DNA from: Betaproteobacteria bacterium RIFCSPLOWO2_02_FULL_67_26
Lineage (GTDB): Bacteria > Pseudomonadota > Gammaproteobacteria > Burkholderiales > SG8-41
Length of the DNA: 44,854 bases
Direction: 5' to 3'
Assembly: GCA_001771935.1 (NCBI GenBank)
Contig: MERD01000031.1
Coordinates: 1-44,854, forward strand
Made by a program: the position numbers and the translations under genes. The notes below the pieces were generated by a model. That model did not search any database. It worked only from the letters and a program-made list of their open reading frames with translations, and had not been told where the DNA came from. Each line of letters opens with the position of its first letter. Positions within the stretch are counted from its first letter, which is position 1. Positions 1 through 44,854 of the stretch are shown here, one piece after another.

Positions 1-575
1 ACGACGTCGGTTGGCGCGGCCGCCGCGGCCGGCGTCTCGACGTCCATCACCAGGCTTTCCTGGCCGCGCGTCATGGCGAGGTAGACCTCGGCGAGCAGCC
101 GGGCGTCGAGCAGCGCGCCGTGCAGGGTGCGGGCGGAATTGTCGATCTGGTAGCGCTCGCACAGCGCATCGAGGCCGTTGCGCTTCCCGGGATGCAGGTC
201 GCGCGCCATGCGCAGCGTGTCCACGATGGCCCCGCAGTACTCGGTGACCGGCTTCTGGTCCGCGAGGTCGAGCTCCCGGTTGAGGAAGGCGGTGTCGAAA
301 GCCGAATTGTGGATGACGAGCTCGGCGCCGCTGATGTAATCGAGCAACTCCGCGGCGACGTCGCCGAACTTCGGCTTGTCGCTCAGGAATTCAGTGGTCA
401 AACCGTGGACCTCGAGCGCCCCGGCCTCGCTCTCGCGCCCGGGATTGAGGTAGCGGTGGAAATCGTTGCCGGTGAAGCGCCGGTTGACGAGCTCGACCCC
501 CGCGATCTCGATGATGCGGTGGCCCAGCTCCGGCTCGAGGCCAGTGGTCTCCGTATCGAGAACGATCTGTCTCAT
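1..575 (-). CDS. dnaQ: DNA polymerase III epsilon subunit (3'-5' proofreading exonuclease), 3' end cut by window
   Basis: Encodes the proofreading exonuclease of the replicative polymerase, which removes misincorporated 3' nucleotides and binds the alpha subunit. The DEDDh exonuclease motifs are visible: Exo I DTETTG at residues 7-12, an Exo II segment NSAFDTAFL near residue 93, and Exo III HGALLDARLLAEVY near residue 152. About 191 codons are present. E. coli DnaQ has 243 residues, so roughly the last 50, the alpha-binding tail, lie outside the window. The ATG at 575 was chosen because the protein begins MRQIVLDTETTG, as the family does. It starts 10 bases after the rnhA stop, so it is the third gene of a methyltransferase-rnhA-dnaQ operon. 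The rnhA-dnaQ pairing is common in proteobacteria. Confidence 0.95.
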   Translation of the reverse strand, partial: MRQIVLDTETTGLEPELGHRIIEIAGVELVNRRFTGNDFHRYLNPGRESEAGALEVHGLTTEFLSDKPKFGDVAAELLDYISGAELVIHNSAFDTAFLNRELDLADQKPVTEYCGAIVDTLRMARDLHPGKRNGLDALCERYQIDNSARTLHGALLDARLLAEVYLAMTRGQESLVMDVETPAAAAAPTDV

Positions 576-585
576 GGCGCGCAGC

Positions 586-1029
586 TCACTTCATCACTTC
601 CGCAACCCCGCGGTTGGCCAGCTCGTCCGCTTTCTCGTTTCCCGGGTTCCCGACATGGCCGCGGACCCAGAGCCACTCGATTTCGTGCTCGCGCGCCAGC
701 TCGTCGAGGCGGCGCCACAGGTCCTCGTTCTTGACCGGCTTCCGGTCCGCCGTGCGCCAGCCGTTTTTCTTCCAGGTGTGGATCCAGGAGCGGATGCCCA
801 GCTGCACATACTGCGAGTCGGTATGCAACCGCGCGCGGCTGCCGGGCTTGAGCGCCTCGAGCGCGCGTATGACCGCGGTGAGCTCCATCCGGTTGTTGGT
901 GGTCTGGGACTCTCCGCCATGGAGCTCGCGGGTCTTGCCATCGTGCCGCAGCAGCGCGCCCCACCCGCCGACGCCGGGATTGCCCTTGCAGGCGCCGTCG
1001 GTGTAGATCTCGATCACTTCTTTCTTCAT
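586..1029 (-). CDS. rnhA: Ribonuclease HI
   Basis: Cleaves the RNA strand of RNA-DNA hybrids (R-loops, Okazaki primers). The 147-residue protein matches the usual bacterial RNase HI length. Visible features are the N-terminal [14 protein letters not shown] with the first catalytic Asp, the [16 protein letters not shown] segment with the catalytic Glu, HTDSQYV with the third carboxylate, the basic handle helix [20 protein letters not shown], and [15 protein letters not shown] with the catalytic His and last Asp. The frame stays open upstream to about 1407, but the ATG at 1029 gives the canonical N-terminus. This ATG overlaps the stop of the upstream methyltransferase gene by four bases (ATGA), so the two are probably translationally coupled. 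Confidence 0.96.
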
Positions 1030-1790
1030 TGGGTCCGAATGACTTCGCGCGCCGTGACCGCCTCTTCCGGCTGCCTCACCTTCTTCGGAGCCGGGGCGAG
1101 CGCCTTCTCCGGCGCCAGGCGGTCGGTCCACTTCGGCATGATGAGCCGCATGCCCCGCACGCGCTTCACCGCCTGCAGGAAATAGACCCCGCCCGCGATC
1201 GGCCACCACCGGTCGCCCGCCGCGTCCATGAACGCGAAGCGGGCCAGCCACCGCTCGGTGACGCACGGCGGCGAATAGCAGCACATCTGCCCGCCCGTGA
1301 TCTCCAGCCCCAGCAGCGTCAGCCAGTCCTTCAGCCGCGGGAGATTGATGAAGCGGCCGTTCCAGGGATAGCGCGACTTGCGGCCGAAGGCGCGCCGGAC
1401 GCCCCACAGGCTCCAGGGATTGAAACAGGAGATCACCACCTGGGCTTCGGGCAGGAGCACCCGCGCGACCTCGCGCAGCACCTGGTGCGGGTTCTGGCTG
1501 AAATCGAGCACGTGCGGAAGCACGACGAGATCGATGCTGTTGCTGGCGATCGGCAGGTCCCGGAAATCGGTCTTGAGCCCCGCCGGCGCCGAAACATCCG
1601 CCGTCAGCCGGAACGTGATGCGGCTCGCGCGCAGCAGGTCGATCCCCGGCAGCCCGAGCTGCACGGCGTTATAGCCGAATATGTCGGCCACGGTCTTGTC
1701 GAAGTACTCCTGTTCCCGCGCGAGGAGGTATTGCCCGAGCGGCGTGGCGAGCCATTTGGAAGCATCGCGCGCCTTGTCGTTGCCGATCAT
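1026..1790 (-). CDS. SAM-dependent methyltransferase-like protein (Methyltransf_11 type) upstream of rnhA
   Basis: A 254-residue class I methyltransferase-fold protein. The middle of the fold is recognisable: [22 protein letters not shown] (motif II/III region), then a helix [20 protein letters not shown] and CFNPWSLWG. The glycine-rich SAM loop (GxGxG) normally found near residue 45 is not evident; the equivalent stretch reads [10 protein letters not shown], so cofactor binding is uncertain. The C-terminus holds a WW-containing hydrophobic stretch and a Lys/Pro-rich tail. Genes of this type commonly sit upstream of rnhA-dnaQ in Betaproteobacteria. The substrate cannot be read from the sequence. 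It is first in a three-gene operon and is divergent from gloB across only 41 bases. Confidence 0.8.
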
Positions 1791-1806
1791 GCTCCGAGTT
1801 TATAAT
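1780..1806 (+). promoter_or_regulatory. Candidate gloB promoter (perfect -10)
   Basis: A perfect TATAAT lies at 1801-1806, 25 bases before the gloB ATG. TTGCCG at 1780-1785 could be the -35 element, but the 15-base spacing is short. The AT core (TTATAA) is palindromic and sits in the 41-base gap between two divergent genes, so it may also serve the minus-strand operon. Confidence 0.4.
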
Positions 1807-1831
1807 CGGCGTCGGCATTGCACAACTCGAT

Positions 1832-2602
1832 ATGAGCGCATACGAAATCATCCCGCTCCGCGCGTTCGCGGATAACTACGTCTGGACCCTTCGCGACGCG
1901 CGCTGCGCCGCGGTGGTGGACCCGGGCGACGCGCGCCCGGTGCTCGACTACCTGCAGCGGGAGAAGCTCGAGCTGGTCGCCATCCTCAATACGCATCACC
2001 ATGCCGATCACGTCGGCGGCAACGGCGGGCTGCTCGCGCGCTGGAAGGTGCCGGTGTTCGGCCCGCACGACGACCGCATCCGCGAGGTCACGCACAGGCT
2101 GAAGGACGGAAGCCGCTGCACGCTGCCGCATTTCGGCATCGAATTCGAGGTGTTCGAGATACCCGGCCACACGCGCACGCACATCGCGTTCCACGGCGGC
2201 GGCATGCTGTTCTGCGGCGACACCTTGTTCGCGGCGGGCTGCGGGCGGCTGTTCGAGGGCACGCCGAGACAGATGCACGATTCGCTGTCGCGGCTCATGC
2301 AGCTGCCGGACGACACGCGGGTCTATTGCGGGCACGAATACACGCTCTCCAACATCCGCTTCGCCAGGGCCGCCGACCCCGGCAACGCGGCGCTGCGCGA
2401 GCTCGAGGCCACGGCGAAGCGATTGCGCGACCGGGACCTGCCCACCCTGCCGTCCACCATCGGGCAGGAGAAGGCGACCAATCCGTTCGTGCGCGTGCGC
2501 GAGCCCGCCGTGGTCGCCTCGGCCAGCCGGTTCGCGGGCAAGGCATTGAGCGACCCCGTGAGCGTGCTGGGGGCGATACGGGAATGGAAGAACGGATTTT
2601 GA
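1832..2602 (+). CDS. gloB: Hydroxyacylglutathione hydrolase (glyoxalase II)
   Basis: Hydrolyses S-lactoylglutathione to lactate and glutathione, the second step of cytosolic methylglyoxal detoxification. The 256-residue length is typical. The metallo-beta-lactamase binuclear metal site is complete: THHHADH at residues 54-60, GHTRTHIAF with a metal His, FCGDTLFAAGCGRLFEG with the bridging Asp, and CGHEYT. The C-terminal glutathione-binding part, including NPFVRVREP, is present. The gene is alone on the plus strand between the divergent methyltransferase operon and mltD. Confidence 0.95.
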   Translation: MSAYEIIPLRAFADNYVWTLRDARCAAVVDPGDARPVLDYLQREKLELVAILNTHHHADHVGGNGGLLARWKVPVFGPHDDRIREVTHRLKDGSRCTLPHFGIEFEVFEIPGHTRTHIAFHGGGMLFCGDTLFAAGCGRLFEGTPRQMHDSLSRLMQLPDDTRVYCGHEYTLSNIRFARAADPGNAALRELEATAKRLRDRDLPTLPSTIGQEKATNPFVRVREPAVVASASRFAGKALSDPVSVLGAIREWKNGF

Positions 2603-2654
2603 TAAACCACTTTCGGTTTCCGTTAGAATACGATGATTTTTAACAATTTTCCTC

Positions 2655-2683
2655 TTGACGGAACTGTGCCTCTTGGCTACCAT
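2655..2683 (+). promoter_or_regulatory. Candidate sigma-70 promoter of mltD
   Basis: TTGACG (2655-2660), a 17-base spacer, then TACCAT (2678-2683). This lies 42 bases upstream of the mltD ATG in an AT-richer 123-base gap. A GAAGGAA ribosome-binding site follows just before the start. Confidence 0.6.
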
Positions 2684-2725
2684 CACGCTCTGCGGTAAAA
2701 GGCGTGTGGTGAGGGAAGGAACCGA

Positions 2726-4084
2726 ATGACGTTAAGAAGTTGGACGACCGGCCTTGCCGCTGCCCTCGTGGCAACCGGCTGCGCGCAGATTCCGACGGGC
2801 GAACCGGACCCCCTGGCCCAGGCCGAGGCCGTCACGCTGCCTGCTCCCGTAGCCGCGCCCGAGCCGCCGCCCACTCCGCCAGCGCCCGCGCAAGCGAAGG
2901 CGCCCGAGCCGCCGCCCCCGCCGGCCGATGTCTGGGAGCGCATCCGTGCCGGGTTCCGGCTGCCCAACCTGAACGGCCCGCTGGTGCAGCAGTGGGAACA
3001 GTATTACTCCAGCCGCCCGGATTACGTCGCGCGCATGGCCGAGCGCGGCGGCCGCTTCCTGTACCACGTGATGGAGGAAGTCGACCGGCGCAAGATGCCG
3101 GCCGAGATCGCGCTGCTGCCGATGATCGAGAGCGCCTATAACCCGCAGGCCTATTCGCGCGCCCACGCCTCGGGCATGTGGCAGTTCATTCCCTCGACCG
3201 GGAAGCTCTACGGGCTGCGTCAGAACTTCTGGTACGACGGGCGGCGCGACGTGCTGGCCGCGACCGGCGCCGCGCTGGATTACCTCGAGAAGCTCTACGC
3301 CCTGTTCGGCGACTGGAACCTCGCGCTCGCCGCGTACAACTGGGGCGAAGGCGCGGTCAGCCGGGCGATCGCGAGGAACCAGGCGAAAGGGCTGCCCGCC
3401 GACTACGAGAGCCTGGCGATGCCGGCGGAGACGCGCAATTACCTGCCCAAGCTGCAGGCGGTGAAGAACATCATCGCCAACCCGGAGCAGTACGGCATCC
3501 AGCTCGCGGACGTCCCGAACCGGCCCTATTTCGCCACCGTCTCCACCCACGGACACATCGACGTGAAGCTCGCCGCGAGCTTCGCCGAAATATCGCTGGA
3601 GGAATTCCGCTTCCTCAATCCGGCGCACAACAAGCCGGTGATCAAGTCCGACGGCTCCGAGACGATCGTGCTGCCGGTGGACAAGGTCGAAGTGTTCCAG
3701 CGCAACCTCCAGGCCCACGACCAGCCCCTGGTGTCCTGGCAGGCCTATACCGTGAAGCGCAGCGACAAGCCGGAGCAGATCGCCGCGAGGAACGGCATGA
3801 CCCTCGCCGAGCTGAAAGCGGTCAACGGCATCAACGGCAAGAAGAGAATCGTCCCCGGGCAGACCCTTATGGTGCCGCTGCGCGGCACCGCCGAACCGAA
3901 CCTGCCCGACCTGCCCGCGCCCAAGGTAACGCTGACGCGCTACCGGCCGAAGGGCCGCTGCGTGCAGGTCAAGAATGGCGTCCGGAAAGTCGTGAAGTGC
4001 CGGGCGCCCGCCAAGAAAGTCCCCGTCTCCAAGAAGGCGGCGCCCAAGAAACAGCCCCCCAAGCGCGTCAACGTCACGCTGTAG
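2726..4084 (+). CDS. mltD: Membrane-bound lytic murein transglycosylase D-like lipoprotein with LysM
   Basis: Cleaves the glycan strands of peptidoglycan to 1,6-anhydromuropeptides, anchored to the outer membrane as a lipoprotein. The 452-residue protein starts with a short signal peptide ending in the lipobox VATGC (Cys at about residue 19). A Pro/Ala-rich spacer follows (about residues 33-70), then the SLT domain: ALLPMIESAYNP carries the catalytic Glu, followed by ASGMWQFIPSTGKLYGL and ALAAYNWGEGAVSRAI. A C-terminal LysM peptidoglycan-binding repeat spans about residues 343-390, preceded by a degenerate one. The tail is unusually rich in Lys and Pro (KKVPVSKKAAPKKQPPKR), which could bind the cell-wall polyanion. 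It converges on yejF with a 12-base gap and no obvious terminator. Confidence 0.93.
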   Translation: MTLRSWTTGLAAALVATGCAQIPTGEPDPLAQAEAVTLPAPVAAPEPPPTPPAPAQAKAPEPPPPPADVWERIRAGFRLPNLNGPLVQQWEQYYSSRPDYVARMAERGGRFLYHVMEEVDRRKMPAEIALLPMIESAYNPQAYSRAHASGMWQFIPSTGKLYGLRQNFWYDGRRDVLAATGAALDYLEKLYALFGDWNLALAAYNWGEGAVSRAIARNQAKGLPADYESLAMPAETRNYLPKLQAVKNIIANPEQYGIQLADVPNRPYFATVSTHGHIDVKLAASFAEISLEEFRFLNPAHNKPVIKSDGSETIVLPVDKVEVFQRNLQAHDQPLVSWQAYTVKRSDKPEQIAARNGMTLAELKAVNGINGKKRIVPGQTLMVPLRGTAEPNLPDLPAPKVTLTRYRPKGRCVQVKNGVRKVVKCRAPAKKVPVSKKAAPKKQPPKRVNVTL

Positions 4085-4096
4085 ACGCGCAGCCCG

Positions 4097-6163
4097 TCAC
4101 ACCATTGGGTACAAGTGGCACGCCGCCGTGTGCGACGCGGTGAAGCGCGCGCTGTCCGGGTAGGCCTGCCCGCAGCGCTCGAAGGCGTCCGGGCAGCGCG
4201 GGTGGAAGTGGCAACCCGCCGGCGGGCTCACCGGCGAGGGCAGCTCGCCCTGCAACCGGATCACCTCCCGCTTCGTGGTTCGATCGAGCACGGGCACGGC
4301 CGATAGCAGCGCCCGCGTGTAAGGATGCCTCGGGGCGCGGAGCACCTCGTCCACGTGGCCGTGTTCGACGATGCGTCCGAGGTACATCACCGCGACTTCG
4401 TGGGCGAGGAATTCGATCACCGAGATGTTGTGGCTGATGAACAGGTAGGCGAGCCCCTTCTTCCGCTGCAGTGCCTTCAGCAAATTCAGAATCTGGGCCT
4501 GCACTGAGACATCGAGCGCGCTGGTCGGCTCGTCGCAAATGATGAGCCGCGGCTCGACGGAAAGCGCGCGCGCGATCGCGATGCGCTGGCGCTGCCCGCC
4601 GGAAAACTCGTGCGGGTAGCGGAACTTGACCTCGGGGTCGAGGCCCACCTCGGCGAGCAGCGCGTCCACGCGCGCCTGGCGCGCCTCGCGCCCCTCCCCC
4701 AGGCCCAACGCCGCCATGCCTTCCTCGAGCGTCTCCAGCACCCGCATGCGCGGGTTGAGCGAGGCATACGGGTCCTGGAAGATGATCTGGAAGTGCTTGC
4801 GCATCGGGCGGAGCGCGGCGCGCGACAGGTGCGCGAGGTCCGAGCCATTGAACACGACCTGGCCGCCGGTGGGCTCGACGAGCCGCAGGATCCCTTTGCC
4901 GACGGTGGTCTTGCCGCAGCCCGACTCGCCGACCAGCCCGAGGGTGCGGCCGGCCTCGATCTCGAGCGAGACGCCGTCCACGGCGCGGACGCGCGCGACG
5001 ACTCTCTTGAGCAACCCGCCATGGACGGGAAAGTGGACCTTCAGGTCCTTCACCAGAAGGAGTGACTCGTTGCTCGTAATGGGAAAAATGGGGTCAGGAA
5101 AAATGGGGTCAGAGTCGATTTTCTGACTCTGCATGGAGGAGTCTCTCTCAGAAATTCGACTCTGACCCCATTTTTCCGACTTGTCGGCGCCGGGCGCGTA
5201 GAGATGACAACGGGCAATTTGCCCGTTGCCGGCATCGTAGAGGCCCGGCACGGACTTGCGGCAGAGCTCCCACGCCGAATCGCAACGGTCGGCGAAGCGG
5301 CAGCCGGTGAACTCGCGCGTCAGGGCCGGCACGCTGCCGCGGATCACCGCGAGCGCGCCGTCGCGCTTGCTCCCGGAAGGCAGCGAGTCGAAGAGCTTTC
5401 TCGAATAGGGATGGGCGGGCCGCGCAAAGAAGGCGTCGCGCGATGCCGTCTCCACGATCTCGCCGGCGTACATCACCGCGACGCGGTGCGCCATCCCGGA
5501 CACCACCCCGAGGTCGTGCGTGATCAGCATCAGCGACATGCGGCGGGTCTTCTGCAGCTCGCGCAGGACGTCCAGCACCTGCGCCTGGATCGTGACGTCG
5601 AGCGCGGTGGTCGGCTCGTCGGCGACGAGGAGCTCCGGATCGCAGGCGAGCGCCATCGCGATCATGACGCGCTGCTTCATGCCGCCGGAGAGCTGGAACG
5701 GGTACTCGTCCTTGCGGCGCGCGGCGTCGGGGATGCGCACGGCCTCGAGAAGCTCGCGCACGCGCGCTGCCAGCGCACCGCCCTCGAGGGGGGTATGGCG
5801 CCGCAATGCCTCCGCGACCTGCTCGCCGGCGGTCATCACGGGGTTCAACGAGAGCGCCGGCTCCTGGAAGATCATGCCGATGCGCCGCCCCCGCACGTCG
5901 CGCATTCCCGACTCGGGCATCTGCAGCAGGTCCTGCCCGTCGAGCTCCACGCTGCCGCCGACGATGCCGCCCGCATCCGGCAGCAGCCGCATGATCGAGA
6001 GCGCGGTCATGGACTTGCCGCATCCCGACTCGCCCACCAGCGCGAAGGTCTCCCCGCGCCGGACGTCGAAGGACACGCGGTCCACCGCGCGGACGATGGC
6101 GTCTCCGGCATCCAGCCAGGTCCTGAGATCCCTGACGCTGAGCAGCGGCCGCTCCGGGCTCAT
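4097..6163 (-). CDS. yejF: Fused double-ATPase subunit of an oligopeptide ABC importer (YejF / DppD-DppF type)
   Basis: Energises peptide import from the cytoplasmic side. The 688-residue protein has two complete ATPase domains. Domain 1 has Walker A GESGCGKS near residue 45, signature LSGGMKQR and Walker B LLVADEPTTALD, followed by the Cys-containing oligopeptide-transporter tail (TGCRFADRCDSAWELC). Domain 2 has Walker A GESGCGKT, signature FSGGQRQR, LIICDEPTSALD and the same tail (GCHFHPRCPDAFERC). E. coli YejF has 529 residues; the excess comes from the extra tail in domain 1 and from a linker (about residues 329-360) encoded by an inverted-repeat element. The ATG at 6163 lies 4 bases after the yejE stop. 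A TTG at 6187 would overlap yejE more and is less likely. Last gene of the yejABEF operon. Confidence 0.93.
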   Translation of the reverse strand: MSPERPLLSVRDLRTWLDAGDAIVRAVDRVSFDVRRGETFALVGESGCGKSMTALSIMRLLPDAGGIVGGSVELDGQDLLQMPESGMRDVRGRRIGMIFQEPALSLNPVMTAGEQVAEALRRHTPLEGGALAARVRELLEAVRIPDAARRKDEYPFQLSGGMKQRVMIAMALACDPELLVADEPTTALDVTIQAQVLDVLRELQKTRRMSLMLITHDLGVVSGMAHRVAVMYAGEIVETASRDAFFARPAHPYSRKLFDSLPSGSKRDGALAVIRGSVPALTREFTGCRFADRCDSAWELCRKSVPGLYDAGNGQIARCHLYAPGADKSEKWGQSRISERDSSMQSQKIDSDPIFPDPIFPITSNESLLLVKDLKVHFPVHGGLLKRVVARVRAVDGVSLEIEAGRTLGLVGESGCGKTTVGKGILRLVEPTGGQVVFNGSDLAHLSRAALRPMRKHFQIIFQDPYASLNPRMRVLETLEEGMAALGLGEGREARQARVDALLAEVGLDPEVKFRYPHEFSGGQRQRIAIARALSVEPRLIICDEPTSALDVSVQAQILNLLKALQRKKGLAYLFISHNISVIEFLAHEVAVMYLGRIVEHGHVDEVLRAPRHPYTRALLSAVPVLDRTTKREVIRLQGELPSPVSPPAGCHFHPRCPDAFERCGQAYPDSARFTASHTAACHLYPMV
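5082..5177. repeat. REP-like inverted repeat embedded in the yejF linker
   Basis: Two arms of 27 bases (5097-5123 and 5151-5177) are reverse complements with one mismatch. Each arm carries GGAAAAATGGGGTCAGAGTC. The 27-base centre contains a second small stem, GACTC (5125-5129) with GAGTC (5139-5143). The first 15 bases of the left arm are duplicated directly in front of it (5082-5096 and 5097-5111), giving the peptide repeat DPIFP-DPIFP. The whole block is 96 bases, exactly 32 codons, so the reading frame survives. Its A-runs differ from the surrounding GC-rich code, which suggests a later insertion. Confidence 0.85.
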
Positions 6164-6167
6164 TCGA

Positions 6168-7604
6168 TCACGCTTTTTGAGCGGCAAGGCGGAACGGACG
6201 CGCCGTGCGAATGCGAGGATCGAACGCGTCCCGGACCGCGTCCGCGAACAGATTCGCGGAGAGCACCATCAGCAGCATGAAGCAGAACGCCGCCGCGAGC
6301 GACCACCACACCATGGGGTCGCGCGCCATCTCCAGGCGCGCGCTGTTGATCATGGTGCCGAAGCTGATCGTCGAGGGATCCACGCCGACGCCGACGTAGG
6401 ACAGCACGGCCTCGGCCAGCACCAGCCCCGAGAAATCCATCACCACCGCGATCAGGACGATGTGCATGACGTTGGGCAGGATGTGCCGGGTGAGGATGCG
6501 CCAGTGCGACACGCCGAACGCGTGCGCCGCCTGGATGTATTCCATCTCGCGCAGCTTCAGCGCTTCCCCGCGCAGCAGCCGGGCGAGCCCGGTCCAGCTG
6601 GTGATGCCGAGGATCACGCACAGGAACAGCAGCCTCAGGTCGGCGCGCGCCGTCACGGTGTCGAACAGCTCGGGATGCGTCTCGATGTACACCTGCATCA
6701 TCAGCACCGCGGCGGCAATCAGCAGCACGCCCGGGATCGAGGAGAGCGTGGTGTAGAGGTACTGGATCGCATCGTCCACCCAGCCCTTGAAATAGCCCGC
6801 CATGACGCCCAGCAGGAGCGCAAACGGCAGCATCACCAGCGTGGTGAGGGTCCCGATCACGAGCCCGGTGCGGATGCTCTTCAGCGATTGATAGAACACG
6901 TCCTGCCCCACCTTGTCGGTGCCGAACACGTGGTATTTCGCGGCAAGCGCCAGCAGCGGCATGCCGGCCACCAGCACCACGGCCAGCGTGACGAGCACCG
7001 CGCGCCACGGCACTTCAGTCTCTCCGCGCCAGATCGCCCTCCAGATTTCGTCCACGTCGGCCCCTGCCCGCCGCGCGAGCAGCGCGCACAGCAGGATCGC
7101 CAGGACGAGCCACAGCACAACGCCGGCCGCCGCACCCCACAGCGCGCGGCGCGCAATGTCGGATGCCCACTGCTCCTCCGGCTGCTCCAGGTGCGCTCCG
7201 CCATGCTTGAGCCGGGGGTAATCGCGCGCCTGCCCGCCGCCCGGCAGCTCTATCGTTTCCTTGGCGAACAGCCGGGTGGCAAGCGGCGCGGAGTACGTCT
7301 TCTCCTTGCGCGCCCTGAGCGGCGCGGCGATGGCGTCGAGCAACGAGAGCACTTCCACCGCGTAGACGGTCTTGCCGTCCTTGACCGCGACGGAGGGCCG
7401 GTAGTGGACCGAGTCGGCGAGCCCGATGACGACGAAGAGCGCGAGCAGCGCCGCCGCCGCCAGGCCGCCCGGGCTTCGCGCCACCTTGCGCCAGGGCGCC
7501 GCCAGGTGCTCGTGCCGGCGCACGTGCCACGCGAGCAGCAGCACCACCACCACCAGCAGGTAGATCAGCGCGTCGGTCCAGAGGATGACGATCTTGAAAG
7601 GCAT
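6168..7604 (-). CDS. yejE: Oligopeptide ABC transporter permease (YejE / OppC type) with enlarged N-terminus
   Basis: Inner-membrane permease of the peptide importer. The C-terminal half is a standard BPD_transp_1 permease with the ATPase-contacting EAA loop EYIQAAHAFGVSHWRILTRH and the downstream membrane spans. At 478 residues it is much longer than E. coli YejE (341). The added N-terminal part has extra hydrophobic segments at about residues 10-28, 45-63, 150-172 and 200-220, with a charged, probably periplasmic stretch between the second and third. Its ATG overlaps the last base of the yejB stop (TAATG). The stop lies 4 bases before yejF, so the operon is compact and likely coupled in translation. 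Confidence 0.92.
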   Translation of the reverse strand: MPFKIVILWTDALIYLLVVVVLLLAWHVRRHEHLAAPWRKVARSPGGLAAAALLALFVVIGLADSVHYRPSVAVKDGKTVYAVEVLSLLDAIAAPLRARKEKTYSAPLATRLFAKETIELPGGGQARDYPRLKHGGAHLEQPEEQWASDIARRALWGAAAGVVLWLVLAILLCALLARRAGADVDEIWRAIWRGETEVPWRAVLVTLAVVLVAGMPLLALAAKYHVFGTDKVGQDVFYQSLKSIRTGLVIGTLTTLVMLPFALLLGVMAGYFKGWVDDAIQYLYTTLSSIPGVLLIAAAVLMMQVYIETHPELFDTVTARADLRLLFLCVILGITSWTGLARLLRGEALKLREMEYIQAAHAFGVSHWRILTRHILPNVMHIVLIAVVMDFSGLVLAEAVLSYVGVGVDPSTISFGTMINSARLEMARDPMVWWSLAAAFCFMLLMVLSANLFADAVRDAFDPRIRTARPFRLAAQKA

Positions 7605-8581
7605 TATTCGAATCTCACGCGGGGATCGACCCAGGTGTATGAGATGTCCGTAACAATGAGCCCGACGATGTAGAGCACCGAGCCGAGGAAGACCATCGCG
7701 CGCACCACGGCGAAGTCCTGGGAGTTGATGGCGTCTATGGTGTAGCTGCCCAGCCCCGGAATGCCGAAGAAAGCTTCCGTGACGAGGCTGCCCATGAACA
7801 GCAGCGGGATCACCACCACCACGCCGGTGAGGATCGGAATCATCGCGTTGGCGAGCACGTGGCGGAACAGCACGCGCAGCTCGGAAAGCCCCTTGGCGCG
7901 CGCGGTGCGCACGTAATCCTTGCTGATTTCCTCGAGGAAGATGGTGCGGTACCAGCGCGTGCTCGCCCCGATCCCGCTCACCACGCCGATGATGACCGGC
8001 AGCACCAGGAACTTGAGCGCGTTCGCGCCGCCGTCGTAGCCCGAGATCGGCACCAGGTTGAGGAGCTTGCCGACGAGGTACTGGCCGCCGATGATGTAGA
8101 ACAGCCCCGAGATGGACATCATCATCACGCAGGCCACCACGCCCCAGAAGTCCACGTAGGTCGCGCGGAAGAACGCCATCAGCAGCGCGAACGTGAGGTA
8201 GGCCGCGAGGCCCAGCAGGAACACCGGCAGCGCGATCGCGAGGCTCGCCCACATGCGGTTGCCGATGTCGTAGCCGATGTCGCGCCCCTGGTCGGAACGG
8301 CCGAACTCGAAGGCGAACAGCTTCACCGACTTCTCGTAGAAGATGGTGTCGGTGAACGCCTGCGCGCCGGCGGCCGCCCCGTTGTAGAGCAGCGCCTTGT
8401 CGTAGCCCCGCTCTTCCTTCCATTTCCGGATCGCCTCCGGCGTCACGCGCTTCACCCCCAGGTGCACGCGCGCCATGTCGTCCGGCGAGTTGACGACGAA
8501 GAACAGCGTGAAGGTGATGACGTTGACCCCGATCAGGATCGGGATGGCGTAGAGCAGGCGGCGGATGATGTAGGCGATCAT
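7604..8581 (-). CDS. yejB: Oligopeptide ABC transporter permease (YejB / OppB type)
   Basis: First inner-membrane permease of the peptide importer, 325 residues. It begins MIAYIIRRLLYAIPILIGVN, the typical OppB/DppB first membrane segment. A periplasmic loop with SDQGRDIGYDI follows, then further spans and the EAA loop DYVRTARAKGLSELRVLFRH. It ends in the conserved DISYTWVDPRVRFE. The frame is open further upstream, but the ATG at 8581 gives the family N-terminus and overlaps the yejA stop by four bases. Overlaps on both sides imply balanced expression of the complex. Confidence 0.94.
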   Translation of the reverse strand: MIAYIIRRLLYAIPILIGVNVITFTLFFVVNSPDDMARVHLGVKRVTPEAIRKWKEERGYDKALLYNGAAAGAQAFTDTIFYEKSVKLFAFEFGRSDQGRDIGYDIGNRMWASLAIALPVFLLGLAAYLTFALLMAFFRATYVDFWGVVACVMMMSISGLFYIIGGQYLVGKLLNLVPISGYDGGANALKFLVLPVIIGVVSGIGASTRWYRTIFLEEISKDYVRTARAKGLSELRVLFRHVLANAMIPILTGVVVVIPLLFMGSLVTEAFFGIPGLGSYTIDAINSQDFAVVRAMVFLGSVLYIVGLIVTDISYTWVDPRVRFE

Positions 8582-10752
8582 GAGACCCTGGCCGTCTGGC
8601 GCTCGCGGCGCCGGAAGGTGACGACGGCCGGCACCAGCGACAGCACGATCAGCGCGCCGCCCAGTGCCACCGGCCACAGCACCGGCTGGTTCCACTCGCG
8701 CCGCATCCTGGTCCGCAGCGCGGGATCGATGCGCTGATACTTGAGCCCGTTGTTGGCCATCGTATTCGGCTTGCGGTTCTTCACCCAGGCGTGGTGCAGC
8801 GTGTAGTCCATGGGGAACAGGCTCCACACCCACGGCGCGTCGCGGCGGGTGATCTCGACCATGCGGTCGATGAGCGCCTGGCGCTCGGGGCCGTTCGCCA
8901 TGTTCTTCATGCGCTCGAACAGGCGGTCGAACTCGGGGTTCTCGTAGTTGGAGGCGTTCTCGCCCGCGGTCCTGACCTTGCTTTGCGCGCCGTGGAGCAG
9001 GAACAGGAAATTCTCGGGATCGGGATAGTCCGCGTTCCAGCCCAGGAAATAGAGCTGCACGTTGCCCTTGCGCAGCTTGTCCTGGAAGCGGTTCCAGTCG
9101 GTGGCGCGGACCGCGAGCTGCACGCCGATCTTCTCGAACTGCTTGGCGTACCAGTCGAGCCGCGACTTGGCATCGGGCCCGGTGCCGGTGGTGTCGAGGT
9201 TCACCAGCAGCGGCTCGCCGGTCTTCGCATCGCGTCCGTTCGGATAGCCGGCTTCGGCGAGCAGCTTCTTCGCCGCCTCGACGGGCTTGCGGCGCGGCGC
9301 GCTGTCCGCCCAGTCGTAGACGTAGGGATTGATGCCCTCTTTCCCCTCGCGGTAGCCGAAGATGCCGGGCGGGATCGGCCCCTGGGCCGCGATGCCGCGG
9401 CCGTTGCGGAAGATCGAGATCATCTCCTCCTGGTCGATCGCGATCGAAATCGCGTGCCGCAGCTTCCGCGCGCGCTCGCCGGTGCCGCCCACCACCGGGT
9501 CGAGCATGTTGAATCCGAGATAGAACGTCGTGGTCGCCACCGAGGTCTGCAGCCTGATGCCGCGCGCCTGCATGTCTTCCGACAGCGTGACGTCGCCCTG
9601 CCCGCTGAACTGCACCGCCTGGTCGAAGGTGTCGGAGGCGATGCCGGAGGCGTCGTAGTAGCCCTGCAGGAACTTGTTCCAGTACGGGATCTGCTCCTTC
9701 TCGAGCGCGAACATCACCTTGTCGATGAACGGCAGCGGGTGGCCCGCGTCCTTGAGCAGCCCGGCTTCCGCGTCGCCGGGCTCGCCCTCCGCGGGGTAGA
9801 CCTCACCTTTGTAATGGGGATTGCGCTCAAGCACCATCTGCCGGTTGGGATCGTTGACGGTCAGCATGTAGGGACCGGTGCCGACGGGAAACCAGTCGAG
9901 TGAAATGTTTCTCTCCTCCATTCCCGGCTGCGCGTAGAAGCGGTCGGATTCCGGCGGGACCGGGGCGAAGAACGGCATCGCCAGCCAGTAGACGAACTGC
10001 GGGTACTTGCCGCGCACGCGGACGCGGTAAGTGTAGCGGTCGACGACCTGCGCGCCGGCAAGCTCGAAGCGCGTGAGGTCGAGCAACCCGCCGCGGCGCC
10101 CGGCCCTGGCCGCCGCTTTTTCCGCTTCGGCGAGCTCCTGCGCCAGCGCCTTCAGCCCCACGATGTATTCGCCCATCAGCTGCATGACCGGGGAATGCAG
10201 GCGCGGGTGCGCGAGGCGCTTGATCTGGTGCACGTAGTCCGCGGCAGCGAGCTCGCGCGTGCCGGCCTGCTTGAAATCCCCGACGGCGTGCACGCCGTCC
10301 AGGTCGCCTGGCTTGAGATCGTGGTAGACGTAACGGCCCCGGGCGTCCTGCGCCAGCGCCGGGTGCGGCTGGTAGAGGATGCCGGGCCGGATGCGGATCA
10401 CGTAGTCGCTGTAGGCGACTTCCTTCGCGTCGGCGTTGTCGGGCAGGCGCCGGTCCTTCGCGTCATAGAGCAGCGCCCGGGGCATTTCCGCGGCGGCGAA
10501 CGGGACCAGCGCGTAGGGCCGTTTCAAGTAGTGGTACTGGAGCGGCGGCTGGTAGATATTGGCGATCAGCACGTACTCGTTCTCGCTGTACGACTGCACC
10601 GGGTCGAGGTGCTTGGGACGCTCGGAGAACGAGGTGTAGAGGATGTTCCTGCTGGCCTCCGTGTGCGGATAAGGATCGTTCCACGGCGCGCCACTGCATC
10701 CGGCCGCGAGCGCGGCTGCAATCAGCACGACGCGGAGGACGGGGGAAGGCAT
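8578..10752 (-). CDS. yejA: Peptide-binding lipoprotein of the ABC importer (YejA-like SBP_bac_5) with a C-terminal membrane segment
   Basis: Extracytoplasmic binding protein (SBP_bac_5) that hands peptides to YejB/YejE. The 724 residues are longer than E. coli YejA (about 604). The N-terminus is a lipoprotein signal, VVLIAAALAAGC, with Cys at about residue 19. Family features include the early HLDPVQSYSENEY stretch, YAQPGMEERN and GTGPYMLTVNDPN, the RKLRHAISIAIDQEE segment and NYENPEFDRLFERM near the end. Unusually, the last 30 residues form a hydrophobic span (VLWPVALGGALIVLSLVPAV) followed by FRRRERQ, so the protein may be tethered at both ends. It is first in the operon and divergent from fabI. 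Confidence 0.92.
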   Translation of the reverse strand: MPSPVLRVVLIAAALAAGCSGAPWNDPYPHTEASRNILYTSFSERPKHLDPVQSYSENEYVLIANIYQPPLQYHYLKRPYALVPFAAAEMPRALLYDAKDRRLPDNADAKEVAYSDYVIRIRPGILYQPHPALAQDARGRYVYHDLKPGDLDGVHAVGDFKQAGTRELAAADYVHQIKRLAHPRLHSPVMQLMGEYIVGLKALAQELAEAEKAAARAGRRGGLLDLTRFELAGAQVVDRYTYRVRVRGKYPQFVYWLAMPFFAPVPPESDRFYAQPGMEERNISLDWFPVGTGPYMLTVNDPNRQMVLERNPHYKGEVYPAEGEPGDAEAGLLKDAGHPLPFIDKVMFALEKEQIPYWNKFLQGYYDASGIASDTFDQAVQFSGQGDVTLSEDMQARGIRLQTSVATTTFYLGFNMLDPVVGGTGERARKLRHAISIAIDQEEMISIFRNGRGIAAQGPIPPGIFGYREGKEGINPYVYDWADSAPRRKPVEAAKKLLAEAGYPNGRDAKTGEPLLVNLDTTGTGPDAKSRLDWYAKQFEKIGVQLAVRATDWNRFQDKLRKGNVQLYFLGWNADYPDPENFLFLLHGAQSKVRTAGENASNYENPEFDRLFERMKNMANGPERQALIDRMVEITRRDAPWVWSLFPMDYTLHHAWVKNRKPNTMANNGLKYQRIDPALRTRMRREWNQPVLWPVALGGALIVLSLVPAVVTFRRRERQTARVS

Positions 10753-10781
10753 CGGCAGATATTACCAAAGGCGTGACCCCT

Positions 10782-10787
10782 TATAAT
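10782..10787 (+). promoter_or_regulatory. Candidate fabI -10 element
   Basis: A perfect TATAAT lies 64 bases upstream of the fabI ATG at 10852. I see no good -35 at 16-18 bases. An in-frame ATG at 10786 overlaps this element, which argues against that upstream start for fabI. Confidence 0.4.
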
Positions 10788-10851
10788 GCGAGGAATAGCT
10801 CCGCCGCACCCCGTGTTTGCCTCGGGGACCTCCAAGAACCAGGGAACAACG

Positions 10852-11643
10852 ATGGGCTTCCTTCAGGACAGAAAAATCCTCGTCACGGGCCTGCTGTCGA
10901 CCCGGTCCATCGCCTTCGGCATTGCAAAGGCACTCGCGCGGGAGGGCGCCGCGCTCGCCTTCACCTACCAGAGCGCCGAGCTGCGCAGCCGGGTCGAGGA
11001 GCTGGCCGGGGAATTCGGGCAGGCTCCGGTGCTGCCCTGCGATGTCGCCAGCGACGAGGAGATCGCGGCGCTGTTCGCCGGGCTGGGCAGGCGCTGGAAC
11101 GGCCTGGACGGTATCGTGCACTCGATCGCCTTCGCGCCGCGTGAAGCGCTCAAGGGGGAATTTCTCGAGGGGCTGACGCGGGAGGGATTCCGGACCGCCC
11201 ACGACGTGAGCGCATACAGCTTCGCCGCCCTCGCCAAAGCCGCGCTGCCGATGATGGAAGGCCGGAACGGCGCCCTGCTCACGCTCACCTATCTGGGCGC
11301 GGTGCGCTCCGTGCCGCATTACAACGTGATGGGGCTGGCCAAAGCGAGCCTGGAAGCGGCCGTGCGCTACCTTGCGCAGAATCTCGGTCCCCGGGGCATA
11401 CGGGTCAACGGCATTTCCGCCGGCCCGATCAAGACCCTCGCCGCCGCCGGTATCGGCGATTTTGGCAAGATCCTGAAATTCGTCGGGGATAACGCGCCGC
11501 TGCGGCGCAACGTGACGACCGAGGACGTGGGCAACGTCGCGGCGTTCCTCATGAGCGACCTCGCCGCCGGGATTACCGGGGAGATCACCTACGTCGACTG
11601 CGGGTTCAATACCGTCGTCGGCGGCATGCGCGGCGAGGCCTGA
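10852..11643 (+). CDS. fabI: Enoyl-[acyl-carrier-protein] reductase (NADH), FabI type
   Basis: Reduces trans-2-enoyl-ACP in the last step of each fatty-acid elongation cycle. The 263-residue protein aligns with E. coli FabI (262) almost one to one. The NAD loop [17 protein letters not shown] is near the N-terminus. The catalytic pair is Tyr147 (TYLGA) and Tyr157 in YNVMGLAK, with Lys164, and [10 protein letters not shown] follows. Residue 93 is Ala in HSIAFAP; E. coli has Gly93, where substitutions give triclosan/diazaborine resistance, and some other FabI proteins naturally carry Ala. The ATG at 10852 follows the family start MGFL; the frame is open upstream to 10786. It ends flush against the ppiD stop. 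Confidence 0.96.
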
Positions 11644-13611
11644 TCACAGTCCGCCGCGCCGGCGCGGAGCAGGCCGGTCAGGGGCGCCGGGAGACGGCGG
11701 CGGAGCGCTCTCTTCCTGCTTTTCCACGCGCTCCTTGTTGATACTCACTCCGACCCGCTGCCTCAGGCTCGCGACGTAGGCCGCCATTTCCTCCTGCACC
11801 AGCACCGCCCGCAGCTGGTCCGAGTATGCCTTCACCTTCTCGGCCGGCACGCTTCCGGCGTCCTGCACGCGGGTGATTCGCAGCAGGAAATAGGCGCCCC
11901 GCGGGCTCTCGAGCCCGCCGTAGGCCGGCAGCTTCGACACGTCAATGCGGAAGGCGTGCCGCGCGACCGCTTCCGGGACCTCCTCACTGGCGGCGCGGCC
12001 CACGAGATGCAGCTTGCTCCACGCGATCGCGGCGCCCTTGTCCTGTTTCATCTGCTCGAGCTGGCGCCGCCCCTCCTCCGCCGCCAGGCGCGCCGCCGCC
12101 CGCATGGCGAGCACTTTTTCGAGCTCGGCGCGCACGTCGTCAAACGGGCGGAGGGTCGCGGCCTTGTGCTCGGCCACGCGCGCCGCGACGAGCGTGCCCG
12201 GCGCGATCTCGATCGCCTCCGTATTGCGGCGATTCCTGACCGCGTCCTCGGAGAAGATCGCGGCGAGGAGCCGCGCGTTGTTGAGCGGGGCGTCGGCCTG
12301 CTCGCGCGTGATCCAGCCGCTCGTCCGGGGCGCGGCCTTGAGCAGGTCCGCGGCCGGCTTCAGGCTTTCCGACTGCTCGTAGACCACGTTGGTGAAATTC
12401 TCCGCCAGCTCGGCATAGCGCCGTGCCGCGAGCTGCTTGCGCAGCTCCTTCTCGATCTCGCCACGGACTTCCTCCAGGCCCCGCACCTTGGCCGGCTGCA
12501 GCGCGGTCAACCGTATGATGTGGAAGCCGTGCCGGGTCTCCACCGGGGGCGAGATCTCGCCGGGCTTGAGCTTGAACAGCGCGTTCTCGAATTCAGGCGC
12601 GTCCTTCATCGAGCCCCGTTGCAGCGTCCCGAGGTCCCCGCCGCGGCCCGCCGAGCCGGGATCCTGCGACCGGGTCCTGGCCAGATCGGCGAAACTGTCG
12701 GGCTTTTTCCCGAGCTGCTGGTAGATTTCATCCGCCGCCGCCCGCGCCTTCTGCTTCGCCTCGGCGCCCGCCGCCGCGTCAACGCTCAGCAGGATATGGG
12801 CCGCCTGGCGTGTTTCCCCCACCCCATAGCGATTGATACTCCCCTCGTACTGCTTTTTCACCATTTCCGCGTCGACCTGGACCTGCTGCATCAGCGCTTC
12901 GATCGAAAGCGCAAGGTACTCGACGCGCGCCTGCTCCGGCACGCGGAAGTCGCCCGGGTTCGCGTCGTAGTACTTCCTGGCCGCATCGGCCTCGAGCTTC
13001 ACCTGGCCCAGGAACTTGTCGGGCGCGATGACGGAAAAGCTCACTTCGCGCTGCTGCTCGGATAGCCGCACCAGACGCTCGGCGACGGTGCGCGGCACGA
13101 AGCCACTGGCGGCGTAGCCGTCGGCGAGCTGGCGGATGACCAGGTCCTGCCGGATACGCGCTTCGAACATCGCGGCCGTCATGCCCTCGGATTTCAGAAA
13201 CTGCTCGTAGCGCGCGTAGGAAAACCTGCCGGCCTCGTCGCGGAACAATTGTTGCTCGCCGATGACGGTCTTCAGCTGCTCGTCGGTTACCGTCATGCCC
13301 CTTTTGATGACCCAGTCGAACAGCAGGTGCCGCTGGATCAGGTTCTCCAGAGTGGCACTGCGCAGCTCGGGGTTGTCGAGCGTGTCGGGGTCCACGCGGC
13401 CTTCCGCCAGGCGCTGTATCGTCTGCTGCCGCTCGCGCAGGGACCGTTCGAACTCGTCCTGCGTGATCGTGTACTGGCCCACTTCGGCGACTGCCGCCCC
13501 CGCCCCCCCTTCGCGGATGTAGTCCCCCACCCAGAAGAACGCGAACGGGATGAAGATCAGGAACAGAGCCGCCTGGATCAGCTTCTTGTGGCCGTAGACG
13601 AAGTCAAACAT
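11644..13611 (-). CDS. ppiD: Periplasmic folding chaperone / peptidyl-prolyl isomerase PpiD
   Basis: Inner-membrane-anchored chaperone acting on newly exported proteins at the Sec translocon. It has 655 residues with one N-terminal membrane span (about residues 9-30, LIQAALFLIFIPFAFFWVGD) and a SurA_N-type chaperone region (about 40-230). One parvulin domain spans about 265-370, from AHILLSVDAAAG to RHGFHIIRLTAL, followed by a helical C-terminal part and a Pro/Arg-rich end. The ATG lies only 14 bases after tRNA-Asp, and the gap (T-rich on the coding strand) has no Shine-Dalgarno motif. Its mRNA 5' end may therefore be made by tRNA processing. It converges on fabI with zero spacing: the two stops form TGATCA. 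Confidence 0.93.
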   Translation of the reverse strand: MFDFVYGHKKLIQAALFLIFIPFAFFWVGDYIREGGAGAAVAEVGQYTITQDEFERSLRERQQTIQRLAEGRVDPDTLDNPELRSATLENLIQRHLLFDWVIKRGMTVTDEQLKTVIGEQQLFRDEAGRFSYARYEQFLKSEGMTAAMFEARIRQDLVIRQLADGYAASGFVPRTVAERLVRLSEQQREVSFSVIAPDKFLGQVKLEADAARKYYDANPGDFRVPEQARVEYLALSIEALMQQVQVDAEMVKKQYEGSINRYGVGETRQAAHILLSVDAAAGAEAKQKARAAADEIYQQLGKKPDSFADLARTRSQDPGSAGRGGDLGTLQRGSMKDAPEFENALFKLKPGEISPPVETRHGFHIIRLTALQPAKVRGLEEVRGEIEKELRKQLAARRYAELAENFTNVVYEQSESLKPAADLLKAAPRTSGWITREQADAPLNNARLLAAIFSEDAVRNRRNTEAIEIAPGTLVAARVAEHKAATLRPFDDVRAELEKVLAMRAAARLAAEEGRRQLEQMKQDKGAAIAWSKLHLVGRAASEEVPEAVARHAFRIDVSKLPAYGGLESPRGAYFLLRITRVQDAGSVPAEKVKAYSDQLRAVLVQEEMAAYVASLRQRVGVSINKERVEKQEESAPPPSPGAPDRPAPRRRGGL

Positions 13612-13625
13612 ATGTGGAAAAAATG

Positions 13626-13702
13626 TGGCGGAGCGGACGGGACTCGAACCCGCGACCTCCGGCGTGACAGGCCGGCATTCTAACCAACTGAACTACCGCT
13701 CC
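13626..13702 (-). tRNA. tRNA-Asp (anticodon GUC)
   Basis: A 77-base cloverleaf including an encoded CCA. The acceptor stem pairs GGAGCGG with CCGCTCC, followed by discriminator G and CCA. The anticodon stem CCGGC/GCCGG encloses the GTC anticodon. The T arm is GCGGGTTCGAGTCCCGT. It is 10 bases downstream of tRNA-Val on the same strand. Confidence 0.95.
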
Positions 13703-13712
13703 AAGCAATCTG

Positions 13713-13788
13713 TGGTGGGTGCTGAGAGGCTCGAACTCCCGACCTTCGCCTTGTAAGGGCGACGCTCTACCCGCTGAGCTAAGCACCC
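13713..13788 (-). tRNA. tRNA-Val (anticodon UAC)
   Basis: A 76-base cloverleaf with encoded CCA. The acceptor stem pairs GGGTGCT with AGCACCC. The D arm contains AGCTCAGCGGGTAGAGC, the anticodon loop is CTTACAA (anticodon TAC), and the T arm contains GGTTCGAGCC-type pairing (GGGAGTTCGAGCCTCTC). It lies between hupB and tRNA-Asp. Confidence 0.94.
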
Positions 13789-13797
13789 CCGAAATAT

Positions 13798-13836
13798 TTT
13801 GGGGCGGGCCGCGAGCATCCCCGCGCCCACCCCAAA
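13798..13836 (-). other. GC-rich inverted repeat between hupB and tRNA-Val
   Basis: TTTGGGGCGGG (13798-13808) pairs with CCCACCCCAAA (13826-13836) with one mismatch, and CGCG pairs extend inward. It could act as an attenuator or mRNA 3' end for hupB. The downstream tail on the minus strand is not a U-run, so it is not a classic intrinsic terminator. Confidence 0.45.
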
Positions 13837-13865
13837 TTGGATACCGTCGGACCGCAGCCGGGTGG

Positions 13866-14138
13866 CTAGTTTACTGCATCTTTCAATGCCTTACCAGCGC
13901 TGAACTTGGGTACTTTCGCGGCCTGGATGCGGATCTCCGCGCCCGTGCGCGGATCGCGCCCCGCGCGCGCCTGCCGCCTGCCCACCCGGAACGTGCCGAA
14001 CCCGACCAGCGTGACCGACTGCCCGCGTTTCAATGCGCCCTTGATGGCGTCGATCGCGCCATCAACCGCTTTTTCCGATGCGGACTTGGTGATCCCCGCG
14101 GATCGTGCGACGACTTCGACCAGATCGGCTTTGTTCAT
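13866..14138 (-). CDS. hupB: DNA-binding protein HU (beta-type)
   Basis: Nucleoid-associated protein that bends and compacts DNA as a dimer. The 90-residue length is exact for HU. It starts MNKADLVEVVA and has the core VTLVGFGTFRV. The DNA-grasping arm has GRDPRTGAEI, where most HU proteins have GRNP-TG; the intercalating Pro is kept and Asn is replaced by Asp. It ends VPKFSAGKALKDAVN. The frame is open upstream to 14198, but the ATG at 14138, preceded by a GGGA-type site, is canonical. It has its own strong promoter and follows lon, a conserved arrangement (lon-hupB) in proteobacteria. Confidence 0.96.
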   Translation of the reverse strand: MNKADLVEVVARSAGITKSASEKAVDGAIDAIKGALKRGQSVTLVGFGTFRVGRRQARAGRDPRTGAEIRIQAAKVPKFSAGKALKDAVN

Positions 14139-14283
14139 TGTTGTCCCCTTTTCCCGGCAGTGACGAATACGAGCCCCTCCGCTGTCCGGCCCCTTCACCC
14201 GGAGAACAAGGGGCCTGGCGGAATATCTTGTCTGTTGGTTGGCCTGCGAATGCGCGTTGTGGATTGGTAAACGCGCTTGCCAC

Positions 14284-14313
14284 TTTATAGCAAGCGTGAA
14301 AAGCCACTGTCAA
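14284..14313 (-). promoter_or_regulatory. Strong sigma-70 promoter of hupB
   Basis: On the minus strand a perfect TTGACA (14313-14308) is followed by 18 bases and TATAAA (14289-14284). It is oriented towards hupB, leaving a leader of about 140 bases. Confidence 0.75.
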
Positions 14314-14332
14314 GCAAATGCAAAAAATATTT

Positions 14333-14350
14333 CACACGCGCGCGCGCGCC
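14333..14350. other. Alternating CG tract (Z-DNA-prone)
   Basis: CACACGCGCGCGCGCGCC is an almost pure pyrimidine-purine alternation, directly upstream of the hupB -35 element. Such tracts can flip to Z-DNA under negative supercoiling. Confidence 0.6.
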
Positions 14351-14430
14351 GTTGTGAAGAACGTCACACGAAAAAGAAACGCAAGCGGACGCCAACTCAA
14401 GAAGTCAAGCGAAGTGCGGAGATTAAGTGT

Positions 14431-14454
14431 TTGAGCGATTGAGTGATTGACGCG
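14431..14454. repeat. Short octamer repeat TTGAGYGA
   Basis: TTGAGCGA, TTGAGTGA and TTGACGCG lie head to tail (14431-14438, 14439-14446, 14447-14454). It is weak and degenerate, in the same style as the junction repeats elsewhere in the window but with an eight-base period. Confidence 0.4.
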
Positions 14455-14509
14455 CGCAAGACGTTCAAGCGGCCCGGCATGCGTTGTGCTTGCGTTTGAA
14501 CTGGCGCTG

Positions 14510-14543
14510 AAAAAACAAAAAAGGCGGCAGTGCCGCCCTTTTT
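14510..14543 (-). terminator. Rho-independent terminator of lon
   Basis: The stem GGCGGC (14523-14528) pairs with GCCGCC (14532-14537) over a three-base loop. On the minus strand it is followed by TTTTTTGTTTTTT. The other side also has a T-run, so it may work in both directions. It lies about 55 bases after the lon stop. Confidence 0.85.
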
Positions 14544-14592
14544 GCCTGAAACCGAGTGACTCGTCAGCCGTCACCCGGCAGTCGTCACCCCG

Positions 14593-16989
14593 TTAGTGCT
14601 TGACAGCAGCCGGCACCGGCGCCTCGGCCACCGGCGGCGGCGGCGCGGCGTCGTCGTCGGTGAGCGGCTGCGGCTTGCGCTCGAGCGCCATCTCGAACAC
14701 GGAGTCGATCCACTTCACCGGTTGAATGTCGAGCCGGTTCTTGACGTTATCCGGGATTTCCGCGAGGTCCTTCACGTTCTCCTCGGGTATCAGCACGGTC
14801 TTGATGCCGCCCCGGTGCGCCGCAAGCAGCTTCTCCTTGAGGCCCCCGATCTGCAGCACTTCGCCCCGCAACGTGATCTCGCCGGTCATCGCCACGTCCG
14901 AGCGCACCGGGATGCCGGTGAGCGCCGACACCATCGCCGTGCAGATGCCGATGCCCGCGCTCGGGCCATCCTTGGGCGTCGCGCCTTCGGGCAGGTGGAT
15001 GTGGATGTCGTTCTTCTGGTAGAAGTCCGCCGGGATGCCGAGACGCCGGGAGCGGCTGCGCACGACCGACAACGCGGCTTGCACCGATTCCTGCATCACC
15101 TCGCCGAGCTTCCCGGTCGTCGTCATCTTGCCTTTCCCGGGCATGATCGCCGATTCGATGGTGAGGAGCTCGCCCCCCACCTCGGTCCAGGCGAGCCCGC
15201 AGACCTGGCCGACCTGGTTCTTCTTTTCGGCCATGCCGTAGGTGTAGCGCCGCACGCTCAGGTACTTGTCGAGGTTGCGCGCGCTGACCGCCACCTTGCG
15301 CTCCTCTCCCGCGCTGACCAGGGTCTTCACCACCTTGCGGCAGACCTTGGAGAGTTCCCGCTCGAGCGCCCGCACGCCGGCTTCCCGCGTGTAGTAGCGG
15401 ATGATGTCGCGGATCGCGCTCTCGGATATGGCGAGCTCCTGCGGCTTCAATCCATGGTTTTTCATGAGCTTGGGCAGCAGGTGCTTCGACGCGATATTGA
15501 CCTTCTCGTCCTCGGTATAGCCCGAGAGGCGAATCGTCTCCATGCGGTCGAGCAGCGCCGGCGGGATGTTAAGCGTATTCGCCGTGCACACGAACATCAC
15601 GTCGGACAGGTCGTACTCGACCTCGACGTAGTGGTCCACGAAGGTATGGTTCTGCTCGGGGTCGAGCACTTCCAGCAGCGCGCTCGCCGGGTCGCCCCGG
15701 AAGTCCATCCCCATCTTGTCCACTTCATCGAGCAGGAACAGCGGGTTGCGCACGCCGACCTTGGTCATGTTCTGCAGGATCTTGCCCGGCATCGAGCCGA
15801 TGTAGGTGCGCCGGTGCCCGCGGATCTCCGCTTCGTCCCGCACGCCGCCGAGCGACATGCGAATGAACTTGCGGTTGGTCGCGCGCGCGATCGACTGCCC
15901 GAGCGAGGTCTTGCCCACGCCGGGGGCGCCGACCAGGCACAGGATCGGGGCCTTGAGCTTGTCCACGCGCTGCTGGACGGCGAGGTACTCGACGATCCGC
16001 TCCTTGACCTTGTCCAGGCCGTAGTGGTCCTCGTTGAGCACCTTCTCGGCGGCGCCGAGATCGTTGTTGATCTTGCTCCGCTTGCGCCAGGGGAGCTGTA
16101 CCAGCGCCTCGATGTAATTGCGCACGACGGTCGCCTCCGCCGACATCGGGCTCATGAGCTTGAGCTTCTTGAACTCGGACTCGGCCTTCTTGCGCGCATC
16201 CTTCGGCATGTGCGCGGCCTTGATGCGCTTCTCGATCTCGTCGATGTCCGCGCCCTCGTCCATCTCGCCGAGCTCTTTCTGGATCGCTTTTACCTGCTCG
16301 TTCAGGTAGTACTCGCGCTGGCTCTTCTCCATCTGGCGCTTGACGCGGCCGCGGATGCGCTTCTCGACCTGCAGGATCTCGAGCTCGCCCTCGACGAGCT
16401 TCAACAGGTGCTCGAGCCGCTCCTTGACGCCGAACATTTCGAGCACTTCCTGCTTCTGCTCGAGCTTGAGCGGCAGGTGCGCGGCAATGGTGTCGCCGAG
16501 CCGGCCGGCCTCGTCGATCCCGGCGAGCGAGGTCAGGATCTCGGGCGGGATCTTCTTGTTCAGCTTCACGTACTGGTCGAACTGCTGGATCATCGTGCGC
16601 CGCATCGCCTCGGTCTCGTGATCGCCCGCGGCGTCGGGTGCGACCGGCGTGACCGTGACGGCGTAATGCGTCTTGAGATCGACGATGTCGTGCAGCCGCG
16701 CGCGCTGGTTGCCCTCGACCAGCACCTTCACGGTGCCGTCGGGGAGCTTCAGCATCTGCAGGATGTTGGCGATGCTGCCGATCCGGTAGAGGTCCTCCGG
16801 GGCGGGGTCGTCCTTGGCCGCGGACTTCTGGGCGACGAGGACGATGCTCTTGCCCGACTCCATCGCGGTTTCCAGCGCCTTGATCGACTTCGGGCGCCCC
16901 ACGAACAGCGGTATCACCATGTGCGGGAACACCACGACGTCGCGCAGCGGCAGCAACGGCATTTGGATCGGATTGGTCTCGTCAGGCAT
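14593..16989 (-). CDS. lon: ATP-dependent protease Lon (LonA)
   Basis: Hexameric cytoplasmic protease that degrades misfolded and regulatory proteins. The 798-residue protein has the N-terminal substrate-binding LAN domain ([20 protein letters not shown]) and a coiled-coil region around residues 190-250. The AAA+ module has Walker [12 protein letters not shown] and Walker [13 protein letters not shown]. The serine-lysine protease domain has its catalytic Ser in [10 protein letters not shown] and Lys in [13 protein letters not shown]. Length and order are standard for LonA. The C-terminus ends in a Pro/Ala-rich tail. A sigma-32-like promoter lies just upstream. It follows clpX on the same strand with a 163-base gap and ends at a clear terminator. 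Confidence 0.98.
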
Positions 16990-17021
16990 CGGGTCTCACC
17001 AGGCTGTGTTGAATAACGTCA

Positions 17022-17050
17022 AGATGGGGGAAAAATGCAAAAAATTCAAG
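17022..17050 (-). promoter_or_regulatory. Sigma-32 (RpoH) heat-shock promoter of lon
   Basis: On the minus strand CTTGAA (17050-17045) is followed by 15 bases and CCCCATCT (17029-17022). This matches the RpoH pattern CTTGAA...CCCCATNT. It lies 32 bases upstream of the lon ATG. Confidence 0.78.
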
Positions 17051-17152
17051 GGCCGAGCGACAGCACCCTGATTCCAAACCGGTTTCGCGGCGGCGGCGGC
17101 GGCGCCGGGCGCGTCCGCCGGTCCACCGCACCGCGTGCAGGGTCTTCCCACG

Positions 17153-18421
<1,269 letters not shown>

Positions 18422-18443
18422 GGGCGTCCCCAGGATTACGACA

Positions 18444-19070
18444 TCATTTAACCGTCTCGGTTCTGCTCGACAGGACCTTGTCCACGATCCCGTAAGCCAG
18501 CGCCTGCTCGGCGCTGAGGAAATTGTCACGGTCGGTGTCCCGCTCGATGTTCTTGATGTCCTGGCCGGTGTGCTTGGCGAAGATCTCGTTCAGTTTCCCC
18601 TTCAGGAACAGGATTTCCCGCGCGTGAATCTCGATATCCGAGGCCTGCCCCTGGAAGCCGCCCATCGGCTGGTGGATCATCACGCGCGAATTCGGCAGGC
18701 AGTTGCGCCTGCCCTTGGCGCCGGCGGCGAGCAGGAGCGCGCCCATGCTCGCGGCCTGCCCGACGCACAGCGTGGACACGCTCGGCTTGATGAACTGCAT
18801 GGTGTCGTAGATCGCCAGCCCCGCCGAAACCGAGCCGCCGGGCGAGTTGATGTAGAAGGAGATCTCCTTGTCCGGGTTCTCCGACTCGAGGAACAGCATC
18901 TGCGCCACGATCAGGTTGGCGGTCACCTCGGTCACCGGCCCGACCAGGAACACCACCCGCTCCTTCAGCAGGCGCGAGTAGATGTCGTACGCGCGCTCGC
19001 CCCGCCCGCTCTGCTCGATGACCATCGGGATCAGGCCCAGGCCGCGCGGCTCGCTCTCACTCATCATCAT
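18444..19070 (-). CDS. clpP: ATP-dependent Clp protease proteolytic subunit ClpP
   Basis: Tetradecameric serine protease chamber. The 208-residue length fits. Ser is in [11 protein letters not shown], His in [11 protein letters not shown] and Asp in [10 protein letters not shown]; the structural [14 protein letters not shown] is also present. Three ATG codons in a row (19070, 19067, 19064) begin the gene. The first is preceded by GGGGAAGCA and overlaps the tig stop (ATGA), so it is the likely start and is coupled to trigger factor translation. Confidence 0.97.
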
Positions 19071-20374
19071 TGCTTCCCCATCAGTTCGTCGAATTCGATC
19101 ACCCGGTCCGTCACCTTGGCAACGCCGAGGGCCCACGCCACGACGTTGTCCTCGAGTGCCGCGGATTCGCTGTCCTGCAACCGCTCCGGCGCCGCGTAGA
19201 ACCATTTCACGACCTCCTCGGGACGCTCGTAGCTCTGCGCCTGCTCTTCCACCAGCGCGCGCACCTGCTCGGGGCGGGGATGGAGATTGTGCGCCTTCAC
19301 CACCTCGCCGAGGATCAGCCCGAGATTGACGCGGCGCAGGGCCTGCCCCTGGAACACGTCCGCCGGCAACGGCGTGTTGTCCGTGACCTGCACGCCGCGG
19401 GACGCAAGCTCCTGCCGGGCGCTGGCCCGCAGCCGTTCCATCTCCAACTGCACCAGCGATTTCGGGGCTTCGACACGGGTCGCGTCGAGCAACGCCTGCA
19501 TCACCTGGTCGCGCAGCCGGACCTTGAGCTTGGCCTTGACCTCGCGCTCGAGGTTGGCCTGGATCTCGGCGCGCATCTTGGCGAGGTCGCCGTCCGCGAC
19601 ACCCAGCACTTTGGCGAACTCGGCGTCGACGTCGGGCAGGCGCGGCGCGGCGACCTGCTTGACGGTGAGGTCGAAGCGAGCGGTCTTACCCGCCACTTCC
19701 CGGCCGTGGTAGTCATCGGGAAAATGAACATCGAACGACTTCGATTCGCCCGCCTTCAACCCGGTCACGCCGGTTTCAAAATCCGGCAGCAGGCGCTCGC
19801 TGCCCAGCACCACCTGCTGGTCCCTGCCGCTCGACCCCTGGAACTCGGCGCCGTCCAGCGTCCCCCGGAAATCGACCGTGACGCGGTCGCCGCTTTCCGC
19901 CGCGCGCTCCGCCAGCTCGAAGCGGACACGCTGCTTGCGCATGATCTCGATGGTCTTGTCCACTTCCGCCGGGCCCACTTCCAGCAACGGGCGCTCGACG
20001 GTGGCGGTCGAGATGTCTCCCACCACCACCTCGGGATAGACCTCGAAGGTGGCGCTGTAATGGAGCTCCCCGGCGTCCTCGACCACGGGTCCCATCTCGA
20101 TTTTCGGATAGCCCGCAACCTTCAGGTTCTGCTGGCGCACCGCCTCGCCGAAGCTGCGCTGCACCGCGTCGCCGACCACTTCCTGCCGCACCTGTGGTCC
20201 GTAGTGCTGCGCCACCACCTTTAACGGCACCTTGCCGGGGCGGAAACCGTGCATCTTCATGGTACGCGACAAGTGCTTGAGGCGGTTTTCCACCTCGCTG
20301 TTGATGTCGGCGGCGGGAAGCGCGACGCTCAGTCTCCGCTCGAGTACGCTCAATGTTTCCAAATTGGCTTGCAT
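19067..20374 (-). CDS. tig: Trigger factor
   Basis: Ribosome-bound chaperone with peptidyl-prolyl isomerase activity. The 435 residues match the family (E. coli 432). The ribosome-binding signature GFRPGKVP lies near residue 45. The FKBP domain (about 155-235, including [14 protein letters not shown]) and the long helical C-terminal arms follow. The ATG at 20374 gives [15 protein letters not shown], the family start; an in-frame ATG at 20392 overlaps the putative -10 element. It is first of tig-clpP-clpX. Confidence 0.96.
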
Positions 20375-20391
20375 CGTATTCTGGATGTCCA

Positions 20392-20420
20392 ACGATACCA
20401 GTGACCGGATTCACGTACAA
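20392..20420 (-). promoter_or_regulatory. Candidate promoter of tig-clpP-clpX
   Basis: TTGTAC (20420-20415) and TATCGT (20397-20392) are separated by 17 bases on the minus strand. The leader would be very short (about 11 bases), so this is tentative. Confidence 0.4.
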
Positions 20421-20497
20421 CAACAGTTGCGTGCCGGGGCGACCCGGCCCATGACACCATCATCCGGAAGGACGGAACGAATGCCGGCACCCCGGCT

Positions 20498-20519
20498 CGC
20501 ACCACGCGCGATTCGCTCG

Positions 20520-20526
<7 letters not shown>
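20498..20526 (-). other. Inverted repeat joining the tRNA-Leu 3' end to its trailer
   Basis: CGTGGTGCG (20518-20526) contains the complement of the tRNA 3' end. Its exact reverse complement, CGCACCACG, lies at 20498-20506. In the precursor RNA the tRNA tail CGCACCA could pair with the trailer over 9 base pairs. Confidence 0.6.
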
Positions 20527-20604
<78 letters not shown>

Positions 20605-20638
20605 GACGTTCTGATTGTAATATAATCAGGTGTGCGCT

Positions 20639-20656
20639 GAAAGCTTGCAAGCTTTC
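20639..20656. promoter_or_regulatory. 18-base perfect palindrome upstream of hpnC (possible operator)
   Basis: GAAAGCTTGCAAGCTTTC reads the same on both strands. It lies between tRNA-Leu and hpnC, 52 bases before the hpnC ATG and next to a possible TTGAGA (20663-20668). A dimeric repressor site is one possibility. Confidence 0.5.
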
Positions 20657-20708
20657 TTAACGTTGAGACGCAGCCATTTGATAATAATGGGATATTGCAT
20701 AGCAACAA

Positions 20709-21512
20709 ATGGGCGTCAACCACTACGAAAATTTCCCGGTCGCATCCCTCCTTCTGCCCCCCCGATTTCGCCATCCGGTAGCCCAAATCTACCGCTTTGC
20801 ACGGGAGGCCGACGACTTCGCCGACGAGGGTAACGATCCCGCTGCGCAGCGCATCGCCGCGCTGGACCGGTATCGGGCGGAACTCGACCGCATCGAGCGC
20901 GGCGAGGGCCCGCGCCTGCCGCTGTTCGAGGAGCTCGACGGCATCGTGCGCGAGCACCAGCTGCCGCTTGCCCTGTTTCGCGACCTGCTCGACGCCTTCA
21001 CGCAGGACGTGACGAAGGGCCGTTACGCGAATTACGGCGAGGTGCTCGATTACTGCCGGCGCTCGGCGAATCCGATCGGGCGCCTGCTGCTGCATCTCTT
21101 CGACCGCGCAAGCGGGGATAATCCGGTGTGGTCGGATTCGATCTGCTCGGCCCTGCAGCTCATCAATTTCTGGCAGGACGTGCCGATCGACTACGCGAAG
21201 AACCGCATCTACCTCCCCCAGGACGAGATGGCAACCTATGGCGTGACGGAGCGGCACGTGGCGGAACAGCGGTGCGACGGGAACTGGGTGGCGCTCATGA
21301 GGTTCCAGGTCGAGCGCGCGCGGGCGCTGCTGCAGTCCGGCGCCTCCCTGGGCACGGCGCTGCCCGGCCGCATCGGCCTCGAGATCCGCGTCACCGTGCA
21401 GGGCGGGCTGCGCATACTCGAGAAGATCGAGACCGCGCGCTACGACGTTTTTCGCCAACGGCCCGTTCTGCGATGGCGTGACTGGCCGCTGATTCTGGCG
21501 CGCGCTCTCTGA
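20709..21512 (+). CDS. hpnC: Hydroxysqualene synthase HpnC
   Basis: Converts presqualene diphosphate to hydroxysqualene in the bacterial three-enzyme route to squalene, the hopanoid precursor. The 267-residue protein has the squalene/phytoene synthase fold. The first Asp-rich motif is DDFADE at residues 35-40, and the second region is NFWQDVPIDYAKNRIYLP near 154-171. The N-terminal NHYENFPVAS is characteristic of HpnC rather than HpnD. It is followed after two bases by hpnD, with hpnE about 3 kb downstream. The assignment of the C and D paralogues rests on motif wording and order. Confidence 0.93.
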   Translation: MGVNHYENFPVASLLLPPRFRHPVAQIYRFAREADDFADEGNDPAAQRIAALDRYRAELDRIERGEGPRLPLFEELDGIVREHQLPLALFRDLLDAFTQDVTKGRYANYGEVLDYCRRSANPIGRLLLHLFDRASGDNPVWSDSICSALQLINFWQDVPIDYAKNRIYLPQDEMATYGVTERHVAEQRCDGNWVALMRFQVERARALLQSGASLGTALPGRIGLEIRVTVQGGLRILEKIETARYDVFRQRPVLRWRDWPLILARAL

Positions 21513-21514
21513 AC

Positions 21515-22348
21515 ATGGATCCGCACCAATACTGCCAGCAGCAAGCCGCGGCAAGCGGCTCGAGCTTCTACTACAGCTTCCTGTTCCTGCCGCAGGACCG
21601 CCGGCGCGCCATCACCGCGCTGTACGCGTTTTGCCGCGAAGTGGACGACGTGGTGGACGAATGCTCGGACGCGGCGGTGGCGCGCATGAAGCTCGCCTGG
21701 TGGCGTAACGAGCTGGCGGCGGTCTATCACGGAACACCGCAGCATCCGGTGGCTCGCGCGCTGGGCGACGTCGCCCCCCGCTTTCACCTCGCCGAAGCGC
21801 GGCTGAACGAGATCATCCAGGGCATGGAGATGGACCTGGACAACAGCCGCTACCCCACCTTCGATGCGCTCAAGCTGTATTGTCACCGCGTGGCGGGCGT
21901 GGTGGGACTGCTGTCGGCGGAAATCTTCGGTTACCAGGACCGCCGCACGCTCGAGTACGCGGCGGACCTCGGATTGGCGTTCCAGCTCACCAATATCATC
22001 CGCGACGTGGGCGAGGACGCGCGCCGCGGCCGCATCTACCTGCCGCTGGACGAAATCCAGCGCTTCGAAGTGAGCGTGGAGGACATCCTGCAAGGGCGGG
22101 AGACGGGCAATTTCCACCAGCTGATGGCATTCCAGGTCGAGCGCGCGCTGGCGGTTTACCGCGGGGCATTCGCCAAGCTGCCGGAGCCGGACCGCAGGGC
22201 GCAGCGCGCCGGTATCATCATGGCGGCGATCTACCAGGCGCTGCTCGGGGAAATCCGGCGCGACGGCTGCCGCGTGCTGACGCACCGCGTCTCCCTCACG
22301 CCCGTGCGGAAGTTGTGGATTGCGTGGCGGACCTGGATCAGGGGATGA
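21515..22348 (+). CDS. hpnD: Presqualene diphosphate synthase HpnD
   Basis: Condenses two farnesyl diphosphates into presqualene diphosphate. The 277-residue squalene/phytoene synthase-family protein has DDVVDE at residues 44-49 and the second Asp motif NIIRDVGEDARRGRIYLP near 161-178. The C-terminus ends in a basic hydrophobic stretch (RKLWIAWRTWIRG) that may touch the membrane. The ATG follows the hpnC stop by two bases, so the two are almost certainly co-translated. Confidence 0.93.
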   Translation: MDPHQYCQQQAAASGSSFYYSFLFLPQDRRRAITALYAFCREVDDVVDECSDAAVARMKLAWWRNELAAVYHGTPQHPVARALGDVAPRFHLAEARLNEIIQGMEMDLDNSRYPTFDALKLYCHRVAGVVGLLSAEIFGYQDRRTLEYAADLGLAFQLTNIIRDVGEDARRGRIYLPLDEIQRFEVSVEDILQGRETGNFHQLMAFQVERALAVYRGAFAKLPEPDRRAQRAGIIMAAIYQALLGEIRRDGCRVLTHRVSLTPVRKLWIAWRTWIRG

Positions 22349-22351
22349 AGC

Positions 22352-22372
22352 GTGATGGGTGATGGGTGATGA
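22352..22372 (+). repeat. Heptamer tract GTGATGR at the hpnD/SDR junction
   Basis: Three head-to-tail heptamers: GTGATGG, GTGATGG, GTGATGA. They are sense-oriented with the genes, starting 4 bases after the hpnD stop. Degenerate units (GTAAGG, GTCACGG) continue towards the next ATG. Confidence 0.8.
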
Positions 22373-22388
22373 GTAAGGGTCACGGACC

Positions 22389-23144
22389 ATGGATCTGCAA
22401 CTGAAGGGTAAGACGGCGCTGGTGACCGGAGCGAGCATGGGTATCGGCCGCGCGATCGCGAAAGGCCTGGCGGCGGAAGGGGTCGCGGTCTGCATTGCGG
22501 CGCGGCGCAAGCCGTTGCTCGAGGAACTGGCGGGGGAGATCGCCGCGGCGGGCGGCGCCAGGCCGGATATCGTCGAAATCGACATGATGGACCCGGGCGC
22601 TCCGCAAAGGCTCGCCCGGACGGCGAAGCAGGCGCTCGGCGGGGTGGACATCCTGGTGAACTCGGCCGGCGGCAGCAAGCCGCCGCTCCCGATCGACGCG
22701 CCGGAAGCGCAATGGGAGGAGGCGATGACGCTCAATTTCACGCGCATACGACAGCTCACCCACGCCACCCTGCCCGGCATGATCGAGAAGAAATGGGGGC
22801 GCGTCATCAACATCAGCGGCAAGTCGGAGCCGGAGCGCATGATCGCCGCGCACCCGGCCAAGGCCGCGATCCACGCCTGGTCGAAGGGGCTGTCGCGCGA
22901 GGTCGGCCGCTACGGCATCACGGTGAACTGCATTCCGCCCGGACGCATCATGAGCGAGCAGATCCGTCGCAAGTACCCGCCGGAGTTCCGCGCGAAGCAG
23001 TCCGCCGAGGACATCCCGGTCGGCCGTTACGGCGAGCCGGAGGAGCTCGCGAGCCTCGCCGTGTTCCTCGCATCGCCCATCGCCTGCTATATCACCGGCG
23101 CGGTGCTGCCGGTGGACGGCGGCCTCAGGCGCTACGCTTACTAA
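22389..23144 (+). CDS. Short-chain dehydrogenase/reductase family protein lacking the catalytic tyrosine
   Basis: A 251-residue SDR fold. The cofactor loop TGASMGIGRAIAKGL is intact near residue 14, and NSAGG matches the usual NNAG. The active-site region reads INISGKSEPERMIAAHPAKAAIHAWSK. Aligned on the conserved Lys, the position of the catalytic Tyr (YxxxK) is Ala, with a His one residue further on. The C-terminus ends with the common YITGAVLPVDGG. It may bind NAD(P)H without classical SDR chemistry, or use another acid. It sits inside the hpn cluster, flanked on both sides by heptamer tracts. Its role in hopanoid synthesis is unknown to me. Confidence 0.85.
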   Translation: MDLQLKGKTALVTGASMGIGRAIAKGLAAEGVAVCIAARRKPLLEELAGEIAAAGGARPDIVEIDMMDPGAPQRLARTAKQALGGVDILVNSAGGSKPPLPIDAPEAQWEEAMTLNFTRIRQLTHATLPGMIEKKWGRVINISGKSEPERMIAAHPAKAAIHAWSKGLSREVGRYGITVNCIPPGRIMSEQIRRKYPPEFRAKQSAEDIPVGRYGEPEELASLAVFLASPIACYITGAVLPVDGGLRRYAY

Positions 23145-23148
23145 CTGC

Positions 23149-23183
23149 GTGAATCGTGATTGGTGACTGCTCACCACTCACGC
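23149..23183 (+). repeat. Degenerate heptamer tract with internal inversion
   Basis: Five consecutive heptamers: GTGAATC, GTGATTG, GTGACTG, then CTCACCA and CTCACGC. The last two are in the opposite orientation, so the tract can fold back on itself. It starts 4 bases after the SDR stop. Confidence 0.65.
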
Positions 23184-23192
23184 TCTTAGTCG

Positions 23193-23198
23193 TATAAT
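23193..23198 (+). promoter_or_regulatory. Candidate -10 element for the prpF-like gene
   Basis: A perfect TATAAT lies 26 bases before the ATG at 23225, followed by a GGAGA ribosome-binding site. No convincing -35 was found. Confidence 0.35.
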
Positions 23199-23224
23199 CA
23201 ACGGGCTTCGCTGGAGAAATCGGC

Positions 23225-24346
23225 ATGCAAACAAAAATTCCATGCGTGATCATGCGCGGCGGCACGTCGCGCGGCCCGTTCTTCCACGCGTCCGACCTGC
23301 CCGCCGACGTGCCCACGCGCGACGCGGTGCTGCTCGCGGTGATGGGATCGCCGCACCAGATTCAGATAGACGGCATCGGCGGCTCCCACTCGGTAACCAG
23401 CAAGGTCGCGATGATCAGCAAGTCGAGGCATACGGGGGCGGACGTCGACTATCTCTTCGCGCAGGTGCAGATCAACGAGAACATCGTGGACACCAAGCCC
23501 AACTGCGGCAACATGCTGGTGGCGGTCGGGCCGTTCGCGATCGAGTCCGGGCTGGTGCCGGCGAAGAGCGGCGAGACGACGGTACGCATCTTCAACGTCA
23601 ACACCCAGTCGCTGGTCGAATCCATCGTGCAGACGCCCGGCGGGCAGGTCACCTACTCCGGCACTGCGTCGATCGACGGCGTTCCCGGCACGGCGGCGCC
23701 CATCAAGCTCAATTTCAAGAGCGCGATCGGCTCCGTCACCAGGAAAATGCTGCCCACCGGCAAGCCACTCGATGTGATCGACGGCATCGAAGCGAGCTGC
23801 GTGGATGTCGCGATGCCGGTCGTCCTGATGCGCGCCGAGGCGTTCGGCAAGTCCGGCCACGAAACCGCCGTCGAGCTCGACGCGGACAGGGCACTGGTGA
23901 AGCGCATGGAGGCGATCCGCGTCAAGGCCGGCGCGCTGATGGGCATGGGCGACGTCTCGAAGTCGGTAGTGCCGAAAATGGCCCTGCTGTCGAAGCCGCG
24001 CAACGGTGGCATCATCGCTTCGCGCTTCTTCGTGCCCGAGACCTGCCACAAGGCGCACCCGGTGACCGGGACGGTGTGCATCGCCTCGGCCTGCGCCATG
24101 CCCGGAACGGTGGCCTCCCGGATTTCTCCCCTGCCGCCGGCGCCCCAGGGGATGATCAGGATCGAGCACCCCCAGGGCATGATCATCATCGACCTCGACG
24201 TCGACTTCACCGGCGGCAAGCAGGAACTGCGCCGCGCGGCGCTGGTGCGCACGGCGCGCCGGATATTCGAAGGCCAGGTCTGCGTGCCCGAGGAGATCTG
24301 GGCGGGCAGCCAGCGCGCCGCACGGCCTGCCGCCGCCGCCGCGTAA
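23225..24346 (+). CDS. PrpF/GalD-family isomerase (4-oxalomesaconate tautomerase or 2-methylaconitate isomerase type)
   Basis: A 373-residue protein of the PrpF family (diaminopimelate-epimerase fold), which moves double bonds in aconitate-like acids. It begins KIPCVIMRGGTSRGPFF, as the family does. It has GIGGSHSVTSKVAMI, the conserved Cys in KPNCGNML near residue 95, and a second Cys region HPVTGTVCIASACAMPGT. The C-terminus is Ala-rich. Family members act in gallate/protocatechuate meta-cleavage or the methylcitrate cycle, but no such genes are nearby. Here it lies between the SDR and hpnE, 21 bases before hpnE. The substrate is undetermined. Confidence 0.85.
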   Translation: MQTKIPCVIMRGGTSRGPFFHASDLPADVPTRDAVLLAVMGSPHQIQIDGIGGSHSVTSKVAMISKSRHTGADVDYLFAQVQINENIVDTKPNCGNMLVAVGPFAIESGLVPAKSGETTVRIFNVNTQSLVESIVQTPGGQVTYSGTASIDGVPGTAAPIKLNFKSAIGSVTRKMLPTGKPLDVIDGIEASCVDVAMPVVLMRAEAFGKSGHETAVELDADRALVKRMEAIRVKAGALMGMGDVSKSVVPKMALLSKPRNGGIIASRFFVPETCHKAHPVTGTVCIASACAMPGTVASRISPLPPAPQGMIRIEHPQGMIIIDLDVDFTGGKQELRRAALVRTARRIFEGQVCVPEEIWAGSQRAARPAAAAA

Positions 24347-24367
24347 CCCCGCCGCAACGCTTTCCTC

Positions 24368-25645
24368 ATGAACGTTGCCGTCATCGGCGGTGGTTACGCC
24401 GGCATGGCGGCAGCCGTTACGCTCGCGGAGCGCCGCGTCCCGGTGACGGTCTTCGAGGCGGCAAGGACGCTGGGCGGCCGCGCGCGGCGGGTCGAGCACC
24501 GCGATCTCGCGCTCGACAACGGGCTGCACATCCTGATCGGCGCCTACGCCGAGACCCTGCGCCTGATGCGCCTGGTGGGCGCCGATCCCGACCGGCTGCT
24601 GCTGCGCATGCCGCTCAAGTGGCGGATACACGAGCGCTTCTCGCTGGAGGCGGCCGGGTTGCCCGCGCCATTGCACCTGCTCGCCGGCCTCGCCACGGCG
24701 AGCGGGGTTTCGCTCGCGGAGCGCCTGGCCGCGGCGCTGTTCGTGGTGCGCATGCGGCGGCAGGGTTACACCCTGGACCCGGACACGACGGTCGCCTCGC
24801 TGCTGCAGCAGTACGCGCAAGGAGAGCGCATGACGCGGCTGCTGTGGCGGCCGCTGTGCGTGTCCGCGCTTAACACCCCTGTCGAGACGGCATCGGCACA
24901 AGCGTTCCTCAACGTCCTGCGCGACAGCCTCGACGCCCGGCGCGCGGCGAGCGACCTGTTGCTGCCGCGCGCAGACCTCTCGCGACTTTTCCCCGAACCT
25001 GCCGCGGAATACGTCAGGGCACGCGGCGGCGAGGTGCTGCCCGGGCAGCGCGTGACCGGGATTGACGAAGCGAGAGGCGCCTTCGCGGTGCGATCCGGCG
25101 ACGGCGAGCGCGCTTTCAGCCACGTCGTGTGCGCCCTCCCCCCGTACCATGCCGGCGCGTTCCTGATCGGCATTTCGGCGCTGGCCGAGATCGCCGAAAC
25201 GGTCGAGAAGCTCGCCTACCAGCCGATCTATTCGGTTTACCTCGGCTATCCGCAGCATGTCCGCCTGCCGGAGGCCATGCTGGGATTCGAAAGCGAATTG
25301 CTGCAGTGGGCATTCGATCGCGGCGCGCTGGCCGGACAACAAGGCGTGATCGGCGCGGTGATCAGCGCGGAAGGCCGGCACCAGGATCTCGCGCAGGAGG
25401 CGCTCGGGCGGCTGGTGCATCAGGAGCTGCAGCAGCAGCTCGGACGCCTTCCCGAGCCCTTGTGGTGCCGCGTCATCGCCGAGAAACGCGCCACCATCGC
25501 CTGCGTGCCCCGGCTCAGGCGGCCGGAAACGCGCACGCCGCTCCGGAATTTTTTCCTGGCGGGCGACTACGTCGCAAGCGACCATCCCGCCACCATTGAA
25601 TCCGCAGTACGGAGCGGGATCAACGCAGCGAAGATGATTCTATAA
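24368..25645 (+). CDS. hpnE: Hydroxysqualene dehydroxylase HpnE (FAD-dependent)
   Basis: Reduces hydroxysqualene to squalene, the third step after HpnD and HpnC. The 425-residue protein has the N-terminal FAD-binding loop VAVIGGGYAGMAAAVTLAE, then FEAARTLGGRARR (the GGRAR signature of the amine oxidase/desaturase superfamily). The C-terminal FAD motif is FFLAGDYVASDHPATIESAVRSG. WRPLCVSALNTPVETAS is typical of squalene-associated desaturases. The next enzyme, squalene-hopene cyclase, is not in the window. The stop overlaps a TATAAT (25641-25646) that might start ETF-QO transcription. Confidence 0.92.
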   Translation: MNVAVIGGGYAGMAAAVTLAERRVPVTVFEAARTLGGRARRVEHRDLALDNGLHILIGAYAETLRLMRLVGADPDRLLLRMPLKWRIHERFSLEAAGLPAPLHLLAGLATASGVSLAERLAAALFVVRMRRQGYTLDPDTTVASLLQQYAQGERMTRLLWRPLCVSALNTPVETASAQAFLNVLRDSLDARRAASDLLLPRADLSRLFPEPAAEYVRARGGEVLPGQRVTGIDEARGAFAVRSGDGERAFSHVVCALPPYHAGAFLIGISALAEIAETVEKLAYQPIYSVYLGYPQHVRLPEAMLGFESELLQWAFDRGALAGQQGVIGAVISAEGRHQDLAQEALGRLVHQELQQQLGRLPEPLWCRVIAEKRATIACVPRLRRPETRTPLRNFFLAGDYVASDHPATIESAVRSGINAAKMIL

Positions 25646-25672
25646 TCCGGGAATGCGTTGATCGGGGAAAAA

Positions 25673-27322
25673 ATGGCTGAACGCGAATCCATGCAGTACG
25701 ACGTCGTGATCGTGGGCGCCGGCCCCGCCGGGCTCGCGGCGGCGATCCGCCTGAAGCAGCTGGCCGCGCAGCACCAGCACGAAATCAGCGTGTGCGTGCT
25801 GGAGAAGGGCTCGGAGGTCGGCGCGCACATCCTGTCCGGCGCGGTGATGGACCCGCGGGCCCTCAACGAGTTGATCCCGGACTGGCAGCGGCTCAACGCG
25901 CCGCTCAACGCCCCGGTCACCGAGGACCGTTTCCTGTTTTTGACTGAAGGCGCGTCGTATCAAGTGCCCGGCTTCATGCTGCCGGTGTGCTTCCAGAACC
26001 ACGGCATGCACGTGGTGAGCCTGGGCAACGTCTGCCGCTGGCTGGCGCAGCAGGCGGAGGGCCTGGGCGTGGAGATCTTCGCCGGCTTCGCCGCCGCCGA
26101 ATTGTTGTATGGCGAGGATGGATCGGTGCGGGGTGTCGCCACCGGCGACATGGGCATCGGCCGGGATGGCAAGCCGACCGCCAATCATCAACCGGGCATG
26201 GCGCTGGAGGCACGCTATACCTTGTTTGCGGAGGGCTGCCGCGGCCACCTCGGGAAACGGCTGCAGGACCGGTTCCAGCTGCGCGCCGGCGCGGACCCGC
26301 AGGTCTACGGTATCGGGCTGAAGGAATTGTGGGAGATTGCACCGGAGCGGCACCAGCAGGGCCTCGTCGTCCACACCGCGGGCTGGCCGCTTGCGACGGA
26401 CACCTACGGCGGTTCGTTTTTGTACCACCTCGAGAATCGCCAGCTCGCGATCGGCTTCGTGGTCGGCCTCGCCTACACCAATCCCTACCTGAGCCCGTAC
26501 GAGGAGTTCCAGCGCTTCAAGACGCATCCCGCCATCCGGCCGTTTCTCGAAGGCGGCAAGCGCATCGCCTACGGCGCGCGCGCGATCGCGGCGGGCGGAC
26601 TGCAATCCCTGCCCCGGCTCGTCTTCCCCGGCGGTTGCCTGGTGGGGGACGATGCCGGATTCCTCAACGCCTCGCGCATCAAGGGCAGCCACGCCGCGAT
26701 GAAATCGGGAATGCTCGCCGCGGAGGCGGCGTTCGCGGCGCTGCGCGCCGGGCGCTCGCACGACGAGCTCGGGGCCTATCCCGAGGCGTTCCGCGCGGGC
26801 TGGCTCCACGACGAGCTGCACCGTGCGCGCAACTTCAAGCCCTGGATGAGCAAGGGACTGCTGCTCGGCACGCTGATGGTGGGCGTCGACCAGGTGCTGT
26901 TCGGCGGGCGGGCGCCGTGGACGCTGCATCACGGACACGCGGATCACGAAACCCTCAAGACCAAGGCGGAAGCCGAGCCGATCGCGTATCCCAGGCCCGA
27001 CGGCGTCATCACCTTCGACCGGCTGTCCTCGGTCTTCGTCTCGAATACCAACCACGCCGAGGACCAGCCGTGCCATCTCACGCTGAAGGACGCGGCGGTC
27101 CCCATCAAGGTCAATCTCGAGCGCTACGACGCGCCCGAGCAGCGCTACTGTCCCGCCGGTGTCTACGAGATCGTGCGCGATGCGGAGAGCAGGAACCCGC
27201 GGCTGCAGATCAACGCGCAGAACTGCGTACACTGCAAGACCTGCGACATCAAGGACCCGACGCAGAACATCGTGTGGGTCGCGCCCGAGGGCGGCGGCGG
27301 GCCCAACTATCCCAATATGTAG
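25673..27322 (+). CDS. Electron transfer flavoprotein-ubiquinone oxidoreductase
   Basis: Membrane-associated flavoprotein that passes electrons from ETF (reduced by acyl-CoA and other dehydrogenases) to ubiquinone. The 549 residues match the family. The FAD loop DVVIVGAGPAGLAAAIRL is at the N-terminus; SGAVMDPRALNELIP and SYGGSFLYHLE-like elements follow (here TYGGSFLYHLEN). The C-terminal ferredoxin-like part has the 4Fe-4S ligands in YCPAGVYE and NCVHCKTCDIKDPTQNI. The ATG at 25673 gives MAERESMQYD; a TTG at 25658 is an alternative. It links functionally to the beta-oxidation operon 4 kb away. Confidence 0.96.
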   Translation: MAERESMQYDVVIVGAGPAGLAAAIRLKQLAAQHQHEISVCVLEKGSEVGAHILSGAVMDPRALNELIPDWQRLNAPLNAPVTEDRFLFLTEGASYQVPGFMLPVCFQNHGMHVVSLGNVCRWLAQQAEGLGVEIFAGFAAAELLYGEDGSVRGVATGDMGIGRDGKPTANHQPGMALEARYTLFAEGCRGHLGKRLQDRFQLRAGADPQVYGIGLKELWEIAPERHQQGLVVHTAGWPLATDTYGGSFLYHLENRQLAIGFVVGLAYTNPYLSPYEEFQRFKTHPAIRPFLEGGKRIAYGARAIAAGGLQSLPRLVFPGGCLVGDDAGFLNASRIKGSHAAMKSGMLAAEAAFAALRAGRSHDELGAYPEAFRAGWLHDELHRARNFKPWMSKGLLLGTLMVGVDQVLFGGRAPWTLHHGHADHETLKTKAEAEPIAYPRPDGVITFDRLSSVFVSNTNHAEDQPCHLTLKDAAVPIKVNLERYDAPEQRYCPAGVYEIVRDAESRNPRLQINAQNCVHCKTCDIKDPTQNIVWVAPEGGGGPNYPNM

Positions 27323-27395
27323 TCCAACCCGCGTCGGACGTGAACGCTGAGTTAGAATACCGGGCAAATTCCAATGGAGGAGGCAAGGCCGCCCG

Positions 27396-28421
27396 ATGGC
27401 AACACCGGAGGACAAGAGCAAGAATCCGCCGAAGGATGTCAGCACCATCCCGCCAGGGAGGGTTCAAGGGGCGGAGACGGTTCCGCCGGTAAAGCCGAAA
27501 GACATCGCCACCATCCCGCCGCAGACGCGCAAAGCGGACGACACGATCCCGCCCGGAAAACCGCTGGACGTCGTGACCCCCCCGCCGGCGGGAACCAGTG
27601 GCCAGGTTCCCGGCGAGCAGGGCCAGGCGCTCTATCTGCGCTCGATCAACGAGCAACTGATGGGATGGGACGACCCGCGCGCGATGCTCAAGCGGGCGCT
27701 CCACGAGAATCATTTCCTGCTGCTGTGCCAGAGAATCCTTTCGCTGAAGTCCGGCGCGGCGGATTCGCAGTGCTTCGAGGTGCTGCTGCGGCTCAGGCAG
27801 GAGGAGGAGAACCTGCTGCCGCCGGGCGGCTTCCTCGACGTCGCGGAAAGCCTCGGCATGATGGCCGAGATCGATTTCTGGGTGGTCCGCAATCTGCTCG
27901 CGTGGGGCGCCGAAAGAATACGCGCCAATCCGGCGGCGCAGCTGCCCATGATGTGCGTCAACGTCTCCTCGGCGGGGCTCATCGACGACCGGTTCGTGAA
28001 ATTCGTCCGTCACGAGCTGCAGAGGACCGGCTACCCGCCCCGCGCCCTGTGCTTCGAGATCAACGAGCACGATGTCATCGAGTATCACGAGCACGCGCAG
28101 AAGTTCATCTCGGCGCTGAAGCCCGGCTGCCGCATCACGCTCGACGCGTTCGGCAGCGTCAAGGTGTCGTTCTCGCACCTGACGGGGCTCGCCATCGATT
28201 TCCTCAAGATCGACGGCGCGATCATCCAGAACGTCGTTCGCGACCCGGCCGCCCTCGCCAAGGCGCGCGCCATCACGCACGCCAGCCAGCGGACCGGCCT
28301 GCGCACCATAGCGGAGTGCGTCGAGGACAAGGAGACGCTCGAAAAGCTGCGCGGCATCGGAGTGGATTACGCGCAGGGCTTCGGGGTCGCCCGGCCCGAT
28401 CCGCTCGGCAAGCTTTCCTGA
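27396..28421 (+). CDS. Degenerate EAL-domain protein with N-terminal Thr-Pro-Pro 11-residue repeats
   Basis: A 341-residue protein. Residues 14-68 are five 11-residue repeats with Thr at 17, 28, 39, 50 and 61, each followed by IPP, VPP or PPP; this region is probably disordered. Residues about 95-338 form an EAL (c-di-GMP phosphodiesterase) domain. EVLLR replaces EALLR, CVNVS and CFEINEHD correspond to the Asn and Glu motifs, FLKIDGAII supplies the Lys, and IAECVED matches AEGVE. The metal-binding DDFG motif reads DAFGS, losing one Asp, so activity is doubtful and a c-di-GMP sensor or scaffold role is possible. GGAGGAGG lies 12 bases before the ATG. There is no membrane span or signal peptide. 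Confidence 0.88.
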   Translation: MATPEDKSKNPPKDVSTIPPGRVQGAETVPPVKPKDIATIPPQTRKADDTIPPGKPLDVVTPPPAGTSGQVPGEQGQALYLRSINEQLMGWDDPRAMLKRALHENHFLLLCQRILSLKSGAADSQCFEVLLRLRQEEENLLPPGGFLDVAESLGMMAEIDFWVVRNLLAWGAERIRANPAAQLPMMCVNVSSAGLIDDRFVKFVRHELQRTGYPPRALCFEINEHDVIEYHEHAQKFISALKPGCRITLDAFGSVKVSFSHLTGLAIDFLKIDGAIIQNVVRDPAALAKARAITHASQRTGLRTIAECVEDKETLEKLRGIGVDYAQGFGVARPDPLGKLS

Positions 28422-28474
28422 GCCCCGGCGCTGTGGCATCCTTGAGGGCTGACGCCACCCGCCCCGGAGGACCC

Positions 28475-29221
28475 ATGCGCATTCCGACCGTAACCGCCCG
28501 CACGCTCGGCCTGCTGGCCGGCCTTGCGCTCGCGCCGCAGCCCGCGCTGGCGCTGAAGCTGCTGACCGAGGAGAACCCCCCGCTCAACTACACCGAGGGC
28601 AAGAAGCTGACCGGCATGGCGACCGACGTCGTGCGGGAAATGCTCAAGCGGGCGCAGATCAAGCCCGAAATCGAGGTCATGTCCTGGGACAAGGCGTACG
28701 AGAAGGCGCAGGCCGACAAGGAAACCTGCCTCTACGCCACGGCGCGGCTGCCGAACCGCGAGAATGCGTTCAAGTGGGTCGGCCCGATCGCCATGAACAA
28801 GTGGGGCTTGTACGCCCTCGGCGGGTTCAAGCCGGAACTCAAGACGATACCGGAGGTGAGGCCGTTCCGGGTCGGCGGCGTCGAGCGCGACGCCAAGGTC
28901 GAGTTCCTGCGCGAAAAGGGCGTCACCAACGTCGTCGAGGAGAAGGACGACCGGCAGAATCCTCCGAAGCTCACGCTGAACCGCAAGGAAGCGCTGAAGA
29001 TCGACCTGTGGGTCACCAGCGTCGCCAGCGCCAGGAAGGTCGCCGCCCAGGCCAAGGTGCCCGGCATCAAGCTGGTCCTGGTCGTGAACGAGGCCGAGTC
29101 GTACCTGGCCTGCAGCCCGCGCACGGCCCCGGCCACCCTGAAGGCGCTGGCGGCCGCGCTGGACAGCATGAAGAAGGACGGGTCCTTCGAGAAGATCGTC
29201 AAGGCCTACGAGGGCCGGTAG
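28475..29221 (+). CDS. Periplasmic solute-binding protein (SBP_bac_3-like)
   Basis: A 248-residue exported protein. The signal peptide (about residues 1-26, LGLLAGLALAPQPALA) is followed by a small type II binding-protein fold: LKLLTEENPPLNYTEGKKLTGMATDVVREMLKRA at the mature N-terminus, then YATARLPNRENAFKWVGP. This wording is typical of amino-acid/polar-solute binding proteins, many of which occur without their own permease. A GGAGG site sits 5 bases before the ATG. It is 53 bases after the EAL gene on the same strand, so it may be co-transcribed and could give that protein a sensory input. The ligand is unknown. Confidence 0.87.
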   Translation: MRIPTVTARTLGLLAGLALAPQPALALKLLTEENPPLNYTEGKKLTGMATDVVREMLKRAQIKPEIEVMSWDKAYEKAQADKETCLYATARLPNRENAFKWVGPIAMNKWGLYALGGFKPELKTIPEVRPFRVGGVERDAKVEFLREKGVTNVVEEKDDRQNPPKLTLNRKEALKIDLWVTSVASARKVAAQAKVPGIKLVLVVNEAESYLACSPRTAPATLKALAAALDSMKKDGSFEKIVKAYEGR

Positions 29222-29236
29222 TCACGCCTCACCGGC

Positions 29237-29866
29237 TCACGACCCGCCCAGCAGCGCGGCGCGCAGCCGCCCGTCCACCGGCTTGGCGCCGATCCAGATC
29301 TTCAGCAGCGACCGGAAGAAATCGTTTCCGGGGATCGTGATCCGCTCGACGCCTTCGACGGTGATGCGCGTGCCGGTGCGGGGCAGGAAGTCGATGGTGA
29401 CGATGCCACCGCGCTTCAATATCCCGATCGAGTTCATCATGCGGTTGAGATCGGTGAGCCGCTTCTGGATGAGCGTGATCTCCGCGGGGATATGGTTGGC
29501 CTCGATCGCGTCGTTGAGCGAGGCGGTCAGCTCCCTGGCGGTCAACTCCTCGATCACCACGTGCATCAGGATGCGCTTCGGGCCGGCGTCCGCGAGCACC
29601 TCCGCCGCGCTCTTCTTCCGCGCCGTGAGGTAGAGCGCGCCGACATATACCGGCACCGCCATCAGCTTGTGCCGCATGCCCGCCCCGTTCAGCACCAGCT
29701 CGGTCTTGCCGACCACGGCCCGGTCCGGAATCCTGACGCCGTCGACCTCGACCGCCAGCGCCGCGCCGCAAAGGATCCCCGCGGCGCTGAGCATGCCGGT
29801 CAGTGCGTGCTTGAAGCCCCTACCGCGGCCCAGGCGCCCTGACTCGTTTCGGTTTTCGCCACTCAT
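29237..29866 (-). CDS. Exported chalcone-isomerase-fold protein (Chalcone_3 family)
   Basis: A 209-residue protein with a basic N-terminus and a signal or anchor segment (about residues 19-38, ALTGMLSAAGILCGAALA). The chalcone isomerase-like domain follows, with VEVDGVRIPDRAVVGKTELVL and NGAGMRHKLMAVPVYVGALYL, then IGILKRGGIVTIDFLPRTGT. It is probably not a flavonoid enzyme. Related CHI-fold proteins bind fatty acids, and this gene is last in a fatty-acid degradation cluster, so lipid binding in the periplasm is a reasonable inference. Its start ATG lies inside a heptamer repeat, giving several alternative in-register GTG and ATG codons (29869 is an in-frame GTG). It converges with the solute-binding protein gene. 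Confidence 0.82.
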   Translation of the reverse strand: MSGENRNESGRLGRGRGFKHALTGMLSAAGILCGAALAVEVDGVRIPDRAVVGKTELVLNGAGMRHKLMAVPVYVGALYLTARKKSAAEVLADAGPKRILMHVVIEELTARELTASLNDAIEANHIPAEITLIQKRLTDLNRMMNSIGILKRGGIVTIDFLPRTGTRITVEGVERITIPGNDFFRSLLKIWIGAKPVDGRLRAALLGGS

Positions 29867-29894
29867 CACTCATCACCCATCACTCATCACCCTT
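29860..29894 (-). repeat. Heptamer tract GTGATGR at the thiolase/chalcone-isomerase-like junction
   Basis: Five head-to-tail units on the plus strand: CACTCAT, CACTCAT, CACCCAT, CACTCAT, CACCCTT. Read in the gene direction these are GTGATGR-type (ATGAGTG) units. They begin in the thiolase stop codon and end over the next start codon. Confidence 0.85.
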
Positions 29895-31093
29895 CAGAGG
29901 GCCTCGAACACCCCGGCGGCGCCCATACCGGTACCGATGCACATGGTCACCATGCCGTACTTCTTCTGGTGGCGGCGCAGGCCGTGGAGCAGCGTCGCCA
30001 CGCGGATCGCGCCGGTGGCGCCGAGCGGATGCCCGAGCGCGATGGCGCCGCCGAGAGGATTGACCCGGGCGCGGTCGAGGCCGAGGTCCCTGATCACCGC
30101 CAGCGACTGCGCGGCGAACGCCTCGTTCAACTCGATCCAGTCGACGTCGTCCGCCTTGAGCCCCACCTGCTTCAGCGCCTTGGGAATCGCCTTGACCGGC
30201 CCGATGCCCATGATGTCCGGCGGCACGCCCGCCACCGCGTAGCCCATGAAGCGGCCGAGCGGGCGCAGGTTGCAGCGCGCGAGCGCCGATTCGCTCATCA
30301 ATACCACCGCCGCCGCCCCGTCCGACATCTGCGAGCTGTTGCCGGCCGTCACGCTGCCTTTCACCGAGAACGCGGGCCGCAGCTTCGCGAGCGCCTCGGG
30401 CGAGGTATCGCGGCGCGGGCCTTCGTCGTTCACCGCTTCGCGCGCGTTGACCCGCACCTCGCGCTTCGCGAGGTCCGGCAAGCGCTCGTTCACCGCGTAC
30501 GGCGTCACCTCGTCCCTGAATTCGCCGCTGTCGGCCGCCCGCACCGCGCGGCGGTGGCTTTCCGCGGCGAACAGGTCCTGCTCCTCGCGGCTCACCTTCC
30601 ACTGGGCGGCCACTTTCTCGGCGGTAATGCCCATGCCGTAGCCGATTGCCACGTTTTCGTTGTTCTCGAAAACCGCCGGACTGAAGGACGGCTTGTTGCC
30701 CCCCATCGGCACCATGCTCATGCTCTCGGTGCCGGCGGCGACCATGACGTCCGCCTCGCCCAGCCGGATGCGGTCCGCCGCGAGCGCCACCGCCTGCACG
30801 CCCGAGGAGCAGAAGCGGTTGACCGTCATGCCCGACACGGTGTTGGGAAAGCCCGCCAGCAGGAGCCCGATGCGCGCGACGTTCATCCCCTGCTCCGCTT
30901 CCGGCATCGCGCAGCCGACGATCACGTCCTCGATGACCGCGGGATCGAGCCCGGGGCACTTCGCGAGCGCGCTCTTCAGCGCGTGCGCGAGCAGGTCGTC
31001 CGGCCGCACGTTCCTGAACATTCCGCGCGGCGCCTTGCCGACGGGTGTGCGGACGGCGGCGACTATGTATGCGTCCTGGACTTGCTTAGCCAT
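29894..31093 (-). CDS. fadA: Acetyl-CoA acyltransferase (thiolase, FadA type)
   Basis: Final step of beta-oxidation: thiolytic release of acetyl-CoA from 3-ketoacyl-CoA. The 399-residue protein starts MAKQVQDAYIVAAVRTPVGK. The nucleophilic Cys95 is in VNRFCSSGVQA, His is in ALGHPLGATGA and the second Cys in CIGTGMGAAG. NEAFAAQSL is also typical. The ATG at 31093 has GGAGA upstream; the reading frame happens to stay open far into fadN, but that part is antisense-like. It is separated from the upstream fadN-type gene by a structured heptamer element. Confidence 0.95.
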   Translation of the reverse strand: MAKQVQDAYIVAAVRTPVGKAPRGMFRNVRPDDLLAHALKSALAKCPGLDPAVIEDVIVGCAMPEAEQGMNVARIGLLLAGFPNTVSGMTVNRFCSSGVQAVALAADRIRLGEADVMVAAGTESMSMVPMGGNKPSFSPAVFENNENVAIGYGMGITAEKVAAQWKVSREEQDLFAAESHRRAVRAADSGEFRDEVTPYAVNERLPDLAKREVRVNAREAVNDEGPRRDTSPEALAKLRPAFSVKGSVTAGNSSQMSDGAAAVVLMSESALARCNLRPLGRFMGYAVAGVPPDIMGIGPVKAIPKALKQVGLKADDVDWIELNEAFAAQSLAVIRDLGLDRARVNPLGGAIALGHPLGATGAIRVATLLHGLRRHQKKYGMVTMCIGTGMGAAGVFEAL

Positions 31094-31109
31094 GGCGGTT
31101 CTCCATCCG

Positions 31110-31220
31110 AAGGCACAAGGCAAAAGGCATAAGGCAAAAGGGGCGCAGCCCAACGGGCTGCCATTTGCTGTTCCTACCCTTGTGACTTGTGACTTGTGCC
31201 TTTTGCCTTTTGCCTTTTGC
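31110..31220. repeat. Structured element: inverted heptamer arms around a hairpin
   Basis: Left arm 31110-31137 has four heptamers (AAGGCAC, AAGGCAA, AAGGCAT, AAGGCAA). Right arm 31179-31220 has six (CTTGTGA twice, CTTGTGC, CTTTTGC three times), largely the reverse complement of the left. The centre holds a perfect stem, GCAGCCC (31145-31151) with GGGCTGC (31155-31161). The right arm runs into the fadN stop codon. Confidence 0.85.
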
Positions 31221-31221
31221 C

Positions 31222-33711
31222 TTAGTTTCTGAGGGGCTTCCCGGTCTTCAAGGTATGCTCGATCCGCGCCTGGGTCTTCTCGGTGGCGATCAGCTCCATG
31301 AAGTGCTTGCGCTCGAGATCGAGGAACCACTGCTCGTCCACCAGGCTGCCCCCCTCGATATCGCCGCCGCACATCACGATCGCGATCTTGTGGCCGATCA
31401 GGTAGTCGTGCTCCGAGATGTGCCCGCCGGCCAGCAGGTTCTCCATGAACGCGCGGATCGTCGCGATCTGGCTGCGTCCAGCGGCCGGTATCGCGACCTG
31501 CCTGAGCGGCGGACGGTAGCCGGCGGCGGCGAGCGAGCGCACTTCCGCCTTGGCGATCTCGAGCTGCTCGAAGCGGTTCATCACGATGCGATCGGTCGCG
31601 CGCAGGTAGCCGATGTCGCGCGCCTGCTCCGCGCTGCGCCCCACTTCGGCCATCGCCACCGCCTTGAAGTACTTCTGGATGAACGGCGACATGTCCCCGC
31701 CCTTGGCGTCGGCCGCCGCCCGCATCGCGAATTCCTTGCAGCCGCCGCCCGCCGGCAGCAGTCCCACGCCGGCCTCCACCAGCCCGATGTAGCTCTCGAG
31801 CGTCGCCACCGCCCGGTCGCTGTGCATGACGAATTCGCAGCCTCCGCCGAGCGCCAGCCCGTCCACGGCGGCGACGGTCGGAACCATCGAGTACTTGAGC
31901 GCCTGCGTCGTGTCCTGGAACTGCTCGACCAGCTTCTCCACCTCGGCGAGCTTGCCCGCCATCAACTGGTCGGCGACGCCGATGCTTCGCGCCGCCTTCA
32001 AGGCGAGCGATTCGGCTTCGCGCGTGACCTGCCGGAACAGCCGGCCGAGCGCGGACGGCTTGGACGGCCTGCCGCCGCCGGCGGGCGTTTTCCTGAGGTT
32101 CGCGCCGACGGAGAACGGCGGCTCGGTCTGCCAGATGACGAGGCCCATGTAGTTGCGCTCGGCCTCGACCAGCGCCTGCAGCACCCCCTCGAGCACGTCG
32201 TCGCCGATGGCATGCATGCGGCTCTTGAAGCTGACGATCGCGATGTCGTCGCGGGTGTGCCAGCAGCGCACGCCTTCGGTCTCGAAGATGGTCTCGCCGT
32301 ACTTGACCGCCTCGCCCAGCAGGCGGTCGGGAAATGGCTGGCGGCGGTAGACCGGCAGGCGAGAGCGCGGCTTCCAGGCGTTTGCCGCGGGCGAGAACGA
32401 GCCCTGCTCGCCGTGCACGCCCTTGCGCGAGGTTTCCATCGCCCACGCCGGCAACGGCGTACCGGTCATTCCTTTTCCCGCCGCGATGTCCTCGGCAATC
32501 CATTTGGCGAGCGTATGCCAGCCCGCGGCCTGCCAGATCTCGAACGGCCCCTGGGTCCAGCCGAAGCCCCACCGGATCGCAAGATCGAGGTCGCGCGCGT
32601 TGTCCGCGATCTCGGCCAGGCTCGCCGCGCAGTAATGGAAAGCATCGCGGTAGATGGACCAGAGGAATTGCGCCTGCGGGTGCGTCGAGCCGTGCAGCAG
32701 CTCGAAGCGCGCCGCCACGTCCTTGTTCTTGAGGATCTCGACCACGCCCTCGTCCGCTTTGCCGTCGGACGGCCGGTAATTCCGCGTCTTGAGATCGAGC
32801 ACGTGGATGTCGGGGCCGATCTTCTGGTAGACGCCCTTGCGGGTCTTCTGTCCGAGCGCGCCCTGGTCGATCAGTTTCTTCAGCCACGCCGGGACCTCGT
32901 AGTACTGGTGCCACGGATCATTCGGCAGCGTCTCCTTCATGGTGTTGACGACGTGCGCGAACGTGTCGAGACCCACCACGTCGGCGGTGCGGAAGGTCGC
33001 GCTGCGCGGGCGCCCGATGAGCGTGCCGGTGAGCGCGTCCACGACGTCGAAGCCGATGCCGAGCCGCTCGGCGTGATGGACCGTCGCCAGCATCGAGAAC
33101 ACGCCGACGCGGTTGGCGATGAAGTTGGGCGTGTCCTTCGCGCGGATCACGCCCTTGCCGAGCACGGTGACGAGGAACTTCTCGAGATCGTCGAGGATCG
33201 CCGGATCGGTGTCGGCGGTGGCGATCAGCTCGACCAGGTGCATGTAGCGCGGCGGGTTGAAAAAGTGCACGCCGCAGAAGCGCCGGCGCTGCCCCTCCGG
33301 AAACGCCTGCGCGAGCCTGTTGATCGAGAGGCCCGAGGTGTTGCTGGCGAAAATCGCGTGGTCGGCGAGATGCGGGGCGACCTTCTGGTAGAGGTCGGCT
33401 TTCCAGTCCATGCGCTCGGAGATCGCCTCGATCACGAGGTCGCACTCCTTCAGCTGCTCGAGGTGCTGGCCGTAGTTGGCGGGCTGGATCAGGCCGGCGC
33501 GCGCCGCGCTCGCGAGCGGGCTCGGCTCGAGCTTCCTGAGGTTCTCGATCGCCTTCAGCACGTTGCCGTTGGGATCGCCGTCCTTGGCCGGAAGCTCATA
33601 GAGCACGGCGGAAACATTGGCGTTGACGAGGTGCGCCGCGATCTGCGCGCCCATGACGCCGGCGCCCAGCACGGCGGCCTTGCGCACGATGAAGGGCGTA
33701 GCGGCGGCCAT
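31222..33711 (-). CDS. fadN: Bifunctional 3-hydroxyacyl-CoA dehydrogenase / enoyl-CoA hydratase (FadN-like domain order)
   Basis: Catalyses two steps of beta-oxidation. The 829-residue protein has the NAD-binding dehydrogenase first (AAVLGAGVMGAQIAAHL near residue 12, NTSGLSI, GVHFFNPPRYMHLVE with the catalytic His) and a 3HCDH C-terminal region with DTPNFIANRVG. The crotonase (hydratase) part comes at about residues 480-720, including LALGGGCEFVMHSDRA and VEAGVGLLPAGGG with a catalytic Glu. This order is that of Bacillus FadN and the reverse of E. coli FadB/FadJ. It is 20 bases after fadL and upstream of fadA. The symbol is by domain architecture only. Confidence 0.92.
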   Translation of the reverse strand: MAAATPFIVRKAAVLGAGVMGAQIAAHLVNANVSAVLYELPAKDGDPNGNVLKAIENLRKLEPSPLASAARAGLIQPANYGQHLEQLKECDLVIEAISERMDWKADLYQKVAPHLADHAIFASNTSGLSINRLAQAFPEGQRRRFCGVHFFNPPRYMHLVELIATADTDPAILDDLEKFLVTVLGKGVIRAKDTPNFIANRVGVFSMLATVHHAERLGIGFDVVDALTGTLIGRPRSATFRTADVVGLDTFAHVVNTMKETLPNDPWHQYYEVPAWLKKLIDQGALGQKTRKGVYQKIGPDIHVLDLKTRNYRPSDGKADEGVVEILKNKDVAARFELLHGSTHPQAQFLWSIYRDAFHYCAASLAEIADNARDLDLAIRWGFGWTQGPFEIWQAAGWHTLAKWIAEDIAAGKGMTGTPLPAWAMETSRKGVHGEQGSFSPAANAWKPRSRLPVYRRQPFPDRLLGEAVKYGETIFETEGVRCWHTRDDIAIVSFKSRMHAIGDDVLEGVLQALVEAERNYMGLVIWQTEPPFSVGANLRKTPAGGGRPSKPSALGRLFRQVTREAESLALKAARSIGVADQLMAGKLAEVEKLVEQFQDTTQALKYSMVPTVAAVDGLALGGGCEFVMHSDRAVATLESYIGLVEAGVGLLPAGGGCKEFAMRAAADAKGGDMSPFIQKYFKAVAMAEVGRSAEQARDIGYLRATDRIVMNRFEQLEIAKAEVRSLAAAGYRPPLRQVAIPAAGRSQIATIRAFMENLLAGGHISEHDYLIGHKIAIVMCGGDIEGGSLVDEQWFLDLERKHFMELIATEKTQARIEHTLKTGKPLRN

Positions 33712-33731
33712 TGGACTCCCCTTCGACTGTG

Positions 33732-35102
33732 CTAGAACGTGTGGCGGTACTGGATGCTCAGGATGTCGACCTTGCTGTCGAAATTGCCGATCAACGCGCC
33801 GCGCCCCGCCACCAGCGCGGGCGACAGCGCCGGCTGGCCGACCATGTTGATCAAGGGATCCTTGACGAACAGGTGCGCGTAGCCGAAATCGAGCGTGCCG
33901 GCCTGAGAAACCTTGTATTGCGCGCCGATCGCCAGCCAGGTGCGGTCCTGGTCCGGGATGCGCGGCGTCCGGTAGGTGTCCTGCGTGGGGGTCTGGTCAT
34001 ACGCGATGCCGAAGCGCACGGTCCACGGCGGGCTCAGGCGGTAATTGGCGCCGATGCCGACGCGCCAGGTATCGGACCAGTAGAACGGCGTGCTCTCGAG
34101 CGTGGCGCCGTTGCTCCGGATGATGTCCAGCGTCTTCAAGCCGCTCCAGCCCGTCCACGTCGCATCCGCGAGCACGTCCCACTGGTTGTTGACCCGGTGC
34201 TTCAGCGCGAATGACAGCGTGGCCGGCATCTTCACGTTCGCCGTCACCGGGCCGTCCCCGGCCTGGTTGAACACCGGCGCCAGGCCGAGCAGCGCGTTCA
34301 CCGCGGCGGGACGTCCCTGGTAGGTAACGTCCCCGGACAACTTGAAATGCATCGCCGAGCGATAGGCGATGCCCAGATCGGTATCCGGCCCCGGCTTGAT
34401 CATGATGCCCGCGTTGTAGCCCCAGGCGCCGTCATCGGCCGAGATCTTGTTGCTGCCCTCGGTGTTGTTTGGCACGCCGGGGATGCCGCCCGCCGAGGCG
34501 AGGAAGCTGTAGTTCACCGCCTTCGTCAGCTCGCCCTCGAAGGTCTGGTAGTTGACGCCGAAGCCGAGCGAGATCTGGTCGTTGAACTTGACGGCGAACG
34601 ACGGGTTGATGTTGATGGCCTTCACTTCCGACTTGAGGGCGTGGAAGCGTCCCATCCAGGTCGCGTCGTAATCCGTCTTGAGGCCGAACGGCGCGTTGAC
34701 GCCGACCCCGAGGTACAGCTTCGGATTGAGCTGCCACGACAGGTACAGGTTGGGGACGAACGCCAGATCGCCGGCGTCGCCTCCGTTCCCGTTCAGCGCG
34801 TACGGGCCGGCGCCGAGTATTGTGGAGACTGCTGGCCGGGTCCCGGCGTTGTTGAACTCGGCCGACGGAACGATGAGGTGGCCGGCGACGACGACCTGCC
34901 GTCCCTGCAGCCGCGTCATCCCCGCGGGATTGAAGTAGATCGTGCTCGCGTCATCCGCTGCGGCGGCGGCACCCGCGTAGGCATTCCCCAGGCCGCTTGC
35001 GCTCTGCTCGATCAGCGCGAAACCCGAAGCCTGCGCCCCGCCGGAAACTGCGGCCAGCGCCGCGGATACCGCGAACGGGATCAGTGTCTTGTAGCGCGTC
35101 AT
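33732..35102 (-). CDS. fadL: Outer-membrane long-chain fatty-acid transporter FadL
   Basis: A 456-residue outer-membrane beta-barrel for uptake of long-chain fatty acids. The signal peptide ends near AQASG. The mature N-terminus SGFALIEQSASGLGNAYAG followed by DDASTIYFNPAGMTRL is the FadL hatch signature. The NPAGM motif is intact and the final residue is Phe, as expected for barrel assembly (IQYRHTF). A GGGGGAGA site precedes the ATG. It lies between the thioesterase and the fadN gene; a possible TAATAT -10 lies in the 75-base gap upstream. Confidence 0.95.
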   Translation of the reverse strand: MTRYKTLIPFAVSAALAAVSGGAQASGFALIEQSASGLGNAYAGAAAAADDASTIYFNPAGMTRLQGRQVVVAGHLIVPSAEFNNAGTRPAVSTILGAGPYALNGNGGDAGDLAFVPNLYLSWQLNPKLYLGVGVNAPFGLKTDYDATWMGRFHALKSEVKAININPSFAVKFNDQISLGFGVNYQTFEGELTKAVNYSFLASAGGIPGVPNNTEGSNKISADDGAWGYNAGIMIKPGPDTDLGIAYRSAMHFKLSGDVTYQGRPAAVNALLGLAPVFNQAGDGPVTANVKMPATLSFALKHRVNNQWDVLADATWTGWSGLKTLDIIRSNGATLESTPFYWSDTWRVGIGANYRLSPPWTVRFGIAYDQTPTQDTYRTPRIPDQDRTWLAIGAQYKVSQAGTLDFGYAHLFVKDPLINMVGQPALSPALVAGRGALIGNFDSKVDILSIQYRHTF

Positions 35103-35177
35103 ACGTTCTCCCCCTGTACGAAAACCATATTACTCCCGGCGGAATTTGATGCCGCAACTTCGCGCGGTGGCGCCGGA

Positions 35178-35588
35178 TTAGTGTTGCGCGGAAACAACAC
35201 GCGGGTTGCGGTTCTCGTCGATCGCCACGTACGTCAGCGTCGCCTCCGTGACCTTCACGACCTGCTCGCGCTCCGGCTTGCGCTGCGCGTAGACCTCGAC
35301 GTTCACCGTGATCGAGGTGCGCCCGACGCGCACCACCTCGGCGTAGAAGCTGACGATGTCGCCCACCAGGACCGGTTGCTTGAACTGGAACGAATTGACC
35401 GCCACCGTCGCGACGCGGCCGCGCGCGAGCCGCACCGCCGGGATGCTGCCCGCGATGTCCACCTGCGCCATGATCCACCCGCCGAATATATCGCCGCTCT
35501 GATTCTCGTCGGCGGGCATGGGCGCGACGCGGAGCGTCACTTCCTTGCCGGCCGGGAGGGTGGTGGTGGGGCGGTCAGTGACCGGCAT
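35178..35588 (-). CDS. Acyl-CoA thioesterase, YciA-like hotdog fold
   Basis: A small cytoplasmic thioesterase (136 residues) that hydrolyses acyl-CoA. The hotdog core has MPADENQSGDIFGGWIMAQVD, the catalytic/CoA-binding signature of the YciA/BFIT group (N-x-x-G-x-x-F-G-G). VAVNSFQFKQPVLVGDIVSFYAEV and TYVAIDENRNPR follow. The start at 35588 overlaps the end of the acyl-CoA synthetase gene by 14 bases, so it is translated from the same message. Pairing a synthetase with a thioesterase suggests control of CoA release during fatty-acid breakdown. Confidence 0.93.
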   Translation of the reverse strand: MPVTDRPTTTLPAGKEVTLRVAPMPADENQSGDIFGGWIMAQVDIAGSIPAVRLARGRVATVAVNSFQFKQPVLVGDIVSFYAEVVRVGRTSITVNVEVYAQRKPEREQVVKVTEATLTYVAIDENRNPRVVSAQH

Positions 35589-37377
35589 ACATGCGGTCGA
35601 TTTCCGCGTTGAACTTTTCCATCACCTTGGCGCGTTTCAGCTTGAGCGTCGGCGTGAGGAGCCCGTTCTCCACCGACCACGGCTCGAGCGTCGCGGTGAT
35701 GCGGCGGACCTGCGCGTAACCCGGGAATTCCTTCATCTGGGCGGCGATGCGCCCGCGCAGGATTTCCTCGGCCTGCCTGGAGCCCACCGTCGCCGGCGCC
35801 GGGTCGAGCCCGCTCTCCACGCAGAGCTGCTTCCAGAGGTCCGCGTTGAGCACCGTCATCACCGTCAGATAGGGCTTGCCCTCGCCCAGCAGCATCACCT
35901 GCTCGAACAGGCGGTCGCGCGCGATGGCGGCCTCGATATCCACGGGCGGCACTTTCTCGCCGTTCGAGAGCACGATGATCTCCTTCAGCCGCCCGGTGAT
36001 GAAGACGTGCCCCTCGCCGTCGATGCGCGCGGTGTCGCCGGAATTGAGCCAGCCGTCCGCGCCGAGGATCGCCTGGGTCGCCTCCGCATTGTTCCAGTAG
36101 CCGAGCATGACGTTCGGGCCCTTGATCAGGAGCGCGTTGTTGTCCCCGATCCTGAGCTCCACGTCCGGCAATGCCGTTCCGACGCTCGCCGGCAGGTTGT
36201 CGTCCGGGCGGTTGGCTGCCGCGACCGGGCTGCACTCCGTCATGCCGAATCCCTGGAGCACCGTGAGCCCGAGGCCGAGAAACACCCGCGAGATGTCGGG
36301 CGGCAGCGCCGCGCCGCCGGAGATCGCCGCGCGCACGCGCCCGCCGAGGCGCGCCAGGATCTTTTTCGCAACCAGCGCGTTCAGCACCGGCCACAGCAGG
36401 AAGGACGGCTGCCACGGCCCGCGGCCCTGCGCGTGCTCGAAGCGCGCGTAGCCGATTTCCACCGCGAGGAGGAACAGCTTCTTCTTCAGCGGCGGGCCCT
36501 GGTCGAGCGCGTCGCGGATGCGGCCGTACACGCGCTCGTAGATGCGGGGCACCGAGATCAGCAGCGTCGGGCGCACCGACTGCAGGTCCTCCCCGAGCAC
36601 CGGGATGCCCCGTGAATACGCCGTCGTGGAGCCGGTCAGGATGGTGAGGTAATAGCCGCAGGTGCGCTCGAACGTGTGCGACAGCGGCAGGAACGACAGA
36701 AACAGGTCGTCGTGCCCGGCGGTCAGCACCGCGCAGCTCGCCGCGGCGTTGGACAGGATGTTGTGGTGCGACAGCATCACGCCCTTCGGCCGGCCGGTCG
36801 TGCCCGACGTATAGACGATGGTGGCGAGCGCCTTCGGATCGCGCGGCACGTGGCGGGACTGCCCGCCCTGGGCCGGCAGCCATTCCCCGATCCACCTCAA
36901 CCTCGGCTCGCCCGGGTTGGGCACCGAGTTGACGGTCAGGATGCGGTTCACGTTCCCCAGCTGGTGCTTGACGTCGGACAGCGCCCGCCACTGCTCGGCG
37001 CCCTCGATCAACAGCGCCTTGCAGCCCGAGTCGCGGATGATGTAGGCGACGTTGTCCGCCCGGTCCTGCGTGTAGAGCGGCACCACCACGAGCCCCAGCC
37101 CGAGCGCCGCCTGGTCGAAGGTCACCCACTCCGGCGAGTTCTTCAGCATTACGGCGACGCGGTCGCCGGCCTTGAGCCCGTCCTTCTCCAGCGCCGCCTG
37201 CCAGCGCGCCACCTGGTGGTCGATCTGCGCCCAGCTGTAGTCGCGCCAGTTCTTGTGCTGCTCGTTGTACTCGCGGTACGCGACGAGGTCCGGCGTGCGC
37301 TTCACGCGCTCGCGGAACAGGCCGTCGAGCGTCACCGCCGCTTCGACGGGAATCAGGTGGCCGGGTTGTTGTGGCAT
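35575..37377 (-). CDS. Long-chain acyl-CoA synthetase (AMP-forming, FadD15/ACSBG-like)
   Basis: Activates fatty acids to acyl-CoA with ATP. The 600-residue adenylate-forming enzyme shows the P-loop TIVYTSGTTGRPKGVMLSH, GFGMTECSPV, and the hinge/C-terminal motif WLNSGDTARIDGEGHVFITG with RLKEIIVLSNGEKVPP. The GEKVPP wording and length resemble the FAA1/ACSBG subgroup rather than E. coli FadD. There is no signal peptide. It overlaps the thioesterase gene and follows the SDR gene by 49 bases. Confidence 0.93.
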   Translation of the reverse strand: MPQQPGHLIPVEAAVTLDGLFRERVKRTPDLVAYREYNEQHKNWRDYSWAQIDHQVARWQAALEKDGLKAGDRVAVMLKNSPEWVTFDQAALGLGLVVVPLYTQDRADNVAYIIRDSGCKALLIEGAEQWRALSDVKHQLGNVNRILTVNSVPNPGEPRLRWIGEWLPAQGGQSRHVPRDPKALATIVYTSGTTGRPKGVMLSHHNILSNAAASCAVLTAGHDDLFLSFLPLSHTFERTCGYYLTILTGSTTAYSRGIPVLGEDLQSVRPTLLISVPRIYERVYGRIRDALDQGPPLKKKLFLLAVEIGYARFEHAQGRGPWQPSFLLWPVLNALVAKKILARLGGRVRAAISGGAALPPDISRVFLGLGLTVLQGFGMTECSPVAAANRPDDNLPASVGTALPDVELRIGDNNALLIKGPNVMLGYWNNAEATQAILGADGWLNSGDTARIDGEGHVFITGRLKEIIVLSNGEKVPPVDIEAAIARDRLFEQVMLLGEGKPYLTVMTVLNADLWKQLCVESGLDPAPATVGSRQAEEILRGRIAAQMKEFPGYAQVRRITATLEPWSVENGLLTPTLKLKRAKVMEKFNAEIDRMYAGH

Positions 37378-37426
37378 CGCTCCTCCGTCTCGCTCTACGC
37401 CTGGTGATGCGTGATTTCGACCTTGA

Positions 37427-38245
37427 TCAGTCGAGGAACAAGTCGGTATACAGGCTGGTTCCGGGAGTGACCGCGTACTGATCGAAGTCGGTGACGCCCT
37501 CCTCCCGCAGCACCGTCTCGTCGATGTAGAAGTTGCCGGTGGCGCCGCGGCTGTCGCGGCTCAGTATGGCATGCGCGGCATCGGCCATGATCGAGGGCTT
37601 GCGGCTCGCCTTGAGGATCGCCTGCGGAAAATTCACTGCGATCGCGGCGGTGGCGATGGTGGTGCGCGGCCACAGCGAATTCACCGCGATGCCCTGCGCG
37701 CGGAATTCCTCCGCCATTCCCAGGGTGCACAGGCTCATGCCATATTTTGCCATGGTATAGGCGACGTGCCCCTTGAACCACCGTGCATTCATGTTGAGCG
37801 GCGGCGAGAGGGTCAGTATGTGGGGATTGGCCGCTTTTGCGAGGTGGGGAATGCAGGCCTGCGAGCAGACGAAGGTGCCGCGCAGGTTGACCGCCAGCAT
37901 GAGGTCCAGGCGCTTGACCGGGGTGTCGAGCGTGCCGGTCAGCGAGATCGCGCTCGCGTTGTTGACCAGGCCATCGATCCCGCCGAACGCCTTGACGGCG
38001 GAGCGGACCGCGGCGGCCACCGCGTCGGCATCCCGCACGTCGAGCTGGATCGCGAGCGCCTTGCCGCCGGCGGCCTCGATTTCCTTCGCGACACTATGTA
38101 TGGTGCCCGGCAGTTTCGGATGCGGCTCGGCCGACTTGCCGGTCACGACGACGTTCGCGCCGTCGCGCGCGCAGCGGAGCGCGATCTCGCGCCCGATCCC
38201 GCGCGTCGCACCGGTAATGAAGATCGTTTTGCCCTTGAGCCCCAT
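37427..38245 (-). CDS. SDR family oxidoreductase, HSDL2-like
   Basis: A 272-residue SDR. The cofactor loop TGATRGIGREIAL and LVNNASAISLTGT are intact. The active site YTMAK with upstream Ser in LTLSPPLN is canonical, unlike the other SDR in this window. The stretch TGKSAEPHPKLPGTIHS and the C-terminal STAR-type ending are typical of hydroxysteroid dehydrogenase-like protein 2, a group linked to fatty-acid metabolism. The ATG at 38245 is embedded in a heptamer tract; the in-frame GTG at 38248 is an alternative start. It lies between fadE and the acyl-CoA synthetase gene. Confidence 0.9.
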   Translation of the reverse strand: MGLKGKTIFITGATRGIGREIALRCARDGANVVVTGKSAEPHPKLPGTIHSVAKEIEAAGGKALAIQLDVRDADAVAAAVRSAVKAFGGIDGLVNNASAISLTGTLDTPVKRLDLMLAVNLRGTFVCSQACIPHLAKAANPHILTLSPPLNMNARWFKGHVAYTMAKYGMSLCTLGMAEEFRAQGIAVNSLWPRTTIATAAIAVNFPQAILKASRKPSIMADAAHAILSRDSRGATGNFYIDETVLREEGVTDFDQYAVTPGTSLYTDLFLD

Positions 38246-38262
38246 CACCCATCACTCATCAC
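38243..38262 (-). repeat. Heptamer tract GTGATGR at the fadE/SDR junction
   Basis: Units CACCCAT (38246-38252) and CACTCAT (38253-38259) with partial units at both ends fill nearly the whole 20-base gap between the fadE stop and the SDR start. The SDR start codon is part of the tract. Confidence 0.8.
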
Positions 38263-38265
38263 GCC

Positions 38266-40812
38266 CTATGTTCCCGGATTGGGCTGGTGCCCGCGCGCGT
38301 CCATCTCGGGCCACGACGTTCTGCCGCGCAGCTCCCCGAACGTGACCGGCTGGGTGGTCTGGTAGATCTCGGTCTTGCCGAGGTCCCGCGGGAAATCGTC
38401 CACCATGATCACCTGCCGGCGCAGGAGCTTCGCGCGCTCCATCGCGTTGCGATCGTCCTGCGTGATCACCCCTTTCGCCAGCGCCTCCTCGACGATCTCG
38501 TCGGCGAAGCGGGCGGTGATCATGCCGCGCTCCCGCGCCGCGCGGATCTTGGCGCCGATCGGCTCCGCCGCGATCACCGCGCGCAGCGCCGCTTCCAGCG
38601 CCGCGACCGGTTCCTGCGGGTCCCTGGGGATGTACACGCCCGCGGTCAGCCGCTCGCGCGCGGGCCCGGGCTGAAGCAGCAGGCCCACGACCTCGTGGCC
38701 GAGGCGATCGCGCGGCGGCTCGAACTCGCGCCCGTAGGGATAGATGAACGGGAAGATCACGCCGCGCATCGCCCACGCGATGAAGCGGTTGGGCAGGTTC
38801 GCGAACAGGCCGTAGAACGCGTCCTCGGTGCGCGCGAGCGCGTCCTGGATCGACCAGTGGACGAGCGGCAGGTCCTCCTCCGGCCGCCCCTGGTCCTCGT
38901 AGCGCTTCAAGGCGCAGGACGCGAAATAAAGATGGGAGAGGATGTCTCCGAGCCGCGCCGACAGCCGCTCGCGGCGCTTCAGCGATCCGCCGAGCAGGAA
39001 CATCGAGACGTCCGCGGTCCACGCGAACGCGGACGAGAGCCGCGTCAACTGCTGGTAGTAGCGCTTGGTGTGCCGGTCGCCCGGCGCGCTCACCAAGCGC
39101 GCCCCGGTCAGCCCCATCCAGAACGCGCGCGCCTTGTTCGCCGCGGTGAACGCGAGGTGCCCGAAGAACGCTTCGTCGAAATCGCGCAGCGCCTTGCCCG
39201 GCTCGGCTTCCCGCGTCGCCAGCATCTCCTTCAGCACCCAGGGATGGCCGCGGATCGCGCCCTGGCCGAAGATGATCATCGAGCGCGTCAGGATGTTCGC
39301 GCCTTCCACCGTGATCGCGATCGGCGTCTGCTGGTAGGCGCGCGCGAGGTAGTTGTTCGGGCCCATGCAGATGCCCTTGCCGCCGTGGATGTCCATCGCG
39401 TCGTTGATCACCGCCCGGCCGCGCTCCGTCATGTGGTACTTGACGATCGCCGACACGACCGAAGGCTTCTCGCCGAGGTCGATCGCCCCGGCGGTCATCA
39501 CGCGCGCCGCCTCCATGATGTAGGCGTTGCCGCCGATGCGGGCGAGCGCCTCCTCCACGCCTTCGAAACGGCCGATGGAAAGGCGGAACTGCTGGCGCAC
39601 GCGCCCGTAGGCGCCGGTGGCGAGCGCGCCCAGCTTGCCGGTCGCGGCCGACAGCGCCGGCAGCGAGATCGAGCGGCCCGCCGCGAGGCAGTTCATCAGC
39701 ATCTTCCAGCCCTCGCCCGCGTACTCCACTCCGCCGATCACGTAATCCATCGGCACGAACACGTCCTTGCCCCAGTTCGGGCCGTTCATGAACGCGGCGT
39801 TGAGCGGCAGGTGGCGGCGCCCGATGTGCACGCCCGGCGTCTTCGTGGGAATCAGCCCGAGCGTGATGCCGATGTCGTCCTTGTCGCCCAGCAGGTGCTC
39901 CGGGTCGTAGAGCCGGAACGCGAGCCCGAGCAGCGTCGCGACCGGCCCGAGCGTGATGTAGCGTTTCTCCCACGTGAGGCGGATGCCCAGCACGTCCTTC
40001 CTGCCTTCCCACTCGCCGCGGCACACGATCCCGTAGTCGGGTATCGCGCCGGCGTCCGATCCCGCCTCCGGGCTGGTCAGCGCGAAGCACGGGATATCCA
40101 GCCCCTTCGCGAGGCGCGGCAGGTAGTGGCTCTTCTGCTGCCCGCTACCATAATGGAGCAGCAGCTCGGCGGGCCCGAGCGAGTTCGGCACCATCACCGA
40201 CACCGCGACCGTGCCGCTGCGCGTGGAGAGCTTCATCACCACCTCGGAGTGCGCCAGCGCGGAGAATCCCAGTCCCCCGTACTGCTTGGGGATGATCATG
40301 CCGAGGAAGCCCTTGTCCTTGATGAACTGCCAGACGCGCGGCGGCAGATCGTTCAGCTCGTGCGTGATTTCCCAGTCGCTCACCATCCCGCACAGCTCTT
40401 CCACCGGGCCTTCGAGGAACGCCTGCTCTTCCGCCGTCAGCGTCGGCTTCGGATAGGCGAGGAGCTTGCTCCAGTCGGGATCGCCGCTGAACAGCTCGCC
40501 GTCCCACCACACGGTGCCGGCCTCGATCGCGTCCTGCTCGGTCTGCGACATCGCCGGCAGGATCCTGCGGAACAGATTGAGCAGCGGGCGGCTCACCACC
40601 GCGCGGCGGACCGCCCACGGGAAAAGCAGCGCCGCGAGGACGGCGAACACGGCCAGGATCGCCACCAGCAACGGCTGCGGCCAGCGGGAGAACGTGAACA
40701 GCAGACCGATCCCGACCGCCGCCACCGCGATCCAGGCAAGCGCCGGCGCGCGGTGGTAGGCGAGTATCCACATGACCACGAGCGCGGCGAGGAGGGTGAA
40801 AAGCACGTCCAT
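38266..40812 (-). CDS. fadE: Membrane-associated acyl-CoA dehydrogenase FadE
   Basis: First oxidation of beta-oxidation, passing electrons to ETF. The 848-residue protein is of the large FadE/YafH type (E. coli 814). Two or three N-terminal hydrophobic segments (about residues 3-72) precede the dehydrogenase core: FLGMIIPKQYGGLGFSALAHSEV, ALTSPEAGSDAG, IHGGKGICMGPNNYLARAYQ and ITVEGANILTRSMIIFGQGA. The C-terminal DUF1974-type extension is present (HLYFASCALKRYEDQG, DALARTEDAFYGLFANLP). It is first in the minus-strand fatty-acid cluster and divergent from the ACP-FAAL-PlsC gene. Confidence 0.96.
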   Translation of the reverse strand: MDVLFTLLAALVVMWILAYHRAPALAWIAVAAVGIGLLFTFSRWPQPLLVAILAVFAVLAALLFPWAVRRAVVSRPLLNLFRRILPAMSQTEQDAIEAGTVWWDGELFSGDPDWSKLLAYPKPTLTAEEQAFLEGPVEELCGMVSDWEITHELNDLPPRVWQFIKDKGFLGMIIPKQYGGLGFSALAHSEVVMKLSTRSGTVAVSVMVPNSLGPAELLLHYGSGQQKSHYLPRLAKGLDIPCFALTSPEAGSDAGAIPDYGIVCRGEWEGRKDVLGIRLTWEKRYITLGPVATLLGLAFRLYDPEHLLGDKDDIGITLGLIPTKTPGVHIGRRHLPLNAAFMNGPNWGKDVFVPMDYVIGGVEYAGEGWKMLMNCLAAGRSISLPALSAATGKLGALATGAYGRVRQQFRLSIGRFEGVEEALARIGGNAYIMEAARVMTAGAIDLGEKPSVVSAIVKYHMTERGRAVINDAMDIHGGKGICMGPNNYLARAYQQTPIAITVEGANILTRSMIIFGQGAIRGHPWVLKEMLATREAEPGKALRDFDEAFFGHLAFTAANKARAFWMGLTGARLVSAPGDRHTKRYYQQLTRLSSAFAWTADVSMFLLGGSLKRRERLSARLGDILSHLYFASCALKRYEDQGRPEEDLPLVHWSIQDALARTEDAFYGLFANLPNRFIAWAMRGVIFPFIYPYGREFEPPRDRLGHEVVGLLLQPGPARERLTAGVYIPRDPQEPVAALEAALRAVIAAEPIGAKIRAARERGMITARFADEIVEEALAKGVITQDDRNAMERAKLLRRQVIMVDDFPRDLGKTEIYQTTQPVTFGELRGRTSWPEMDARGHQPNPGT

Positions 40813-40904
40813 GAGTGCCCCTTTGTTCGAGCGGGAAGTTTAACCCAGCCGGGCGCGCGGGAGCGTGTGCTACCATCAATTCACTTCTCAAGCACGAGCG
40901 CGAT
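40813..40904. promoter_or_regulatory. Divergent regulatory region between fadE and the ACP-FAAL-PlsC gene
   Basis: The only non-coding space serving two opposite lipid operons. On the minus strand TAAACT (40842-40837) could be a fadE -10; on the plus strand TACCAT (40871-40876) could be a -10. Neither has a clear -35. I found no recognisable FadR- or PsrA-type operator. Confidence 0.4.
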
Positions 40905-43760
40905 GTGGAAACTTCCGCCGGCAGGAAGGAAGCAGGCCGGGGCGAAATCGGCGCCGATGCGCTGATCGAATTGATCCGGCGGCTCGCCGCGGAGCTGCAT
41001 CCCACCCGCGCCGCCATTCCCTCCGCGCTCGACGCCCGGCTCGAGCAGGATTTCGGCTTCGACAGCCTGGCGCGCGTCGAGCTGTTCCTGCGGATCGAGA
41101 AGCGCTTCGGCGTGACCTTGCCGGAAACCGTCATGGCGAGCGCCGAGACGCCGCGCGATCTCATGCGCGCGATGCTGGCGGCGAGCCCCCACCACGCGCA
41201 ACCCGCCACGCTCGAGCGCGCGACCGCGCTTGCCGCGGAATCGGAGACGCCGGACGAGGCCGTCACGTTCCCCGAAGTGCTCGCGTGGCACGTGCGCCGC
41301 CATCCCGGCCGCCCGCACATCGTGCTGCAGGACGAGGACGGCAACGAGCGCATCGTTCCCTATTCGGAGCTCGACCAGGCGGCGCGCGCGGTCGCCGCCG
41401 GCCTCGTCGAGCGCGGGATCGAGCCGGGCAAAGCGGTGGCGATCATGCTGCCGACGAGCGTCGAGTATTTTTTCAGCTTCTTCGGCATCCTGCTCGCGGG
41501 CGGCATCCCGGTCCCGATCTACCCGCCGGCGCGCGCCTCGCAGATCGAGGACCACCTGAAGCGCCACGCCACCATACTCTCGAACGCGCTCACCGCGATG
41601 CTGATCACGGTGCCGCAGGCGAAGCCGCTCGCGCTGCTGCTGAAACCCAGGGTGGACACGCTGAAGGACGTGGTGACGCCGGAAGAGCTGATGCGTCCCG
41701 GCGCGGCGGCGGCGGTGCATCGCGCGCGCCCGCAGGACATCGCGATGATCCAGTACACGTCCGGCAGCACCGGCAACCCCAAGGGCGTCGTCCTCACCCA
41801 CGCCAACCTGCTCGTCAACATCCGCGCGATGGCGAGAGCGCTGCGGGTGACGCCGGCCGACGTGTTCGTGAGCTGGCTGCCGCTCTACCACGACATGGGG
41901 CTCATCGGCGCCTGGATGGGAAGCCTGATGTACGGCTTCAAGTACCCGGTCATGTCGCCGCTCACCTTTCTCGCGCGCCCGGAGCGCTGGCTGCGGACCA
42001 TCCACCGCCACGGCGGCACGCTCTCCGGCGGGCCCAACTTCTGCTACGAGCTGTGCCTGCGCCGCATCCAGGACGCGGACGTCGAAGGGCTCGACCTCTC
42101 CACCTGGCGCGTCGCGTTCAACGGCGCGGAGCCGGTGTCGCCCGAGACGATGGAGGCGTTCACGAAACGTTTCGCGCGCTACGGCTTCAAGCCCGGGGCG
42201 ATGGCGCCGGTGTACGGGCTCGCGGAAGCGACGCTCGGCGTCGCGTTCCCGCCGCCCGGCCGCGGCCCCCTGCTCGACCGCGTGGACCGCGAGCCGTTCA
42301 TGAACGGCGGCCGCGCCGTGCCGGTGGGACCGGAGCACACGGATGCGCTGGTACACGTGGCGTGCGGACTGCCGGTCCCGGGCCACCAGATACGCATCGT
42401 GGACGGCTCGGGCCGCGAGCTGCCCGAGCGGGCTGAGGGCCATATTCAATTTAGCGGGCCGTCCGTCACCAGCGGCTACTACCGCAACCCGGAGGCAACA
42501 AAAAACCTGCTCCACGACTCCTGGATGGACACCGACGACTACGGCTACGTCGCGGAGGGCGACATCTACATCACCGGGCGCATCAAGGACACCATCATCC
42601 GCGCCGGCCGCAACATCCACCCCTACGACCTGGAGGAAGCGGTCGGCAACGTCGAGGGCGTGCGCAAGGGCTGCGTCGCGGTCTTCGGCAGCAAGGACGA
42701 GCGCGCCGGCACGGAAAAGATCGTCGTGCTCGCCGAGACGCGCGAGACCGATGCCGCGAAGCGCGAGGCGATTCGGACGCGCATCAACGATCTCGCCGTG
42801 TCGCTCATCGGCACGCCGCCGGACGACATCATGCTGGCGCCGCCGGGCACCGTGCTCAAGACCTCCAGCGGCAAGATCCGCCGCGCCGGCAGCCGCGAGG
42901 TCTACGAGCGCGGCGGCGGCACCGGCACGCGCGCGGTGTGGTGGCAGGTCGTGCGCCTCACGTGGTCCGCCATCCTGCCGCAGCTGCGGCGCACGCTGCG
43001 CACCGCCGCCGATCAGCTCTACGGCGCCTATGCCCTGTTCCTCTTCGGCTCGTTCGGCGCGCTGGTGTGGCTCGGCTGCGCCGTGCTGCCGCGCGCTGAC
43101 TGGGCATGGCGCTACAGCGGCCGCCTGGCGCGCGTGTTCCTGCGGCTGATCGGCATGCCGCTCGCGGTGCGCGGCCTCGAGCACATCCCTGCCGGGCGCG
43201 CTTGCATGATGGCCATCAACCATGCCAGCTACCTCGACGGCATCCTGGTGGTCGGCGCGCTGGCGGAGCCGAAAGCGTTCGTCGCCAAGAGCGAGCTGCT
43301 CGACCACTGGGTGCCGCGCATATTTCTCAAGTCCATCGGCAGCGTCTTCGTGGACCGCCTCGACGCGCAGCGCGGCGTGGAGGACACCGCGCGCTTCGTG
43401 GCAGCCGCGCGCGGCGGGCAATCGCTGATCGTGTATCCGGAAGGCACTTTCCGCCGCATGCCGGGGCTGCTGCCGTTCCGCATGGGCGCGTTCGTGATCG
43501 CGGCGCAGGCCGGCGTGCCGGTGGTGCCGGTCACGCTCCGCGGCAGCCGCTCCGCGCTGCGCGACGGCCAGTGGCTGTTCCACCGCAGCCGGCTCTCCGT
43601 GACCTTCAGCGCGCCGATCGAGCCGACGGGAAACGACTGGAACGCCGCGATCCGGCTGCGCGACGCCACACGGGCGGAGATATTGAGGTTGTGCGGAGAA
43701 CCCGATCTCAGCGAGGAGATGTCACTGATGCCCAAGCGGACAGTCGCGCCGAACGAGTAA
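40905..43760 (+). CDS. Trifunctional ACP - fatty-acyl-AMP ligase - PlsC acyltransferase fusion
   Basis: About 951 residues from the GTG at 40905. An N-terminal carrier domain (about 15-92) has the phosphopantetheine Ser54 in DFGFDSLARVEL. A fatty-acyl-AMP ligase follows (about 120-680), with IQYTSGSTGNPKG, SWLPLYHDMGLIG, GGPNFCYELCLRRI, VYGLAEATLGVA and DTDDYGYVAEGDIYITG. The wording is FAAL rather than acyl-CoA synthetase. A hydrophobic segment (about 705-725) leads into a PlsC domain with NHASYLD near 772 and EGTFRR near 846. This suggests activation of free fatty acid, loading on the attached ACP and transfer to a glycerolipid or similar acceptor. The frame is open to 40815, only 2 bases from fadE, so an internal start is more plausible; GTG is weakly supported. 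Confidence 0.85.
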   Translation: METSAGRKEAGRGEIGADALIELIRRLAAELHPTRAAIPSALDARLEQDFGFDSLARVELFLRIEKRFGVTLPETVMASAETPRDLMRAMLAASPHHAQPATLERATALAAESETPDEAVTFPEVLAWHVRRHPGRPHIVLQDEDGNERIVPYSELDQAARAVAAGLVERGIEPGKAVAIMLPTSVEYFFSFFGILLAGGIPVPIYPPARASQIEDHLKRHATILSNALTAMLITVPQAKPLALLLKPRVDTLKDVVTPEELMRPGAAAAVHRARPQDIAMIQYTSGSTGNPKGVVLTHANLLVNIRAMARALRVTPADVFVSWLPLYHDMGLIGAWMGSLMYGFKYPVMSPLTFLARPERWLRTIHRHGGTLSGGPNFCYELCLRRIQDADVEGLDLSTWRVAFNGAEPVSPETMEAFTKRFARYGFKPGAMAPVYGLAEATLGVAFPPPGRGPLLDRVDREPFMNGGRAVPVGPEHTDALVHVACGLPVPGHQIRIVDGSGRELPERAEGHIQFSGPSVTSGYYRNPEATKNLLHDSWMDTDDYGYVAEGDIYITGRIKDTIIRAGRNIHPYDLEEAVGNVEGVRKGCVAVFGSKDERAGTEKIVVLAETRETDAAKREAIRTRINDLAVSLIGTPPDDIMLAPPGTVLKTSSGKIRRAGSREVYERGGGTGTRAVWWQVVRLTWSAILPQLRRTLRTAADQLYGAYALFLFGSFGALVWLGCAVLPRADWAWRYSGRLARVFLRLIGMPLAVRGLEHIPAGRACMMAINHASYLDGILVVGALAEPKAFVAKSELLDHWVPRIFLKSIGSVFVDRLDAQRGVEDTARFVAAARGGQSLIVYPEGTFRRMPGLLPFRMGAFVIAAQAGVPVVPVTLRGSRSALRDGQWLFHRSRLSVTFSAPIEPTGNDWNAAIRLRDATRAEILRLCGEPDLSEEMSLMPKRTVAPNE

Positions 43761-43767
43761 CCTGCCG

Positions 43768-44691
43768 GTGGTCCTGATCGAAAACTTCCGCGCGGTGTTC
43801 TACGCGCCGTTCTACGCGGCGTGCGCGCTGGGCGCGTACGAAGCGGAGGGGCTGGAGGTCGAGCTGAAGACGTCCGCGGAGCCGGGCAAGGCGCTGCAGG
43901 CGGTGAGCGCGGGCGTGGGCCAGGTGTCGTGGGGCGGTCCGCTGCGGATCATGGCCGCGCTCGACCAGGATCCGAAGGGCGGCTACGCCGCGTTCTGCGA
44001 GGTCGTGGGGCGCGACCCGTTCTTTCTCGTCGGGCGCGCGCCCAACCCCGGCTTCCAGGTACGGGACCTCCCGCTGTGGACGCTCTCCGCGGTCACCGAG
44101 GTGCCGACACCCTGGATCTGTCTCCAGCACGACCTGCGCGGCGCGGGGGGCGACCCGGCGGCCGTCCGCCACGCGCCCGCCCGCACCATGGCGGAGAACG
44201 CCGCCGCGCTGCGCGCCGGCGAGGTCGAGCTGATCCAGGTGTTCCACCCCTACGCGCGGGCGCTGGTGGACGAAGGCGCCGGTCACGTCTGGTACGCCGC
44301 CGCGGGCCGCGGGCCGACGTCGTACACCACGTTCAACACGACGCGCGCCTTCATCGAGCGCGAGCCGGACACGGTCCTGCGCCTGACGCGGGCGATGGTC
44401 CGCACGCTCAAGTGGATCGCGGCGCGCGACGGGCGCGACATCGCGGACGCCATCGCGGGCTTCTTTCCCGACGTCCCGGCGGCGCGGCTCGCCGCCTGCT
44501 GCGGCGATTACCGCTCGCTCGGGCTCTGGAACCGCACGCCGGTCCTGCAGCGGGAGGGACTCGAGTGGCTGCGGGATGCGATGCTCGGCGCCGGCGCGAT
44601 CCGCACCCGGTTCGCTTACGAGGACTGCGTGGACATGCGGTTCGCGGAACAGGTGGCGCGCGAGGACCCGCCCCCCGTTCACGAACGATAG
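43768..44691 (+). CDS. NMT1/THI5-like substrate-binding-fold protein without signal peptide
   Basis: A 307-residue protein of the NMT1/THI5 superfamily (type II periplasmic binding fold). VFYAPFYAACALGAYEAEGLEVELKTS is the family N-terminus, with GKALQAVSAGVGQVSWGGPLR and, later, TSYTTFNTTRAFIEREPDTVLRLTRAM. It starts with GTG right at the fold, 7 bases after the fusion gene, and shows neither signal peptide nor lipobox. It may therefore be cytoplasmic, or its export signal may have been lost. No ABC permease or ATPase is adjacent within the window. Co-transcription with the acyl-transfer fusion is likely; a functional link is inference. Confidence 0.8.
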   Translation: MVLIENFRAVFYAPFYAACALGAYEAEGLEVELKTSAEPGKALQAVSAGVGQVSWGGPLRIMAALDQDPKGGYAAFCEVVGRDPFFLVGRAPNPGFQVRDLPLWTLSAVTEVPTPWICLQHDLRGAGGDPAAVRHAPARTMAENAAALRAGEVELIQVFHPYARALVDEGAGHVWYAAAGRGPTSYTTFNTTRAFIEREPDTVLRLTRAMVRTLKWIAARDGRDIADAIAGFFPDVPAARLAACCGDYRSLGLWNRTPVLQREGLEWLRDAMLGAGAIRTRFAYEDCVDMRFAEQVAREDPPPVHER

Positions 44692-44751
44692 GCCAACCCC
44701 ATGATTTCCGGATAGTTGTTTCGAGCGGGCCCGGCCGGGCGCCGCGCGGCG

Positions 44752-44780
44752 TTGAGGGGCGCGGTGATCAGGGCTATAGT
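44752..44780 (+). promoter_or_regulatory. Sigma-70-like promoter for the gene starting at 44846
   Basis: TTGAGG (44752-44757), a 17-base spacer, then TATAGT (44775-44780). It faces the right edge of the window, 65 bases before an ATG with a strong ribosome-binding site. Confidence 0.6.
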
Positions 44781-44845
44781 CGTCGCCGGCGTGGTGAATC
44801 ATGGAGCCGCGACCGACAAAACACCCGTTACGGAGGAGAGGAAAG

Positions 44846-44854
44846 ATGAAATGC
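44846..44854 (+). CDS. Start of an unidentified gene cut by the window edge
   Basis: Only three codons (Met-Lys-Cys) are inside the window. The call rests on the GGAGGAGAGGAAAG ribosome-binding region at 44832-44845 directly before the ATG and on the promoter-like pair upstream. Nothing can be said about function. Confidence 0.5.

Follow-up and report, generated by a model that had tools for sequence, protein, structure and literature searches.

A Thr-x-Pro-Pro array of 11-residue period in the tail of a degenerate EAL-domain protein from a betaproteobacterial genome

Genes and features of the locus

The window, i.e. the whole stretch of 44,854 nucleotides analyzed here, comes from the genome of Betaproteobacteria bacterium RIFCSPLOWO2_02_FULL_67_26. 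At 27396-28421 (+) an open frame encodes a protein of 341 residues with a repeat tail predicted to be disordered (residues 1-73), a linker helix (residues 74-89; 27615-27662, +) and a degenerate EAL domain (residues 96-334; 27681-28397, +). The helix is conserved in the alignment of relatives and also present in the structural model. The GC3 of the gene is 0.79 for residues 1-75 and 0.90 for residues 76-341. A possible ribosome-binding site, GGAGGAGG, can be read 12 bases 5' of the ATG (27376-27383, +), and an AAGG at 27385-27388 lies closer to this ATG than GGAGGAGG.

Directly upstream lies the ETF-QO gene (25658-27322, +; assigned by Pfam), a conserved neighbor of this EAL family. Of 30 relative loci, 21 have it adjacent to the EAL gene, with about 1.5 kb covered on each side. 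The region around the EAL gene (25658-40812) is occupied by fatty-acid oxidation genes: ETF-QO, a 3-hydroxyacyl-CoA dehydrogenase/enoyl-CoA hydratase, a FadL-like protein, an AMP-ligase and an acyl-CoA dehydrogenase. Further on, a single open frame (40815-43760, +) carries PP-binding, AMP-binding and acyltransferase domains and is possibly an acyl-ACP synthetase/acyltransferase fusion. At 20709-22348 (+) there are two adjoining squalene/phytoene synthase genes, a pairing like that of hopanoid (HpnC/HpnD-type) loci.

The EAL domain

The EAL domain matches the PF00563 profile over residues 96-334 with E=8.1e-50 and 169.8 bits (cut-off 31.3), which places it within the family and relates the protein to enzymes that degrade the signal molecule cyclic di-GMP. 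The top structural match by Foldseek is the EAL domain of RbdA (8pps, E=5.8e-23, TM-score 0.89 by target length), followed by FimX EAL structures, including FimX-PilZ complexes.

When the motif columns are compared with RbdA and 34 relatives, DAFG is found at residues 250-253 (28143-28154, +), where the catalytic DDFG is expected. A catalytic EAL domain has both metal-binding Asp of this motif, and here the second is gone. It is the sole motif residue lost: the E of EAL and the subsequent N, E, first Asp, K, E and Q are all present. The passages on PA3825 in PMC5301497 describe these two Asp as binding metals M1 and M2, with Asp161 as M2 ligand, and FimX as inactive and devoid of the DDFGTG motif. 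By inferred residue mapping, the lost Asp would correspond to Asp161. The window protein is thus probably non-catalytic, going by its motifs. Residual or weak phosphodiesterase activity may be possible, since E, N, E, D, K, E and Q are kept and RbdA is the nearest solved relative.

The second Asp is likewise missing in 33 of the 34 relatives (L029 alone keeps it). The degeneracy is therefore characteristic of the family and independent of the repeats.

The Thr-x-Pro-Pro array

Within the tail, the motif Thr-x-Pro-Pro begins at residues 17, 28, 39, 50 and 61 (TIPP, TVPP, TIPP, TIPP and TPPP), and it is absent from the rest of the 341 residues. The five units follow each other directly on the plus strand: TIPPGRVQGAE (unit 1, residues 17-27, 27444-27476), TVPPVKPKDIA (unit 2, residues 28-38, 27477-27509), TIPPQTRKADD (unit 3, residues 39-49, 27510-27542), TIPPGKPLDVV (unit 4, residues 50-60, 27543-27575) and TPPPAGTSGQV (unit 5, residues 61-71, 27576-27608), the last being the most divergent. 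They are preceded by NPPKDVS (residues 10-16, 27423-27443, +), which resembles the second half of units 2 and 4 and may represent a partial unit without Thr.

The array is real and non-random. Among 200,000 shuffled versions of residues 1-75, 5 had a periodic T-x-P-P run of three and none a run of four or five, and the chance that five such blocks spanning 48 residues have equal gaps is 1 in 4495. A preliminary description of this DNA had spoken of five exact 11-residue repeats. This is correct for the spacing and for T-x-P-P, but does not extend to the 7-residue linkers, where units have 0-3 of 7 residues in common. It had also placed acidic residues before the Thr and basic residues after it, a pattern that needs refinement. 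The acidic position alternates between -3 (D14, D36 and D58 for Thr17, Thr39 and Thr61) and -1 or -1/-2 (E27 for Thr28; D48 and D49 for Thr50), while a basic residue follows the motif in units 1-4 and not in unit 5. Overall, residues 1-73 contain 17 Pro, 9 Lys/Arg and 8 Asp/Glu.

The claim that the array is disordered agrees with an AlphaFold2 model of the 341-residue protein, which was run with a 33-row alignment. Its mean pLDDT is 79.9 and most of the EAL barrel exceeds 90, residues 12-77 fall below 50, and no secondary structure is assigned up to residue 73.

The prolines themselves offer one explanation for the tail. As a general idea (PMC4739656), ribosomes stall at runs of prolines, and EF-P overcomes the stalling. 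The early Pro-Pro stretches of the tail (PP at residues 11, 19, 30, 41 and 52, PPP at 62-64) could accordingly slow the ribosome and render expression EF-P-dependent. Such translation control would leave the five invariant Thr at fixed spacing unexplained, and most of the motifs are PP, a weaker staller than PPP. Among the roles weighed here we consider it the least probable.

Probable duplication and age of the array

A weak 22-residue super-repeat underlies the array. The self-match of its DNA peaks at 66 bp (0.519, against 0.402 at 33 bp), a value reached in 17 of 5000 codon shuffles in which the motif codons were kept. Units 2 and 4 form the best-matching pair of units, and their linker score was reached in 161 of 20,000 shuffles. 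Taken against the shuffles, these two signals make it probable that duplication of a 22-residue block gave rise to part of the array. The alternation of the acidic position (-3 at Thr17/39/61, -1 at Thr28/50) agrees with such a block.

At the DNA level such a duplication would not be recent. At the third positions of the T, P and P codons, 17 of 30 comparisons agree (0.567), close to the roughly 0.51 expected for random synonymous choice, a figure taken from the T and P codon usage of the same gene outside the array. The codons thus do differ between units, as had been stated before, and their near-random level of difference argues against fresh DNA slippage. For the linker codons, matches amount to 57 of 140 at positions 1 and 2 and to 23 of 70 at position 3. 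The identity of 60 out of 60 at positions 1 and 2 of the T, P and P codons follows by construction, as the units were defined by the motif, and carries no weight as evidence. The duplication signal in the DNA has mostly decayed, with the T-x-P-P motif and its spacing intact. This would be consistent with selection on the protein pattern, for which a single sequence is no proof.

Relatives of the EAL protein and distribution of the array

At E<=1e-60, 36 of 74 family genomes contain a total of 42 matches, the window protein being one of them. Of the 41 relatives, 34 were examined (left out were one each in genomes G044, G047, G048, G049 and G034, and two in G007). They fall into two types, membrane proteins of TM-PAS-EAL layout and short soluble EAL proteins whose tails are variable and likewise short; TM and PAS are here labels that we read from the sequences. 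Genes for the two types stand in tandem in G021, G013 and G024. A tree of 36 rows groups the window protein with 8 short EAL proteins at a support of 88/90, which is under the starred level of the tool. All 8 proteins of this short clade have lost the Glu of IAE, which the window protein keeps. The TM-PAS half finds no match in the window's genome (94.43% complete); the same query in a local tblastn search retrieves 25 relative loci besides its own. Given the grouping with the short clade and the lack of a TM-PAS match in the genome, the window gene is probably a short paralogue. Its TM-PAS partner gene has probably been lost or lies outside the assembly.

Two candidate sources of the array were rejected. 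As a remnant of the TM-PAS half it gives no credible match (best local E=0.14), and the corresponding genome search was empty. As for an ancestral unit in relatives, the N-terminal tail of L034 (MIKPPPPGTRKDVT) resembles one unit, but 189 of 5000 shuffles scored as high, which is not significant after seven tests. The other six tails tested, of L032, L035, L018b, L025b, L037 and L038, are not notable either (1050 to 3157 of 5000 shuffles as high).

The preliminary description had named homologues without the repeats as a refutation of its reading, and such homologues are what is found. None of the 34 relatives has two T-x-P-P motifs 11 residues apart (one, L019, has a single TLPP), and a pattern search for T[IV]PP-7-T[IV]PP, which is independent of the relatives sampled, finds it in one genome out of the 74 of the family, namely that of the window, which contains no second spaced T[IV]PP pair, even with flexible spacing. 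At wider scope, two T[IV]PP 11 apart occur in 6 of 399 genomes of the order, again including the window's own, and three in a row in one of 369 genomes of the class, the window's own. Of the other five, G157 has its pair in a secreted-looking repeat protein (see the comparison below). The pairs in G292 and in G429/G348 (the latter two share one) appear to have arisen by chance, in open frames that are long or short. The pair in G197 belongs to a frame of 436 residues unrelated to the EAL protein, which presumably resembles urea carboxylase-associated proteins. Apart from one unrelated TVPP repeat protein, the array is therefore unique to the window's genome among the genomes searched. Searches of the open-licence literature returned nothing for the repeat by name, for the combination of EAL, FHA, kinase and proline-rich region, or for multivalent, disordered or EAL repeats; for bacterial kinase motifs only unrelated work was returned.

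This narrow distribution brings in a second explanation, in which the tail is a passive Pro-rich spacer that arose by tandem duplication in one lineage, binds no sequence-specific partner and owes its regularity to that duplication. Such a spacer would fit the predicted disorder, the 66-bp periodicity, the short and variable tails of the short branch and the fact that none of the 34 relatives examined has the array. What speaks against it is that linkers and silent sites are near chance identity and yet T, P, P and the spacing are intact in 5 of 5 units. A neutral spacer of such age should have lost some of its motifs. A spacer is a serious possibility nonetheless, nearly as likely as the docking or tethering tail that is considered below.

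Kinases, FHA domains and the Thr sites

Multisite phosphorylation of the Thr was also put forward in the preliminary description, here by a Hanks-type kinase and with an FHA domain as reader. Five evenly spaced Thr in a tail predicted to be disordered, with acidic residues at -1 or -3, would suit such a role, and the genome search for kinases and FHA proteins that it had proposed indeed yields 8 Pkinase and 4 FHA matches in the window's genome. These domains do not track the array, however: Pkinase is found in 71 and FHA in 72 of the 74 family genomes, the array in one. As both are family-wide, their presence is not specific evidence for phosphorylation of the array. The Thr sites are not conserved either, as 0 of 34 relatives have the array. 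We know of no strong FHA preference for Pro at +3. Proline-directed kinases require Pro at +1, which occurs in unit 5 alone, so that such a kinase would suit one of the five units. Phosphorylation of the tail is for these reasons considered unlikely.

A more elaborate model would combine these elements. The protein would be a soluble, non-catalytic c-di-GMP receptor whose Thr array is phosphorylated at multiple sites, with a Hanks-type kinase setting the number of FHA proteins recruited. If true, this kinase-set recruitment would join c-di-GMP and Ser/Thr-kinase signaling in one protein, a proposal that we rate as highly improbable.

Within the kinase and FHA loci of the window's genome, T[IVL]PP occurs in three open frames of >280 codons. 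By our frame assignment, two of these are in L047, where one frame, antisense to the kinase, has a TLPP and another, read out of frame, a TVPP. The third, in L050, carries the kinase and has a TVPP. At G000:C57 40346-40537 (-) and 41563-42318 (-), outside the window, an FHA domain is found just past a Ser/Thr kinase with an open frame of 874 aa. The same adjacency is seen in several family genomes (e.g. G053:C282, G058:C246 and G054:C110) and looks like a conserved gene pair. The best Pkinase match of the family search, G017:C267:89-817, contains 5 TAG and 1 TAA; this contig is perhaps a eukaryotic contaminant with a changed code.

A possible docking or tethering tail

The best reading of the array is a lineage-specific N-terminal tail, disordered according to the model. 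As to its role, we prefer multivalent docking or tethering, on an EAL protein that is probably non-catalytic, with a probability of roughly 0.4; docking had also been raised in the preliminary description. The gene would have descended from the short soluble branch of the EAL family. Its tail would have grown in part when a block of 22 residues was duplicated and would have diverged afterwards, with T-[I/V/P]-P-P retained at fixed spacing. Each of the five motifs would dock or tether weakly, and together they would bring a partner to the c-di-GMP-binding domain.

In favor of docking are the periodicity far beyond that of shuffles and the predicted disorder of residues 12-77 beside a confident EAL barrel. 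Moreover, a recent origin does not account for the regularity, since the silent sites are about as alike as chance predicts and motif and spacing are still in place. Against it, no partner is indicated, nor does the genome hold a second spaced T[IV]PP pair. The restriction to one genome also means that conservation of the motif or of the unit count cannot be shown. The anatomy is much more certain than this role: the analysis shows the period, the predicted disorder, the lost Asp, the ETF-QO locus and the lack of the array in the 34 relatives.

If the tail binds a partner, the growth of such a repeat tail would have given a new output to a second-messenger receptor that has lost catalysis. If the tail is phosphorylated, it would directly link two signaling systems. 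At present, the array stands as a well-marked oddity of one genome, its function without support beyond that genome.

Comparison with known systems

Among the closest known systems are the ETF-QO-adjacent EAL genes, TM-PAS-EAL and short, of the same bacterial family. Most have the same locus, with proteins 41-61% identical to the window protein, and they have the same degenerate loop, of the D-x-F-G-S-V-K-V-S-F type in most. Unlike the window protein, none of the 34 has a T-x-P-P array.

A comparable repeat is seen in L055 of G157, a predicted secreted protein with five copies of TVPP(N/S)N(G/S)KSGT and one TVPPRNGTSSA (G157:C42, about 55241-55416, -). This repeat also has 11 residues and starts with TVPP. 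Its copies are near-identical and recent, and follow what reads as an apparent signal peptide; the C-terminal part differs and is without an EAL domain. It is not seen as a homologue and counts as an independent TVPP array of period 11.

Among solved EAL domains, RbdA from P. aeruginosa (PA0861; PDB 8pps, 5xgb/5xgd/5xge) is the closest by sequence (E=8.4e-47) and by fold. Both EAL domains have E, N, E, the first Asp, K, E and Q at the motif positions. RbdA has DDF and a PAS-GGDEF-EAL layout, whereas the window protein has DAF and a lone EAL domain with a repeat tail.

The EAL domain of FimX (Pseudomonas/Xanthomonas; PDB 3hv8, 4fou and 4afy) is degenerate like that of the window protein and forms the second group of matches by sequence and fold. 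A degenerate EAL domain of FimX type would have FimX as its nearest relative; the window domain is closer to RbdA on both measures. The EAL domains of RbdA and FimX bind c-di-GMP, and that of FimX also recruits a protein, which is counted in favor of docking. FimX serves as the model of a c-di-GMP receptor that is non-catalytic and docks a partner; the window protein differs from it in keeping the first Asp of DDFG, in being without GGDEF and in having a repeat tail.

Follow-up and report, generated by a model that had tools for sequence, protein, structure and literature searches.

The window (the whole stretch of DNA analysed, 44,854 nucleotides) contains, close to its end, a forward-strand frame that is open throughout from position 40815 to 43760 (981 codons) and that encodes a predicted fusion of an acyl carrier (ACP), a fatty acyl-AMP ligase (FAAL) and a PlsC-type acyltransferase (Table 1). 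The preliminary description of this locus had placed the translation start at the GTG at 40905, and this start was kept as more plausible than the upstream GTG at 40815 because the latter lies only 2 bp from the start of the divergent fadE gene and because the similarity of relatives mostly begins near query residues 1–20. A gene of the NMT1/THI5-like substrate-binding protein family follows on the same strand at the contig end (43768–44691), and as it starts 8 bp past the stop codon of the fusion, the two genes may be co-transcribed.

Table 1. Features of the fusion gene and of the divergent genes beside it.
Feature	Coordinates	Strand	Remark
ACP-FAAL-PlsC fusion gene, ~951 aa	40905..43760	+	probable GTG start
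Acyl carrier (PP-binding) domain, N-terminal, residues ~20-97	40962..41195	+	
Ser54, predicted phosphopantetheine attachment site (G-F-D-S-L)	41064..41066	+	57/57 relatives
Fatty acyl-AMP ligase (FAAL) domain, residues ~120-670	41262..42914	+	
Lys657, A10-motif lysine (KTSSGKIRR)	42873..42875	+	57/57 relatives
Hydrophobic helix, residues 710-728, likely membrane-embedded start of PlsC domain	43032..43088	+	
PlsC/AGPAT-type acyltransferase domain, residues ~746-935	43140..43709	+	
HX4D catalytic motif (His773, Asp778)	43221..43238	+	57/57 relatives
Divergent fadE-type acyl-CoA dehydrogenase	38266..40812	-	context
Short-chain dehydrogenase (SDR)	37427..38248	-	context
Long-chain acyl-CoA synthetase, FadD-like	35575..37377	-	context
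FadL/OMPP1 outer-membrane fatty acid transporter	33732..35102	-	context
FadB-like 3-hydroxyacyl-CoA dehydrogenase/enoyl-CoA hydratase	31222..33711	-	context

The translated frame was searched with Pfam profiles, which resulted in matches above the Pfam cut-off for, from N- to C-terminus, PP-binding (35.6 bits, cut-off 20.8), AMP-binding (243.7 bits, cut-off 29.9) and Acyltransferase (86.0 bits, cut-off 23.0). A strong hydrophobic helix, like the N-terminal membrane helix of PlsC itself, lies between the FAAL and PlsC parts. Residue conservation was scored over 57 aligned relatives with 41–85% identity. Carrier residues Ser54, Glu59 and Arg63 were invariant in all 57, as were His773 and Asp778 of the HX4D motif and Glu846-Gly847 of the EGT motif, and judged by these residues both the carrier and the acyltransferase look active. 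Across nine close pairs, dN/dS was 0.14–0.43 for the ACP, 0.17–0.31 for the FAAL and 0.17–0.32 for the PlsC part; selection is thus purifying in all three, and all three are therefore translated. The preliminary description had called the three domains, a carrier with its pantetheine serine and a membrane segment ahead of PlsC from motifs alone, and each call was borne out, with the attachment site predicted at Ser54 in its D-S-L motif and the membrane segment at residues 710–728. The possibility raised there that translation begins downstream and leaves the ACP segment untranslated is answered by the dN/dS of that segment. A full-chain structure prediction, made from three sequences only, had a mean pLDDT of 34.

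The type of ligase was examined using E. coli FAAL (EcFAAL; 3PBK), its closest solved relative (8.8e-90). In EcFAAL, W224, M231 and F279 block the canonical CoA pocket, R251–P259 form a FAAL-specific helix, and P107 and P226 line an alternative pantetheine pocket (PMC8460268). These residues were mapped through the 3PBK alignment, in which the chain numbering is that of the paper minus one. The CoA-pocket-blocking residues are present as W324 (57/57 relatives), M331 (55/57) and F379 (57/57), the helix as P352–P359 (with F355 and P359 in all 57), and the prolines of the pantetheine pocket as P208 and P326 (57/57 each). The FAAL-specific insertion, which the preliminary description had proposed to look for, is also present at the sequence level, with region 459–475 aligning ungapped to 3PBK. 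The top NCBIfam models were fatty acyl-AMP ligases, the best full match reaching 439 bits, which is below the cut-off of that model. By sequence the ligase is thus of the FAAL type, as first proposed, with every EcFAAL CoA-rejection residue that was checked in place, and from the role established for these conserved residues in FAALs we infer that it would exclude CoA.

FAAL-ACP starter modules of PKS and NRPS systems (the group of EcFAAL 3PBK and PRK09192) share with the fusion the ligase family, the CoA-rejecting residues and a carrier in cis, but in all seven other FAAL-carrier fusions examined from this class the FAAL precedes the carrier and PlsC is absent. These seven come from a control scan for domains in eight long FAAL frames of the same bacterial class. 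In most of them ketosynthase, condensation, aminotransferase or acyl-CoA dehydrogenase domains lie alongside; the eighth frame, which gave no ACP call, runs into a reductase and likewise has no PlsC. A carrier at the N-terminus together with PlsC at the C-terminus is therefore an architecture of its own. A role as a PKS/NRPS loading protein was considered and rejected, as no such domains follow and FAAL fusions of the PKS/NRPS type have the carrier on the opposite side.

The PlsC domain matches a solved AGPAT (5kym, 3.1e-21) and, with its HX4D and EGT motifs, is AGPAT-type by sequence; it differs from that family in being fused and in scoring 87.7 bits against TIGR00530 (AGPAT), under the curated cut-off of 102.95. 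It also falls under the cut-off of every NCBIfam equivalog, and two standalone PlsC-like proteins encoded elsewhere in the genome likewise miss the TIGR00530 cut-off. The acceptor could in principle be an aminolipid of the lyso-ornithine type or a natural product rather than a glycerolipid, and OlsA models do match the domain weakly (50 bits against a cut-off of 300). We regard such an acceptor as very improbable: both the best-scoring model and the solved relative of the domain are AGPATs, the other FAAL fusions of the class run into ketosynthase, condensation or aminotransferase domains and this one does not, and no match to the OlsB-type family (PF13444) was found in the genome, which makes lyso-ornithine acylation unlikely.

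One functional parallel is Aas (E. coli b2836, bifunctional acyl-ACP synthetase/2-acyl-glycerophosphoethanolamine acyltransferase), in which a single polypeptide likewise combines a PlsC-type acyltransferase with an ATP/AMP fatty acid activating enzyme, with acyl-ACP as the expected donor and membrane repair as the likely role. The domain order of Aas is the opposite, however, it uses free AcpP where the fusion has a built-in carrier (PMC11416262 for Aas), and its ligase is not FAAL-type, with identity of 26–29% over partial domains. The Aas model PRK08043 hits the PlsC part of the fusion weakly (35 bits) and gives no full-length match, whereas a canonical Aas encoded in the same genome (719 aa, with 48% identity to the E. 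coli protein) scores 848 bits. The fusion would act like Aas yet is not Aas, and the contrast that the preliminary description drew between the two holds. Replacement of Aas by the fusion was rejected, as Aas is present in the same genome and accompanies the fusion in 15 of 22 fusion-bearing near relatives; because of this co-occurrence the fusion is best seen as an accessory enzyme beside the standard ones, and probably a non-redundant one.

The likeness to Aas allows another account of the carrier, in which the FAAL charges free AcpP as well as the ACP of its own chain, the PlsC domain accepts any acyl-ACP, and the fusion raises local concentration without a strict intramolecular channel. 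E. coli Aas works in this way with free ACP (PMC11416262), and the two proteins distantly share PlsC and ANL domains. We consider this account unlikely, though it is the strongest of the alternatives, since a carrier would be unneeded if free AcpP served equally well, and the carrier is kept in 57 of 57 relatives with Ser54, Glu59 and Arg63 invariant and with near-fixed linkers. The distance from Ser54 to the A3 motif is 229–239 residues and that from Lys657 to His773 is 114–121 residues, a near-constancy expected if the domains hand over substrate. Channelling to the built-in carrier is therefore our best reading of the invariant serine and the near-fixed domain spacing, although the spacing could alternatively reflect structural packing alone.

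ElbD of Myxococcus xanthus, which was overlooked in the preliminary description, is a precedent for the fusion, as it combines these three activities, differently ordered, with a reductase. Compared by description, both proteins carry a ligase, a carrier and an AGPAT-like acyltransferase on one chain; ElbD is arranged FAR-ACS-ACP-AT with an N-terminal reductase, its ligase and carrier activities have been demonstrated in vitro, it is needed for ether lipids, and ElbD-like homologues that lack the FAR domain have been reported from other phyla (PMC9131029). By analogy, the fusion might produce an acyl intermediate for an ether lipid or another special lipid rather than serve ordinary phospholipid repair. 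This seems improbable given that the chain has no reductase domain in the Pfam search, that no ether-lipid partner was found among the window neighbours scanned, and that the domain order differs, with the ACP first in the fusion.

Taken with these alternatives, the explanation that fits best, and that we hold with somewhat better than even confidence, is a membrane-associated, CoA-independent, self-loading lyso-glycerolipid acyltransferase. AcpS, whose match (PF01648) is the sole PPTase-family match found in the genome, would place phosphopantetheine on Ser54 of the N-terminal carrier, and the FAAL domain would convert a free fatty acid and ATP to acyl-AMP. The acyl group would then pass not to CoA but to the carrier on the same polypeptide (or on a partner polypeptide), and the carrier would deliver it to the C-terminal PlsC, where His773 and Asp778 would esterify a lysolipid at the inner membrane, the likeliest acceptor being lysophosphatidic acid or a lysophospholipid. 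As an outcome, free fatty acids, whether taken up through FadL or set free when the membrane is damaged, would be diverted from beta-oxidation back to the membrane independently of CoA. The sequence shows the domain anatomy and the catalytic residues behind this scheme, and from these we infer three of its elements, namely transfer within one chain, chain length and acceptor. A broader version, in which a large uncharacterised Pseudomonadota family provides a single-chain path from free fatty acid to glycerolipid on its own carrier, with CoA and the AcpP pool excluded, as stress-linked salvage alongside Aas, is put forward tentatively and at somewhat less than even confidence.

In bacteria, exogenous fatty acids are thought to re-enter phospholipid through FakAB/PlsX, through FadD and acyl-CoA, or through acyl-ACP synthetases, and the latter, such as Aas, use free AcpP. 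If our reading is true, a common CoA-rejecting fusion with its own ACP would represent one more route, insulated from both beta-oxidation and the AcpP pool, and in this genome it supplements a known repair enzyme, the canonical Aas, rather than replacing it. Lipid acylation would then also join the known outlets of FAALs, a survey of which tied bacterial FAALs to PKS/NRPS systems with occasional dehydrogenase or oxygenase fusions (PMC8460268).

The genomic context was then examined. The divergent beta-oxidation cluster of the preliminary description was confirmed as FadE, SDR, FadD, FadL and FadB, so that genes for both importing and degrading fatty acids adjoin the fusion. In two further relatives, too, FadE lies near it. 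A separate acyl-CoA synthetase (AMP-binding) gene is often found beside or near the fusion (at three other loci and at 35575–37377 in the window), so that CoA- and ACP-linked fatty acid activation are encoded close together. Fusion neighbours otherwise differ widely between loci, and context outside this genus is therefore weak evidence; elsewhere they include acyl-CoA synthetases, an alpha/beta hydrolase, a PLD-family protein, cyclopropane fatty acid synthase, NfeD and NAPRTase, and a conserved operon partner was sought across ~50 loci without one being found. Several plasmid copies sit in stress-type islands that contain FtsH, universal stress protein, Hsp20 and BON-domain genes. Across four loci, which hold plasmid copies in Methylobacterium, Cupriavidus, Paraburkholderia and Sinorhizobium, the neighbours include genes of these four kinds and others for DUF302 proteins and P-type ATPases. 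The varied neighbours and the plasmid stress-type islands fit a role in membrane maintenance, although this is not strong evidence.

Two smaller patterns were seen among the neighbours. Six close relatives have a conserved gene of ~170–200 aa with a lipoprotein-like N-terminus, located just upstream of the fusion in five and three genes upstream in the sixth (L087); no such gene was seen next to the window's own fusion. In four distant genomes an NfeD-type gene is adjacent to the fusion or one gene away, with an SPFH-like gene in three of the four and a nicotinate phosphoribosyltransferase next door in two.

The taxonomic survey proposed in the preliminary description showed that the fusion is not peculiar to this genome but belongs to a widespread family. 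Full-length fusions were identified in 22 of 60 near relatives (its own genome counted), among which a few others are broken by contig ends or frameshifts, and in ~50 of 321 genomes drawn evenly across the class (hand count). A phylum-wide draw added a few further genomes, Alphaproteobacteria among them, and named plasmids carrying the fusion include those of Methylobacterium nodulans, Cupriavidus, Paraburkholderia, Sinorhizobium and Photobacterium, where annotated full-length copies are labelled AMP-binding protein. Within the class draw, identity was 42% or higher for full-length fusions and no more than 41% for unfused FAALs. In a quick tree a single branch (SH-aLRT 99) sets the fused FAALs apart as one clade, and the divergence of the three domains is correlated (Mantel r 0.76–0.83), which suggests an old fusion that has been passed on in one piece. 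Because it is kept at 41–85% identity, the architecture is far beyond chance. The family appears common yet uncharacterised: no published description of a FAAL-PlsC or ACP-ligase-PlsC fusion was found in the literature searched, which covered a minority of subscription journals. Metagenome screens that use ElbD as a marker for ether lipids apply a threshold of 30% identity (PMC11868695), and they could catch members of the ACP-FAAL-PlsC family.

Some departures from the single full-length copy were also observed. Four genomes contain two diverged fusion copies each. The copy at 8533–10818 of L130 (Sinorhizobium fredii CCBAU 45436 plasmid pSF45436d), which is annotated as 1-acyl-sn-glycerol-3-phosphate acyltransferase, keeps the ACP and PlsC parts and lacks query residues 145–361 of the FAAL domain, including the A3 motif. 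Another locus (L150, 2639–3421) encodes a PlsC-type protein of 261 aa that stands alone, with neither a FAAL nor an ACP in its vicinity; this protein is 46–47% identical to the PlsC domain of the fusion and may represent an unfused ancestor or a secondary split.
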